DNA from: Globisporangium splendens
Taxonomy: Eukaryota; Oomycota; Peronosporomycetes; Pythiales; Pythiaceae
Direction of reading: 5' to 3'
Assembly (NCBI GenBank): GCA_006386115.1
Contig: VFIW01000127.1
Location: 1 to 64,000, forward strand
Length of the DNA stretch: 64,000 nucleotides
Shown: piece by piece, positions 1 to 64,000 of the stretch
Numbering within the stretch: position 1 is the stretch's first letter
How the letters are laid out: every line of letters starts with the position of its first letter
Translations under genes and position numbers: made by a program
The notes under the pieces: model-generated
Told to the model about the DNA's origin: nothing
Seen by the model: the letters and a program-made list of their open reading frames with translations, nothing else
The model's database searches: none

Positions 1-1870
1 ATGTCGCTCCAAGTCCGATCGAATATGTGGCGTCGTCATCACCTGAGCCTGGCGGTCGTTGCACTGACGCTGCTCGTGATGTGCGTCGAGGCCATCGACT
101 TCAACGCGATGGACAAAACCGTCATTGGCGTGAGCGCGCTCTCGACCTCGTCAGCTCCGTCGTCGCCGCAGTTCCACTTGAGTCTTGTCGGCACGTCCAA
201 GACGAACGCGAAGGTTGTGGACTACACGATCGACTGGATCACGTCCGCGGACGCCACAAGCTCGCAGTTGGTCTACGGCACGTCGGCGGATGCGATGACC
301 ACGCAGGTCGACGCCAAACTGGGGGGCCTTGTCGAAGAAGCCAAGGGCGAGTCCGTGAGATGCTGGTCGGCGGTCGTGCGGAACGTCTCCCCAGGAACGA
401 CAATCTACTACGCGCTCGCGGATACCGCGGCAGAAAGCAGCGCGCCAAACAGCTTCACGGTGCCGAAGGACAAGTTTACGTGGGCGGTGTTTGGTGACAT
501 TGGTGCGCCGATGCAGAAGCAAGCGTCGGGCGTTGCGCTGCCGGCGCTGAAGAATGCATTGGAGAAGGACAATGCGTACCACGGGATCTTGAACATCGGT
601 GACCTCGGGTATGAACTCGTCGGTGCCAATGGCAAGAACTACATGGACGAGTTCGAGTCAATTACGTCCAAAGTGCCGATGCAAACGACAGTTGGCAATG
701 TGCGAATATCTAGGTATATTTGGCTTGATGATGTGCACATACTGACTTTGTGCTTTTTCTTTGTTGTAGCATGAGTATCAATACGGCGCGGCTCCAGACT
801 TTGCAGTGCAGAATTACTACCGGCGGTTTGCAGGACTCACGCTTGGAGCAGGCACCGTGAGTGGCTCGTACTCAAATGAGTTTTATAGTTTCGAGTCGGG
901 CTTGGTCCATTTCGCAGTGATCAATACGGAAGTGTATGGTGACGAGGCATTTATGGCTCTCCAAGCCGATGGCGTCACGTGGAAAGCGGATGAAGATGCA
1001 CGGAAGGCTGTCGGTAGTGCGCAATCCGCGTGGCTCGCGTATGATCTGAGCCGCGTGGATCGATCGGTGACGCCGTATATCATTGTGTGCGGCCACAGAC
1101 CGCCGTTCAAGACACCGGGTCCACTGAGTGCACCGAACAATAAATTCATGAAGGAGATCATTCCCGTCATGAGCAAGTACCAAGTGGATCTCTACCTGGC
1201 TGGTCACGAGCACACGTACTTGGTGTTTGACGCTTCGGTCGTCAACGGGTTCAATGTTCCACCGATCATCATCAGCGGCAGTCCAGGCAACAATGAGTTC
1301 ATTCGTGAAGAAAAAGATCTGAAGATCGTCGGGTTCAAGTGGAAGACGCTGATTCCAAAGTACGGCTATGGCTACTTGACGGCAACGGAAGACCAACTGA
1401 GCTGGCAGTGGGGAACTGCGGCGTCCGATGGCACACACTCACCAAAGTCGACGATGTGGGACTTGCAAGACGAGATGACGTTCCCTCGACAAAAGAATTT
1501 CGCAGCATCCACGCCAGAAGGGACTCCCGTAAAACCCCCTGGTGAGCTAGCCGATGTATGGTCTGGATCCCAACCAAACGGTACGTGGTTTTATCGTGCA
1601 ACAATGTTTCTTGAAGACAGTGCTGCAGTTTGTCACTAACTCTTCATGCCTCTGCTTTGCACACTTGCAGCAACAACTGCTGGTAGTGGAGGTCGCGCAG
1701 GCTCCGACAGCACCGGCGTTTCAGGAGGAAGCTCAGCAAAGTCGGATTCAGCACGTTCGACGAGCTCACCTAATGCCACGACCCAGGCAAGTGCGGCTTC
1801 CGATAGAACCGTCCACGCTTTCAGTGCCATTGCCACGATTCCCTTGATGTTGTCCTGGTTTCTTGCTTGA
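1..1870 (+). CDS. GPI-type purple acid phosphatase (metallophosphoesterase), three exons
   Basis: A secreted phosphomonoesterase of the purple acid phosphatase family, expected to act at the cell surface or wall. Exons are 1-699, 770-1580 and 1671-1870, joined by GT-AG introns of 70 and 90 bases and giving 569 residues. The first splice restores the GNHE motif (GN at the end of exon 1, HE at the start of exon 2). The family metal ligands are visible in order: FGDIG (D166), GDLGYE (D201, Y204), GNHE (N233, H234), GHRPPF and GHEHTY. Residues about 9-31 form a signal peptide. Exon 3 adds a Ser/Gly/Thr-rich stretch and ends in a short hydrophobic tail (FSAIATIPLMLSWFLA), which fits a GPI-anchor signal. 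The window begins exactly at this ATG, so a more upstream start cannot be excluded. Family call is firm; the GPI anchor is inferred. Confidence 0.88.
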
Positions 1871-2135
1871 GAGACCGTTTTTAGTGTGTTTGCTGTTTCG
1901 CGTTGCACCATTTAAGTGATACAAGCTTGCATATATTTGGACTCAGATCCTCGCTAGCGAAGCGAGAATAGATGGCATTTTTAGTTTTGACAACCAAAGT
2001 GTACTGCTGGCAGGTTCTCCCGAATTGCTCTCTCTGCAGGCTGACTAAAACTCTTGTTTCTCTGCGACGTCTACTTGATACGAGCCAGCACTAGAGAAAT
2101 CTGCATTAGGGAATCCCTTTCTTGGCACACCACCA

Positions 2136-3056
2136 ATGGGTGCGCACGGCTCTTCGCTGATTGCCGTGGACGATCAACTCGGGGAATCGACCCCGTTCTC
2201 GTGAGAAGAACAGCAGTTTATGGTGGATCTCCTGCCAGATTTTGTTTTCTCCACGCATTCGACCAAGAACGACCATCGACCAATGATCGAGCACTGGGAC
2301 AAACTGTTCGCGCAGACCAAGCAGCCGCAGCCATCATCAGGGGGACCAACGTCGTCGCCCATGGTCGTACTCTTCGACAACTTTTACAAGTACCTGTTCG
2401 AAATGGCGCCTCAGGTCAAACCGCTCTTCCGATCGTCGATGCAGGTTCAAGGCAAAGCGCTCGTGCGGACCATCAGCTCGATCAAGAACATGCTGCAGTC
2501 TCCCGACCTCCTGACGTTTGCAGCGGATCTGGAACAGCGTCACGTGAAATACAGTATCGGACTCTCGCATTTCAATGTGTTGGGGATCACGCTGATGAAG
2601 ACACTCAAAAGTTGCTCGGAGGAGATGTGGACACCCGAGACGGAAATGGCATGGAAGCGGATCTATGGCTATGTGGCCATGATTGTTGTCATGGAGCTGT
2701 CCAAACAAACCGCAGCACCACGGAAATCCTCGCTACTGACGACGTTGAGTTCGTATCGGCGTCAATCGGGTGTCGATGTCACGTTTCATTCCCCTGACGA
2801 CAACCGACCACCTATTGAAAACACCAAAAAGAGCACTTGCCATCACACTCCACATCCAAACGCGATGTGCCCCATGAGCGGCAACAGGCTCAAAAAGATG
2901 CGCACTCACCGACGAATCGCCACCAACACCAATCATCCGACACTGCTGCCGAGTCGGATAGCGACCACCACCAGTCGAGCTACAGCCTCACGAGTTGGTC
3001 CGCCTGGGCGTTTGGGCAGCACGACAGGGCTTCGAAATACACCGTCAACTAGGTAG
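2136..3056 (+). CDS. globin-like protein with an in-frame TGA near the N-terminus
   Basis: The ORF from 2220 contains a globin-like fold region: residues about 45-165 include a helix pattern with LFEMAPQVKPLF, then RHVKYSIGLSHF, whose first H is a good candidate for the proximal haem ligand. Reading upstream in the same frame gives ATG at 2136 and a natural-looking N-terminus (MGAHGSSLIAVDDQLGESTP), cut by TGA at 2202-2204 just before EEQQFMVDLL. That TGA is a single C-to-T change from CGA, so either the gene now starts at Met 2220 or it is a recent pseudogene. The C-terminal third after about 2780 is low in complexity and open in two frames (ends 3056 and 3052), so a frameshift near 2880 is possible. 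The globin assignment is from motif and spacing only. Confidence 0.62.
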
Positions 3057-3224
3057 ACACCACATGCTAATAACTTCATATCGACAACTCCATGCATGCT
3101 TTTTGGGAATTGGAAGCAGTAATTTTGCTTCTATTAATTAGCTTGGCATTGTTTTGGAGATCTGGGTTTCCAAAAAGCATATCAAAGTCGTCACAAGTTA
3201 GACATTTCTGTTGTATGATAAATG

Positions 3225-4540
3225 TACTCATCTCAGAACGCACCACAACTGGAAAGAGCTTCCGGCTGGAAGCCAACCGACTCTCCATGTGGAACTATGA
3301 GAAAGCTGATCTATCCTGCTCGAATCCCGAATGCTCCCAAGTTGTCCAATCTTCTGTTCAACATCTATTCTGGGAGTGTCCGAAAGCCAAACTGGTGTGG
3401 AACTACTTTTATGCGCTATGGGCGAAGATCGGAATCACTCCTGGTCACGACCCCGCAATCTGGATCTTCAGTCTGGATATACCAGATACTCCAAGGCATG
3501 CATGGACCACGATCAAGAGACACATTATCGGACACAAGTTCTCCAATGAACATCTCCAAGATCATCTCTATCCCGTCGCACACACGCTGTGGCGATATAT
3601 GAGCGCGTCGCTCATACAAGCCATTTGGTGTGCGCATCTGCGACGCATGGATTCGGATACAATCGAATCGACTGCTGAGATGGCGATCATGATGACCAGA
3701 TTAGAGGCAGGAATGCGAAACCCCACACGACTCGCTGAAGCGCAAGCTGGAGACTCTGACGGTCACACGGTTGCAGCAGTTCTCAAGGCATATGTCGACT
3801 GCTTTCTCAGCCAAACCGACGCCATCCCATTGACTCCAAGTGATACTCGCGGCGTTTACCTGTTGTTTTTCGATGGTGGATCACGCGGCAATCCAGGACA
3901 AGGAGGGACTGGATCCATTATCGTGCGTGTCCATAAGGACTCGCACACAGCCAGTTTAATTTGGGCCGCCAGCATGGCCAATAGCAGGAAGGACACGACC
4001 AACAACTTTGCCGAGTACTGAGGTCTCATACACGGACTCCGAGAAGCCCAACGCAGTCACTTCGAACCGTTGTACGTGATTGGAGACAGTGCGCTCATTA
4101 TCTCCCAACAGCGAATGCATCGGTCCCCTCGACAGCACCGATTGGCACGTTTATACCAGACAAGTCGACGACTCGAGGATTGCATCGACATCCGAGGATG
4201 GTACCATCACTACCGTGCCTTCAACAAGATGGCGGACTCAGCCGCCAACCTAGCCATGGATACCAGAACCTCAACGCAGGTTCACTTCCCAACTCATCGA
4301 GCTGCTTTCAACAATCTCACCCATGATCTTGACAACGACGTCATGCATTGGCTTGTGCGAAGTTTGGATGACCCAAGGTCATTGGACAACACAAGGCAGC
4401 CTCACATAGGACCAAGAGAACATGCCATCCTGGTCAAAGATTATTTAGAATTCAGAAGTGATCTATTGCAATCCGCGCTATAGACACATTTACACTCCTA
4501 GATGAAATTCGTAATGAAGATTAGGTAGGAGAATGGATAT
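3225..4540 (+). pseudogene. 5'-truncated LINE: zf-RVT and RNase H end of a non-LTR retrotransposon pol
   Basis: Only the C-terminal part of a LINE pol remains. A zf-RVT-like segment (SCSNPECSQ...HLFWECPKAKLVW) is followed by an RNase H domain. The RNase H residues can be followed through DGGSRGNPGQGG (D), NNFAEY (E), VIGDSAL (D) and FNKMADSAANLA (D). The frame is stopped by TGA at 4019-4021, where the domain expects Arg (NNFAEY then GLIHGLREA in the same frame); CGA to TGA would explain it. After that the frame stays open to 4483. No reverse transcriptase core is present, so this is a dead insertion. The 5' boundary near 3225 is approximate and I could not find a convincing target-site duplication. 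Confidence 0.75.
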
Positions 4541-5160
4541 TGTAGGTCACGACGATGAACCTAAATACACCTCACCTTATAAACATAAACATTAACAACC
4601 GGAAAGAGCAAATATGTGTGTGTTTGCTTGGGGGGAACATTGTCGACGATTTTAGCAAAACAATCAGAGCCTTTCTTCGCTTGCAGCGAGTCGGATGCTT
4701 ATCTGCTGGATCGTCTGTTGGACAACAAGTTATTTCAAAAACAAACTCAGGGTTTAGCCCCAAGCGATTGCATACCCGGGCAAGACCTCGGACATGCAAT
4801 CGCTTTGGGCTGAACCTGGACTTGCAATTGACAGCACCACATTAAAAGCGCTGCAATAGAGAGGTTTCGCAGTTGTCCTTATCCGCAGAGCAAAAAAATC
4901 GCAGCAATGGTAAAGTGTGGAACGCGGCAAACAAATGTTTCGCAGAGTTCTTTTCCTGCGCCTTTAAAACGATACCAGTTGATTCAACTCCTTGCAAATA
5001 GAAATCTCGATCTTTTTGCCGCTCTTCGGCTCGTTGCACCTCCTCCAACTCTCTGGTTTCTCTTTTACCCGCCTACTCTTTTTCTGTGAGCCTTAATAAA
5101 CACTGAGATCGTCTTCCTTGCGTTTTTCGTTGGTGTATCGCCTTCGTCACGTAGGCGCTC
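4541..5160. other. stretch with no recognisable gene
   Basis: Between a LINE remnant and an LTR fragment. ORFs here are short and without domain-like features. I see no RNA gene or clear repeat unit. Confidence 0.4.
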
Positions 5161-5244
5161 TGTAACGGGAATGTCCGTTACATGGCGTACACGTGCGTTG
5201 AGGAAGCGCAGATGAGAGGACGGACACAGCGTTACCTCTGTAAG
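5161..5244. repeat. LTR fragment (family D), left end only
   Basis: Begins with a self-complementary terminus, TGTAACGG then six bases then CCGTTACA. About 80 bases match the start of the longer fragment at 53889 (both contain GGCGTACACGTGCGTTGAGG followed by AAGCGCAG). Its right side runs directly into the truncated Gypsy B sequence at 5245. Confidence 0.6.
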
Positions 5245-5768
5245 TAATGGGCTAAGGCTGCCTTTTTTTTTTGGAATTGTCTCGATTACCGATTTAGACA
5301 GGTGAGAACTCAACTGCAGGAGATAAATAAATGGGCTCGACAGCTGAGTATGATGGTTACGAAGTGTGGTGTGGGGGTACCTGGGAGCCTTGGACAAGCG
5401 CAATGTTGTGAAGCTTCTGAATCTTGAGCATGTTGCTTCTGGGATTGAAGAAGGATCCAAAGTGTTGGGATCGCCGGAGTTGAGTGATGATACACTGTAG
5501 GTCTGCATACGATGGAGATTGGGTTCCATCGCAGTTAGCGCGACGGAGGAGAGAGCGAATGTGCGCCGAGAACGTAACAAAAATGCGGAGCTCGATGAAC
5601 TGTGGAGAGGTTGGTTGCGCGTTCCGAAACACAACTGCGTTCCTGTCTGTCCAGACAGTGTGCAGTGTGATGGCAGAGATAACGCTCCACAAAGTCACAA
5701 TTGCTTCGTTCTTGTGTTCCCAATCTTGTCGTAGCTGTCTCGTGAACGGTTAATGGGCTAAGGCTGCC
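5245..5768 (-). mobile_element. 5'-truncated LINE insertion with poly(A) tail and 18-base target duplication
   Basis: The insert is 5263-5750. It is flanked by perfect 18-base direct repeats TAATGGGCTAAGGCTGCC at 5245-5262 and 5751-5768. On the plus strand it begins with a run of T, the poly(A) tail of a minus-strand element. It encodes on the minus strand the end of a LINE pol (TLHTVWTDRNAVVF, similar in pattern to LHFVWSDRNRCLF in the fragment at 59461). The insertion lies in the protease-side remnant of Gypsy B. This is a complete, textbook target-primed insertion of a severely truncated copy. Confidence 0.85.
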
Positions 5769-7492
5769 ATCACATGCAACGTGGCTCTTTGTGTGTACCA
5801 CACACAGTCTTTTTCTGGCGCCTGACTGCTCCACCTCCGTTCGTCGTCTTCAAAATGGGTACCACTTGTGAACATGGGGGCCATCGCACACCGCAATATC
5901 ACAAGGGCCATCTGGGATCTCTTCCACAGATGTATACACCCATACCACTTCATCCGTTGTTGTGCAGCACAAGTCAACATCTCGTGACTTGCCAACGGAG
6001 ATCTTCATATTCATCCAGTCAATGCTAGGTTGATAACGCTTCAACCATGGCATTCCCAGGATGATGTCAAACTTGTCATCGAGGTCGAGTAAAATGAACT
6101 CGCCTTCACCTCGGAAATCTTCACACTTGATTGCCAAGCGCACCACGCGCTTCGGCATCTTCACAGTTGACCCATTTGCCAACCGGATAATCATTGTCTT
6201 CTCTTCGTTCGCATCAGGCACGAAGACACCATGCCTGACGATCACTTCATTTCGAACAAAGCTGTTCGACGCACCAGTGTCAACCAAAGCTCGTAGAGGC
6301 GTTGCAATACCGTCTACATGAACTTTGTGAACGATCAAACTTGACGTTCGACTGACACTCTTCTCACTCATAGTGGAAACTGCGTGTGCTTGATGCACAT
6401 AGGGGCCAGAGTCCTGTGTCTCCACAACGTCCACAGTCCTCTTTTCCGGGCCAGTAGGAGGCCCCGCCCCTACTATCCATTCCCGTTTTTTGGCCCAGGT
6501 GACCGCTCGAACCGACGACCGTAAGAACGATCGTGGTTGTTCGAACGAGCACCTTGTGTCGTTTGCCGACCTGGCAAAGACACCTTGCAGTTCCGAGCAA
6601 TGTGACCCGGCTTCCCGCAACGGAAACACTTCCCATCGTTGCGAGGACGCTCATTTCCAGGCGTGGAAATGTACGAGATGTCCATGGGCTCGGGACCATC
6701 ATGCACGACATTTGATTGCCGCATTGGTCTCGACGCAAACCCATGGAACTTTGCTTGCTTGATGCTGAACTCTTCTTGCATCGCGCGCTCAATGGCTTCA
6801 TCCAGCGTCTTGGGGTACTCGCGGAACAGTTGGTTCCGAATCGGACCATCGTTCAGACCCGTCATGAACGTCACGACTTGCGTCGGAACGTCAATCGGCT
6901 CGTCAACGATGCTCGATACCAAGTAACGAGCACGTTGTTCATACGAGTGAAGGTCGAAACGGCCTTGACGAAGCTTGAGGAACTCGGCGCGCGCACGGAA
7001 CTCACTCTGTGGAGGTTCAAACGCCTTCTTGAGTTTGGTCTTGAAGTGGTCGTAGCTGGGGAAGCAGTTTAGATCGGCTAAACGCTTGCCATACGCCCAG
7101 CTCTTCGCACGACCCGCAAGGTTGGACATCGCGAACAACACTTGCTGCGAAGGGTCTCGCAGTTGTCTTGCAGTGATGACTGCATCCAACTCGACGAACC
7201 ATCGTGAGAGAGGCTCGCTCTCTCCGCCGCGATACGAAGAGACGTCAAGCTTCAGTGGCACCGTCCTGAGTGAGGAAACAGGGGTTGCGACCTGCTTCAG
7301 GGAGGACATGATCTCGTGGTGCATGAAACTGACCACCGCACTCTTCTGGTCCTCCGGAGACGCCGACCGAAGCAGGCTGACCACGGCAGCCTCTCCGATG
7401 ACATCTCGCATGCGCTCAAGCGCCATCCACTCATGAGAAGACAGATGAGGGAAACCCTCAATAGTCAACTCGACAGTTTCCGGTACTGCTGG
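5769..7492 (-). pseudogene. Gypsy family B gag and protease (truncated, split by element A)
   Basis: Reads on the minus strand from 7492 down. The gag has a retrotransposon gag core (LSRWFVELDAVI, FREYPKTLDEAIERAMQEEF) and a CCHC zinc knuckle (CFRCGKPGHIARNC), ending at 6473. Pol follows in the -1 frame with an aspartic protease (ALVDTGASNSF, then ILGMPWLKRYQPSIDW). Pol is lost after about 5769, where the LINE insertion and an LTR fragment take over. The gag N-terminus lies on the far side of element A: removing 7493-16012 joins GPAV at 16013 to PETVELTIEG at 7492 in frame, with a start at 16039 (or 16117). Reverse transcriptase and integrase are missing, so this copy is dead. Confidence 0.83.
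6453..6491 (-). promoter_or_regulatory. -1 ribosomal frameshift signal, Gypsy B gag/pol
   Basis: On the minus strand the slippery heptamer A AAA AAC (6491-6485) sits in the gag reading phase (cca aaa aac), shortly before the gag TAG. About 10 bases later comes a hairpin at 6475-6453: AGTAGG and CCTACT pair, then GGC with GCC around a GGG loop, with one bulged base. The gag stop is beside or in the stem. Protease is encoded in the -1 frame as this requires. Confidence 0.75.
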
Positions 7493-7984
7493 TGTAACGG
7501 GGTTACACTGTAACATGGTTACGCACTTGTGTTGTGCCACACAACCAAACCGAACCATGAGGTTCGTCGTACTTGCTCGAACCTTCACGGTGGAGCCGGC
7601 AGCCAGTCTGAGTGACGGCGCCTCCGATTGGATATAATTGAACATGCATTTCATCCAATCACATAAGACAACTAGTGTTAGTCTTTCATAGCCACTCATT
7701 GCCCCATGGGGAGTAATTACACTTGAGATTGCTATTGTTCATAGTTACATAAAGATAATCCAGGTTGTTCTACAGTGGGCAACCTCCAACAGATAAACAG
7801 TTCCATTTTTACCGTTAACTGAGTCTTTGGTTATCGACGGTTACTCTATAGAGACCTATAGATAACCGATTGTTGCACTGCAGGAAGCAGGCAACCGCTC
7901 TCGGAACAGAGTCCTTGAGAGAAGCGTTGAATGCGCTTCCTCACACACGTACCGTGCTGCGTAACTCGGAAGTGTCCGGTTACA
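7493..7984 (+). repeat. 5' LTR of Gypsy A (family A LTR with a 42-base deletion)
   Basis: Starts TGTAACGGGG and ends CCGGTTACA. Compared with the 3' LTR it lacks about 42 bases after the first ACCGAACC; the missing stretch ends in a second ACCGAACC, so the deletion occurred between 8-base direct repeats. Confidence 0.92.
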
Positions 7985-8056
7985 ACTGGTAGCACTAGTA
8001 ATCAATCTACGACCCGGCAGAGGTGACTGCCTGAATCGCTTCCTCAAGGATTCATC

Positions 8057-9217
8057 ATGGCGTCAATTGACCCTGCGCAGTTCCCGCACCTCTCGGCTGA
8101 GCACCGGAGTGTGCTGACCCGAATGGCACAAGCGCTAGGCGACCAAGTCGCTCTAGACGTGCTCTCGGCGTCGCCGGAACAGCAAATCTTTCGACTCGAG
8201 CAGTTCGAGAACTTCTCGAACGCTCAGCGCCTCGAAGGAGAGCGAAGTGCGCAAGCACAAATGCAAGCCACCGCAAGCTGGACCGCAGAGATGCTGCGCT
8301 CAGCTGCTGAGTCGCGCGAAGCGCTCGAGCGAGTGGTTTCTGTGGTTGCTGGTGCAGCCACGTCTTTGTCGAGTGCGGTTTCTGCGCCTCAGACACCCGC
8401 GTCCCAAACTCCCCGCCCAAGAGCTGTCAAGATCGACGCTCCGAAATTCGATGGTGCGGATGGCGACAAGCTCATCCACTGGCTGCTCGCCGTGGAGCGT
8501 TGCGCCAAGGCTCAGCTCATCGACAGCAACGAGCAGATGGTGTCTTACGCCATCTCGAACCTGCGCGGTCGAGCGTCGGAATGGGCATTCTCGACGTTGC
8601 TCGCCGATGAGTGTGCATTCGACACGTGGGATATTTTCCGTGCGAAAATCACCGCCATGTATCAGCCTCCGAACAACGAAGTGCTGTTGCAAGGTCGTTT
8701 CTTCTCCTTGAAACAAGGGAAGCTCTCGCTGGAACGATACATCCAGGAGATGAGAAGCCTGTGCGCGGCGATCACGACCAGCCCTTTGCCTGAGTCTGTG
8801 AAAGTGCCTGCGTTTCTCAACGGACTCAACAGTGGACCAGCGCGTCAGGAGTTGTACCGACGCTTGCCGGCCACGATGGAAGATGCGATCCGCATTGCGC
8901 TCGTTGAGCAGCAATCGTTCAGAGTCAGCCGACCTGATTGGAACGCTGGCCGCCACAACGGTGCGCATCACAGCCATCGAGCAGTCACGAATGAGCGGCG
9001 CTTCCATGGTCCGACGCCAATGGATCTCAGTAGCGCCGAAGTGACCTGCTTTAATTGTGGCAAGCGAGGACACTATCAGTCGAAGTGTCCCGCTCCAAGG
9101 CAGTCCGCTCCTCGCACTGGAAATCAGGCGAGAGACTACCAACCGCCGCGCGGTAACCACGCTCATCGAGGTGGCAGATCCGCTGCGGCAAGAAAGGGAA
9201 ACGGAACGTCTCAGTAG
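8057..9217 (+). CDS. Gypsy A Gag polyprotein
   Basis: A 386-residue capsid/nucleocapsid precursor that packages the element RNA. The retrotransposon gag core spans about residues 120-290 (KFDGADGDKLIHWLLAVERC ... SLKQGKLSLERYIQEM). A CCHC zinc knuckle CFNCGKRGHYQSKC follows near residue 335, then a basic tail. Start ATG 8057 is about 70 bases after the primer-binding site. The frame is intact, unlike pol. Gag ends with TAG at 9215-9217 inside the frameshift hairpin. It is nearly identical by eye to the gag of A' on the other strand (25363-26523), which has the same length. Confidence 0.9.
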   Translation: MASIDPAQFPHLSAEHRSVLTRMAQALGDQVALDVLSASPEQQIFRLEQFENFSNAQRLEGERSAQAQMQATASWTAEMLRSAAESREALERVVSVVAGAATSLSSAVSAPQTPASQTPRPRAVKIDAPKFDGADGDKLIHWLLAVERCAKAQLIDSNEQMVSYAISNLRGRASEWAFSTLLADECAFDTWDIFRAKITAMYQPPNNEVLLQGRFFSLKQGKLSLERYIQEMRSLCAAITTSPLPESVKVPAFLNGLNSGPARQELYRRLPATMEDAIRIALVEQQSFRVSRPDWNAGRHNGAHHSHRAVTNERRFHGPTPMDLSSAEVTCFNCGKRGHYQSKCPAPRQSAPRTGNQARDYQPPRGNHAHRGGRSAAARKGNGTSQ

Positions 9218-9240
9218 AAGCGGGACGCTCTACTGAGACG
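9196..9240 (+). promoter_or_regulatory. -1 ribosomal frameshift signal, Gypsy A gag/pol
   Basis: Slippery heptamer G GGA AAC at 9196-9202 in gag phase (aag gga aac). After 4 bases a 12-bp stem forms between 9207-9218 (CGTCTCAGTAGA) and 9229-9240 (TCTACTGAGACG), topped by GCG/CGC and a GGA loop with one bulged A. The gag stop TAG (9215-9217) is inside the stem. Pol is open in the -1 frame across this site and on to protease. Confidence 0.85.
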
Positions 9241-12200
9241 GACTCTATAGCTTCGGCATCGCCGACTACTAGAGTCGTGCAGATGGGAAGCTTAGTCCCA
9301 GGAGCTCTTGGCAACAAGGCTCCGAGTGAGATGTTGGTATATAGCGCCGATGTGAAGGGCTGTGAGAAGAAAATGACGGTTCTTGTTGACTGCGGTGCGT
9401 CACAGAACTTCGTCTCGAAGGCAGCTCTGGAACAGAGTCTGCAAGCGTATGACCGACTTGTCCACAGTGGCAAGCGCGAGAAGATGATCGTGCGTCTGGC
9501 CGATGGGTCGACAGTACACACTGAAGGGGTTCAAGTCGAACTCTCTTTCAGTTTTTGCGACTTTGTCTGCAAAGAAACGTTCGTGGTACTAGCGATGGGG
9601 TCGAAGTGCGACCTCATCCTAGGGATGCCTTGGCTGGCGAAACATCAGCCTTGGATCGATTGGCGAGCACGCACAATCGGGAGCTCCACCCCTTCCTCTG
9701 ATGAAGAGCGAAGGTTGCGGGAAAATTTCCACGCTATGGATGCGAGCTTTGAACACGCTGTGGCAGGGAGCCCAGCAGGAAGACATGCGGCGGCAGCGAG
9801 CCCCGCTCAAAACACTCACGCTGTGGCAGGGAGCCCAGCTAGAAGATGCGCTGAGGCAGGGAGCCCAGCAAAGAGATCAACTGCGGCAGGTAGCCCAGTT
9901 TTTGCGGAAGCGCCAGAAAGTCCAGACGTGGACACTGGTGCGCAAGTGTGCGGCTCCAGAGCACCCGAGCCAGCCCCCGCAAGTGACAGCGACAGTACAG
10001 GTGTACACGCGTCAACCAGCTCGTGCCACCCCGACGGTGCAGTACTGGAGCTCAGAACCGCGAGGTCGCGTGTTCGCATCAACCGACGAGGGCGACGCAA
10101 GTTGTCAGCTCGCGAGAGAGACAGTGCATTGGCATCTGTTGCTGAGGAAACGGCCGCCTCGCGTATGATTGCCCCATCTCTCAATGCAGCTGCAACTTCG
10201 CTGCGCGCCTTCGACAGGATCTCGGATCCGTCGATAGATCGCGCTCACGTTGACGTGGCGCTCAGACGCGCGACACGCAGTCCGGAAGCAAACGCATCAG
10301 ACGAAGTGTTCTTCGCTGAATTTGCGGCGCTCCATGAGCTGCCGAGTACCGCTGAGGCGATTGTATCCCTCGAAGAAATGAGCTATGAACTCTTTCTTAC
10401 GGATCTAGAGCGTGACCAGATCCGCGAGATCGTCGTTCCGACTGCGTTTCCGCGTGGCGAACTATGCACCTCGTCCACTGCGGATGAGAGTGTTTTGGAG
10501 CCAGACAAACAGAAACGGTTTGCTGCTCAGGATTGGGACGCCGTGAAAGGCAGTCCATACTTTGACTTATTGTGGGAGTTCAAAGATGTGTTTCCCGACA
10601 AAGCGCCAAGTGCCCTGCCCGTTGATCGTGGCGTACGGCACGAGATTGACCTCGAGCCCTGGAGCAAATATTGCGTGACCAGACAATGGCCGCTGCCCCG
10701 CGAGCAGGTTGAGGCAATCGACGAGTTCTTCGCGAAACGAGCCCTCGCCGGTCATGTGAGAGAAAGCAAGTCTTCGCATAGCTCACCCACGTTTTGTGTG
10801 TGGAAAGCGACTGGTGGCTGGCGCATTGTTCACGCTTTCAACAAGCTGAACGCCGCCACCATTCCGGCACAAACGCCGATCCCAAGGAAGGATGTCTTGA
10901 TCGACTCCATGGGCGGCTCGACAGTGTTCTCCGCACTGGATCTGATGGATGGGTTCTATCAGATCCTCATGTGAGAGAGTGACGTTCCCTTGACGGCAGT
11001 AAGCACACCCAGCGGGATGCTGTGGGAGTGGCTCGTTATGCCGCAAGGTTTGAGGAATGCACCAGCGACGTTCAATCGTCTGGTAACGCATCTTCTGCGT
11101 CCTCATCGTGCGTATGCACCGAGCTATTTCGACGGCATCTTCGTGCACAGTCGTGCCGAAGGAGATCTCAGTGCCGTTGACGTGCACAAGAGACATTTGC
11201 GCTCAGTGTTGCAGTGCTTACGAGACAACAGTCTGTATTGCAACCTGAAGAAATGCATCTTTGGCGCCTCAGAGATACCGATCCTGGGCTGCTATGTTGG
11301 CAAAGCTGGAGTCCGCGCGGACCCAGAGAAGATCAAGGCGATCGCCGACTGGCCGATCCCAAAGAATGTCAAGGACTTGCGCAAGTGGCTTGGCTTGGCA
11401 AATTACTTGCACAAGTACAGCCACAACTATGCGGCAAGAGTCCGTCCGCTCACGCATCTCTTGAAAAAGGATGTGGAGTGGGACTGGACAAACGATGTCA
11501 TGAATGCATTCATTGACGTGAAGGAGTCGCTTGTTCGCGCTCCTGTCCTGGCGTTGCCGGACCACACGAAAGCCTTCAGTGTCGTGTGCGATGCCAGCGA
11601 TTTTGCAATCGGCTGTGCACTGATGCAGAAGGATGATGACGGCCATGAGCGCGTCGTATCATACCAAAGCAGACTGCTTAAGGCAGCTGAAAAGAATTAC
11701 CCTGTGCACGACAAGGAGCTGCTTGCGATCAAGTACGCCCTCTTGAAGTTCAGGGTCCACCTTTTGGGTGCGACACTGTTCGTTGTGTACACGGATCACG
11801 CGTCCTTGCGGACCGCGATTAATTCCCCCCATTTATCGCAGCGAATGGCGCGATGGCTTGCTTTCTTCTCCGAGTTCAACTTTCGGGTCGAATACAAGCC
11901 GGGAAAGGAAAATGTTCTGGCGGACGCGCTCTCGCGCCGTCCAGATTACGAGTCGAGCGTCGACGACAGCTCTGACGCCCTGTGTTTGGAGCGCACTCCT
12001 GATCTCATGCATCTGAGCATCAGTCGAGTGCAAACAAAGCTCAAGGACAATATTCAGTCGCTTTATCCAAAGGACGATGAATGTCGCTTGTTGATTGCTC
12101 ACTTTGACGGCTCGTCGAAAGAGTCATTGCCTGCCAAACTCGAGTCAAAGCTTGCTCGGTTTAGTTACCACGACGGGTTGTTGTGGCATCGACTGTCCAA

Positions 12201-14318
12201 CTTCGATTACCCGCGTGTGTATGTACCGCATGACCAGGATCTGAAACTTTCGATCCTTCATGAGTTTCACGATACACCAGCGAGTGGGCATCTCGGGCGT
12301 GAAAAGACCTTCTTGCAAGTGCCCAATGTATTTTGGCAGCCATACCAGTACAAATGGGTGGCCAATTATGTACGCTCATGCGAGCAGTGCCAGCGCGTGA
12401 AGCCTGCGGGCAAGAACAAAGCGCCGCTGCATCCGCTGCCGATTCCGCAAGACTGCTGGAAGTCGATCAGCATGGATTTCGTCTTCGGTTTCCCGGAAGA
12501 CAAGACGCGCAACACAGGCGTCGTCGTGTTCGTCGACCGACTGAGCAAAACGGTGCACGTTGCACCCGTGCGCAAGCATGTCACTGCGCAAGAGACGGCG
12601 TGCCTATTTTTAGAGCACGTGTCCCGCTATCACGGCTTGCCCGAGTCTATTGTATCAGACCGGGACCCGCGTTTTACCGCTGCCTTTTGGCGCGAACTCT
12701 TTCGCCTGCTCGGCACAGATCTGGCGTTGTCCACTGCCGATCACCCCGAGACAGACGGGCAAACCGAGCGCGTGAACCGTGTCGTCGAGGATATTCTTCG
12801 CAGCATCGCTGTCGATCATCCCCGCGACTGGAGCCGCTGGCTGCCGTACGCCGAGTTTGCTATAAATAGCAGCGAGCACGCCTCTACGGCCGTGACTCCG
12901 TTCTATTTTAACTCCGCTGCGGCACCCGCGCGTACCCGCCACTCTGTTCGAGGGCGTCGAACGTTCTGCGGTGGGAGGGCAACTCGCTGCGCTCGATGCG
13001 AGCGCGCGATCTCCGTCACCGGACGTGGCGTCGACCGCTCACGTGGACGCGCGCGATGCGCCGCCTGTGCGTTCGCACTTCGAATCTGTCACGGTCTTAC
13101 CGGACGGCACGAGTTCCACACTTGCAGAGAAAAACACGGTACCGAGTTACGGTACTCGTGTCCCTATCGATGGCTCTTCCACGGTACTGAGTTACGGTAC
13201 TCGTGTCCCTAAAGATGGATCACCCACGGTACCGAGTTACGGTACTCGTGCTAAAAATAGCCAGTCTCAGACGGAATCAGGCGACTGCTCATGCGAGCGT
13301 CAGCCACGAATGGAAGGACGCGCGGTGTCACACACCGGCGCAGAAATAGATCTCTCTGCAGCACGCGCTGCGAGAGCAACGAAAAAGCAAGACAAAGCCG
13401 TCGCGGCAGCGCGGCAATTTGTCGATGAGCGCGCAGCATTGTTGCGTCGCGTACGCGACCAACTAGCTGCTGCGCAAGACAAGCAAAAGCTCTACGCCGA
13501 TAAATCGGGTAGAAAGAACAAACAAACGTTTTGTGTGGGTGATAAAGTGCTTTTAAGCATTAAAAACCTACCAAACGATGCAGTCACAACGCTCCCCAGC
13601 GGGAGTAAGTTGTTGCCACGATTCATCGGGCCATACACTGTTGTGGAGAAGATTGGAGACTTGAATTACAAGCTCGATCTCCCAACGAGAATGGCAACGC
13701 ACCCCGTGTTCTACGTGGGTTTGCTTAAGCGCTACCATGACGCTACTGTGGATTTTTATCCCAGTCCGGGAGCAACGTCGGTCTCATCAGGGGGCTCAGA
13801 CGCCGCCCATCGAGACACGAGCGCGTTGTGCCTCTCCCAAAGCGTCTTCACTCGCGGAGCGTACCTCGCGTGGAAGCGCTTCCCGCGGACATGGTACTCC
13901 TCCAGCCTCTGACGAGCTTCCTTCAGCTCCGTCTCAAGCGCTGTCACCCTCTGCTCCAACAGCGAGGTTTCGTCCAGATATTGCTGGCGAAGGGTACGGA
14001 CGGCTTGCTGTAGCGCCCCCAAAGACGATGCGTTCGCGTGAACCATCTCAACCACCGCATCTGGTGCAACCACCGATGCTGAAGCGAAGTAGGGCGCCAC
14101 CTGTCCCGCTGATTGACAAGCAGGGACAGCGCCACTACCATGTTGAGCGCCTGCTGCGTGTGCAGCGGCGGAAGGGGAACACCCACTACCTTGTGAAGTG
14201 GCGTGGGTACGATGTGTCGCAGAGCTCGTGGGAGCCTGCTGAGCGTCTTCGCGAAGACGTCCCGGATCTTGTTGACGCCTTTGAGGCGCAACTGAGGGAC
14301 TGTCATTCGCGCGAGTAA
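9203..14318 (+). pseudogene. Gypsy A Pol: protease, reverse transcriptase, RNase H, integrase, chromodomain (inactivated)
   Basis: Expressed by -1 frameshift from gag. Domains in order: aspartic protease (LVDCGASQNF, LILGMPWLAKH), a spacer rich in AGSPA repeats, reverse transcriptase (about 10620-11250), RNase H (VVCDASDFAIGCAL, YTDHASLR), integrase with H2C2 finger and D, D, E (SMDFVFGF, IVSDRDPRFT, ETDGQTERVNR), and a C-terminal chromodomain (HYLVKWRGYDVSQSSWEP). Lesions against A': TGA at 10972-10974 in place of CGA; one-base insertions near 12914 and near 13772, each shifting the frame; and the catalytic YFDD motif reads YFDG (GGC at 11134-11136). Any one would block transposition. Confidence 0.9.
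13135..13255 (+). repeat. 45-base in-frame tandem repeat in the integrase tail
   Basis: Two full units plus a partial third, each encoding a 15-residue unit like TVPSYGTRVPKDGSP. Each unit contains the short inverted motif GGTAC-GAGTTAC-GGTAC. The same array with slightly different units is in A' at about 21335-21460. Confidence 0.8.
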
Positions 14319-15288
14319 TTTGTCGCCTGTTACCAGCGCGACCACCCGCTCGCAGAGGCGTGCCACCGCCCTGCTTGGAGCGAAACAGACGAACACGGTC
14401 AACTGCAAATTGCATGCGTTGACTGCGTTGCGCTGTCGGATCGGTAGACACTGTGCGAGTGCTACCTCCCTTAATTTTATTGATGCACGACATGAAGTCG
14501 GCATCGTACTCTTCTTCCGTCTCTCCAACAAAGAGGACGACTGGGATCGGGTGAATACGCAATTCCCCATTTTCACCCCGCAATCGCTTTTCACGCCAAT
14601 TTTTAAATTGAGCGTCATAGTCCCGCGCACAAAGTCTGGCTCTCGCGAGCAGATTCGATGCGGTCTTGCCAGCCGGCCATAGTTCTGGCGGCGGCATTTC
14701 GGGCAGTGAGTATTTGAGCTCATCGTGAACGATGGCTCGCACTCCTGCCTCTTCGTTTGTAATGAGGACTTCGTGCTTCCTCTTACGATTGTTGACAGCC
14801 TCAACGGCGTCATTTTCCTCCTTCGTCCGATACATCGAGACGTCAGCGGATGGATCTCGCTCGAGCTCGTGGAGATAAGCGGCGTGTCGCTCGCTTTGCA
14901 ACTCCTCGTACTCGACCCACTCGTCGATGGAGCCGAGCTTCACGGTGAGCGCTCCCTCGTCTTCAAGCGAGCTCCCGTCATTGTCAACGACGAGGAATTC
15001 CTCAGTCGCTTCCTCCTCTTCCAAAGCACGCGCGAACAACGGCTTCACGGAAGGGAGATCTCCGAATCGCAACTCACTGCTTATAGCAGGAGCGCTATCA
15101 GATGTGAGAGCAGACCTGCCGTCGCTCTCCGCAGGCACGTCGACCGCATCCGCGGTGACCGTCGTTCGTCTTGCGCTCGACGCGACCTCTCTGTCTTCCT
15201 CGCGCTTGCGCAGAGTTTCGACGAGAGTGCCGACGCCTTCCCCTTTTTGTCGCGCGAGCTTCTCGCGGACAGCTTTGTTGGTAGCCAT
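13756..15288 (-). CDS. antisense ORF of Gypsy A, convergent with and overlapping pol
   Basis: A 510-residue ORF on the strand opposite pol, starting at ATG 15288, 184 bases inside the 3' LTR. I do not recognise the family. The first ~323 residues (outside pol) are acidic and charged, with islands shared with the A' copy: MATNK.VREK at the start, VKLGSI.EWVEYEEL, HELER.PSADVS.YRT, HPIPV.L and QRSQRMQFAV. The last ~187 residues lie antisense to the pol end and chromodomain, and form a Ser/Ala-rich linker and then a coiled coil (LRQQYLDETSLLEQRVTALE and on). Length is 510 versus 511 in A' although the unique part is only about half identical, which points to selection on the protein. A role in regulation by analogy with antisense genes of other retroelements is pure inference. 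An earlier in-frame ATG at 15330 exists but is not shared with A'. Confidence 0.72.
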   Translation of the reverse strand: MATNKAVREKLARQKGEGVGTLVETLRKREEDREVASSARRTTVTADAVDVPAESDGRSALTSDSAPAISSELRFGDLPSVKPLFARALEEEEATEEFLVVDNDGSSLEDEGALTVKLGSIDEWVEYEELQSERHAAYLHELERDPSADVSMYRTKEENDAVEAVNNRKRKHEVLITNEEAGVRAIVHDELKYSLPEMPPPELWPAGKTASNLLARARLCARDYDAQFKNWREKRLRGENGELRIHPIPVVLFVGETEEEYDADFMSCINKIKGGSTRTVSTDPTAQRSQRMQFAVDRVRLFRSKQGGGTPLRAGGRAGNRRQITRANDSPSVAPQRRQQDPGRLREDAQQAPTSSATHRTHATSQGSGCSPSAAAHAAGAQHGSGAVPACQSAGQVAPYFASASVVAPDAVVEMVHANASSLGALQQAVRTLRQQYLDETSLLEQRVTALETELKEARQRLEEYHVRGKRFHARYAPRVKTLWERHNALVSRWAASEPPDETDVAPGLG

Positions 15289-15472
15289 GATACTCACGTG
15301 CGCGAGCACAGTGACTATATGTGCCAACACTCGGTGAAATTAACGCACGCGTCGCCGCTGTGCTCTTTCCCGAGGAATACACGAATGTTCCCCTTTCTCG
15401 GCGCACACGCGCGAGATCCACACGTGTCTCACACCGACCCTTCGAGTGTTTCGCACTTTAAGTGGGGGGTGG

Positions 15473-16007
15473 TGTAACGGGGTTACACTGTAACATGGTT
15501 ACGCACTTGTGTTGTGCCACACAACCAAACCGAACCTTGCAGTACGTAGAGTACGCGCAACAAGTTTAAGACCGAACCATGAGGTTCGTCGTACTTGCTC
15601 GAACCTTCACGGTGGAGCCGGCAGCCAGTCTGAGTGACGGCGCCTCCGATTGGATATAATTGAACATGCATTTCATCCAATCACATAAGACAACTAGCGT
15701 TAGTCTTTCATAGCCACTCATTGCCCCATGGGGAGTAATTACACTTGAGATTGCTATTGTTCATAGTTACATAAAGATAATCCAGGTTGTCCTACAGAGG
15801 GCAACCTCCAACAAATAAACAGTTCCATTTTTACCGTTAACTAAAGCCTTTGGTTATCGACGGTTACTCTATAGAGACCTATAGGTAACCGATTGTTGCA
15901 CTGCAGGAAGCAGGCAACCGCTCTCGGAACAGAGTCCTTGAGAGAAGCGTTGCATACGCTTCCTCACACACGTACCGTGCTGCGTAACTCGGAAGTGTTC
16001 GGTTACA
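15473..16007 (+). repeat. 3' LTR of Gypsy A
   Basis: 535 bases, TGTAACGGGG to TTCGGTTACA, preceded by the polypurine tract and followed by target duplication GCTGG. Contains the 42 bases missing from the 5' LTR. Confidence 0.95.
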
Positions 16008-16012
16008 GCTGG

Positions 16013-16158
16013 ACCGAGTGGGGTTCCTGTAACATCCATGTTCCAAACAAGGATGCTCGCAGGGTCTTGGACAGGAATGCGCGACGTGCTTAAAGCCACG
16101 TCGTCAAACCTCTTCACTTCACTGGGTCGTTGGAAGGACCGCTCGAAGTGCTACCAGG
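16013..16158 (-). pseudogene. Gypsy B 5' leader and gag N-terminus
   Basis: On the minus strand, directly after the LTR (two-base gap), TGGTAGCACTT at 16156-16146 is the primer-binding site, the same as in Gypsy A and A'. The gag start is ATG 16039 or in-frame ATG 16117. The coding sequence breaks at 16013, where element A is inserted, and resumes at 7492. Confidence 0.8.
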
Positions 16159-16808
16159 TGTAAGAGGGCGCTGTTCACAACAGTCCCTCAAACACGGCAC
16201 ACACGCTTGTGCCAGAGGAAGCGATCTCCCGACTTGGAGGGAGGAAGAAGACTTGAGTACTTGGAGGAAAATTTGCAACTGAATTGAAAATGGTTATGGT
16301 TCCTGTCGCTACTTACTAATGAACCCCAAGGGATCCTACAGGTTTTATAACTAAAACCTAAATATACACAATAAAACCTATGAATCTGATATATAAAACC
16401 TTGGGTACACTGAGGTTGAACCTACGGGATCTTCTAGAGGCTTGAACTTCAAGTCTTATTTAAAATCCCTGCAAAGTGATTGGCTCGCGCAACTCACTCC
16501 AGGTGGCAGAGACACGTCGGTCTCGTCGCCAGTCCAGTTTCCCAAGCAGGAACCATCACTCAGTACTTGATTAGTACATGGATGTCATTGCTCAGTACTG
16601 ATTAGTACATGAGAACAACATTCTGCACTGATCAGCACAGAGAACACTCGTGAAGTCATCGAATGACGTCACACGTGCATGTGGGGACTGTATTACCGTA
16701 ATCCCTTTGTTATTTGTGTCTCCACAATGCACGCTGAAGGTGGTGTGTGCCACACTAGATCTGGGAACAGATCCACCTTCATGTAATGGCTGGTTGTGGC
16801 CCATTACA
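16159..16808 (-). repeat. 5' LTR of Gypsy B (650-base family C/B LTR)
   Basis: Plus-strand sequence runs TGTAAGAGGG to GCCCATTACA; on the element strand it starts TGTAATGGGCC. Nearly the same LTR is at 54262-54911 and, inverted, at 57837-58486. Its outer edge interrupts Copia RNase H at 16809. Confidence 0.9.
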
Positions 16809-18602
16809 GCATCAGCGTAATCTGCTAAGAGCCATTTGCTTTTGAATTGCCCGAGGTTCTCCTTTCCGCATAATGTAATACCAAGGTTCGTCGTGCCCTT
16901 GAGGCATTTGGGACCACGTTTAACTGCATTCCAGTGCTCTTTGCCTGGGTTGTCAACAAATTGACTCACTTCTCGGAGGAAATATGCATGACCAGGTCGG
17001 GTGCTCAACATTAGACACATGAAGCTGCAAACAGCCCCTCGATATGGGATGCCATTCGTCGTGGCCTTTTCATCCTGTGTCTATGGGCACATGCCCTTCG
17101 TAGGGATTGTCCCTTTTCAACCGGCATTGTAACTGAGTGAGTTCCAAGACGATTGAACCGATGAGGACGGTTACGGTATACTTCTCTTGATGATGAAAAT
17201 ACCGTGTGCTTCTATTGCGGACAATAGACCAACCGAGCAGGTAGTGTACCTTCCCTAAACCTGACATTGTGAACTCTTTGTTCAAGGTAGATTTGATTGC
17301 CTGTGGAGGTTGCACAGATAGACAGATGATCAATAGGTCATCAACGTACACTGCAATGCAGCATGCTTGAGCGCACACAGTACCAACAAAAACACATTGA
17401 TCTTTAATGAGTTTTTAAAACCCAAGGTGTGTTGAGAAAGGTTCGAAGAGTGACACCATATGCAGGGTGCTAGTTTAAGACCGTACAGACTTTTGAGAAG
17501 TTTGCAGACCAAGTGCTCTTGTCCTGGTCTGACAAATCCTTCTGGTTGTTCCATATACATTTCGTCATCAAGTTTCTCATTTAGAAAGGCTGTCTTGACA
17601 TCCATCTGATGGATTTCGTAGTTGAGTAGTGCAGCTATAGTTAGAAGTAAGCGGAGTGCTTCCACACGAATGACAGGGGCCAAAATTTCGTTGTAGCCAA
17701 TGCCGTGCCGTTGTAAGAAACCTTTTATACTAGACGTGCTTTGTACCGATCTAGTTTGCCATCTCCTCTTTATTTCTTTGTCCAAACCCACCTGCACTTC
17801 AGTGCTTTTCGATTTGGGGGAAGAATGACAAGCGTCCAAATTTCATTTTCGATCAAGGAGCTGCGTTCACTTTCCATTGCAGCTGCTCCAATGTCGTTGT
17901 GAAATGTGTTTAGTGCTTTCTCTCGGAAGTCCTCATAGCATTCGTACAGGGCGGACTTCCTTTTGATCACTTATGAGAACATGAAACGAGTCGCGTCGTC
18001 GATGAAAGCGAGAAAATATCGACACCCAGATAATGTTGGAGTGGGTAATGTCCCATTCATGTCAGAGTGTATCTTTTGTAATAGATATTTTGCACGTTGA
18101 ACAGGTTGTTTATTAAACGGTAGTCGATGAGACTTCGCATATACACATGAAGGGCATATTTTCAAGCTGCTGGGGTCCACGGTCCGCAGGTCCACTCCTT
18201 GAATGGTCTTGTACCTAAGCATTGTCTGCATAACGCCAAAGTTAGGATGGTCCATTCTTTTATGCAACAACAAAAAGTCTTTTAACTCACCTGGGGTAGC
18301 CGCGTGGGCGAGCTCTTGTTTGTTGGTGTTGGCCACGAACTGACACAGGTCCGAAGTTGACGTCGTCGAGGCAGCGATTGTGCAGCTGTTCGCGTACTTG
18401 AGGCAGCACTTGCCAGACTTTTCGAAGGTGACCTTGTACAAATCGTCAGCGGCTTGAGATACCGAGAAGAGATTGAACTTGACGTTAGGTGCGTAGAGCA
18501 TGTTTTCGAGGGTGGTCGTTTTCTCCGCTCTCTTCTTGTCCTTGACTTCGATGTCGACTTGGCCAATTCCTTTGATTGGAATTTTGTGATTCCCTCCAAC
18601 CG
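16809..18602 (-). pseudogene. Copia/Ty1 pol remnant: integrase, reverse transcriptase, part of RNase H
   Basis: Minus strand. From the right: the end of the protease/GAG-pre-integrase region (FNLFSVSQAA, LLLHKRMDHPNFG), the zinc-finger and start of integrase (HSDMNG, FLAFIDDATRF), then an internal deletion that joins integrase directly to the pre-RT linker (SLIENEIWTLV). Next comes Copia reverse transcriptase (GFLQRHGIGYNEI, FLNEKLDDEMYMEQPEGF, YVDDLLI) in several frames with stops, then RNase H (CTRP-like STRPGHAYFLREVSQF, NPGKEHWNAVKR). It ends at 16808, where the Gypsy B LTR cuts in. The upstream part continues at 27136-28512 on the far side of element A'. Confidence 0.88.
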
Positions 18603-19136
18603 TGTAACCGGACACTTCCGAGTTACGCAGCACGGTACGTGTGTGAGGAAGCGTATTCAACGCTTCTCTCAAGGACTCCGTTCCGAGAGCGGTTGCCTGC
18701 TTCCTGCAGTGCAACAATCGGTTACCTATAGGTCTCTATAGAGTAACCGTCGATAACCAAAGACTCAGTTAACGGTAAAAATGGAACTGTTTATTTGTTG
18801 GAGGTTGCCCTCTGTAGGACAACCTGGATTATCTTTATGTAACTATGAACAATAGCAATCTCAAGTGTAATTACTCCCCATGGGGCAATGAGTGGCTATG
18901 AAAGACTAACGCTAGTTGTCTTATGTGATTGGATGAAATGCATGTTCAATTATGTCCAATCGGAGGCGCCGTCACTCAGACTGGCTGCCGGCTCCACCGT
19001 GAAGGTTCGAGCAAGTACGACGAACCTCATGGTTCGGTCTTAAACTTGTTGCGCGTACTCTACGTACCGCAAGGTTCGGTTTGGTTGTGTGGCACAACAC
19101 AAGTGCGTAACCATGTTACAGTGTAACCCCGTTACA
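18603..19136 (-). repeat. 3' LTR of Gypsy A'
   Basis: 534 bases; plus strand begins TGTAACCGGACACTTCC and ends CCCCGTTACA. Nearly identical to the 26596 copy and to the solo LTR at 60627. Confidence 0.94.
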
Positions 19137-19307
19137 CCACCCCCCACTTAAAGTGCGAAACACTCGAAGGGTCGGTGTGAGAAACGTGTGGTGGTCACGC
19201 TACGACTCACGAAGTCGTGGTCAGAATTTATCGTGAGAGGCACAGCGAACACGCGTGCAAAGCTCTCCGAGAATCGTCGTAAAATCACAAGTGTGGACGC
19301 ACACGTG

Positions 19308-20843
19308 ATGGCGACAAACAAATCGGTGCGCGAGAAGATCGCCCGATGCGCGAGCGGCCCTGCAGAAGGACTCGTTCAAAGATTGCAAAAGCTCGACGCT
19401 GAAAAGCGCGAGACGGCGAGCGCAAAACAACGCGCTGCCGCTGCGACCACGACTGCCACAGTAGACGTGAGCATGAGCGACGTCGAGTCGACTCAACCGA
19501 AGGCTGCTCCTGACTGTGTCAGTGAGCTACAATTTGGCGACCTCCCTGCCATCATGCCGATGAGCAGGACAAGCGACGCCGAAGAAGACACGGCAGTCGA
19601 CTACCAAGAGTACTCGCCCGAAGAAGGGGAGGAAGGGGAAGACATCACAGTGAAGCTCGGCTCCATCGGCGAGTGGGTCGAGTACGAGGAGTTGCATTAC
19701 GGGAGCGGTAGCCCCGAACTGCACGAGTTGGAACGGAATCCCTCGGCAGACGTCTCGATTTATCGGACGGATGAAGAAAAAGACGTCGCAAAGACTGTCA
19801 AAGAAAGAGGGAAGGAGGAGGTCATCATTACCAATAATGAGACCGGACTGGAACCACCGCGAAAAGGTTCCGTCCATTATTCGCTTCCCATTATGCCGCC
19901 GCCAAGTTAATGGCCGACAGCAAAAACCCCGGCAAATTTACTTGCACAGGCGCGGGTTCCACTCGAGAGGTATGACTCCGAGTTCGCACGATGGCGCGAA
20001 GCCGATCTGCGAGGACGTGATGGGGCACTGCGCGTGCACCCGATCCCGGTTATCCTTTACGAAGATGAGACCGAGGATCAATATGAAACCGCGTTCTTGG
20101 CATCAAGAACCGGTGTGAAACGCTTTGGCACTGCGCGTATATTGGCCACCGATCCTGGGGCACAACGTAGCCAGCGCATGCAATTCGCTGTGCAGCGCGT
20201 ACAAAAGTACCGCGAAGCGATCAAGACTGTTGACCGTGCTCGTTCGAGTCACGTCGTTAACAAGCGGCAGATGGACGAGTCCCACTCGCCACCAACGCAC
20301 GCTCAAAAGCGGCGACCATGTCGGGAACGTCCTCGAGGAGGCGCTCAGCAGGCTCCCACGAGCTCTGCGACACATCGTACCCACGCCACTTCACAAGGTA
20401 GTGGGTGTTCCCCTTACGCCGCTGCACACGCAGCAGGCGCTCAACATGGTAGTGGCGCTGTCCCTGCTTGTCAATCAGCGGGACAGGTGGCGCCCTACTT
20501 CGCTTCAGCATCGGTGGTTGCACCAGATGCGATGGTTCAGATGGTTCACGCGAACGCATCGTCTTTGGGGGCGCTACAGCAAGCCGTCCGTACCCTTCGC
20601 CAGCAATATCTGGACGAAACCTCGCTGTTGAAGCAGAGGGTGACAGCGCTTGAGACGGAGCTGAAGGAAGCTCGTCAGATGCTGGAGGAGTACCATGTCC
20701 GCGGGAAGCACTTCCACGCGAGGTACGCTCCGCGAGTGAAGACGCTTTGGGAGAGGCACAACGCGCTCGTGTCTCGATGGGCGGCGTCTGAGCCCCCTGA
20801 TGAGACCGACGTTCTCCCGGACTGGGATAAAAATCCACAGTAG
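19308..20843 (+). CDS. antisense ORF of Gypsy A', overlapping pol (one internal stop)
   Basis: Counterpart of the antisense ORF of element A: 512 codons from ATG 19308, with a single TAA at 19908-19910 where A has a Leu codon (PPPELWPA in A, PPPS then stop then WPTA here). The start region (MATNKSVREKIAR) and the islands VKLGSIGEWVEYEEL, ERNPSADVSIYRT and HPIPVILYEDETE match A, while much of the rest of residues 1-316 differs by substitutions and in-frame indels. Residues after about 317 overlap pol (20257-20843) and are almost identical to A, ending in the same coiled coil. The start lies 172 bases from the LTR edge. Function unknown. Confidence 0.7.
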
Positions 20844-23800
20844 CGTCATGGTAGCGCTTAAGCAAACCCACGTAGAACACGGGGTGCGTTGCCATTCTCG
20901 TTGGGAGATCGAGCTTGTAATTCAAGTCTCCAATCTTCTCCACAACAGTGTATGGCCCGATAAATCGTGGCAACAACTTACTCCCGCTGGGGAGCGTTGT
21001 GACTGCATCGTTTGGTAGGTTTTTAATGCTTAAAAGCACTTTATCACCCACACAAAACGTTTGTTTGTTCTTTCTACCCGATTTATCGGCGTAGAGCTTT
21101 TGCTTGTCTTGCGCAGCAGCTAGTTGGTCGCGTACGCGACGCAACAATGCTGCGCGCTCATCGACAAATTGGCGCGCTGCCGCGACGGCTTTGTCTTGCT
21201 TTTTCGTTGCTCTCGCAGCGCGTGCTGCAGAGAGATCTATTTCTGCGCCGGTGTGTGACACCGCGCGTCCTTCCATTCGTGGCTGATGCTCACACGAGCA
21301 GTCGCCTGATTCCGTCTGAGACTGGCTATTTTTAGCACGAGTACCGTAACTCGGTACCGTGGGTGATCCATCTTTAGGGACACGAGTACCGTAACTCAGT
21401 ACCGTGGGTGATCCATCTTTAGGGACACGAGTACCGTAACTCAGTACCGTGCCCGAGATGTCAATACTCTGCGTGCTGTCCGGTAAGACCGTGACAGATT
21501 CGGAACGCGATCGCACAGGCGGCGCATCGCGCGCGTCCACGTGAGCGGTCGACGCCACGTCCGGTGACGGAGATCGCGCGCTCGCATCGAGCGCAGCGAG
21601 TTGCCCTCCCACCGCAGAACGTTCGACGCCCTCAAACAGAGTGGCGGGTACGCGCGGGTGCCGCAGCGAGTTAAAATAGAACGGAGTCACGGCCGTAGAG
21701 GCGTGCTCGCTGCTATTTATAGCAAACTCGGCGTACGGCACCCAGCGGCTCCAGTCGCGGGGATGATCGACAGCGATGCTGCGAAGAATATCCTCGACGA
21801 CACGGTTCACGCGCTCGGTTTGCCCGTCTGTCTCGGGGTGATCGGCAGTGGACAACGCCAGATCTGTGCCGAGCAGGCGAAAGAGTTCGCGCCAAAAGGC
21901 AGCGGTAAAACGCGGGTCCCGGTCTGATACAATAGACTCGGGCAAGCCGTGATAGCGGAACACGTGCTCTAAAAATAGGCACGCCGTCTCTTGCGCAGTG
22001 ACATGCTTGCGCACGGGTGCAACGTGCACCATTTTGCTCAGTCGATCGACGAACACGACGACGCCTGTGTTGCGCGCCTTGTCTTCCGGGAAACCGAAGA
22101 CGAAATCCATGCTGACCGACTTCCAGCAGTCTTGCGGAATCGGCAGCGGATGCAGCGGCGCTTTGTTCTTGCCCGCAGGCTTCACGCGCTGGCACTGTTC
22201 GCATGAGCGTACATAATTGGCCACCCATTTGTATTGGTGTGGCCACCAAAACACATTAGACACTTGCAAGAAGGTCTTTTCACGTCCGAGATGCCCACTC
22301 GCTGGTGCATCGTGAAACTCATGCAGGATCGAAAGTTTCAGATCCTGGTCATGCGGTACATACACACGCGGGTAATCAAAGTTGGACAGTCGATGCCACA
22401 ACAACCCGTCGTGGTAACTAAACCGAGCAAGCTTTGACTCGAGTTTGGCAGGCAATGACTCTTTGGACGAGCCGTCAAAGTGAGCAATCAACAAGCGACA
22501 TTCATCGTCCTTTGCATAAAGCGACTGAATGTTGTCCTTGAGCTTTGTTTGCACTCGACTGATGCTCAGATGCATGAGATCAGGAGTGCGCTCCAAACAC
22601 AGGGCGTCAGAGCTGCTGTCAGCGCTCGACTCGTAATCTGGACGGCGCGAGAGCGCGTCCGCCAGAACATTTTCCTTTCCCGGCTTGTATTCGACCCGAA
22701 AGTTGAACTCGGAGAAGAATGCAAGCCATCGCGCCATTCGCTGCGATAAATGGGGGGAATTAATCGCGGTCCGCAAGGACGCGTGATCCGTGTACACAAC
22801 GAACGGTGTCGCACCCAAAAGGTGGACCCTGAACTTCAAGAGAGCGTACTTGATCGCAAGCAGCTCCTTGTCGTGCACAGGATAATTCTTTTCAGCTGCC
22901 TTAAGCAGTCTGCTTTGGTATGATACGACGCGCTCATGGCCGTCATCATCCTTCTGCATCAGCGCACAGCCGATTGCAAAATCGCTGGCATCGCACACGA
23001 CACTGAAGGCTTTCGTGTGGTCCGGCAACGCCAGGACAGGAGCGCGAACGAGCGACTCCTTCACGTCAATGAATGCATTCATGACATCATTTGTCCAGTC
23101 CCACTCGACATCCTTTTTCAAGAGATGCGTGAGCGGACGGACTCTTGCCGCATAGTTGTGGCTGTACTTGTGCAAGTAATTTGCCAAGCCAAGCCACTTG
23201 CGCAAGTCCTTGACATTCTTTGGGATCGGCCAGTCGGCGATCGCCTTGATCTTCTCTGGGTCCGCGCGGACGCCAGCTTTGCCAACATAGCAGCCCAGGA
23301 TCGGTATCTCTGAGGCGCCAAAGATGCATTTCTTCAGGTTGCAATACAGACTGTTGTCTCGTAAGCACTGCAACACTGAGCGCAAATGTCTCTTGTGCAC
23401 GTCAACGACACTGAGACCTCCTTCGGCACGACTGTGCACGAAGATGTCATCGAAATAGCTCGGTGCATACGCACGATGAGGACGCAGAAGATGCGTTACC
23501 AGACGGTTGAACGTCGCTGGTGCATTCTTCAAACCTTGCGGCATAACGAGCCACTCCCACAGCATCCCGCTGGGTGTGCTTACTGCCGTCAAGGGAACGT
23601 CGCTCTCTCGCATGAGGATCTGATAGAACCCATCCATCAGATCCAGTGCGGAGAACACTGTCGAGCCGCCCATGGAGTCGATCAAGACATCCTTCCTTGG
23701 GATCGGCGTTTGTGCCGGAATGGTGGCGGCGTTCAGCTTGTTGAAAGCGTGAACAATGCGCCAGCCACCAGTCGCTTTCCGCACACAAAACGTGGGTGAG

Positions 23801-25377
23801 CTATGTGGAGACTTGCTTTCTCTCACATGACCGGCGAGGGCTCGTTTCGCGAAGAACTCGTCGATTGCCTCAACCTGCTCGCGGGGCAGCGGCCATTGTC
23901 TGGTCACGCAATATTTGCTCCAGGGCTCGAGGTCAATCTCGTGCCGTACGCCACGATCAACGGGCAGGGCACTTGGCACTTTGTCGGGAAACACATCTTT
24001 GAACTCCCACAATAAGTCAAAGTATGGACTGCCTTTCACGGCGTCCCAATCCTGAGCAGCAAACCGTTTCTGTTTGTCTGGCTCCAAAACACTCTCATCC
24101 GCAGTGGACGAGGTGCATAGTTCGCCACGCGGAAACGCAGTGGAACGACGATCTCGCGGATCTGGTCACGCTCTAGATCCGTAAGAAAGAGCTCATAGCT
24201 CATTTCTTCGAGGGATACAATCGCCTCAGCGGTACTCGGCAGCTCATGGAGCGCCGCAAATTCAGCGAAGAACACTTCGTCTGATGCGTTTGCTTCCGGA
24301 CTGCGTGTCGCGCGTCTGAGCGCCACGTCAACGTGAGCGCGATCTATCGACGGATCCGAGATCCTGTCGAAGGCGCGCAGCGAAGTTGCAGCTGCATTGA
24401 GAGATGGGGCAATCATATGCGAGGCGGCCGTTTCCTCAGCAACAGATGCCAATGCACTGTCTCTCTCGCGAGCTGACAACTTGCGTCGCCCTCGTCGGTT
24501 GATGCGAACACGCGACCTCGCGGTTCTGAGCTCCAGTACTGCACCGTCAGGGTGGTACGAGCTGGCTGACGCGTGTACACCTGTACTGTCGCTGTCACTT
24601 GCGGGGGCTGGCTCGGGTGCTCTGGAGCCGCACACTTGCGCACCAGTGTCCACGTCTGGACTTTCTGGCGCTTCCGCACAAACTGGGCTACCTGCCGCAG
24701 TTGATCTCTTTGCTGGGCTCCCTGCCTCAGCGCATCTTCTAGCTGGGCTCCCTGCCACAGCGTGAGTGTTTGAAGCGGGGCTCGCTGCCGCCGCATGTCT
24801 TCTGCTGGGCTCCCTGCCACAGCGTGTTCAAAGCTCGCATCCATTGCGTGGAAATTTTCCCGCAACCTTCGCTCTTCATCAGAGGAAGGGGTGGAGCTTC
24901 CGATTGTGCGTGCTCGCCAATCGATCCAAGGCTGATGTTTCGCCAGCCAAGGCATCCCTAGGATGAGGTCGTACTTCGGCCCCATCGCTAGTACCACGAA
25001 CGTTTCTTTGCAGACAAAGTCGCAAAAACTGAAAGAGAGTTCGACTTGAACCCCTTCAGTGTGTACTGTCGACCCATCGGCCAGACGTACGATCATCTTC
25101 TCGCGCTTGCCACTGTGGACAAGTCGCTCATACGCTTGCAGACTCTGTTCCAGAGCTGCCTTCGAGACGAAGTTCTGTGACGCACCGCAGTCAACAAGAA
25201 CCGTCATTTTCTTCTCATAGCCCTTCACATCGGCGCTATATACCAACATCTCACTCGGAGCCTTGTTGCCAAGAGCTCCTGGGACTAAGCTTCCCATCTG
25301 CACGACTCTAGTAGTCGGCGACGCCGAAGCTATAGAGTCTGTCTCAGTAGAGCGTCCCGCTTCTACTGAGACATTCC
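20257..25377 (-). pseudogene. Gypsy A' Pol: large intact RT-RNase H-integrase-chromodomain ORF, spacer broken by two 1-base deletions
   Basis: Protease (LVDCGASQNF) is read from the frameshift site to about 24810, where a missing base relative to A (after GSPA) shifts the frame. A second missing base near 24147 shifts it again, after which the frame is open from 24087 to 20257 for 1276 residues. That ORF holds reverse transcriptase with an intact YFDDIF motif, RNase H, H2C2 integrase with D, D, E, the 15-residue repeat tail and a chromodomain (LVKWRGYDVSQSSWEP). Both lesions lie in the spacer between protease and RT, so this copy decayed more recently or less than A. It is the better reference for the family. 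Confidence 0.88.
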
Positions 25378-25384
25378 GTTTCCC
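25341..25384 (-). promoter_or_regulatory. -1 ribosomal frameshift signal, Gypsy A' gag/pol
   Basis: Minus strand GGGAAAC (25384-25378) in gag phase, then a hairpin at 25372-25341 with an 11-bp stem (GTCTCAGTAGA with TCTACTGAGAC) and the same GCG/CGC top. Identical in design to element A. Confidence 0.85.
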
Positions 25385-26523
25385 TTTCTTGCCACAGCGG
25401 ATCTGCCACCTCGGTGAGCGTGGTTGCCGCGCGGCGTTTGGTAGTCCCTCGCCTGATTTCCAGTGCGAGGAGCGGGCTGCCTTGGAGCGGGACACTTCGA
25501 CTGATAGTGTCCTCGCTTGCCACAGTTAAAGCAGGTCACTTCGGCGCTGCTGAGATCCATTGGTGTCGGACCATGGAAGCGCCGCTCATTCGTGACTGCT
25601 CGGTGGCTGTGATGCGCACCGTTGTGGCGGCCAGCGTTCCAATCAGGTCGGCTGACTTTGAACGATTGCTGCTCAACGAGCGCAATGCGGATCGCATCTT
25701 CCATCGTGGCCGGCAAGCGTCGGTACAACTCCTGACGCGCTGGTCCACTGTTGAGGCCGTTGAGAAACGCAGGCACTTTCACAGACTCAGGTAAAGGGCT
25801 GATCGTGATCGCCGCGCACAGGCTTCTCATCTCCTGGATGTATCGTTCCAGTGAGAGCTTCCCTTGTTTCAAGGAGAAGAAACGACCTTGCAGCAGCACT
25901 TCGTTGTTCGGAGGCTGATACATGGCGGTGATTCTCGCACGGAAAATATCCCACGTGTCGAATGCACACTCATCGGCGAGCAGCGTCGAGAATGCCCATT
26001 CCGACGCTCGACCGCGCAGGTTCGAGATGGCGTAAGACACCATCTGCTCGTTGCTATCGATGAGCTGAGCCTTGGCGCAACGCTCCACGGCGAGTAGCCA
26101 GTGGATGAGCTTGTCGCCATCCACACCATCGAATTTCGGAGCGTCGATCTTGACAGCTCTCGGGCGGGGAGTTTGGGACGCGGGTGTCTGAGGCGCAGAA
26201 GCCGCACTCGACAAAGACGTGGCTGCACCAGCAAACACAGATACCACTCGCTCGAGCGCTTCGCGCGACTCAGCAGCTGAGCGCAGCATCTCTGCGGTCA
26301 AGCTTGCGGCGGCTTGCATTTGTGCTTGCGCACTTCGCTCTCCTTCGAGGCGCTGAGCGTTCGAGAAGTTCTCGAACTGCTCGAGTCGAAAGATTTGCTG
26401 TTCCGGCGACGCCGAGAGCACGTCTAGAGCGACTTGGTCGCCTAGCGCTTGTGCCATTCGGGTCAGCACACTCCGGTGCTCAGCCGAGAGGTGCGGGAAC
26501 TGCGCAGGGTCAATTGACGCCAT
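25363..26523 (-). CDS. Gypsy A' Gag polyprotein
   Basis: Intact 386-residue gag on the minus strand, with the same start and stop context as the A copy (only scattered substitutions by eye). CCHC knuckle CFNCGKRGHYQSKC. The gag stop lies in the frameshift hairpin. Confidence 0.9.
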   Translation of the reverse strand: MASIDPAQFPHLSAEHRSVLTRMAQALGDQVALDVLSASPEQQIFRLEQFENFSNAQRLEGERSAQAQMQAAASLTAEMLRSAAESREALERVVSVFAGAATSLSSAASAPQTPASQTPRPRAVKIDAPKFDGVDGDKLIHWLLAVERCAKAQLIDSNEQMVSYAISNLRGRASEWAFSTLLADECAFDTWDIFRARITAMYQPPNNEVLLQGRFFSLKQGKLSLERYIQEMRSLCAAITISPLPESVKVPAFLNGLNSGPARQELYRRLPATMEDAIRIALVEQQSFKVSRPDWNAGRHNGAHHSHRAVTNERRFHGPTPMDLSSAEVTCFNCGKRGHYQSKCPAPRQPAPRTGNQARDYQTPRGNHAHRGGRSAVARKGNGMSQ

Positions 26524-26595
26524 GATGAATCCTTGAGGAAGCGATTCAGGCAGTCACCTCTGCCGGCTCGTAGATTGACTACGAGTGCTACCAGT

Positions 26596-27130
26596 TGTAA
26601 CCGGACACTTCCGAGTTACGCAGCACAGTACGTGTGTGAGGAAGCGTATGCAACGCTTCTCTCAAGGACTCTGTTCCGAGAGCGGTTGCCTGCTTCCTGC
26701 AGTGCAACAATCGGTTACCTATAGATCTCTATAGAGTAACCGTCGATAACCAAAGACTCAGTTAACGGTAAAAAATGGAACTGTTTATTTGTTGGAGGTT
26801 GCCCTCTGTAGAGCAACCTGGATTATCTTTATGTAACTATGAACAATAGCAATCTCAAGTGTAATTACTCCCCATGGGGCAATGAGTGGATATGAAAGAC
26901 TAACGCTAGTTGTCTTATGTGATTGGATGAAATGCATGTTCAATTATATCCAATCGGAGGCGCCGTCACTCAGACTGGCTGCCGGCTCCACCGTAAAGGT
27001 TCGAGCAAGTACGACGAACCTCATGGTTCGGTCTTAAACTTGTTGCGCGTACTCTACGTACCGCAAGGTTCGGTTTGGTTGTGTGGCACAACACAGGTGC
27101 GTAACCATGTTACAGTGTAACCCCGTTACA
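26596..27130 (-). repeat. 5' LTR of Gypsy A'
   Basis: 535 bases; plus strand TGTAACCGG to CCCCGTTACA, followed by the target duplication AACCG. Confidence 0.94.
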
Positions 27131-27135
27131 AACCG

Positions 27136-28512
27136 TAATCGATCCGATTCCTGGTTTCATTGACGTGAACCATTCAGCTTGGTAGGCGACGTGGCTGGTA
27201 CTGCCGGAGTCAGCGGTCCCGACAGGATCAACTTCACTTGGAGTCTTGGCTGCCAGAACCATTTCACGCGACAGTTTGTCAGTCACAGCGATGATACCAA
27301 AGTCGGCCTTGCGGGTCTGGTAGTAGTTGCCATCGTCCACACGCCTTGCCGATGCAGCAGCTTGGACTTGTTGGGAGATCTGAAGGAGGACCTTCGGGCC
27401 AAGAGGAAAACTATTCTTGTCGTAGACGGTGTTAGCTGCAAGAGCAGCGGGATTGAAAGCGTTGTTTCTTTGTCCTTCTTGACTCGACTGTGCTGCTGCT
27501 GGTTGTATGGCTGAAAGCACTTCTTTTGAGCCTTCTTCTGGAGCTTTGACTGGAGTGGCGTAACCTTGAAGTTCTCAGGAATGACAGTACCGGGCTTGAC
27601 GGTCCCGGTGAGAAGGTGGCAGCCGAGTGTTTTGCATTTTCGGGTCTCGTAACCAGCGCGCTCACAACAGCCGCAGAAACTGCTGGAGGGAGTAGCATTT
27701 GGTTGACCAATTGTAGCCGAAGCCTTCTCTTCGCGAGTTTCACGTGATTCTGGAGTACCGAATCTGTGCGTGTACTTGCTCTTAGCAGCATCGTCGCGCA
27801 CCTTTTGTTCAATGTGCTATTTCAATTCCTCGTACGGAATGAACTTGCGATTGCCTTTCCAGATGTTGAGAGACATCTTCCACTCGGCGGTCATGGAGTG
27901 ATACAAGTAGATCGACTTTTGTTCGCCGTTCATGGTGCTACTTGTAGCGTCAGAGGTGTTTCGCATGGCTTCCTCAAGGTCCAGGAAGAACCGTGTCACG
28001 TCGGAGCCTTCCTCATACTTGATTTCCATCAAGTAGTGTTGGATCCAATACGGGTCACCGTGAGCTTTGGTGCCCTGGTACCAATGGCAGAGTGTTTGGA
28101 ACACATCATACGCAGTCGGCTGATCATCGACAATGAGAACGTGCATGTTATCGATTGTCTTGAACAGGAATGTGCGGGTGCGCGCTTCCATCTTGCGAAG
28201 CTTGCTTGCGCTCGGCTTTCGGCTCTTCACCTTGGCTTTCTTGGCACGCTTCTCTTCTTCTTCGCGCTTCCTGGCAGCGAGCGAGATGATCTTCGGCGGC
28301 ACGGAGTCTTCAGCGGCGCTTTCGTCATCGATGCTGTCGCTTCAAGACGAGCTCGCGCTTGACTTAGATGGCGGCGGAGCAAGATCTTTCATGTCGACAT
28401 CCACCGAGGCGACTGGGTTGAGGTCTTCCGAGTCGCTTGAGTCGGACTCAGTGTCGCCTTCATAGTTGCGCTTTTCGATGAATCCGTAGAGACCTCTCCC
28501 CTTGAGAGACAT
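27136..28512 (-). pseudogene. Copia gag and protease (5' part of the split Copia element)
   Basis: Minus strand, ATG at 28512 (MSLKGRGLYGF). The gag region (VFQTLCHWYQGTKAHGDPYW, DVTRFFLDLEEAM) is followed by a degenerate knuckle (CGCCERAGYETRKC, Y where H is usual). After a change of frame comes an aspartic protease (TADSGSTSHVAYQAEWF). In-frame stops are TGA at 28344-28342 (SSS then SDSIDDES) and TAG at 27819-27817 (EELK then HIEQKVRDD); both fit C-to-T changes of CGA and CAG. Element A' cuts the protease at 27131, and the rest is at 16809-18602. Dead copy. Confidence 0.85.
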
Positions 28513-29279
28513 GGTCACACGGGCTTTCCATATCAGAAAGTTTGTCCCGTTGAGGCGAGGGAAGTTGTCGGACGAGACTTGCGTTGGGTCGATAACCCGT
28601 CAAGCAAACAGCCTGATGGATCTAGATGGAGGAGGAACGAGAGAGATGGCACGTGGCAAAACGAGAAGTGCTGTGGACTTCTCTGCGTGCGTGTGTGTTT
28701 TTTATGTAGTGATTAGAATGATTGGTTATGGACCTTAGTCTATCATAGTGTGGGACATACTGCGTTGGGTGTATCCCCTTTGACAGGGTTAAGCACCTGT
28801 ATTACCCAATGGCACATAATGGATTCATAGGGGCAGTGGGGGACAAACGATGGGCTGATTCGTATTTGTCCAACAATAATCGACAAAGAAAGTTCAGAAA
28901 ATGTGCGTGTGGCTACACTTTTGCACAGGACTGCAAAACGGATACAAAACACCAAGCAGCATAAATGGGATCTTGAAAATTGATGTGAATGTGAAGGAAG
29001 TAAAAGCCCACCTGCAACGAAGTCTGTATTTTACCTTTTTTTCTCTTTTTCTTTTTTCTTCACCCCACTTCTGAGAGAAACAGGAAAAACGAAATCCCTC
29101 GAATGCATTTTTGTTCGGATTCACGTAACGAAATATACCTCAACTTGTCACTCTTACTGTCTGCATCGGGTGTGTCTCGCAAACCGCAAGCGAAAATGGG
29201 TGCACGCTGTGAGAGAAACATTGATTGAGAAATACCTGCTTTTGTTTTTCTTCATGCTCTAAGTATCTGCTGATTTGGT
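28513..29279. other. Copia leader/LTR remnant and spacer before GatA
   Basis: Probably holds the decayed Copia 5' leader. I could not delimit an LTR or a tRNA-like primer site. No gene seen; T-rich run near 29035-29065. Confidence 0.35.
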
Positions 29280-31641
29280 CTATCGTCGAGCCTCAAACAC
29301 ACTTTCTGGAATCAGGCTCAAAAACTGTGCGTGGCGTTCTAGAGCGTTAGCAACCTGCAAAACCTTCTCCTCTGTTTTACGAGCACCCATGAGTTGCAGA
29401 CTGAGTGGGAATTCGCCACCACTCGTGAGCGACGCAGGAATCGAAATCGCTGGGACTCCGGCCATGTTTGCTGGGATGGTCATGACATCGTTGAGATACA
29501 TGCACACAGGGTCTTCTCTCACTTGCTTGTTATGAACAGCGAACGGACCCGAAGGAGTTGTGGGGGTCATCAAGACGTCGATACCTTGATTCTTGAACGC
29601 ATTTTGGAAATCATCACGAATCTTCTGGCGAAGGATCACAGCACGTTCATAGTAATCGCTCATCGCACCAGCCGACAGCACGAAAGTGCCAGAGAGAATG
29701 CGGCGCTGCATATTTAAGCCAGATAGATATATCAGTGTTCAGTACGCGACGAGACTTCACATCAACAGTATAAAAAACACACGAGTGACGCACCTGAACT
29801 TCTTCTCCAAATCCTTCCGAACGAGTTCGGCAATAGAGGTCGTGCAGGGCATCGGATTGATCTCCTTGCTTTTCCAGCTCAATATTCTTGGCGCTAAAAG
29901 CAAATCAAGCATCAACTAGTTAGTGTTTGCGGAACTTTTTCAAACAGCGCCATCTTTCCAGCTGATTACCGGTAGCCATAGCGAACGCCATCATATCTTG
30001 AAAGATTCGAAGACGCCTCCGCGCATGCAATGATGTAATACGCTGGAATACAGAGTTTCGTGGTCGGGAGTGACACGCTAACCACTTGAGCACCTAAAAA
30101 GTGAATGAATGTATTGTTAGTTCATTGACATATTGCGAGACATAGTTTGCATGCGTCATTTTCACACCAGCAGCGCGAAGCCATTCGACACCCTTATCCC
30201 ACACAGCAAGAATCTCTTCAGGCAGTTCCCTCACGAAGTATTCATGAGGGATACCAACTCGGACCCCACTCAAGTCGATGTCACTTGAGCTCATGGAACT
30301 CTCAATTGTTTCATTGCACTACAATGCAAAGCGGATTTCCAGCTCAGAACAATTGTTCGCGAACCTCCATCATTAAAGCAAGCAATCATCGTACCCATTC
30401 CGAGGAAATTTCATCCACCATGCATGTCGAATCCATGTCGTCTGGTCCCGCGATTGCCTTCAAGACTACAGCAGCATCACTACTCAATCCGAAAAAACAA
30501 GTTTCATTAGCACTCATGAATGCACGAAAACAATTGCAAGCAAGACTCGTCAACAAGCTCACCCAACGGTTCTGGTAAAAATGCCAGGAGTGTCCAAAGA
30601 ACTCGCGTACGAGATCATGCCATGACGAGACACACGGCCATACGACGGCTTGAGTCCCACGATACCACAGTATGCCGCGGGCTAGTAGCACAACAACAAC
30701 ATGGCAATCGCAAAGATGCAGTGAGGGTGCTTTAGAAGTACGCATATATAAGATGAAGACAGCATACCTGACGAACTGACCCACCCGTGTCGGATCCTAG
30801 AGCAGCAAAACAGCAACCTGACGCCACAGCAGCAGCGCTTCCTCCTGAACTACCGCCAGCTACAACAGCTTTCTCGTCGAGGTCGGAAGACCACGGGTTG
30901 ATCGTCGCACCAAACTTTGTGTACAGCGTGCCCGAGCCCATCGCAAACTCGTCCATGTTGAGCTTTCCCAGTGGAATCGCTCCTTGTTCAAGCAGCTTCG
31001 CCGTAGCCGTGGACTCGTAGGGCGCCACAAACCCTAGCATTTTCGCAATGACCCAGACAGTTGCAAAAGCGTTAGTCAACCGATACGGACGCAAAGACTG
31101 AACCAATTACAATTACTCGCACCTTCCAAGATTTTGGACGCTGCGGTCGTAGGCACATTCTCCATGCAAAACAGATCTTTCACGCCAATCGGGATACCGT
31201 CCAAGCTCCCTCTCGCTCGACCGGCTGCGCGCCGAGCATCGGATTCCTTTGCCAGCTCGAGCGCTTTCGCCGAATCAGTCCACACAAACATGTTCAACTT
31301 GCTCGTGGCATCGATCTGGTCGATGCACGCCTGTGTCAGCTGGACCGCCGTCACTCTTCCCTCTTGGAGTGCCATCGAAGCCTCGAGCAGGCTCTTTCGG
31401 CACCATTCGCTCGCAGCGTGGACGTGGCCATGGGGTCTTGTGGCGAACGTGGCGTGAGCTCTGAAGACGGCAACATCAGCGCAAGCACACACAAGGATGC
31501 AGTCAGCAGCAACCCAATATGAGTTGATATCCACGCATACATGTAGAAGCAGGTATGTAAGACGCTGGGAGTGCATAGGAAGCAGCGCGTGCGCACGTAC
31601 CCAAGCGCGCGCGCATTGCGCAGCAGCGTCTGGCGCATCAT
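29280..31641 (-). CDS. GatA: mitochondrial glutamyl-tRNA(Gln) amidotransferase subunit A
   Basis: The amidase subunit of the GatCAB complex, which converts Glu-tRNA(Gln) to Gln-tRNA(Gln) in organelles. Nine exons on the minus strand with consistent GT-AG phases: 31641-31601, 31460-31123, 31033-30768, 30681-30563, 30479-30395, 30318-30168, 30093-29970, 29893-29794, 29705-29280, giving 549 residues. The first ~25 residues are basic ([14 protein letters not shown]), fitting a mitochondrial presequence. The amidase Ser-cisSer-Lys triad is present: K108 ([10 protein letters not shown]), Ser188/189 (GGSSGGS) and S212 ([10 protein letters not shown]). Family motifs [31 protein letters not shown] and [10 protein letters not shown] are spliced together correctly. 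The exon 5/6 border (after SSEW) is the least certain. The gene is divergent from eL28. Confidence 0.92.
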
Positions 31642-32476
31642 GGCGAGCCGAAAATGTGCGATTCTGGTCAATTCGGCACTGACCGAAGTTCGCATTCGCA
31701 TTCCTGTGGCTGCAACTGGTTTCTTAAGTACGCGGCAACAGAATGATGGTCGTCAGTACTTGTTTTTACAAAGTTTGCTTTTCAAAATAATGCGGTCGAG
31801 AGTAATTACGACTTTTTGCTTTCGTAAAAACACATGTGCTGTTGTGTGTGTGGTGTGGCAGTCGGAGTGATGGTCGCTGCAAGTGATTGGAGGAGAAAAG
31901 TTGGTTGGGGCAGCGAGCTCCGCTCAGCGTGAATAGCGGCATCCCATTATTTCCATCGAAGAAACGGCGATTGAAAAGGTGGGCTTGCTTGGCTCTAGAT
32001 GAGGTGTGTGTGTGCAGGCGCCAATGGGAGCCCCCGTCCCTCTCCGAACAGCGGACGCAGCATCTGCACCAGTCAGTGGATGGTGTCGATTTTGCGCTCG
32101 TCGGGGTGTCAATAGCAGCGATCGACAAACGACCGTTGATGGTGAATGACAGCAGTGGATACGCAACACTTCCCAGCTCAATGGGTACTGCATCCCGCCA
32201 CAGAGAATACTCGGCTTGAGCGACAAAATTCAGTACCAGCTAGCGTTACGGCGCGAATGCAGACACAGCGACGCGTGTAGAGCGACCGCAGCAGGAGATT
32301 TATTGCGCCATTCACAGGCTGAGCAGCTTATCTGGTGCTGGTCCATGCGAGTTGGGCTGGACAAGAGGGGTTTCATACAGCGCTCCTGCACTCGTACTCG
32401 CAATAAATCATCATAACCGTGCGAGCCGAGGAAGACTAATGCGTGATGCTGCTGCTTGTTGTTGTTGATTGCACAG
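31642..32476. other. divergent promoter region between GatA and eL28
   Basis: About 830 bases between two outward-facing genes. A GCACAG just before the eL28 ATG (32471-32476) is a possible 3' splice site of a 5'UTR intron. No other feature seen. Confidence 0.45.
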
Positions 32477-32896
32477 ATGTCCAGCGATACTCTTACCTGG
32501 TTGTTGACGAAGAATACTTCTTCTTTCCTTGTCAAGCGCAACGGAAATGAATTCTCGACCGAGAAGTTCAACCTGAAGAACATCAACTCGCGCAAGTACT
32601 CTGGTATTGCGTCGGGCAAGGCCGTTGACCTCTCGTTGAACGACAAGAAGATCACCTTGACCACCAAGATCGCCAAGGCTGCGCGCAAGCCAGTCAAGGC
32701 CGAGAACGTCGTGCCTCTGCGCAAGGGTGCCCGTGGTGGTGCCAACACCATCCGTGCCAACATCTCGCGCAACTTCTACCGCCGCGACTTGAAGAAGGCC
32801 GCGTTGGCCAAGTGGTCGCTCCTGTCCACGGTCGCCAAGGTCGAGAAGGGTGTCCTCAAGAAGAAGGCCATCCGCAGCCGTCGCTTCAAGGCGTAA
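32477..32896 (+). CDS. RPL28: 60S ribosomal protein eL28
   Basis: A 139-residue basic protein of the large cytosolic ribosomal subunit. The eL28 pattern is clear from the start (LTWLLTKNTSSFLVKRNG) through FNLKNINSRKYSGIA, ARKPVKAENVVPLRKGARGG and a lysine/arginine-rich end. I chose ATG 32477 over the upstream in-frame ATG at 32456 because family members start with a short Met-Ser segment and because GCACAG directly before it looks like a splice acceptor. Single coding exon, strong G/C third-position bias fitting high expression. Confidence 0.95.
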   Translation: MSSDTLTWLLTKNTSSFLVKRNGNEFSTEKFNLKNINSRKYSGIASGKAVDLSLNDKKITLTTKIAKAARKPVKAENVVPLRKGARGGANTIRANISRNFYRRDLKKAALAKWSLLSTVAKVEKGVLKKKAIRSRRFKA

Positions 32897-33195
32897 ATGC
32901 ATCTAGCATCTCGTCCAGGACACTTTTCTTTTTATCTGAATAATGTATGATTATTCCGATTTGGTGGATTGATCCGAGACTTGCTGTGTTGAGTGGAACT
33001 CGAGTGGAAATAATGAAGATGGAAATCAAGACAAAGGCTGCGCTTTTGCTTTAGAACCCAACCTCGTTGTTATTCCCCGGTGTTTTTCTCTTTTCTCACG
33101 TTGATTTCACCCTACGAATTGCTTGATATCGTGTGAACCGAACAGTCGCGATCTCACGACCATCATGAATTGTGCCTCCTAGTCCACTCGCAAAT

Positions 33196-36002
33196 ATGGC
33201 ATTCCTGCGCGCTGATCCAGCCGCCGCGTCTTCTTCTCCGCCGTCGTCCTCGCTCCTCTACGAACTCCGATCGTCCAAGAACCTCATCGGGTCCTCCGTC
33301 GCGAAATGCGACGTCGTCGTGCCGCAGACACTCGATCTGCACGCGCTTCTCAGTGTATCATCCGACCATGCGTCCTACATTTTGGTCCCGTTCTCGGCGT
33401 CAGGAGAAGGCGCGTGCTATTTGAACAACCGCGTTGTTCCACTGGAAGGCGCCAGAGTCGTCCATGGAGACCGCCTCGCATTCGGGACGCTGGAAAATGG
33501 CTTCGTGTTTGAACTCACGACCCAAAACGTCTCGTCGTCTTCTTCGTTATCGCCTTCCCGACCACCAACTTCGGGAGGTCAACAGTGTACGTGAAACAAG
33601 TTTCTGCTTCTTCTTCTTGGCTGGCGCTAGGCTCTTTCGTTTGATCCACAAATTCATGCTGCATTTTTGTCGAAACATACGAATGCTGACAGGTTCTCAA
33701 TGGCCAGGCATCGTTCAGCGCCAACTACTTGTCATCGCGAGCGAGTCGTAGTCTTCGTGACACGAACGAGAAGCAGCAAAAACACGACGATATCGACGAG
33801 AGAGCCTCTCTCGGACTCGTCAGCGACAAAGAAGTTGACGAGGACGACGACGAGGACGAGTTGCCTGCGGTGGTGGAAAAACCGACGTCAACATCTCGAA
33901 TTGCAGCGCCATCTGCGCTGCCGACAGTAAAACCCGAAGACGCTCAGGATGACCAAGATGCTGAAGAGAGTACCGACCATCTCAATGATTCGCTACCAGG
34001 GTTCTCAGAGCCTGTTCGTGTCACTCAGAAAGCCAAACAGCCACGCCTTGCTTCCATCGTTGCACGCTCTCTGCATGACCCCAAGTCCGAAGCAGCAGCA
34101 CAACCATCGGTAGCATCGACAACAAAAGTGTCGCGGCAACGAACTGCTCTGCACCAACAGCTCATCGACTAGACGCTATAGCACAAGCGACAAGAGATCA
34201 CCAGCCACGCATTCGTGCGTTGGCGTCGCGGTATTCGCATCCAGCACCAACACCGTCAACAGCGCGCGGAACAATTGCGAAATCTCAAGCAAAAGCTCGC
34301 TCGTGTGCGTCGAAACCACATTTTCTTCAAATGGAAGGCGTGGGCTAGCATGACGAGTCAAGTAACGAGTTGCCGCATGGACGCTTTCCAGCAACGAAGT
34401 GGTTATCGAGTGGTTCTGCGAGTGTGGACGCAATGGCGGATTCAGCACCTGGTTGCATGCCAGCTTCAGCACGTGCTTTGTAGTATCTTTCGCCGCCGTT
34501 TCACTAAATCGATTCGGACTGCATTTCATACGTGGACTCGTCGGACGAAGGATCTCGTGGATCAGGAGAACTGGACACGCGCGCAGCGACAGCGCCAGCA
34601 CAAATGGGACCTGCACATGACAAAAGTAGCTGAAAAGCACTACACGCGGCACCACTTCAACCTGCCACTGACTCGCATCCTTCATACTTGGCATGCAATT
34701 TCAAAAGTGCAACGCAAAAAGCTGCGCATCCTGAGAACGATCGCATTGCGGGGATCCTCGAGAGTGAAGGCCAATGAGTGGAGGAAATGGGTCGAGTTGA
34801 TTGCCCTCACTCGTCATACTGCAGCAATCGAGTGCGAGCAGCATGCACGAGCACAGAAGCTATTCACCGAGCAGCGCAACAAACATCAACAGATTCACTC
34901 AGCGTTGCAGGAGCACCACGCACAAGAACTGCAACATCTTCACAATCAACTCCAGGAGAAGGAGGATGAGCTGAAACGTGCTGAATTCAAACAGCAGCAA
35001 CAAGCGATCGAACTTCAGACGATGCAGTGCCAACTCCAAAGCAGAGAACGGCAAAAGGTGACTGACTGGCTTGGTGGAGTTGATGGTTGCACTTTGTGGG
35101 AGCCGTGGACTGATGACCATATATTCGTCGTGTAGCGTCAACAGACGAATGCGTGGAACCAAAGCGTCGAGAGCTACTTTGAAAATGCGGTCCAGTGGGT
35201 GAGTTGTGTGATATTCAAGTGTGTGCAATAAGGTAACTTGGACCTTACCACATTGAGTGTATGGAGCAGTGCGATCTTCAAATTGCCCAGGCCAGTGCCG
35301 AGCTGGAGCAAATCCATGAACGATGTCGGCGCTGCACGCTTCCTTGCGGCACGGGTTGGTATTCATTCCCTCACTTTCTCTCTCCTTGTGCAAATCTCTA
35401 ATTGGCGTTTTGTATCAACTGCTGAACTTTCCGTGACTTTAGGTGCTCGTGGAGACGATGCTGGAGCAGAAAGTGCACAACGCGAACGAGCGCGTTGAGG
35501 CGCAGGAAGTACTGCTGACGCTTCTCAGGAGCTTACGTCCTCACCAGGGAGAGCCATCGACAGGAGGACTCTATGAAGATACCAACAACGGAGGTGGCAG
35601 TCACTTGGTACTGAGCAACAACGCCCAGTTTCTCCATGAGATGGTCCAACAGGTACGTTTGCCTCTATGCGCCTTCATGCAATCCTCTGGACAGCCCATC
35701 ACTAACTATGTGTCTCGTGCCTGGAATATTTACTGCAGCGCCTTACTCGACTGCACCAGTTTCTCAGTGCGATCGCGCAGCTTGCAGCAGCCCACGATGA
35801 CGGCGACAATGACCATCAGCAGCAACAGGCAGTAGACCCCGTAAAGCTTCGCCACAGCACGTTTCTCACAAACAGCATCCTGGAGCGGCAGAAACGCCAC
35901 GTCGAGGATATGACCATCATGCTCAAAGCGAGTCAAGTGAGTAGCAAGAGCACCACAGACACAGCGTCTTCGTCAGCACGACCACCAGCAGCCAGAGCAT
36001 AG
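33196..36002 (+). pseudogene. FHA-domain, Sfi1-repeat and coiled-coil protein with two in-frame TAGs
   Basis: Probable centrosome/basal-body protein. Exon 1 (33196 to about 33585) encodes an FHA-like fold (LYELRSSKNLIGSS, YLNNRVVPLEGARVVHGDRL, FGTLENGFVFEL). The next exon (from about 33690) has an acidic linker and then Sfi1-like centrin-binding repeats marked by spaced Trp (FVRWRRG, FFKWKAW, VWTQW, FHTWTR, LHTWHAI, EWRKWVEL), then a long coiled coil. Further introns include 35058-35135 and one starting at 35199; the last exon begins near 35740 and ends at 36002. In the large exon two TAGs 9 bases apart (34170-34172 and 34179-34181) interrupt LID..TL..HKRQEITSH; both would be Gln (CAG) before a C-to-T change. 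No GT-AG intron can remove them. The splices near 33585/33700 and 35350/35440 are not settled. Confidence 0.65.
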
Positions 36003-36076
36003 ATAAGCAGAAAGCAACGCATGCAACGTAGCGAACGGATTAAATAGCAAATATATATGAAAACGATGCGAAGTAC

Positions 36077-36469
36077 CTAAAAGTCCAGCAGCAGTTGCGC
36101 GAGGATCTGCTCGACGTGGTGCGGCTCGATCGTCGGGCTGTCGTCGACCATGGCCTCCATCTGCGCGCGGTGGAAGGCCTCGATCACGAACAGCCGCAGC
36201 AGCTCGCTGCTGAGCTTGAGCGCGTCCTGGCTGATCTTGGTGACGCGCGCGGCGCCACCCAGCGCATCAGCTGTTGATAACGACGTTGCGTGCCTGCTGG
36301 CTGACGCCCCAGCGCGCACGTCGCTGGAGCCGATGTCGTACTCCATCTCTTCGTCACTGGCGTCGTCGCCCGTGTCCTGCGCGCTGTCGGCGCCACCGCC
36401 GCCGCTCTGGTTGGCCTCCCACACGCTGCGGAACACATGGTCCACGAGGCTCGTCTTGAACGCCGCCAT
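36077..36469 (-). CDS. CENPX: CENP-X / MHF2 histone-fold protein
   Basis: 130 residues. The C-terminal ~60 residues match the CENP-X histone fold: TKISQDALKLSSELLRLFVI, then IEPHHVEQILAQLLLDF at the very end, as in the family. CENP-X pairs with CENP-S, at the kinetochore and, as MHF1-MHF2, with FANCM at stalled forks. The N-terminal half is longer than in animals and Gly/acid-rich (DSAQDTGDDASDEEMEYD). Convergent with the FHA gene, with 74 bases between their ends. Rad17 in the same window is another genome-maintenance gene, but the two are not adjacent. Confidence 0.85.
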   Translation of the reverse strand: MAAFKTSLVDHVFRSVWEANQSGGGGADSAQDTGDDASDEEMEYDIGSSDVRAGASASRHATSLSTADALGGAARVTKISQDALKLSSELLRLFVIEAFHRAQMEAMVDDSPTIEPHHVEQILAQLLLDF

Positions 36470-36743
36470 GATTGCTGCTGCAGAAATACAACAAGGGAAA
36501 CACTCGACAAGCGCAATTACGGATATGCTTTATGGTCGCATTTGTAATTTCTTGGAGAAACAAAAGTGGTGAGCTGCGGTGCAAGTTTTAACCGGTTTTT
36601 GTTTCTAGCAGCCCAAACCGGAATCCACAGCACAGTGACTGCTTGAGAATGTTGTTGAGCAGAATCAGTTAACCAGTTCTAATCTTGCTGGCTATTTGCA
36701 TGATTTTGGACGGTCAGTGTGATGGCAACTTTGAAAAGTGCTA

Positions 36744-36816
36744 GTGGAGGCGTTTCCTTGCGTCATGGTGGATGGAAACGCCTCCACCGTAAGCCCACGC
36801 ATGCCCTGGCTTACGG
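36744..36816. repeat. two adjacent perfect hairpins, possible non-coding RNA element
   Basis: First hairpin: 14-bp arms GTGGAGGCGTTTCC (36744-36757) and GGAAACGCCTCCAC (36774-36787). Second, sharing its border base: 9-bp arms CCGTAAGCC (36787-36795) and GGCTTACGG (36808-36816). A T-run follows near 36926. Lies between divergent CENP-X and the cyclase gene. I do not recognise a known RNA. Confidence 0.5.
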
Positions 36817-36944
36817 GTATTAGGCGATACACTGATAACGGACAACCACCGTCAGCATGTGGGTCGAATGGGACACGGTGGCGGCTTGGGGGCTCTCGAT
36901 TTGAGTCTCTGACACATGCTTGGGCTTTTTGAAGCACAATCATC

Positions 36945-38450
36945 ATGCTCTTTCGCGGCGTGTTCTACGTCGACGTCTTCCTCATGGACGACGCCACCTT
37001 CAATCTGCAGTTCCAAGAGAGCGGCGGCGACGGCGACCATAGCGGTGATTTTGACAACAGCAATGCGTCGCGGAGATCACCAACCTCACGCGGCCGTGGC
37101 TATCGTTCGTCCTCGTCATGGGCGACTCGTGCCTCATGGCGAGTTCGCTGTGGATGTTCCCGATGACGTGGGAGCTCTCGACACTCGCGCGCAAGTCCGT
37201 GGACCGCGGCGCGCTTCGCGAGCGGCTCGCAGCGTGGCGGTACTGCAAGTGGATTCACGTGCTCGCGGTGATCTTCTTCCTCGCCGAAGCAGGGTACACG
37301 ATGTATAACCACGGCGTCAACACGCGCGCGTATCGACTCGTTGTCAGCGGCAACATGCTGCAACTGGTTGTGCTCGTGTACGTGACGGTCGTGCTCGTCA
37401 GCCTCAAGTGGTCCGGTCGCAAGTACGAGACGGTCAACGGCGAACAGGTCGCGTCACCGCTCTACCGGCGCCTCAAGGGTATCATGATCGTCTGCGGCGT
37501 GTTCTCGTTCCAGTACACGATCGTGTCGCTCGTGCTGCTGAGCAGCCACTTCGGCAGACTCAAAGTGCCGCCGACGCTTGTGGTCGGCACGAGCACGCTG
37601 CTGTTCAACAACTTGGGCACGGCCGTGGCGATCGCCATCGGGTGCTCGCAGGAGTGCTTCTTCCGCGCGTTCCACCGGTACGTGCCTGAGGAATACGTCG
37701 AGGCGTTCTACGTCTCGGATCCGAGTCTGTGGCTCCATGTGGCAGGCGCGACTCGGAATCCGCCATTACAGAACCCCGTTCGTGTACACGGACATTGAGG
37801 CGTCGACTCAGTTATGGGGCTTCGAGGACGGCGCGATCATGAAGCGTGCGAACGAGATCCACGAGCAGATCGTACGATCCAGTCTCGCGGAGTTCCGCAG
37901 CTACGAGATCACGACATGCGGCGACGCGTTCTAGCTGGCGTTCCACATGATCCAGGACGCTGTCGACTTTTGCACGCACGTGCAGTTCCAATTACTGGAC
38001 GCCGCGTGGCCAAAGCAACTGCACGACCTAATCCTGGCCACGCGTCGCGAGAAAACCAAGGAGAAGAAACTTTTCTTCAACGGACTGCGGCTGCGCATGG
38101 GGGTTCACGACGCGCAACAGGTCGACGGCGTGCTCGTGAACAACATCCACCCGGTCACAGGCAAAGTCACGTACACGGGACTCTCCGAGGTGATCGCGAA
38201 TGAGATCGGCGACGTCGGCGTCGGCGGCCAGATCTGCGTCACCGCGCGCATCGTCGAGTGGATCCAAGTGTACGGGGCTCAGGCGCTCCATGTGCCCTGC
38301 GAGGTCGAACTCGTGGGGCAGCATCTGATCCCGCAACTGCAGTTGTCCATGGACGTGTACCAAGTAATTCCACGCGGACTGGAGCCGCGGAAGGCGATCT
38401 ACCGTGAGTATTGGGACGCGCGGCTCGAGACCATTAAGGTCGTGGAGTAA
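36945..38450 (+). pseudogene. membrane-anchored class III nucleotide cyclase-like gene, broken by two frameshifts and a stop
   Basis: The N-terminal part has several hydrophobic segments (IHVLAVIFFLAEAGYTMY, MLQLVVLVYVTVVLVSL, MIVCGVFSFQYTIVSLVLL). The C-terminal part is a cyclase-like domain: VYTDIEASTQLW with the first metal-binding Asp, TTCGDAF near the second, RLRMGVHDA and YTGLSEVIANEI. Three lesions separate the pieces: a missing base near 37073 (frame of DDATFNLQF to frame of EITNLTRPW), a +1 shift between about 37740 and 37790 just before VYTDIEAS, and TAG at 37932-37934 in TCGDAF.LAFH, which a CAG-to-TAG change would explain. Catalytic competence cannot be judged. An unrecognised short intron might account for the second shift. 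Confidence 0.72.
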
Positions 38451-38673
38451 AGTGTCTCGCTGCCGAGAGCGGATCAAGTAGAGCTATTTAACAGAAGGAC
38501 GCACAGCAAGCATGAGGGCACGTAGAGAACAGCACATGTAGCATACGACAATTGTAGCCATTTGTATACAAAGCCACACATACTGTTTTTATTTTTCTTC
38601 ATCTCTTTTGCTCTGTCAAAACTTGGTCACTGGTAGCTGCTCATTGCGCGGCCACTCTTCTTTCTGTCTGTCT

Positions 38674-39663
38674 TTAGCTCTGAGCTTGCAGGAACGACGC
38701 GACTTGGGCGGCCGACGGCATGCTCGGCATGGCACCCGCGACCTGGACGCACAACGCGCTCGCGGCAGCTGCCTGTTTCAGACTCTCCTTCATGCTCTTG
38801 CCCTCGGCGATCGCGACAGCAAACGCGCCACGAAAGCAATCGCCTGCGCCCGTCGTGTCTACGACGTTGTCGACCTTAAAGCACGGCTGGTGCACGACGT
38901 CAGCGTCAGCGGTGTTCGCAGGTGGCACGAACACAGATCCCTGGGACCCGAGCGTCACGAGCAGTGCCTGCGCACCCTTGGTTTGCATGGTGCGCGCGGC
39001 CGCAATCGCGTCTTCGGTCGACTGCACGTCTTTCCCAGTGAGCCGCGCCAACTCCGTCTCGTTCGGACACAGGTATGTGATCAACGGAAGCACATCGTCT
39101 GGGATTTTGCGGTCCTCGCCGCCAGAATCCCACATCACAGGCACGCCAGCATGCGCAGCCGCTTGCGCGACCAGAACGTTCACATACTCCGGAATCTCAC
39201 ATTGCAGGAGCACGATCGCCGCGCTCTGGATCGCGTCCACGAGCGACTCAGGCAATTGCTCGGGCCACGTCGCGTTGGCGCCGCCGACGATCACGATCGA
39301 GTTGTCACCGTCCGGGTACACGAACACGAACGCCTGGCCAGAGGGACACGCTGGTCGGCCCGCGAGCGAACTGTCCACACTCAGCGCACTCAGCGCCGCT
39401 CGCAGCGCGTCGCCGTGTGTGTCGTTGCCAAACTGGCACGCAAACTTGGTCTGCAGGCTGCACTCGTGCGAGACAAGGCGCGCCGCAGCCGCCGCCTGGT
39501 TGGCGCCCTTGCCCCCCGGCACGAACTTGCCCGTGTCCGGTCGATTCGCCGCGAAGGTCTCGCCGCGCACGGGGAGACGGTCGATCTCCACGACGATGTC
39601 GGCGTTCACGGAGCCCACGACGAGCACGTGGCGCACAGCAGCAGAAGAAGAAGGAGACGCCAT
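38674..39663 (-). CDS. RBKS: ribokinase (PfkB family)
   Basis: Intact 329-residue single-exon gene. Phosphorylates D-ribose to ribose 5-phosphate. PfkB signatures are present: the N-terminal GSVNADIVVEIDRLP and PGGKGANQAAAAARL, and the C-terminal DTTGAGDCFRGAF with the catalytic Asp. Length is near the family norm of about 310-330. Convergent with the cyclase pseudogene (223 bases apart). Confidence 0.93.
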   Translation of the reverse strand: MASPSSSAAVRHVLVVGSVNADIVVEIDRLPVRGETFAANRPDTGKFVPGGKGANQAAAAARLVSHECSLQTKFACQFGNDTHGDALRAALSALSVDSSLAGRPACPSGQAFVFVYPDGDNSIVIVGGANATWPEQLPESLVDAIQSAAIVLLQCEIPEYVNVLVAQAAAHAGVPVMWDSGGEDRKIPDDVLPLITYLCPNETELARLTGKDVQSTEDAIAAARTMQTKGAQALLVTLGSQGSVFVPPANTADADVVHQPCFKVDNVVDTTGAGDCFRGAFAVAIAEGKSMKESLKQAAAASALCVQVAGAMPSMPSAAQVASFLQAQS

Positions 39664-41990
39664 GATGGGGCTGATATCTTTGCTGCAATGACACGGTGCA
39701 ACGCGAGGAGGAGCTGCGCTTGTACCGAGAGCGACAGATTATCTCGACGTGTGGCTCAAGTCGGTTAAGTTGTGACTGCACCGAACACAGTCAGCTCTTT
39801 ATTAACTGGTTTCAATTGGAGTTGTCAGAAATGCTAACCGAACATTAACCGGCTTGTCATATGTTAAAGACACTGACTCATGCGAAAGCGAAGACGTATC
39901 CATTTCTTATTCTTTTGATGCGGAGCTGTTTGTTTGTTGAACGCCACATCCGCAATGTGCTTTGGCGCTATTGACACGCACACGTCGTGCATCTGTGGCA
40001 TACATACATGTATCATTTTGTGAGTGGAGTCGAGATCCATTCCAGTTGTCAAGACATCTTTCTCTGCGTTCTTTATCCTTGATCGACGATGTCAGTGGAT
40101 CGCGCCTTCCAGTGCAGTTTTGCTGCAGAAATAAGCACGAGTCAAAACCCGCGGTGGCAAATGCTCGCTGCAAGGTGGCACTCGTGTTTCAGCTTTCGGA
40201 ATTCGGTGCAGATGCTTCAACACCTGCAGTATGGTGGCAACCGTAATGCAGGTGCATACAGGTAGGTTGAGGATCCTGCACGTCGGTCTCATGCACAGGT
40301 CAACGTGGTTCAAGTGCATGTACCGTCTGACCATTCGCGAATCGAAATTGCAAAATGATCTGTTTGATTTTCATATGTTAGACGAAAAAGAGGTGGGATC
40401 TGCGAAGTTAACATTGCAAAACCAGGATTTTGCCGTGCCAAAGTAGTTTCCCAAATTTGTATCAAGCCCGCGATTTCGAAAATGTTTCGACAATCGAGCC
40501 TCTTTACGCAAGTGCATGCACTTGCTGGACTTCTCTCGAGTGCGCGTGAAAAACAGGTGGCTCGAAATACCGTAACCATGGGTTCAGTTAGTCAGACCTC
40601 CGCATTTTCCAAGTCCTTTTTATTATTTCGAGTCATTTGCAAAGTCTGCAAATGCGCCAAATGCCGTGTTGACTGGCGGCTCATTTTCGCAACACGTGCA
40701 GTGCAGTTTTGCTCCTGCAATACCAAACCAACTGGCCATGCGTGTGCATTTAGAAGCCCAAAGAAACGTTGATGGTTCAGCTTTCGAGTTGTTTATGACA
40801 CCAGACGTTTCAGCGCGCGGTCCCGTCCTGGTTTCTGCACGCGCTGCGCTCATCAGTTGAGTGCGTCCGTCCAGACGACAAGAGCTCCTCCCAAGCGCAC
40901 GAGCAAACGACGAGCAACGAAACCACGCCGCACACACACAATCAAAGGTCTCACTGTCTGTCACCTCACGCACTTTTTCCTTGTTTTTATGCGCCGAAAT
41001 CATGTGCAGACTTTGCTGCTGTCTTCTGCATCAGACGCTCTTCTCTGCTGCGGTGCTCACGGTAACGCTCCGCTAATATGTACAATCGATCCCACCCACA
41101 CTGCTTTTCTTTCCATAGATCTTGCATTTGCTTGCTTGTTTCCATTGCCATTCGTGCAAAAAGGACGTGCGCTTGCCTTGACTCACTCGCTTGCGTCTCC
41201 TTGTTCTCTTGACGTCCTGGTTTACTGCTTATTTATTTGCATCCGAGAATCGTTGGTCGGCAAAGCACGAAGTACGTGGGGATGAGAAGCTTTATGGAAA
41301 ATGGTTGGAGCTGCTTGCACGCCCCCCACAGAGTAATAGAAAGAAAATATGGAAATTACGACAAGCAAACCGCGCGCATCTTGGCTTGAGCTCCGCCACC
41401 ATTTCAGTATGATATAGTAACTTGACCGAAACGTGCTGGTGAGTCCGTCAAGGCATTACACACCAACTCGTTTCCCAGCAACCGCCTTGTGAGACTGTAG
41501 CCACCTCGGCTCTCTTGCGCACAAGCACGTCTGACAGGAAAGAGAAAAAAAGGACGGCGCTTTCAGTTGTCCCTCTCTCTTGCTCTCTCGCGTTCCGCCC
41601 CTCACTCGGTTCCCACCCGCACGCGCATAGTGAAACCAAGTGAGCGCGTTCGATTTCTGCAGCGGGGTGAGCAGCGAAAGCCGCACCCAAGTCAGGGTGC
41701 TGCACTGGACTTGTTGGACCATCCGCTCGCTCCCTTCCACCCGTCAATCCGTTTTTGTAGCGTCAAGTGATTGTGTGCGGGACGGCGCCGGTCATTCGAG
41801 GATTGACGAGGAACCAGCCGCACGAACGGAGAGTGAGTCAGCGGCCTGCCACGTGCCTTTGATTGCTCTTTCGGTGAACGCTCCGTTCTTCTTTACCTGG
41901 CTACCCTCAGCTGGTGGGGCGTCAGTCAGTATCCGAAAAGCAAGCGAGGTCTCACTCGACGGTCGGTTTGAAGAAGAACCAGAGAGAAGC
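39664..41990. other. long intergenic region, no gene supported
   Basis: About 2.3 kb. The longest ORFs (for example 40857-41285) have no domain-like pattern and unconvincing composition. Short degenerate echoes, for example TTCAGCTTTCG at about 40189 and 40777 and GCAGTTTTGCT at about 40116 and 40701, suggest an old duplicated repeat. The right part is presumably promoter and 5'UTR of the zinc-finger gene at 41991. Confidence 0.45.
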
Positions 41991-43288
41991 ATGACGAATG
42001 AACCAACTGGCTCTCACGACGATGTGCGGCGCAAGATCGGTGGCATTGCTGGCGGTGACGGCGACATGCACGCCACCCGCGATTCGGAGGTGGTAGTTCA
42101 GAGCAACAACGACGAGTCGGACGAAATAAGTCTCGCTGCGCGCATGCAGGACACGTACCCGTTCGCGTCACCCGTTGACGCGCGCACGTCGCATCGCATC
42201 GACGTGATCATGAATGACGACGCGACAGAGGACGACAACCAGTTCGAGAACCGAAACGACAACAACATCATCACTAACTCTGGTGGTGGGGAGCTGCCTG
42301 GGAAATCGTCCATCGCGTTCATCTTGGGCCGCAGCAACATGCGCGACAGCGAATATGAGAACGAGAGCCACGAGGACGAGGAGGAGGAAGGCAACTGGAG
42401 CGAGGTGTCCAGCGACACGAGCAGTCTCGGTACGGGTTACAAGGTTACGTGGTTATTGCATGTGTCGATTGTTGTCAACACTCACCTTGCTTGTGTTAAT
42501 TGGAATTTACCAGCACCGGCAGAGCTCCGCGCAACTGCACGTGATGCAGCTGTGGCTCATGTCAGCGGACAACGCAGTGCGGTGCCCTCGAGCCGCAGCC
42601 AAATTAAGAAATCGCGCATCTGCAAATTCGAAAACTGCACGCGGTACGTCGTGAACCGGGGCTTGTGCATCGGCCACGGGGTACGTTTTTTGCTGGCTTT
42701 TCGACTTTTTTGGAATTTTGAGTGGCATCGCGATGTTCTGATCCGTTTGCTTCGACAACAAATGTCCACTTTTGTGCGGATCTGTGACAGGGAGGAAAGC
42801 GCTGTGCGATGCCTGGGTGCACCAGCAGCGCGAAAAACCTCGGTGTGTGCTGGAAACACGGTGCGAAACCCAGAATTATGGCTTTTGCCAAAGCGTAACC
42901 ACGGTTATGCCAACTCAGCAAATTGCTTGTTTGTCTTGCTTATTGCATGCGCAGGAGGATCAACCAAGTGCACGATCGAAGGCTGCGACAACCGCGCCAA
43001 GTCGCGCGGCGTGTGCTGGTCCCACGGCGGCGGTAAGAACTGCAGCGAGCTGGCGTGCACGAAGACAGCGGTGTCAAACGGACTGTGCTGGGCGCATGGC
43101 GGAGGTGCGTGTGCTGGTTATGGATATGGGGGCTGCTGCATATGACAAGAAAGGCTCTAACGGCTTGACTGGTTACGCCACGTGTAGGCAAGCGATGCGT
43201 GGTGGAAGGCTGCAAGAAACCGGCGTACGAGCGCAATGGGAACCTTTGTTCACTCCATCAGCAGCAGCAGAACGGCCTGGCGTCTTGA
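41991..43288 (+). CDS. WRKY19-like Cys/His zinc-finger repeat protein
   Basis: Five exons (41991-42429, 42514-42680, 42791-42860, 42955-43104, 43188-43288), all GT-AG and in phase, giving 308 residues. An acidic N-terminal half (ESHEDEEEEGNWSEVSSDTS) precedes five repeats of the form C-x4-5-C-x(6-9)-G-x-C-x2-H-G: CKFENCTRYVVNRGLCIGHG, CAMPGCTSSAKNLGVCWKHG, CTIEGCDNRAKSRGVCWSHG, CSELACTKTAVSNGLCWAHG, and a last CVVEGCKKPAYERNGNLCSL unit. Such repeats are common in oomycete proteins annotated as WRKY19-like; DNA binding is assumed, not shown. Each repeat after the first follows an intron or direct junction at the HGGG linker, suggesting exon duplication. Confidence 0.82.
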
Positions 43289-43671
43289 TCGTAAAGGGAA
43301 GAACGACGTTATATTTATTTCTGCTTTGGCGCGCATTATAAAGAAAGGCATTATAAAGGCAGCACGCTGCGAAATGGAAGCACGCGAATAGAATGTCATT
43401 AGCAATTGCGACAAACAAACAAACCACGCAGCCGCATAACCCCAATTATTGGAATGTGTGTGTGTTTACAAACTGTCACTTGCAGCAAAATGGAAACCTT
43501 TCCAACGAACGTAATACCCTGTATAAGTAATGCTATAGCCTGAAAATTATAAACCAGCATCCATAATATAATTCCCTTCCATAATAGACAGAACCAACTC
43601 GTAGGGCTAATTCGGTACGGTATAGAGAAAAATCTTGCGACTGCAGCGCCACTTTGCAATTTCGCAGGAGC
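43289..43671. other. intergenic region upstream of the CHAT gene
   Basis: A/T-rich. TTTCGCAG directly before the ATG at 43672 resembles a splice acceptor, so a 5'UTR intron is possible. No gene seen. Confidence 0.4.
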
Positions 43672-46600
43672 ATGACGGAGCTCATCGGCGTCGTGACGAC
43701 GTCTCGAGCGCCACCGCTGCACGAGGAGCTCTGGGCGTTCGTAGAGCTCGTGGTGCAGGCACCTCCTACTGTGGCTTCCGGCGGCGATGGCAGTGGCGGT
43801 GACGCGTCGAGCGCGACGCAGTTCCTTGCGCTTGTGCAGAGCAGAGCGCGCCAGTTGCTGCGCGTCCGGCAGCAGAACGACAACCAGGAACTGCAAGCGG
43901 GTGGTACACAGGAACATGGCGCTACTGCTGTTGCTGCTGTTGTGGAGCAGAACGGCGGCGCCATGGACGCGAGCGAGCGCATTGCGCGGCAAGTGCTCGA
44001 TGGCGGTCTGTCGAAGCGAGATGGCGAATCAGAGCGAGGCACAATAGATGACGAAGAGGAAGACAAGAGCGACACGCTGTCGGACTGCACAACGATCACA
44101 GAGACGTCGAGCGTCTACGGTATCCACAACACGTGGGTTGACCTCGCGACGCTCTACGCCATGCCGTTCGTGATGCAGCAGCAGACCTCGGACGGCAGCA
44201 GCAGTCGGCGCCTGCAGCCCGTGCCGCCGCTCAACATCACGCACGAGCAATCGCATCTGCACAAGATCTTCTCCGAGAGCCAGCGGTCGCTGCACACGAT
44301 GCGCGCGGTCGCGACGGTCGACGCGCTGCGCAAAGTGCTCGATCGCGGCGTCACTGTGCTGCATTTCAGTGGCCACGGCGGCCAGATCGCCGGCGCGCAC
44401 CATGCGAATAACAGAAACTACCTCGTGTTTGAAGACACGCAGTGTACGGGCCTCGCTCATCTCGTGGACGCCGACACACTGCGCAACGTACTGAATGGCG
44501 GTGGTGGCGCTCTCATGCCTTCCGAAGAGCTCCAGAGCCATGAGAGTGCGTTGGCTTTGGCACTGAACGGATCACACAGCGCTGACGAAGATGAGCCACC
44601 ACGCAGCGGTGGAAGCATGCTGCGCTCGCTGTCGTCGTCGTCACGGGGCTTTGAGTCGAGTCGTGGAGGTCCCAGCGGGACGCTCAAGCTCGTCTTTGTG
44701 TCGTCATGCCACTCGAAGGCGATCGGCGAAGTGTTTATTCAGGCGGGCGTGGCGCACGTCGTGTGCGTGCGCTGCGAGGACCAGATCCTGGACGAGTCGT
44801 CGTCCATGTTCTCGCACTCGTTCTACCACGCGGCGCTCACGGGCAAGACCGTGCACCAGGCGTTCGAGATCGCGCGTGTGCGCGTACGCGCCGAGATGCG
44901 CATCCCAGATTCGGAAGGCGACAAGTTCGTGCTGCTCGAGTCCTCGCAGCTCCACGCTACGTCGTGTCCCCTCTCATCAAATGGAGACGACGATGTACCT
45001 CAGTCCATTGAAGTCAACTCCACCAGCAGCGCCGTATGCACATGCAGCGCATCGACGTCGCAGTTTGTGTTCACTGACCTCGCCACAGGCAAATGGGTGG
45101 ACGTGAGTCCCGTCAACAAGTTCAGTAAGACGCTGCCTCCGATCTCCGAGTCGTTTGTTGGTCGCGAACAGGAGCTGCACCAGCTCGCGGGGCTCGTGCA
45201 CTCGCAGCGGTTCGTGACGATCCGCGGGCCGCCGGGTATCGGGAAATCCACGCTCTCGATCAAACTCGCGCACTTTGTCGCCGACCGCAATGTGTTTCCT
45301 GACGGCGTCGCGTTCGTTCGCCTGCGCGGCGTACAGTCTCTGGAAGGCATGGAGTCGGCGATCAAGAGCGCATTGTGCCCGGACGGCAGCGGTGGCGGCC
45401 AACCGAGCGACAAAGAGATGCCGCTGCAGCACGTGCTCGCGGATCTCAAAGTGCTGCTCGTGCTCGACAACATGGAAGACCCGATCAACGCGAATCCGTC
45501 GGCTGTGCGCGATTTCCTGCTGCAACTGCTGCAGACAACACCGCACTTATCTTTCTTGATGACCGCGCGGCAGGCTATGGGCGGCGGCATCGCGGGCTTT
45601 GGCGAGAAAGTCGTCTCCCTCAACCGGTTGTCTCATTTCCATGCCGCGGATCTCTTTCTCAAGCAATCGCCGCGTCCACTGCTCATCTCCGAGATTCTCG
45701 GTGCTGCTGCGATCGAACCTACTAGCAGCGACGGCAAGTCACGCGCTGCGAGCGTGCTGGACGCACTCACAGAGCATCCGTTGATGGCGTTCCTGGATGG
45801 TCATCCGCAGGCGATTTCGTTGTGTGCGCCGCTGCTGCAAGACCGGTCACTCGCGGAACTCACGCGTGCGGTTCTGAGTCGAGGCGTGAGCGAACTCCAG
45901 GTCGTGGGACTGCCTGCACACGACCGCAGTGCCGTCAACACGCTGGTCACGTCTTTGGGTGTGTCATTGGAGCAAGTCAAGATGCATCACGGCCAGGACG
46001 CGCTCCGGTTCTTCTCGCTGCTGGGGCTATTGCCAGCTGGAGCCATGGCCGCAGACTTCAAGAGCCTGTGGGGACCGAACTGGGAGCCCCTCGTCGAGAC
46101 GCTGCTGCGGTTCTCGCTCATTCAGCGCAATCGCATCCCGGGATTCACTTCGCTCGCCAAGAGCAGCAGCAACAGCCGAGGACTTCCGAAGCGCAGCCAT
46201 GTGACGGGCACGACGTCGTCAACACGTCGAAGCTCCCGCAGCAACTCCCGTACAAGCGATGGATACGATCAAACGTTGCTGGCGGCATTGAAATCGTACG
46301 GAGAATACATCAGTGGCGGTGGCAGCTCACAAGCTAAAGCCGACAGTGCAATGGACCAGGACGCAGTAAATTTGGTGGGGGCACGATCTTCAGGCGACAA
46401 TAAGCATGGGGCGATGCTCAATACACTCACGCGCAGCGGCCGCGCGTCGCGAGTGGCTGAACACGTGGCGCAACTCGACAGCCAGGCCGAGATCATGTCA
46501 GTCTGCGTCTCGTACTCGACGTTCCCGTTCATCACGAGCTATGCGCGCAGTCTCCTGGGTATGTACGACGGCGCAGATGGCAGCAGTGACAGCGACAATG

Positions 46601-47955
46601 GCAACAATAATGAGGAAATGCCGCTCGCTGCGTCCGTGTGCAGCCAGGACCGCGATCTCTTTCTGTACAACTGTGCGCGCCATTTCTGGAAAGTCAGCTA
46701 TTGGGTGTTCCAGCATATCTGTACACTGGCAGCGCGGTCAAGTGCATCGTATCTGATCCTGGACATGCACGAATCGAATTTGTGGATGCTGCTGGACCTG
46801 CATTTGCGCATGATCGATGATTGGACGCGACAAGATAGTAATGCGGCGGCCAATGCATTCGACACAAGCAGCGAGCTAAGCAACGACAATGGCGGATCGT
46901 TGACGGTCGATTGCTCTACGGCAACGCAGACAAATTTGACCGTCCTGCGAGAGAAAATCGGTACGTACGTCGTCGATGTCGCGTGCTTTTTCGCGCATGC
47001 GCTGTTCTTGTCGGGTCGCCATCGAGGCGCATGGTCCGCAGCCAACAAGTCGCTCCACATCGCAAAGCACCACAAGGACACGCGCAACGAAGCGAACACG
47101 AGGAAGCTCATGGGCATTCTGTTGACGACTGAGACGAAGTTTGACGAAGCCAAGGCGCAGTTTGGCATGGCGCTGATCTTATACAAGGCTGTGGGCGACA
47201 AACTCGGTCAGGCCGCGTCGCTGAGCGCGATCGGCATGATCCACACACGCAAGGGCAACCTCCGCGGCGCGCACAACTGCTTCACTAAAGCGCTGACGCT
47301 ATACGAATGGTTCAAGCACGCATTGGGGCAGCTCAACTGCCACCAGCGGCTCGCAAACTTAGAGAAAAAGCTGCGTGATGGCGATGGTGTCACCCGGAAA
47401 CTTCATCTACAGCATGGCGGAGTTGGCAGCAGCAGCAATGCCGGGTACAGTCACCATTACGCGGCAACGAGGCGATTGCAGGGCGACTTGAACCGGAAAC
47501 GCAATGGCGAGTACATTGTGCGCTGGGTAGGGCACGAGATGAGTCTGCTCCTGGAGTTACCCCACAACGGCACCATGACCGACAAGCTCCACGAAGCGCA
47601 GAGCGAACCCTCATGTGCGTCCTCATCTTCGCTCTCAGGTGTAGGCATTGCCGTTGGCTTCACGTCTCCGCCACCTCGGTCGCTGATCAAGTCGGGTAGT
47701 ACGCCCGGCGTCTCGAACTCGCCCAAGAAATGCCGGCTCGGATTGCTCATCGACCAGAAGGAGAAGGAACGTGCGTCAGCGACAGCATGTGCAGCTGCTG
47801 CTGGAGCTTCGATATTGTCGTCGGCAGCTGAGGCTGCCCAACCTGGTGACAAGCTCAAGAACAGCAGCTTTGCGCGGCGACGCGAGTATGACGCGGCAAT
47901 TCGAAAACTGGGAAACGCCATCGGTGGTGGCGGAGCACAATCACTCGACATGTAG
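43672..47955 (+). CDS. CHAT protease - NB-ARC ATPase - TPR protein (STAND-type receptor-like)
   Basis: A 1427-residue single-exon ORF. Residues about 140-430 form a CHAT (caspase-like) domain with the catalytic pair H235 (LHFSGHGG) and C346 (LVFVSSCHS), followed by the typical VRVRAEM...FVLLES end. Residues about 500-760 form an NB-ARC/STAND ATPase: FVGREQELH, Walker A GPPGIGKST at 519-527 with K525, Walker B LLVLDN with D599, and a sensor-like LSFLMTAR. Residues about 1140-1235 have TPR-like helices (KFDEAKAQFGMALILYKAVG, GNLRGAHNCFTKALTLYEWF). The rest is low in complexity (Ser-rich, N/D-rich). Known STAND proteins oligomerise on sensing a trigger and activate the effector; here the effector would be the protease. 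Target and trigger are unknown, and a role in oomycete cell death or defence is inference. Confidence 0.85.
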   Translation: MTELIGVVTTSRAPPLHEELWAFVELVVQAPPTVASGGDGSGGDASSATQFLALVQSRARQLLRVRQQNDNQELQAGGTQEHGATAVAAVVEQNGGAMDASERIARQVLDGGLSKRDGESERGTIDDEEEDKSDTLSDCTTITETSSVYGIHNTWVDLATLYAMPFVMQQQTSDGSSSRRLQPVPPLNITHEQSHLHKIFSESQRSLHTMRAVATVDALRKVLDRGVTVLHFSGHGGQIAGAHHANNRNYLVFEDTQCTGLAHLVDADTLRNVLNGGGGALMPSEELQSHESALALALNGSHSADEDEPPRSGGSMLRSLSSSSRGFESSRGGPSGTLKLVFVSSCHSKAIGEVFIQAGVAHVVCVRCEDQILDESSSMFSHSFYHAALTGKTVHQAFEIARVRVRAEMRIPDSEGDKFVLLESSQLHATSCPLSSNGDDDVPQSIEVNSTSSAVCTCSASTSQFVFTDLATGKWVDVSPVNKFSKTLPPISESFVGREQELHQLAGLVHSQRFVTIRGPPGIGKSTLSIKLAHFVADRNVFPDGVAFVRLRGVQSLEGMESAIKSALCPDGSGGGQPSDKEMPLQHVLADLKVLLVLDNMEDPINANPSAVRDFLLQLLQTTPHLSFLMTARQAMGGGIAGFGEKVVSLNRLSHFHAADLFLKQSPRPLLISEILGAAAIEPTSSDGKSRAASVLDALTEHPLMAFLDGHPQAISLCAPLLQDRSLAELTRAVLSRGVSELQVVGLPAHDRSAVNTLVTSLGVSLEQVKMHHGQDALRFFSLLGLLPAGAMAADFKSLWGPNWEPLVETLLRFSLIQRNRIPGFTSLAKSSSNSRGLPKRSHVTGTTSSTRRSSRSNSRTSDGYDQTLLAALKSYGEYISGGGSSQAKADSAMDQDAVNLVGARSSGDNKHGAMLNTLTRSGRASRVAEHVAQLDSQAEIMSVCVSYSTFPFITSYARSLLGMYDGADGSSDSDNGNNNEEMPLAASVCSQDRDLFLYNCARHFWKVSYWVFQHICTLAARSSASYLILDMHESNLWMLLDLHLRMIDDWTRQDSNAAANAFDTSSELSNDNGGSLTVDCSTATQTNLTVLREKIGTYVVDVACFFAHALFLSGRHRGAWSAANKSLHIAKHHKDTRNEANTRKLMGILLTTETKFDEAKAQFGMALILYKAVGDKLGQAASLSAIGMIHTRKGNLRGAHNCFTKALTLYEWFKHALGQLNCHQRLANLEKKLRDGDGVTRKLHLQHGGVGSSSNAGYSHHYAATRRLQGDLNRKRNGEYIVRWVGHEMSLLLELPHNGTMTDKLHEAQSEPSCASSSSLSGVGIAVGFTSPPPRSLIKSGSTPGVSNSPKKCRLGLLIDQKEKERASATACAAAAGASILSSAAEAAQPGDKLKNSSFARRREYDAAIRKLGNAIGGGGAQSLDM

Positions 47956-48143
47956 AAGATGTCTTCCACTAGCCTTTGTCATAGAACCCCATGTACACAT
48001 AAGTCTGTTCTTGCTTTGTATGAAATTGTGAAAGAAGAGCAGTGAATTAAAACGATGAGTGAAAACAATAATACCTTTAACGCACGTGCATGGACCCATT
48101 TCCCCAAGTCGTCTGCATAGGAGTCTCTCAGTGAATGGGAGCC

Positions 48144-50773
48144 TCACCATGTGCCATCGTCGCTGCTCTCAATCTCGTCATCAACTTCTTCGACAATCGT
48201 CGTGGTCTCTTGCCTGACCACACGAGCTGTTCCTGACTGCAAGATGCATGGTTGCGTCCTCTTCGCGAGCAAAACACCAAGGAACGGCTCGACATCGTGA
48301 GCAAACGTGTCGCCACGGCACACATAATGATAGTCATTGCTGTTGTCGACACGAAGCAGCAGCGCGTCATCACTGCTCCCGTTGCTGTTGCTAGCCCCGT
48401 GGGTCATCATCAGGTGCTGCAAATTCTCTCTCTTCCACGCGATTTTCTGGCGCGTCGCAAAGCCTCGCGGCCTCGAGATCGGACGAAAGGCCGATGGTGT
48501 CGGGTGTTCGTTCGTGGCCGCGATTATGCGCACCAGGATCGCTTGCGCAAAGCCTCGAAGGCGTTGGAATACCTAAAGGTACAACCACGCATAACAGGAG
48601 GCAACCACATCGTCAGCATTAGATCACAAGAGCCCTCAATCAAGAGCTTATCCACCACTTAGTAAGTTAAATACCTCGGACGAACGGGACGAGCCTTTGT
48701 ACGAATCCGAGAGGATGCTCTCAGTCACGCTCATCAGTTCGAACGCAGCGCTGAGGTCGCCGACTTCAGAGAAGTAATTGACGAAGTTCTCGTGCACCAG
48801 CTCCAAAACTTTCTCCAGGGACATCGTGGACGCGTCCATGATGGCGTCCACATTGATATTGCTGCTGCTCTCGCTCGCCTCAGTTCCATTTGCTGGTTTT
48901 GCCACTTTCGCATGCAATAGCTTCCCAACGATATGGAAATCCGAGAAAAACGGATCCCGGTTGATCGGCAGAACCTCCGACTCACTTCCGTTAGTTGCAG
49001 AAGCAGGAAGACTCGCTTTCTTCGTAGTGTGCTTTCGCGACGATGAAGGCGTCGCAGTAGATTTCGATTTCGTGCGATCGCGCCGTCGGTTTGCGAGAAG
49101 CTGCAGCATGTGGATCGCGTGGCGGATGTCGCCGTCACTCTTGGCGACGACGTGCTGGAGGTCGGACGACGTGAGATTGCACCACTCGGCGTCGGCGATC
49201 CGCGTCAATTGCTTCTTTAGTTGTGCTAAAACGAAGAAAGCACCAGGAAATCAAAGTTAGTTTGCGCCAGCGCATTCCGATACTAAGAGAGCAGCTCCAT
49301 ACCTGAAGTGACTGCGTTGAAACTGATCACGCTCGTGAACGGCGAATGAATCACGTCAGCGGAAAACAATTTTGTCAGATAGTTCATGTCGATCTTGCTT
49401 TCCTTGACGTCGCTGAAAATGCACACGATGGGGAATCGACTCGGCGCCGTCGGGTCCACAATGCGCTTGAAAATCGATTGGATATTGCTGCTACTGTTTT
49501 CATTCTCCCACGACGACGACGAGGACTCAAATGGCTGCGAGGACCACACCTGCGGCCAGTTCTCAATCAGAATCACCTGACTACTGGAAGCAGCATCACC
49601 TGCACCAGGTGACTGGGACGACGGCAACTTCCGTTTGCGCGCACCGCGACGTTCGATTCCACTTGAAGCGCCGGTGGCCGTCAGTGGGAGTGCTGAGTAC
49701 GTCACAGACCGCGTGATAAACTCCATAAAGTCGTCGGCGCTGGAGCGCTGCGGAATCCAGAATTCGTCTCGGAGCATGCGCTCGTAGCTCAACTTGCCCG
49801 CACTCGCATTGTCGTTCCACTCACTCACAGAGATTCCCATCTGGGACGCAATGCACCTCACAGACGTGGATTTTCCCGACCCCGGTGGACCACAGAGGAA
49901 CAAAATCCGCTGTTTTGGCACGGATGTATGTGTCGATTGTGGGGTGGCGTTGCGGTGCATCCAATTCAAGAGCTCCTGGATTTTCTTCTTGTTGACGCAC
50001 AGCTCGTCTACGCTGTGTGGCGCGTGGGTATCTGTCCACAGCGCATTCGAAGATGACGATGACACTGTGATAGCTCCTGCTGTCGGTCGATTGCGCTTCG
50101 ATGGCCTTGCGCTGGAGCTCTCTTTCACGTCCGAGTCCCCGCTGCTGTCAATCATCTCGACAGGGCCAGCGGTACTGCCTTTGCGCTTCTTCCTATCGGC
50201 TGCTGTCTTCCAAGATGGCGCTGTTGCTCTACTAATCGTTGCCGCTGTTGGCGCGAGCCACTGCGTGAGCTTCCGCTGCGGCCGCGATGAGGAGGCTGGA
50301 GTGGTTGATGGCGCGGGGCTGTCGCAGATCTCGCACCGGTCCCCATTCGTCTCGTTCAGATACGTGCACATTGGACACTCCCATGCGTCTGGCGCCTCCT
50401 TCGAAGCAGACGACTTTGACGCACCAGGAGCTACGCCCACGTCTTCCTCGTCGCTGTCTTCCAGGACAATGACCTCTGCAGGCGAAGGTTCTTCTTTCCG
50501 TGGCGCACTGCGGCGCCCCGCCAGACGTTTGCGAGACGTGCCAATTGGTTCTTCTTTAGTGCGTACTGCAGTACGGCTGTGCGTCTCGCTCTTTGAGCGC
50601 GATGACGCCGCCATTGGGGCATCGTCATCGTCAGACTCGTCGTCCTCCGCGCTGCAACATATAGACGCACGCGCAGTAAGCAAGAGCACACAACACCGCA
50701 TCTCTCTTCTTGTTAGACGGGGCAGATACACATGAGCACGCCGTCCTTACCGTTGGCGCAACCGTCGCCGCAT
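48144..50773 (-). CDS. RAD17: Rad17 checkpoint clamp loader with an N-terminal RanBP2-type zinc finger
   Basis: Four exons on the minus strand: 50773-50751, 50651-49303, 49225-48675, 48572-48144, all GT-AG and phase-consistent, 783 residues. Rad17 replaces RFC1 to load the 9-1-1 clamp at damaged DNA. The Rad17 entry motif LWTDTHAPHSVDELCVNKKK precedes Walker A GPPGSGKST (about 262-270). The lid/helical region (SDGDIRHAIHMLQLL) and the C-terminal FRPISRPRGF also fit. Unusual for the family is a RanBP2-type zinc finger (WECPMCTYLNETNGDRCEIC, about 98-117) in an acidic N-terminal extension, followed by a PIP-box-like QRKLTQWL. The short first exon (MRRRLRQR) rests only on splice signals; Met at about residue 20 (MAASSRSKS) is the alternative start. 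Confidence 0.86.
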
Positions 50774-51016
50774 GCTGCTCGTGAGTTTCCGATCAAATAC
50801 AAAATGGTCGCCAAGTTCAAACGAACCGCGCATCGTTTTAACCTATCTTAATTTGCGATTAGTATTCTCTATATATTCACTATGGATACTGACGGAATTA
50901 TGAATACCTCTTTATAAATTCATTAATCCTCTTTATGATGTAATAGCTACTATGAAAGGATACGCCCCACCCCTTCTTTCCTTTCCTCCATCCGACAGCA
51001 CAAACTCCAAAAACAA
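50774..51016. other. divergent spacer between Rad17 and the small gene
   Basis: 243 bases, A/T-rich, between outward-facing genes. Likely a shared promoter; no specific motif claimed. Confidence 0.4.
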
Positions 51017-51257
51017 ATGGACGCGCCGCCGTTGTCGCAAGCGGACGTGGCGACGCACGCCTCCGCCGCCGATGAGAAGCAGTCGCTCGACAGGTAAAGC
51101 ATACGCATTTTCCTATCCACGTATACGTCGCTCTTCTCTCCTGATGCTTGCTCCTTAATCGCTGTTCACATGTAGTGTCCACACGTTTTCGCGTGAACTG
51201 GAGCAGCTCCGTGCGGCCATGGCGGCCCGCGCGCAACGCAGCGGATCTGCAAACTAA
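51017..51257 (+). CDS. small two-exon gene, 52-residue protein of unknown function
   Basis: ATG 51017 to 51093, GT-AG intron of 82 bases (51094-51175), then 51176-51257 to TAA. The protein starts MDAPPLSQADVATHASAADE and its second half is a short amphipathic helix (FSRELEQLRAAMAARAQR). The good donor GTAAAG, acceptor TGTAG and preserved phase support a real gene; I do not recognise the family. Divergent from Rad17, followed 185 bases later by the convergent aminopeptidase. Confidence 0.5.
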
Positions 51258-51442
51258 CGTTTGGACACGAGCGCGTAGGCACAAGTCGCAGCCACTTCTA
51301 TCACGCATAGGATCGCGTCAAGTACGCAAAGTCAACACGTACGCACACATGCAAACAAGATCATGTCAGTCGATGCAAAGGAAGGAGGGCGCTAATATGA
51401 CAGCTCTATACATTGTTCTCAAGTGATCCGTCCATTGGCCGC

Positions 51443-53690
51443 TTATTCCACTCTCTCTCCGTCTCTTTCTGCTTTGCGCAGCAGCAGCTCGATGCGGTCG
51501 CGCACCATGACGTGGAGCGACGCCTTCGTGCGCGCGTAGATCTGCGTCGCGAACGCGCGCACCTCGGGGTTCCCGCTCGTCGTTAACGCGCGGTACACTG
51601 GGATCTGGAACTTCTGCTTGCCCTGGGACTCGAGGAACGCGCCGACGACGTTGTCCAGCTTGGCCAGCACCTCGTTCTTGATAAGCACGAGCGACCAGCG
51701 GAAGCGGACCTCGGAGTTTGTCGAGTCCCAGAGTCGCATGGCGTCTCCCAGCGCGATGACCACGTGCGCGTTCGCGAACGACTCGTTCAGGCAGCAGTCG
51801 AGAAAGTAGAGTCGCTGGAAGACCGGCCACGTCGTGCATGCTTCCTCGGTTAGATACAACACGTTAGCGAGCACCGTGAGCTGCGACGCGCCCCAGTGGT
51901 ACGCGAGCGCCTCGCAGTGCTCCATGATCTCCTGCGCCTCCGAGAGCTCCGGCTTGTACTGCGGATACCCCGGCGCATGCAGCCATGTGCTGAACGAGAT
52001 CGGTCCCTTTACTTCGCTTGCATCGCCTGCGGCCTGGAGGTGTGGAAAGTACTCGAGGAAGAAACGGAGCGTGTCCTCCGCGGCAATCGACTGGAAGCGG
52101 AATTTCTCGCAGTACGCCTTCAGGAAATCGTCAAAGATCTACAGGAGAACACCTTCAAAGTCAATGGGGGTATCCATGTTGTATGTAGGCAGGTAGGTTG
52201 GTATGAAAGATAAGTACCTTGTCTGAGCCCACGAGACTGCGCAGGTAGCTGACGAACGCGTAGCCTTTCTCGTACGCGCACTGGTTGTAGCAGTCGCCGG
52301 GATCGATGCCCTGCTCGAGTGGCACACGTAGCCGCGTCAACGGCGAGTCATCGCCGAGCGCCTCGATCTCCTCATGCAGCAGCGCTTCCCCGAGCTTCGC
52401 GTTGAGGCACATGAGCGATCTGCCAATACAAGCGCATCATACACACACGCATTAGACACCATGAATCTAACGAACGCATTCCACGCTATTGCATCGTTTG
52501 TTATTGTGGGCAGCAAACCTTCCATGGGCGACTTCGGTGATGCGGCGTTCGGCGTACATCGTGAAGCCCTCGTTGAGGAAGAAATCGCTCCACGTTGCGT
52601 TCGTCGCGAGGTTCCCAAACCTGATGGACGAATCATACACGCAATGTGTATCAATTAGCACCAAAGTTTAAAGTCCATCATTTAGTACAACCACACCAGC
52701 AACGTACCAGGAGTGCGCGATCTCATGCGCAATGACGGAGGACAGGGACTGGTCGCCAGCGATGAGAGATGGCGACACGAACGTCAGCCGTGGGTTTTCC
52801 ATGCCTCCGTAGGGAAATGACGGCGGCATAACCAGCACGTCGTAGCGTTTCCAGACGTACTCACCGAAAAGCGACTCGCCGATGCAGAGGTACTTTTCAA
52901 TCACGCCTTCGAACTCGCGTGTGGCTTTCTCGAGCATGCACGGCTCGGTCCAGATGCTCGAGCGCGGACCAACCTCGGCGGCCACGAGATCGCCCACCGC
53001 CATGGCCACGAGGTACACTGGAATGGACTGCGTCATCTCGAACTGAAAGCGCTTCCATCGTTGCTGCTCCACACCGCCGTCAACACTAGCAGAAGCGGTT
53101 TCTTTGATCTTCTCGACGCCGCACAGCTTGGCGCTCATGACGCACACAAGCTCCGCGGGCACGCGCACCGACGCAGTGTACGTGATGCGCACGGACGGTG
53201 AGTCCTGGCACGGGAAGAAGCTGCGATTTAGCACCTCCTGACCCTGCGTGTACATGTACGGGAGCGTCTTGCCTGCCGTCTGCTCCTTGGTGAGCCAGCA
53301 CACGCCAGGACTGTCTTTGTTCGTCTCGTACTGGATCGTGACCACAAATGCCTGCGCACCCGCAAACTCCGACGGCAGCTCGATCTCGAGCGCGTCACCA
53401 AACGACGTGAACGGTTTCACTCGCCATGCTGCCGTATACGAGGCCACGTTCGATGCGCCACCATCACAGTCCGCGTCTCCGTGAGCAGCGCGCACGTGCA
53501 CAGTGTGGATCGTCAAGTGGAAGACGTCAAGCTGAAGCACCGCAGTGGCGTCCGTGCTTCCAGCCACGCGAGTGATGTGCAGCTCGGCATCGCCCGCAAC
53601 CTTCTTCGCAAGCATGTCGACCGCGACGCGCAGCGCCATGTGGCGCATGCGGAATTGCGTCAGCGCCGCGCACGTCGCTGGATCGTCCAT
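51443..53690 (-). CDS. LTA4H: leukotriene A4 hydrolase-type M1 aminopeptidase
   Basis: Four exons (53690-52708, 52620-52519, 52419-52218, 52138-51443), GT-AG and in phase, 660 residues; human LTA4H is about 610. Zinc metallopeptidase of the M1 family, probably cytosolic. The exopeptidase motif YGGMENPRLTFVSPSL is present, with the zinc site HEIAH (H322, E323, H326) and, across the exon 1/2 splice, the third ligand E345 in FLNEGFTMYAERR, exactly 18 residues after H326. The LTA4H-type C-terminal helical domain follows (FSTWLHAPGYPQYKPELSEA). Whether it has epoxide hydrolase activity cannot be told; oomycetes would more likely use it as an arginyl/aminopeptidase. Confidence 0.92.
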
Positions 53691-53888
53691 AGCAGCTCGT
53701 CTCGTGGGAACTAAGACTGATCAATAGCCGAAGGATCTCGTCAGGCTCCGTTTCCGTTGTGATACCGGTGCTTCGTCCTGCCTCAAAGGTTTTGGTGGCG
53801 CCAAATAATACCGTCGTGGTTCTTTAATTTAATGATTGCGAACACTTGGATGGATTCAAGGTTTCAAGTTGGAGATACAAGCTTACGT
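53691..53888. other. upstream region of the aminopeptidase gene
   Basis: Under 200 bases, ending at the transposon block. No element recognised. Confidence 0.35.
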
Positions 53889-54261
53889 TGTAACGGGGTA
53901 GCCTGTTACACGGCGTACACGTGCGTTGAGGAAGCGCAGGCGAGAGGAAGAACACAGCGATAACGCTGTGTCCAAAAGAAGGAAGGGAGCTTTGTCCTAT
54001 AACATGCAAAATGAGAAGTGAATTGAAATCTTAAGGTTTGAAATGCAAATCTGATGGGTTGTTCCTACGGCGTCTTCGATTGGTAGATAGTCGCGTGTCC
54101 AATCCGACTATCATCCAATGAGGTTAAACTTTAATGGAATGTTCTTATTGGCTAAAATGCAACTAGCTACATATAGTGTTCATGGGTTAACGGGTGGGTT
54201 TGTAGAGAGTGGTAGAACTCGTGTGGGTATGACCCACACTCTTTGTACTCAAGAACCTAAG
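53889..54261. repeat. LTR fragment, family D
   Basis: Starts TGTAACGGGGTAGCCTGTTACA (self-complementary ends TGTAAC/GTTACA), matches the 5161 fragment for about 80 bases, then continues until it is cut by the 650-base LTR at 54262. No internal genes remain. Confidence 0.55.
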
Positions 54262-54911
54262 TGTAAGAGGGCGCTGTTAACAACAATCCCTCAAACACGG
54301 CACACACGCTTGTGCCAGAGGAAGCGATCTCCCGATTTGGAGGGAGGAACGAAGATTTGAGGGCTTGGAGGAAAATTTGCAACTGAATTGAAAAGGTTAT
54401 GGTTCCTGTCGCTACTTACAAATGAACCCCAAGGGATCCTACACGTTTTATAACTAAAACCTAAACATACACAATAAAACCTATGAATCTGATATATATA
54501 ACCTTGGGTACACTGAGGTTGAACCTACGGGATCTTCTAGAAGCTTGAACTTCAAGTCTTATTTAAAATCCCTGCAAAGTGATTGGCTCGCGCCACTCAC
54601 TCCAGGTGGCAGAGACACGTCTGTCTCGTCGCCAGTCCAGTTTCCCAAGCAGGAACCATCACTCAGTACTTGATTAGTACATGGATGTCATCGCTCAGTA
54701 CTGATCAGTGCATGAGAACAACATTCTGCACTGATCAGCACAGAGAACACTCGTGACGTCATCGAATGACGTCACACGTGCATGTGGGGACTGTCTTACT
54801 GTAATCCCTTTGTTATTTGTGTCTCCACAATGCACGCTGAAGGTGGTGTGTGGCAGACTAGATCTGTGGACAGATCCACCTTCATGTAATGGCTGGTTAT
54901 AGCCCATTACA
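54262..54911 (-). repeat. 650-base LTR of Gypsy C1
   Basis: Plus strand TGTAAGAGGG to GCCCATTACA. By eye about 94% like the LTR at 16159-16808. Followed at once by the antisense ORF region. Confidence 0.9.
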
Positions 54912-54987
54912 TCATCCCCTCCTTAAAGTCACAAGTACCTTGCGTACTTTTGCAGACCTTTCGGAGCAGTTCACTTTGCAATTGGCA

Positions 54988-56055
54988 ATGAAGCGACCAA
55001 GTGACCAAGTGAACCGAGAAGAAAGTCCGTCGTCCAAGCGACAGCGGACAGCTCCAGAACTCTTCGACATTTCTCCCATTCTGAAGAAGAAGGGGGAGCT
55101 CGAGTTCTACAAGGAGCGGTTCTTCAGTTGGCGTCGGATCAGCGATCGCGATGATCCGAACCAACACATCGCAGCCCAGAGAGACTCATGGCGAACATTT
55201 GTTCGTCTTGAGAACGAGAACAAAATGGAGCGTCTTCTTCGTCGTGGCAACGCTCGTGCCGAAAGAAGAACTCCCGCTGACGACAGAGCGAACCGTAGCT
55301 CTGGTCGTCGTAGTGTCCCCCCTGGTGACGCTACAAGCAGTTCTCATAGCTGCGGACCACGTCGGGAACATCAGACTCCAATGTCTGACGAGGCTCCCAC
55401 GTGTCCGAGCTCGGTGGATATCCACGCCACCGAACTCTGTAGAAGCGTTGATGGTTCAACTGCTTCTTTTCTCGACGATGAGTCGGTCGATCTTCATGAT
55501 CAACAATCGACTCAACCACCCAGCGATGCTCTCCCTGAGAGTCTAATAACGGGGGTGGGGCTGAACGAGAAAACGATTGAGCGACTCTGGAAGTGGAAGA
55601 GTGCTCACCGTGGGCAAATCGAGGCTTTGCAGCAGCGTTGTTCGACGCTTGAGGAACGCTGCGAGAGTCTCGAGAACCTTGTCGCCGATCACGAGTCGAA
55701 GATCGACGTCCTGACAGAAGGTTCTGCCCAGTGTTCGGCTTTGGAGTCCCGTTTCGAGGAACGGTTCCAACAGGTTCAGGACGAACTTGTTCGACTCCAG
55801 AAGAACGAGAAGTCTCGTGAGTTGGCTCACGATCGCCTGTTGCGCTCTGTGGGAGAGGCAGGTTCGGCTCTCGAGGTACTTCGTGGTGAGTACCATTCTC
55901 GCCTTCAAGCGTTGGAGACAATGAAGGACCAATCCTTCGACGTCCTGCAACTCCTGTACGCCGAGAAGAATCTTCAGAGCGATGAGCTGTTTGCTCTTCG
56001 CAATCAAGTGGAGAAGCTTCACGATCAGCTCGATCGTTTGCGGAAGATCTCGTAG
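54988..56055 (+). CDS. antisense ORF of Gypsy C1, largely overlapping pol
   Basis: A 355-residue intact ORF starting 77 bases from the 3' LTR and running towards and over the end of pol on the other strand (overlap 55331-56055, 725 bases). Residues 2-20 resemble a nuclear localisation signal (KRPSD...SSKRQR). Residues 1-114 are unique to this strand; after that the sequence is antisense to the pol tail and chromodomain. Residues about 195-355 are a long coiled coil (IEALQQRCSTLEERCESLEN, then LFALRNQVEKLHDQLDRLRK). It has the same position, orientation and codon phase against pol as in A and A', although family C pol is quite different. No stop or frameshift, whereas the pol around it is broken. 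Function unknown. Confidence 0.72.
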   Translation: MKRPSDQVNREESPSSKRQRTAPELFDISPILKKKGELEFYKERFFSWRRISDRDDPNQHIAAQRDSWRTFVRLENENKMERLLRRGNARAERRTPADDRANRSSGRRSVPPGDATSSSHSCGPRREHQTPMSDEAPTCPSSVDIHATELCRSVDGSTASFLDDESVDLHDQQSTQPPSDALPESLITGVGLNEKTIERLWKWKSAHRGQIEALQQRCSTLEERCESLENLVADHESKIDVLTEGSAQCSALESRFEERFQQVQDELVRLQKNEKSRELAHDRLLRSVGEAGSALEVLRGEYHSRLQALETMKDQSFDVLQLLYAEKNLQSDELFALRNQVEKLHDQLDRLRKIS

Positions 56056-57266
56056 GATCCGCAGATCCACTTGGAAGGTAAGGCTTTAGTCTACCCACAT
56101 AAAATGTCGGGTGTAGACGCATGCGTGTAGGTATGTCTAGTGTGTAGGCATCACCATTGCATTTCACTACCTTGAACGGTCCGATGAACCTTGGCAGAAG
56201 TTTCGAACTCCCCAAGTTGGACACTGCATGTTCAGGCAGGTTCGCCGTGCTAAGTAATACAAGATCATTGATCTTATAAAACTTGCTTGTTCTTCCTTCC
56301 GCTCTTGTCTGCTTGTTCCTTTTGCAGATCCTGAGCCTTCGTGATTGCGTCTCGAACAAACCTCACAACGGCTTGTCTCCTCACAACAAAGTCATCGACT
56401 TGCTGCTCTTCACGACTTGTTAGGCCGTCGAGGGGTTTCATCGAGTCAAAATTGGCTTTCAACTCGGAAGCAGCATTCAGGTCGTAAGACGACTTCGGCT
56501 TGTTACCATGAGCCGGAGTCCCTCCCCCACTTAAGGTAGAGACCTCACCCATTATGGAAGCAGGCACTCGAGGGTGAATGCCATAGTTCACATAAAATGG
56601 AGAGTGACCCGTCGAGACATGCGTGGAGTTGTTCAACGCAAACTCGGCAAGAGGGAGAAACTCACTCCACTCTTTGAAAGACGTTGCGTAACTGCGCAAC
56701 ACGTCTTCGAGGACGCGATTCACTCGCTCTGTTTGACCGTCCGTTTCAGGGTGTGCCGCTGTTGACATGGGCAACTTGGTGTCCAGAAGTCCGAACAGTG
56801 CACGCCAGAACTTGGACGTGAAACGGGTGTCACGGTCAGACACGATCTCGACCGGTAGTCTGTGTAGACGGAATACGACGTCTACAAAGACCTTGGCAGT
56901 CTTTTCCGCTGAGATCTTGTCCGAAACAGGCGCAAGATGGACCATCTTGCTGAATCGGTCCACAAACACAAGGATGCCATTGCGTCCGTGTTTGTCTCGA
57001 GGAAGTCCGAATATGAAATCCACACTCACAGACTTCCAACTGTCCGATGGGACAGCCAATGAACGAAGTGGTGCCTGTGCGGAACCAGAAGGTTTCGCTC
57101 GTTGGCAGATCTCGCAAGTCCTCACATACTTGCGCACCCACTTGTACATGTGTGGCCAGTAGTAATCCCGGGAAAGACTGAGAAACGTTTTCTCACGTCC
57201 GAGATGGCCACCCGAAGGACTGTCATGGTACTCATACAAGAGTCGATAACGCAGACTGCGCGGCAC
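55331..57266 (-). pseudogene. Gypsy C1 integrase and chromodomain
   Basis: Minus strand. H2C2 finger (HDSPSGGHLGREKTF, CEICQRAKPSG), catalytic D, D, E (VDFIFGLP, IVSDRDTRFT, ETDGQTERVNR), then a frameshift near 56280 (GRKNKQVL to KINDLVLLSTANLP), the tail (LLPRFIGPFKVV) and a C-terminal chromodomain (YRVRWRGYPPSSDTWEPRQT). Lacks everything upstream of integrase. Confidence 0.88.
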
Positions 57267-57811
57267 GGAGGGGGTTCGCGTGAAGCCGTGCTTGCTTCGC
57301 GCTGAAGTCTTCTTGCAACGCTAGAGCGGTTGCTTGCTCTAGCGTTTCCGGGTATTCCCGGAATAGGTAGGTCTTGACGTGACCGTCCGTCAAGCCTTTC
57401 ATGAACGTGGCGACTTGCGTCGCCATGTCGATCGGCTCTGACACGATACTTGATACCAAGTATCGAGCATGTTGGATATACGCGTGAAGGTCACGTCTAT
57501 CCTGTCGGATCTCAAGGAATTCCGTGCGAGTACGGAATTCCGACTTTGGTGGCTCAAAAGAGGCTCGAATGTCGCTTTTGAATTCCGCAAGCGTGCGGAA
57601 GCAGTGGTGGTCGGCCATTCGTCGACCGAATGCCCAGCTCTTCGCTCTCTCAGCGAGCTTGGACATCGCGAAATCGACCTGTTGCTCTGGGTCATGGATT
57701 TGCCCAGAGCGAATGGCGGCGTCGATTTCAACAAACCATCGGAGGAGAGGCTCTTTGTCTCCTCCGCCATACTTCGCGACACCAAGCTTTACAGCTTTCT
57801 GTCGTGGGGGT
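57267..57811 (-). pseudogene. Gypsy C1 gag core (truncated both ends)
   Basis: Minus strand reading from 57811: PLLRWFVEIDAAIRSGQIHD, FAMSKLAERAKSWAFGRRMA, TFMKGLTDGHVKTYLFREYP. The 5' side is cut by the C2 LTR and the 3' side fused to integrase by deletion. Related to, but clearly different from, family B gag. Confidence 0.82.
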
Positions 57812-57836
57812 TGTAATGGGGTTTCCCATTACTTAG

Positions 57837-58486
57837 TGTAATGGGCCACAACCAGCCATTACATGAAGGTGGATCTGTTCCCAGATCTAGTGTGGCACAC
57901 ACCACCTTCAGCGTGCATTGCGGAGACACAAATAACAAAGGGATTACGGTAATACAGTCCCCACATGCACGTGTGACGTCATTCGATGACGTCATGAGTG
58001 TTCTCTGTACTAATCAGTGCAGAATGTTGTTCTCATGTACTAATCAATATAGAGCGATAACATCCATGTACTAATCAAGTACTGAGTGATGGTTCCTGCT
58101 TGGGAAACTGGACTGGCGACGAGACCGACGTGTGTCTGCCGCCTGAAGTGAGTGGTGCGAGCCAATCACTTTGCAGGTATTTTATACAAGACTTGAAGTT
58201 CAAGCTTCTAGAAGATCCCGTAGGTTCAACCTCAGTGTACCCAAGGTTTTATATATCAGATTCATAGGTTTTATTGTGTATATTTAGGTTTTAGTTATAA
58301 AACGTGTAGGAGCCCTTGGGGTTCATTTGTAAGTAGCGACAGGAACCATAACCTTTTCAATTCAGTTGCAAATTTTCCTCCAAGCCCTCAAATCTTCGTT
58401 CCTCCCTCCAAATCGGGAGATCGCTTCCTCTGGCACAAGCGTGTGTGCCGTGGTTGAGGGATTGTTGTTAACAGCGCCCACTTACA
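57837..58486 (+). repeat. 650-base LTR of Gypsy C2 (inverted relative to C1)
   Basis: Starts TGTAATGGGCCACAACC, ends CGCCCACTTACA. Just before it, 57812-57832 reads TGTAATGGGGTTTCCCATTAC, itself an LTR-like, self-complementary terminus, so the true edge may be 57812. No 5-base target duplication is found. Confidence 0.85.
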
Positions 58487-59460
58487 CGATCGACATGGCG
58501 ACGCAAGTCGCCACGTTCATGAAAGGCTTGACGGACGGTCACGTCAAGACCCACCTATTCCGGGAATACCCGGAAACGCTAGAGCAAGCAACCGCTCTAG
58601 CGTTGCAAGAAGACTTCAGCGCGAAGGAAGCACGGCTTCACGCGAACTCCCACCGCGTCGCGCAGTTCCGGCACGCGAAACCCTCTCCGCGTAATAATGG
58701 AGCGGAACCAATGGATCTCTCATTGGTACAAACCTCGACGGTTCGAAAGAAAACCGTCAACAAGCGCAAGCAGCGTTGCCACCGCTGCCGGGGGCTGGGG
58801 CACTTCTCCTACGAGTGCCAAGCGGCGCAGCCCGCTCCTCGCGTTCGAGAAACGCCTCGAACGGCTCCTTCGCGCAGTGGGCGCGAAGAGTCAAAAAACG
58901 ACAACCACCAGTAGACGCGGGGCGCTCTACTGGCGAATATGCGTCTGGTGTGATCGTGGTGCACGAGACGCAAGCCCCCAGCGTGCATGACGCACGCTGC
59001 TGGACAACCACAACTGCGGATGAGTCGAGAGATCGACTCATCCAACTTGAGATAACCGTAGAGGGATTTGCGACCCCTCTGCGGGGACTGCTAGACACGG
59101 GTGCGTCGAACTACTGTGCTCAATCGCATGTCGCCCGTGAGCTAGCGAAAGTAAGCTCGGAGGAATCACATTCCTCCGACTCAAAGATTACCGTGCGGTT
59201 GGCAACAGGTGCCACCGTCACGACAAAGAAACACGTGATACGACTCCGTGTCACGCATGATGGACGCCAAATGGAAGGAGACTTCATTTGGCTGGATTTG
59301 GATGACAAGTTCGATGTCACCCTTGGAATGCCATGGCTGAAGAAGTATCAGCCGGTCATCGATTGGAATCAGCAATCGGTTAGACACCCTGCTACGAAGC
59401 AGAAGCAGGCTAACCGACCGTCAGCGCGCAACGCGCTGGCGGTAAGCGAATATGATACTG
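58487..59460 (+). pseudogene. Gypsy C2 gag C-terminus and protease
   Basis: The LTR is fused directly to mid-gag (IDMATQVATFMKGLTDG), so leader and gag N-terminus are missing. The CCHC knuckle CHRCRGLGHFSYEC is followed by the gag stop at 58912-58914. In the -1 frame comes an aspartic protease (GLLDTGASNYCAQSH, VTLGMPWLKKYQPVIDW). The frame is replaced by LINE sequence at about 59461. This region is an inverted duplicate of part of C1 gag (57270-57440). Confidence 0.83.
58893..58933 (+). promoter_or_regulatory. -1 ribosomal frameshift signal, Gypsy C gag/pol
   Basis: A AAA AAC at 58893-58899 in gag phase (tca aaa aac). After 8 bases, a hairpin with CCAGTAGA (58908-58915) and TCTACTGG (58926-58933), topped by CGC/GCG around GGG with one bulged C. 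The gag TAG is inside the stem. Protease lies in the -1 frame. Confidence 0.83.
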
Positions 59461-60094
59461 CATTCGCGGTAGGTGCGACGCAGTCGAAACGGAGCAGCAC
59501 TTGTTCTTCGAGTGTGCTCTCGCAACAAGACTGTGGGAGCACATACGGAACATCATGGCGCCATTTGTCCGATCCCAGTTGACATGGACCATGATTGCGA
59601 CAGCAATGAAACCAGTCGTGCGAGATGAATGGAAGGAGTGTGAGGACGTCATCGGAGACGTGTGGCACACGTTCCGCGCTGTGACCCTCCACTTCGTCTG
59701 GTCGGACCGCAATCGGTGTCTGTTCGATGGAAGACAGCCCACACCGACGACACCAGCACTGCTGGTCATCTTCACCACTGCCAGTGCGCACTTCCGGTAC
59801 AACCTGAGGTGTCGATACGACGCCGATGAGAGAGCATCACTCGAGAAGGCGTTTACCAAGATGAGGAAGTATCCGCCTTTCGGTGACTTTGCGACGACCC
59901 ACCCAGCAATGTTCCAAGTTCGTCACCTCCAGCACTAGTCTCTAGTCAGAAGATCTTTAATCAGAACGCAACTCGCAAGATCCTGTACCTTATCAAATGT
60001 AGAGTATATTTATTCGAAGAGTAGTAGTATCTATATGTAGCTAGGCAGATTGAGTCGTCACTCTGTCTAATTCTAGTAATATAGACAACTTTCA
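59461..60094 (+). pseudogene. LINE pol 3' end fused to Gypsy C2
   Basis: Reads CDAVETEQHLFFECALATRL, a zf-RVT pattern, then TLHFVWSDRNRCLFDGRQPT, ending with TAG at about 59938. Only the C-terminus and 3'UTR remain. It joins Gypsy protease abruptly and is followed by a 16-base piece of tRNA-Ile rather than a duplicated target. Confidence 0.75.
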
Positions 60095-60110
60095 ACTGAG
60101 CTATACGACC
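60095..60110 (-). repeat. 16-base fragment identical to the 5' end of tRNA-Ile
   Basis: ACTGAGCTATACGACC, identical to 61440-61455, the 5' end of the complete tRNA-Ile(AAT) gene. It sits at the end of a LINE remnant. Confidence 0.8.
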
Positions 60111-60626
60111 TCGGACACGTTCAACAACACTCCACAACACACACACCACCACACAACCATTGCAACACAACACACGTCCCACGCACACACATCCCACGCA
60201 CACACGCCACGCAACCCACAACGTCGTCCTCGTCCACGGTCCGCGTACAAACCACCACACAACCAACGTCTTGGTCGTCCAACGCGTACTGTACTGCAAG
60301 CCTGCCAGCTCAACCTTAGCATTTTGCGTCTCAAACGGCACACGTCAGGCCTCCCACACAAGTGTCAATCGCCAAAAACCACACCCAAAGTGAGACGGAC
60401 CCGGGACGTCTCGCGGGCACTCTTGCACTCTCGCTTTACACGGCACTCGCGTCAATCCACCAAGCATGCGGCGAGCGAGCTGCAGCCAGTAGCTCGGCGT
60501 GCGTTTTGGTCGACTTAGGTGCTCATTGGCTTCGTTTGAAGTTTAAAGTCTCGCAGTGTACGTACGTATGTACCGCTACTCCCTCTTTGTTTTGCTTGCT
60601 TGCTTGTGTTCGGTGTGTGCTCAAGT
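60111..60626. other. CA-rich simple sequence and spacer
   Basis: Irregular CACACA/CCACA repeats at about 60115-60260, then unremarkable sequence. No gene supported. Confidence 0.5.
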
Positions 60627-61160
60627 TGTAACCGGACACTTCCGAGTTACGCAGCACGGTACGTGTGTGAGGAAGCGTATTCAACGCTTCTCTCAAGGAC
60701 TCTGTTCCGAGAGCGGTTGCCTGCTTCCTGCAGTGCAACAATCGGTTACCTATAGGTCTCTATAGAGTAACCGTCGATAACCAAAGACTCAGTTAACTGT
60801 AAAAATGGAACTGTTTATTTGTTGGAGGTTGCCCTCTGTAGGACAACCTGGATTATCTTTATGTAACTATGAACAATAGCAATCTCAAGTGTAATTACTC
60901 CCCATGGTGCAATGAGTGGCTATGAAAGACTAACGCTAGTTGTCTTATGTGATTGGATGAAATGCATGTTCAATTATGTCCAATCGGAGGCGCCGTCACT
61001 CAGACTGGCTGCCGGCTCCACCGTGAAGGTTCGAGCAAGTACGACGAACCTCATGGTTCGGTCTTAAACTTGTTGCGAGTACTCTACGTACCGCAAGGTT
61101 CGGTTTGGTTGTGTGGCACAACACAAGTGCGTAACCATGTTACAGTGTAACCCCGTTACA
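60627..61160 (-). repeat. solo LTR of Gypsy family A
   Basis: 534 bases, TGTAACCGG to CCCCGTTACA, with a perfect 5-base target duplication CAAGT (60622-60626 and 61161-61165). Intact ends and no internal region: the product of LTR-LTR recombination. Confidence 0.94.
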
Positions 61161-61382
61161 CAAGTAGAGCGACTGGGGAGCAGAGCAGAGTGGCAAAGAA
61201 TTCGGTGGTGGTGTTGTCGGGATGAATGGACGGGCAGAGATGTGATGTGACCCGGTCCGCGTGAAAAATGAAAGAAGCGGCTCGAGCAGCGTCCACGCAC
61301 AGCAACACGCGCTCACACACTCAGTGCCTGCCTGCCTGCTTGTCTGCGCAGTGTCAAAGAGGAGTGAAAAGAAAGAAAAGTT

Positions 61383-61455
61383 TGGTCATACTGGGGCTCG
61401 AACCCAGGACCACAGCGTTATTAGCACTGCGCTCTACCGACTGAGCTATACGACC
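61383..61455 (-). tRNA. tRNA-Ile (anticodon AAT)
   Basis: 73 bases, no intron. On the minus strand it starts GGTCGTATAGCTCAG, the anticodon loop is CTAATAA, the T-arm is GGGTTCGAGCCCC, and the acceptor ends pair (GGTCGTA with TATGACC, one G-U) with discriminator A. A-box and B-box promoters are intact. Confidence 0.93.
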
Positions 61456-61539
61456 CACTTCTCAATTTGCCGGCTACCCCTCAAGTTGAATCCAAGACCT
61501 CTCAGTCACCTCCCCCGCCTCTCAACTTCCGACTTTCCC

Positions 61540-64000
61540 ATGGAAAATCATGCTCCTCCCTCCACCCACCAGCTGCCAGCTGTCGACACTGGCTCGAAAT
61601 CTGGGTCCACACCCACTGTCGTGCCTCGTCCAACTGTCAGCCCATCCCCCTCCAAAAATTTGGAAGGGTCCGAACCCACCCAAACGGGAAACCTGGTGAC
61701 GCCACCTGTGGTCAACCGCCATGTCTCTCCCACGACGAGCAACTTGAATGCGATAACTGGTGTCGCTGGCCAAGCCCCTGCTCCCCCAACCCACGCAGCT
61801 GCTCCGCCTCCCGCTGATCCCGCTCCTCTCGCTGACCCCGCCGCCATGGTGGACGATCCGATGGAGTCTGGTGGGAATGCTCAAGTGACGACCCTCGATC
61901 TCTCTGGCGACGACCCGATGGATCCTGCTGTCGCTGTCGCTCCTGCGAACGTGGACACTCGACTGTCCATGGCTGAGCTTCTGCGTCAACAAGAACACCT
62001 CCGTCGAGACCGTGCTGTGATCGAAGCAACTCGCAGACGCGTCGAGACTCCGAAGCCTCTCGCTGTCGACATCGAAGCGATTGAGCGCCAGTACGCTGCT
62101 GGATGCGACTGGTCGCTCATCGCTTCGAGAATGGAGCAAGCGCGTCCCTGCCAGCTCCCGACCGCCAAGTACGACATGGTGATCGAGACTGGAAGAGCGC
62201 TCGCGAAGACTCCGCTCCAAAAGATCATGGCGTCGTTGGCCGGCACGAGCCACGGAAACGCGACACTCGATGAGCTGTACCAGCGCTTCGAGATCGGTCA
62301 GATCTCCAAGCTCCCCGGCGGCAACCTCCGAGTCAAGGTCAAGACGAAGGAAGCCTGTGTGCGCTTGGAACGCACCAAGGTGAACATCCTCGGTGGTACG
62401 TTCACGTTCAAGGAGTTCGACATCCTTGGCGACAGGTATTTCATCGACATTGTCAACGTCGATCCCGACGTGGACATTCGAGTGATCGTGCACCGACTGT
62501 TCCTCCTCGGGTGCCAGCCGGTGTACCACACCTTTCGCGAAGTGAACCTCGCGACGGGGATGACATCGGCGACCTGGCGAGTGTACTTCTTATCCAGCTC
62601 GTGTCCAAGCGCGTTGGTCGTGAACGGGGCTGTGTGCGACCAGGTGTTGTTTGACAACAAGCTGCACCCGGCGCATGGAAAGAATGCTCCGTTCCAGTCG
62701 GAGCGACAGCCGTATGGGTATCGCTCGCACCATGGAATTGACCTCGGGTCTCCGGACAGTGTGTTCCCTCCCTCGAAGCCAGCTCCAGAGCAACCCCAGC
62801 AGCAACGACAACAGCCGCCGAGAACCTACGCTCAAGCTGCGAGTGCGATGCCGAAGCAAACCTCGCTGCAGAAGGCAGTCGAGGAAGGAAAGAGACGGGA
62901 AGCCCAGCTCCAGCAGAGAGCTCAGCATGGCAAGTCGTCAGCTGAAACAGCGCTGGCCAAGCCGCGAAGCAACTCCGACGCGCTATCGATCTCCACATTC
63001 GACGACTCGCAAGGCAAGGTGACTCCACCGGGAAGTCCCAAACCGCCAATGAAGTCCCCGACGCTGCTCTTGACGAATGGAAACGACGGTTTCTCCACCA
63101 TGACAAACAAGAAGAAGCGCTCGAGAAACGGAGTCGACTTCTCCAACATGCTGGTGAAACAGCAACCGCAGCCTCTGGATGGTGTTGCCACCACCAACTA
63201 CTTCCAGGTGCTGCAGTCGATGGAAGTGTCCTTCGAAGTGAAGAATATGGCTGCAGACAAGAAGTATGGTCCTCGGTACCAAGTGATCCCTGTCGATGTG
63301 AAGCGTCCCGAGGCGCTCAAGACGTCGACTGAGTCGGCTTTCTTCGTCGAGAAGCACCACACGAAGATCAGGAAAGCGTCGAAAGCGTCTCCGATCTTGG
63401 AGGTGTCCGAGTCGATGCTGAACGACGAGAACGCGGCGTTGCTCAACACCCTCCCGGACCGTCTTGCGCTCGCAGACACTCAGGTCGAGGGTGCGAGCAA
63501 ACTCATCGACAACGCCACGAACCCCGACCACGTCATCAAGAAGGCAGTGGACTCGCCGCTGGCTTTCAACAGCGCTCTGTCGCTCAAGATGGCAGGAAGT
63601 GGACACGGAGTCGCAGAGCTCGCGCAGTTGCATGTGATCAACCGCGTGTTGAGTGCGACCCAGCCTAGCGAAGACGTGATGTTCAGTGCGAAGTGGAAGA
63701 AGCTGATGAAGACGACGGTCCCGTCGAAGCGAGGCGACATGTTCAAGACGTGTGCCACGTGATGGAGATCGTCTGACCAAGTCAGCGAGCTGTCGCGAGC
63801 GACGAAGGCACTCGGGTTCTTCGAACTCATGCTGTTGTCGATCGCGCCGACGATCTTCAGCAACGACCACTGGATCCACTACATCACTGGTCAGCCGGTC
63901 GAGTGGATCCCCGCACACCACACGAGACTCCTCCACCCCAACACTCTCCTCATGCTCTTGCGGTCGGACCTTGGTGCGCACTGCTTGAGTCAATGTAACG
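61540..64000 (+). pseudogene. LINE ORF1-like protein, interrupted by TGA and cut by the window end
   Basis: From ATG 61540 the frame is open for 740 residues to TGA 63760-63762, then open again without a stop to the end of the window (FFELMLLSIAPTIFSNDHWI). The upstream in-frame ATG at 61261 is rejected because the tRNA gene lies between. Residues about 1-150 are Pro/Thr/Ser-rich. A compact region around 240-360 (GQISKLPGGNLRVKVKTKEA, YFIDIVNVDPDVDIRVIVHR) looks like the nucleic-acid-binding part of oomycete LINE ORF1 proteins. No zinc knuckle is seen. The TGA is one C-to-T step from CGA. I infer a LINE from the type of protein and context; RT would lie beyond the window. Confidence 0.6.

What the first reader, a model, noticed from the sequence alone, without database searches (positions are those of the whole stretch)
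13756..15288. Long antisense gene in Gypsy retrotransposons, convergent with and overlapping pol
Element A carries a 510-codon ORF on the strand opposite gag-pol. It starts 184 bases inside the 3' LTR and ends 563 bases inside pol, opposite the chromodomain. About 970 bases lie outside pol, so it is not a mere shadow. The A' copy keeps it at 511 residues and the unrelated-by-pol family C copy at 355 residues. Each has a charged N-terminal part and a C-terminal coiled coil, and family C adds an NLS-like start. Antisense genes reading from the 3' LTR are known in HTLV-1 (HBZ) and in some plant Tat/Ogre elements; I know of none described in oomycete Gypsy elements. A regulatory role is inference.
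Basis: partly seen in the sequence, partly recalled or inferred. Interest (0 to 1): 0.88.

Follow-up and report, generated by a model that had tools for sequence, protein, structure and literature searches.

The report
Selected antisense gene in oomycete retrotransposons
Three related families of jumping genes in a plant-pathogenic water mould carry, on the strand opposite their replication genes, an extra protein gene that natural selection preserves and that is partly written through the back of the pol gene; what the protein does is not yet known.

Summary
The window lies in Globisporangium splendens. The antisense ORF at 13756-15288(-) is real and belongs to a protein-coding gene family. 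Relatives run from 100% down to 38% identity (34 proteins). Outside pol, dN/dS is 0.275-0.30 between A and A' and 0.13 in the core (p 6e-12 and 3e-14); it is the most constrained of six frames. Family C (355 aa) passes the same test. A third family, D, was found here (536 aa). In all three the antisense gene starts outside pol, passes the chromodomain and ends in pol's integrase-chromodomain linker, in the same codon phase. Constraint is divided: pol over the chromodomain, the antisense gene over the linker, where it encodes a coiled coil. C and D share an N-terminal domain; A's is different. A and A' have near-identical flanks but differ at 37% of bases across the antisense cassette. No Pfam, PDB or fold relative was found. 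Antisense accessory ORFs are known in plant Retand/Tat elements; my searches showed none in oomycetes. Expression was not tested. A nuclear regulatory role is a best guess.

The parts
7493..7989 (+). 5' LTR of element A (end approximate), preceded by GCTGG at 7488-7492, a possible target-site duplication
   Evidence: LTR pair 7549-7989 / 15571-16012; ends and GCTGG read by eye
15473..16007 (+). 3' LTR of element A, preceded by a purine-rich tract and followed by GCTGG at 16008-16012
8057..9217 (+). gag of element A (Retrotrans_gag, zinc knuckle)
9277..14318 (+). pol of element A, broken into several frames in this copy (9277-10974, 10990-13212, 12971-13912, 13737-14318): protease, RT, RNase H, integrase, SH3, chromodomain
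14136..14288 (+). chromodomain of pol A; the antisense frame opposite it shows no purifying selection
   Evidence: (pol omega 0.16, antisense 2.3)
13756..15288 (-). antisense gene of element A; 510 codons here, C-terminus altered by a one-base length difference; 514 codons in 29 of 40 copies
14374..14946 (-). conserved core of the antisense protein (about residues 115-305), outside pol
   Evidence: alignment; omega 0.13; ordered 195-306
13798..14064 (-). C-terminal coiled coil of the antisense protein (residues 409-497 of the 514-aa form), encoded opposite pol's integrase-chromodomain linker
   Evidence: long helix, pLDDT above 80 over most of it; antisense omega 0.05 over coil and tail
19308..20843 (+). 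antisense gene of element A' (pol on minus strand); one in-frame stop in this copy
54988..56055 (+). antisense gene of the family C element, 355 codons, NLS-like start and long coiled coil
55331..57266 (-). 3' part of pol of family C (two frames in this copy), chromodomain at 55334-55528
54971..54984 (+). sequence resembling the oomycete initiator, 4-17 nt upstream of the family C antisense ATG and similar in a diverged subgroup; weak evidence
   Evidence: 2 mismatches; 10 matches in the window against 7.7 expected; consensus recalled

Best explanation
The ORF is a genuine accessory gene of a group of related chromodomain Gypsy elements, transcribed toward gag-pol from a promoter between the 3' LTR and its ATG or in the 3' LTR (inferred). 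Its product has a conserved N-terminal domain of one of two kinds with no detected relation (A-type; C/D-type) and a C-terminal coiled coil (alignment and predicted structure for A and C; read from sequence for D). The two genes share DNA by dividing it: the coil is written through pol's sequence-tolerant integrase-chromodomain linker, while the stretch opposite the chromodomain is a free linker of the antisense protein (shown by dN/dS in both frames). Most likely the protein forms oligomers through the coil, enters the nucleus and regulates the element's own expression or silencing, as HBZ does for HTLV-1 (recalled) and as is proposed for plant Retand antisense proteins (inferred). My odds: real selected protein gene about 0.97; translated from an antisense transcript about 0.9; nuclear regulator of the element about 0.4.
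For: 34 homologous proteins at 100-38% identity, the full-length ones mostly 457-514 aa. 87 invariant columns among 8 aligned members, 51 of them in the part outside pol. Unique-part omega, A vs A', 0.275 (LRT 47) and core 0.13 (LRT 58); A vs C175 core 0.23 (LRT 29). Lowest omega and largest test value of six frames in 5 of 5 tests. Family C unique part 0.17 (LRT 32). Family D unique part 0.39-0.47 (LRT 16-24). Overlap, A vs C175 on one DNA alignment: chromodomain stretch pol 0.16, antisense 2.3; coil and tail antisense 0.048 (p 1.5e-8), pol above 1 with 15% aa identity. Same split in C and in D, where one of four pairs is weak. Same codon phase in all three (antisense position 2 opposite pol position 3; worked out from coordinates and used). 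Long C-terminal helix predicted in A and C. A basic cluster (two K/R, then a third at once or after one residue) in 8 of 8 A-type and 19 of 20 C-type members; RKKRR in D.
Against: No transcript, promoter or peptide evidence was available. Less diverged A' pairs give weaker constraint (omega 0.53, p 0.012; 0.645, p 0.085). Over the whole overlap, the less diverged A-type pairs give antisense omega near 1 (0.93-1.35, not significant); the division shows only when the overlap is split and diverged pairs are used. An independent protein alignment of the pol linker, A vs C175, gave pol omega 0.12 (p 2e-4) at 34% identity and a saturated distance, against above 1 on the antisense-frame DNA alignment; and C175's pol frame has one stop in that stretch. 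Polymorphism among near-identical A copies shows only slight depletion outside pol (80 nonsynonymous, 48 synonymous, 3 stops; expected 100, 45, 5) and none in the overlap (75, 28, 6; expected 60, 26, 4). No domain with a known function was found. Basic clusters are common in charged proteins and are weak support for nuclear entry. Convergent transcription could make dsRNA against the element.
Confidence: 0.6

Rival explanations
1. Real antisense protein with a structural or integration role: the coiled-coil protein assembles with Gag or integrase/chromodomain particles rather than regulating expression.
For: Long coiled coils in A and C; a chromodomain pol lies opposite the gene in the loci of the three families where I looked.
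Against: No similarity to Gag or to known assembly factors; a late structural protein would gain nothing obvious from a separate antisense promoter.
Confidence: 0.2
2. Real antisense protein that counters host silencing of the element (anti-silencing factor).
For: The gene is kept despite the dsRNA risk of convergent transcription; cassette divergence between A and A' between near-identical flanks would fit an arms race with the host.
Against: Omega is below 1 in the unique part, with no sign of positive selection outside the overlap, where phase inflates it; the silencing link is inference.
Confidence: 0.17
3. Shadow ORF: an open frame opposite pol and the 3' untranslated region kept by base composition and chance.
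For: Within family A, copies are mostly 98-99% identical, so openness there says little; another antisense frame of 285 aa is also open in most A copies; polymorphism within A is near neutral.
Against: Only the antisense frame lacks stops across A, A', C175 and C outside pol, the window's A' copy apart; it is the most constrained frame in 5 of 5 tests; 0 of 2000 neutral simulations stay open.
Confidence: 0.02
4. The functional product is the antisense RNA (copy-number control or siRNA source), the protein being incidental.
For: Antisense non-coding transcripts of LTR elements are known (passages in PMC7264820).
Against: Selection acts on amino acids in the unique part and in the coil.
Confidence: 0.04
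5. A host gene recently captured in antisense orientation.
For: Capture by retroelements is known in general (recalled).
Against: The loci examined are element-borne and the metagenome homologs have no known context; present in three pol families with the same overlap and phase, so an old part of the elements.
Confidence: 0.03

Closest known systems
Plant Retand/Tat antisense ORFs (Grande gene23, RIRE2, Retand; TRP28, PF04195), PMC11963269 and PMC7264820 (passages read)
   [quoted passage not shown] function unknown; regulatory role proposed; nuclear product in Grande as reported there
   Different: No TRP28 match; the elements here carry a chromodomain; the gene runs 476-725 nt into pol with constraint divided between the frames; the word 'overlap' has 0 occurrences in the main text of either plant paper
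HTLV-1 HBZ (recalled; also mentioned in passages of PMC11963269)
   Same: Antisense gene read from the 3' end of a retroelement; coiled-coil/zipper-type C-terminus
   Different: No bZIP match seen; ATG lies outside the LTR; HBZ is spliced (recalled), this ORF is one exon as far as seen
Segregated overlaps in HIV-1 (tat/rev, env/rev), PMC9119678 (abstract and passages read)
   Same: Functional segments of one protein overlap tolerant segments of the other
   Different: Those are same-strand overlaps; here the overlap is antisense, tail to tail, in a retrotransposon and repeated in three families
Oomycete chromodomain Gypsy group Chronos, PMC5348765 (abstract and passages read)
   Same: Oomycete Gypsy elements with a C-terminal chromodomain in pol
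   Different: Chronos has a second, archaeal-type RNase H, not detected in pol A; the word 'antisense' does not occur in that paper's main text
Opposite-strand gene in the Sola1-1 DNA transposon of the brown alga Ectocarpus, PMC12477816 (passages read)
   Same: A gene on the strand opposite the transposition gene in a stramenopile mobile element
   Different: A DNA transposon; the product is a ParB-like and DNA-methyltransferase protein

Membership tests
Plant Retand/Tat antisense ORF (TRP28 type) | Antisense ORF between pol and 3' LTR of a Gypsy element | tested here: met
   A. C: (purine tract and LTR start read by eye). D: antisense to pol and extending past its end; its LTR was not mapped
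Plant Retand/Tat antisense ORF (TRP28 type) | TRP28 domain (PF04195) | tested here: not met
   absent for A (all listed families seen), the window C protein (first table) and D; for the other 19 C-type rows the list showed 25 of 55 families
Plant Retand/Tat antisense ORF (TRP28 type) | Carried by a non-chromovirus element without chromodomain | tested here: not met
   chromodomain in pol A, C (by motif) and D
HBZ-like retroviral antisense gene | bZIP domain | tested here: inconclusive
   no bZIP family listed for A or D; C list truncated; coiled coil predicted
HBZ-like retroviral antisense gene | Antisense transcript started in the 3' LTR | not testable with these tools
   no RNA data; ATG about 184 nt outside the LTR in A
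Chronos (oomycete Gypsy) | Dual RNase H including an archaeal/plant-type domain | tested here: not met
   only RT_RNaseH families in window pol A at E up to 1; one copy of one family examined
Chronos (oomycete Gypsy) | Chromodomain at the end of pol | tested here: met
Functional overlapping gene pair | Purifying selection on both products, each in its own frame | tested here: met
   simple one-frame codon models, no joint two-frame model

The most novel reading that the evidence does not exclude
A group of oomycete chromodomain Gypsy elements has kept an antisense accessory gene in a fixed architecture: N-terminal domains of at least two kinds, a tolerant linker opposite the chromodomain, and a coiled coil written through pol's integrase-chromodomain linker, in the same codon phase in all three families found. 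The cassette is exchanged between elements as a unit. The pol linker is then in effect sequence space ruled by the antisense gene. This would be an antisense overlap between two proteins of a retroelement whose domains interleave, repeated in three families.
Probability: 0.65. Interest if true: 0.82.

Novelty: new variant of a known kind. Interest (0 to 1): 0.74.

Why it matters
Antisense accessory genes of LTR retrotransposons are known mainly from plants, with untested roles. A second group in oomycetes, with proteins that do not match the plant TRP28 domain, suggests that such a gene serves a recurrent need of Gypsy elements. The split of constraint between the two strands gives a clean natural case for how a pair of antisense genes can share DNA, and it would explain why pol's linker varies so much. 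Because A and A' differ almost only in this cassette, they form a natural experiment on its role.

Tried and rejected
Chance ORF: rejected by six-frame openness, simulation and frame-control omega.

Homology of A-type with C-type: hhalign probability 29%, in the linker and coil only; A with D 0.6%; not claimed. C with D: probability 94%, E 9e-8, but part of that alignment lies opposite homologous chromodomains, so only the N-terminal part is counted; BLASTP of that part with one C-type member is weak on its own (E 0.05).

Rows dropped: alignment A1 had 12 proteins; P0028, P0029, P0033 and P0034 (recombinant, shifted or partial gene models, by eye) were left out of A2. In one search, 2 of 40 copies with indels were left out. 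In one search, 2 of 10 fetched C copies (L056, L063; ORF 278 and 68 aa) were left out. The 12 A' copies with DNA (L041-L052) were chosen among those without stops, and the three D loci for long pol frames, so they say nothing on intactness. In the dN/dS tests I used a few pairs per family, not all copies.
Full report
WHERE AND WHAT. The window is part of a 53.3-Mb assembly of 195 contigs. Protein records identical or nearly identical to the antisense product are annotated as hypothetical proteins of Globisporangium splendens. Element A has LTRs at about 7493-7989 and 15473-16007, with GCTGG on both outer sides (read by eye). It carries gag, then pol with protease, RT, RNase H, integrase, SH3 and chromodomain. 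The antisense ORF runs from an ATG at 15288 to a stop at 13756. The ATG is about 184 nt outside the 3' LTR.

COPIES. A DNA search gave 40 scored copies in the genome, a lower bound by the tool's own note. I read all 40. Against the window copy, 37 of 39 others show a single gap base and two (L021, L028) show more; the change lies near the 3' end of the ORF. 29 of 40 read exactly 514 aa from the same ATG, and 32 of 40 keep 508-514 codons. In the same 40 loci the last 2 kb of pol is open in 21. The copies were picked by similarity to the antisense ORF, so this comparison is biased in its favour. The window's A' copy has one in-frame stop; 15 of 21 A'-type rows have none. For family C, 90 of 114 listed matches lack a stop. 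For family D, 19 of the 26 rows that reach from residue 1 or 2 to 536 lack a stop (81 rows in all, the rest partial).

IT IS A PROTEIN GENE. A-type relatives fall to 38% identity (34 proteins, some of them fragments or fused models); an alignment of 8 of them has 87 invariant columns, 51 of them in the part outside pol. Pairwise codon-model dN/dS, with a likelihood-ratio test against 1, gives for the part outside pol 0.275 (A vs A', p 6e-12) and 0.127 for residues 115-305 (p 3e-14). A vs C175 gives 0.088 over the 241 codons compared and 0.228 in the core. These pairs are saturated at synonymous sites, so the values are rough, but the direction is not in doubt. Less diverged A' pairs give 0.53 (p 0.012) and 0.645 (p 0.085). 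As a control I ran six frames on five alignments: the antisense frame has the lowest omega and the largest test value in 5 of 5, and one sense frame shows a weaker shadow at 0.45-0.54. Only the antisense frame is free of stops in A, A', C175 and C-type sequences outside pol, the window's own A' copy (one stop) apart. Polymorphism within A is close to neutral, with slight depletion outside pol (80 nonsynonymous, 48 synonymous, 3 stops; expected 100, 45, 5) and none in the overlap (75, 28, 6; expected 60, 26, 4), as expected of young copies that decay after insertion.

THREE FAMILIES. Family C's 355-aa antisense protein has 82 database relatives, down to 43% identity. A search for chromodomains in the genome (150 of 697 candidates scored) pointed to another family, D. 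In 3 of 3 fetched loci, chosen for long pol frames, a 565-codon open frame (536 aa from its ATG) lies antisense and overlaps pol by 476 nt. C and D share an N-terminal domain (hhalign probability 94%, E 9e-8; part of that alignment reflects the homologous chromodomains on the other strand, and BLASTP of the domain alone is weak, E 0.05). A-type shows no such relation. The pols are related: integrase A vs C 54% identity; pol tails A vs D 37%, C vs D 54% and 69% in two stretches. The C175 locus, the most diverged A-type member I found in the genome (38% identity), has the same arrangement.

THE OVERLAP IS DIVIDED BETWEEN THE GENES. In all three families antisense codon position 2 lies opposite pol position 3 (worked out from coordinates). 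By chance three families would share one of three phases in one case of nine, so this is mild evidence for common descent. On one DNA alignment read in both frames, A vs C175: over the chromodomain pol omega is 0.16 (p 3e-7) and antisense 2.3; over the coil and tail antisense omega is 0.048 (p 1.5e-8), while pol is above 1 with 15% amino-acid identity and one stop in C175. The size of values far above 1 is an artefact of phase and saturation; the switch between regions is the result. Two results speak for caution: over the undivided overlap the less diverged A-type pairs give antisense omega 0.93-1.35, not significant; and a separate protein alignment of the pol linker gave pol omega 0.12 at 34% identity and a saturated distance. 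Family C, window copy vs L065: unique part 0.17 (p 2e-8); chromodomain pol 0.32 (p 0.006) and antisense 1.8 (not significant); linker and coil antisense 0.34 (p 5e-6), pol 2.2. Family D, L071 vs four copies: chromodomain pol 0.18-0.24, antisense 1.1-3.9; linker and coil antisense 0.17-0.42, pol 0.68-2.3; one of the four (L077) is weak in the coil (p 0.087). So each gene places its tolerant stretch opposite the other's constrained one.

CASSETTE EXCHANGE. Along the alignment of A and the window's A', identity is 95-100% in 150-nt windows up to about 14230, except two lower ones (94% at 12280, 89% at 13030); it is 56-73% from 14230 to 15429 (720 of 1145 aligned bases, 63%); and it is 99% again over 15430-15879 in the 3' LTR. 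L053 joins an A'-like start to an A-like remainder inside the antisense gene at about codon 128 (read by eye from the sequence printed). Template switching during reverse transcription is the likely cause (inference).

STRUCTURE AND LIKELY WORKING. Predicted models are weak overall (mean pLDDT 58 and 73.5). They show an ordered stretch at residues 195-306 and a long helix at 409-497 in A, and a helical domain at 29-93 with a long helix at 184-354 in C. No usable PDB match was found by sequence (mostly coiled coils for C) or by fold. A basic cluster is present in 8 of 8 A-type and 19 of 20 C-type members, in 16 of these 20 within the first 32 residues. From this I infer an oligomeric, probably nuclear protein. 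A regulatory role on the element is the most likely of several options, by analogy with HBZ (recalled) and with what is proposed for plant antisense ORFs (PMC11963269, PMC7264820, passages read). None of the functional steps is shown.

KNOWN OR NEW. [quoted passage not shown] Ten literature searches were made; bear on this. Their listings (titles and starts of abstracts) showed no oomycete case; (antisense protein, LTR retrotransposon, oomycete) returned 0 papers. The library holds only open-licence papers. PMC5348765 on oomycete Gypsy elements does not use the word antisense in its main text. In PMC3522703 on Phytophthora infestans small RNAs I read passages only; they report sense and antisense small RNAs over Gypsy elements and no antisense ORF.

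Noticed in passing
window 43654-47955 (+): A 1433-codon ORF with CHAT, NACHT/AAA and TPR matches in one protein: a STAND-type, caspase-like domain architecture in an oomycete.
   Followed up: partly
window 14230-15430 against 18603-27130: A and A' are 95-100% identical in nearly all windows except over the antisense cassette, where 37% of aligned bases differ; why gag-pol and LTRs are so alike while the cassette is old is not settled.
   Followed up: partly
L054 1-6301 (G000:C175): gag-pol on the minus strand lies next to the antisense end of another copy, as if two elements share an LTR in tandem.
   Followed up: no
window 13135-13250: A 45-nt period repeat inside pol upstream of the SH3 part (GTRVPKDGSPTVLSY units) that differs in length between A and A'.
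   Followed up: no
window 16158-16813, 54261-54916, 57837-58487: Three copies of a 650-nt stretch at 95-96% identity outside the A element, one inverted.
   Followed up: no
window 49283-50731 (-), 52668-53690 (-), 38674-39663 (-): Host-type genes: Rad17-like with a RanBP zinc finger, M1 aminopeptidase, PfkB kinase.
   Followed up: no
P0003, P0007: Public gene models put the antisense protein and a Gag domain in one record, perhaps across neighbouring elements in opposite orientation.
   Followed up: no
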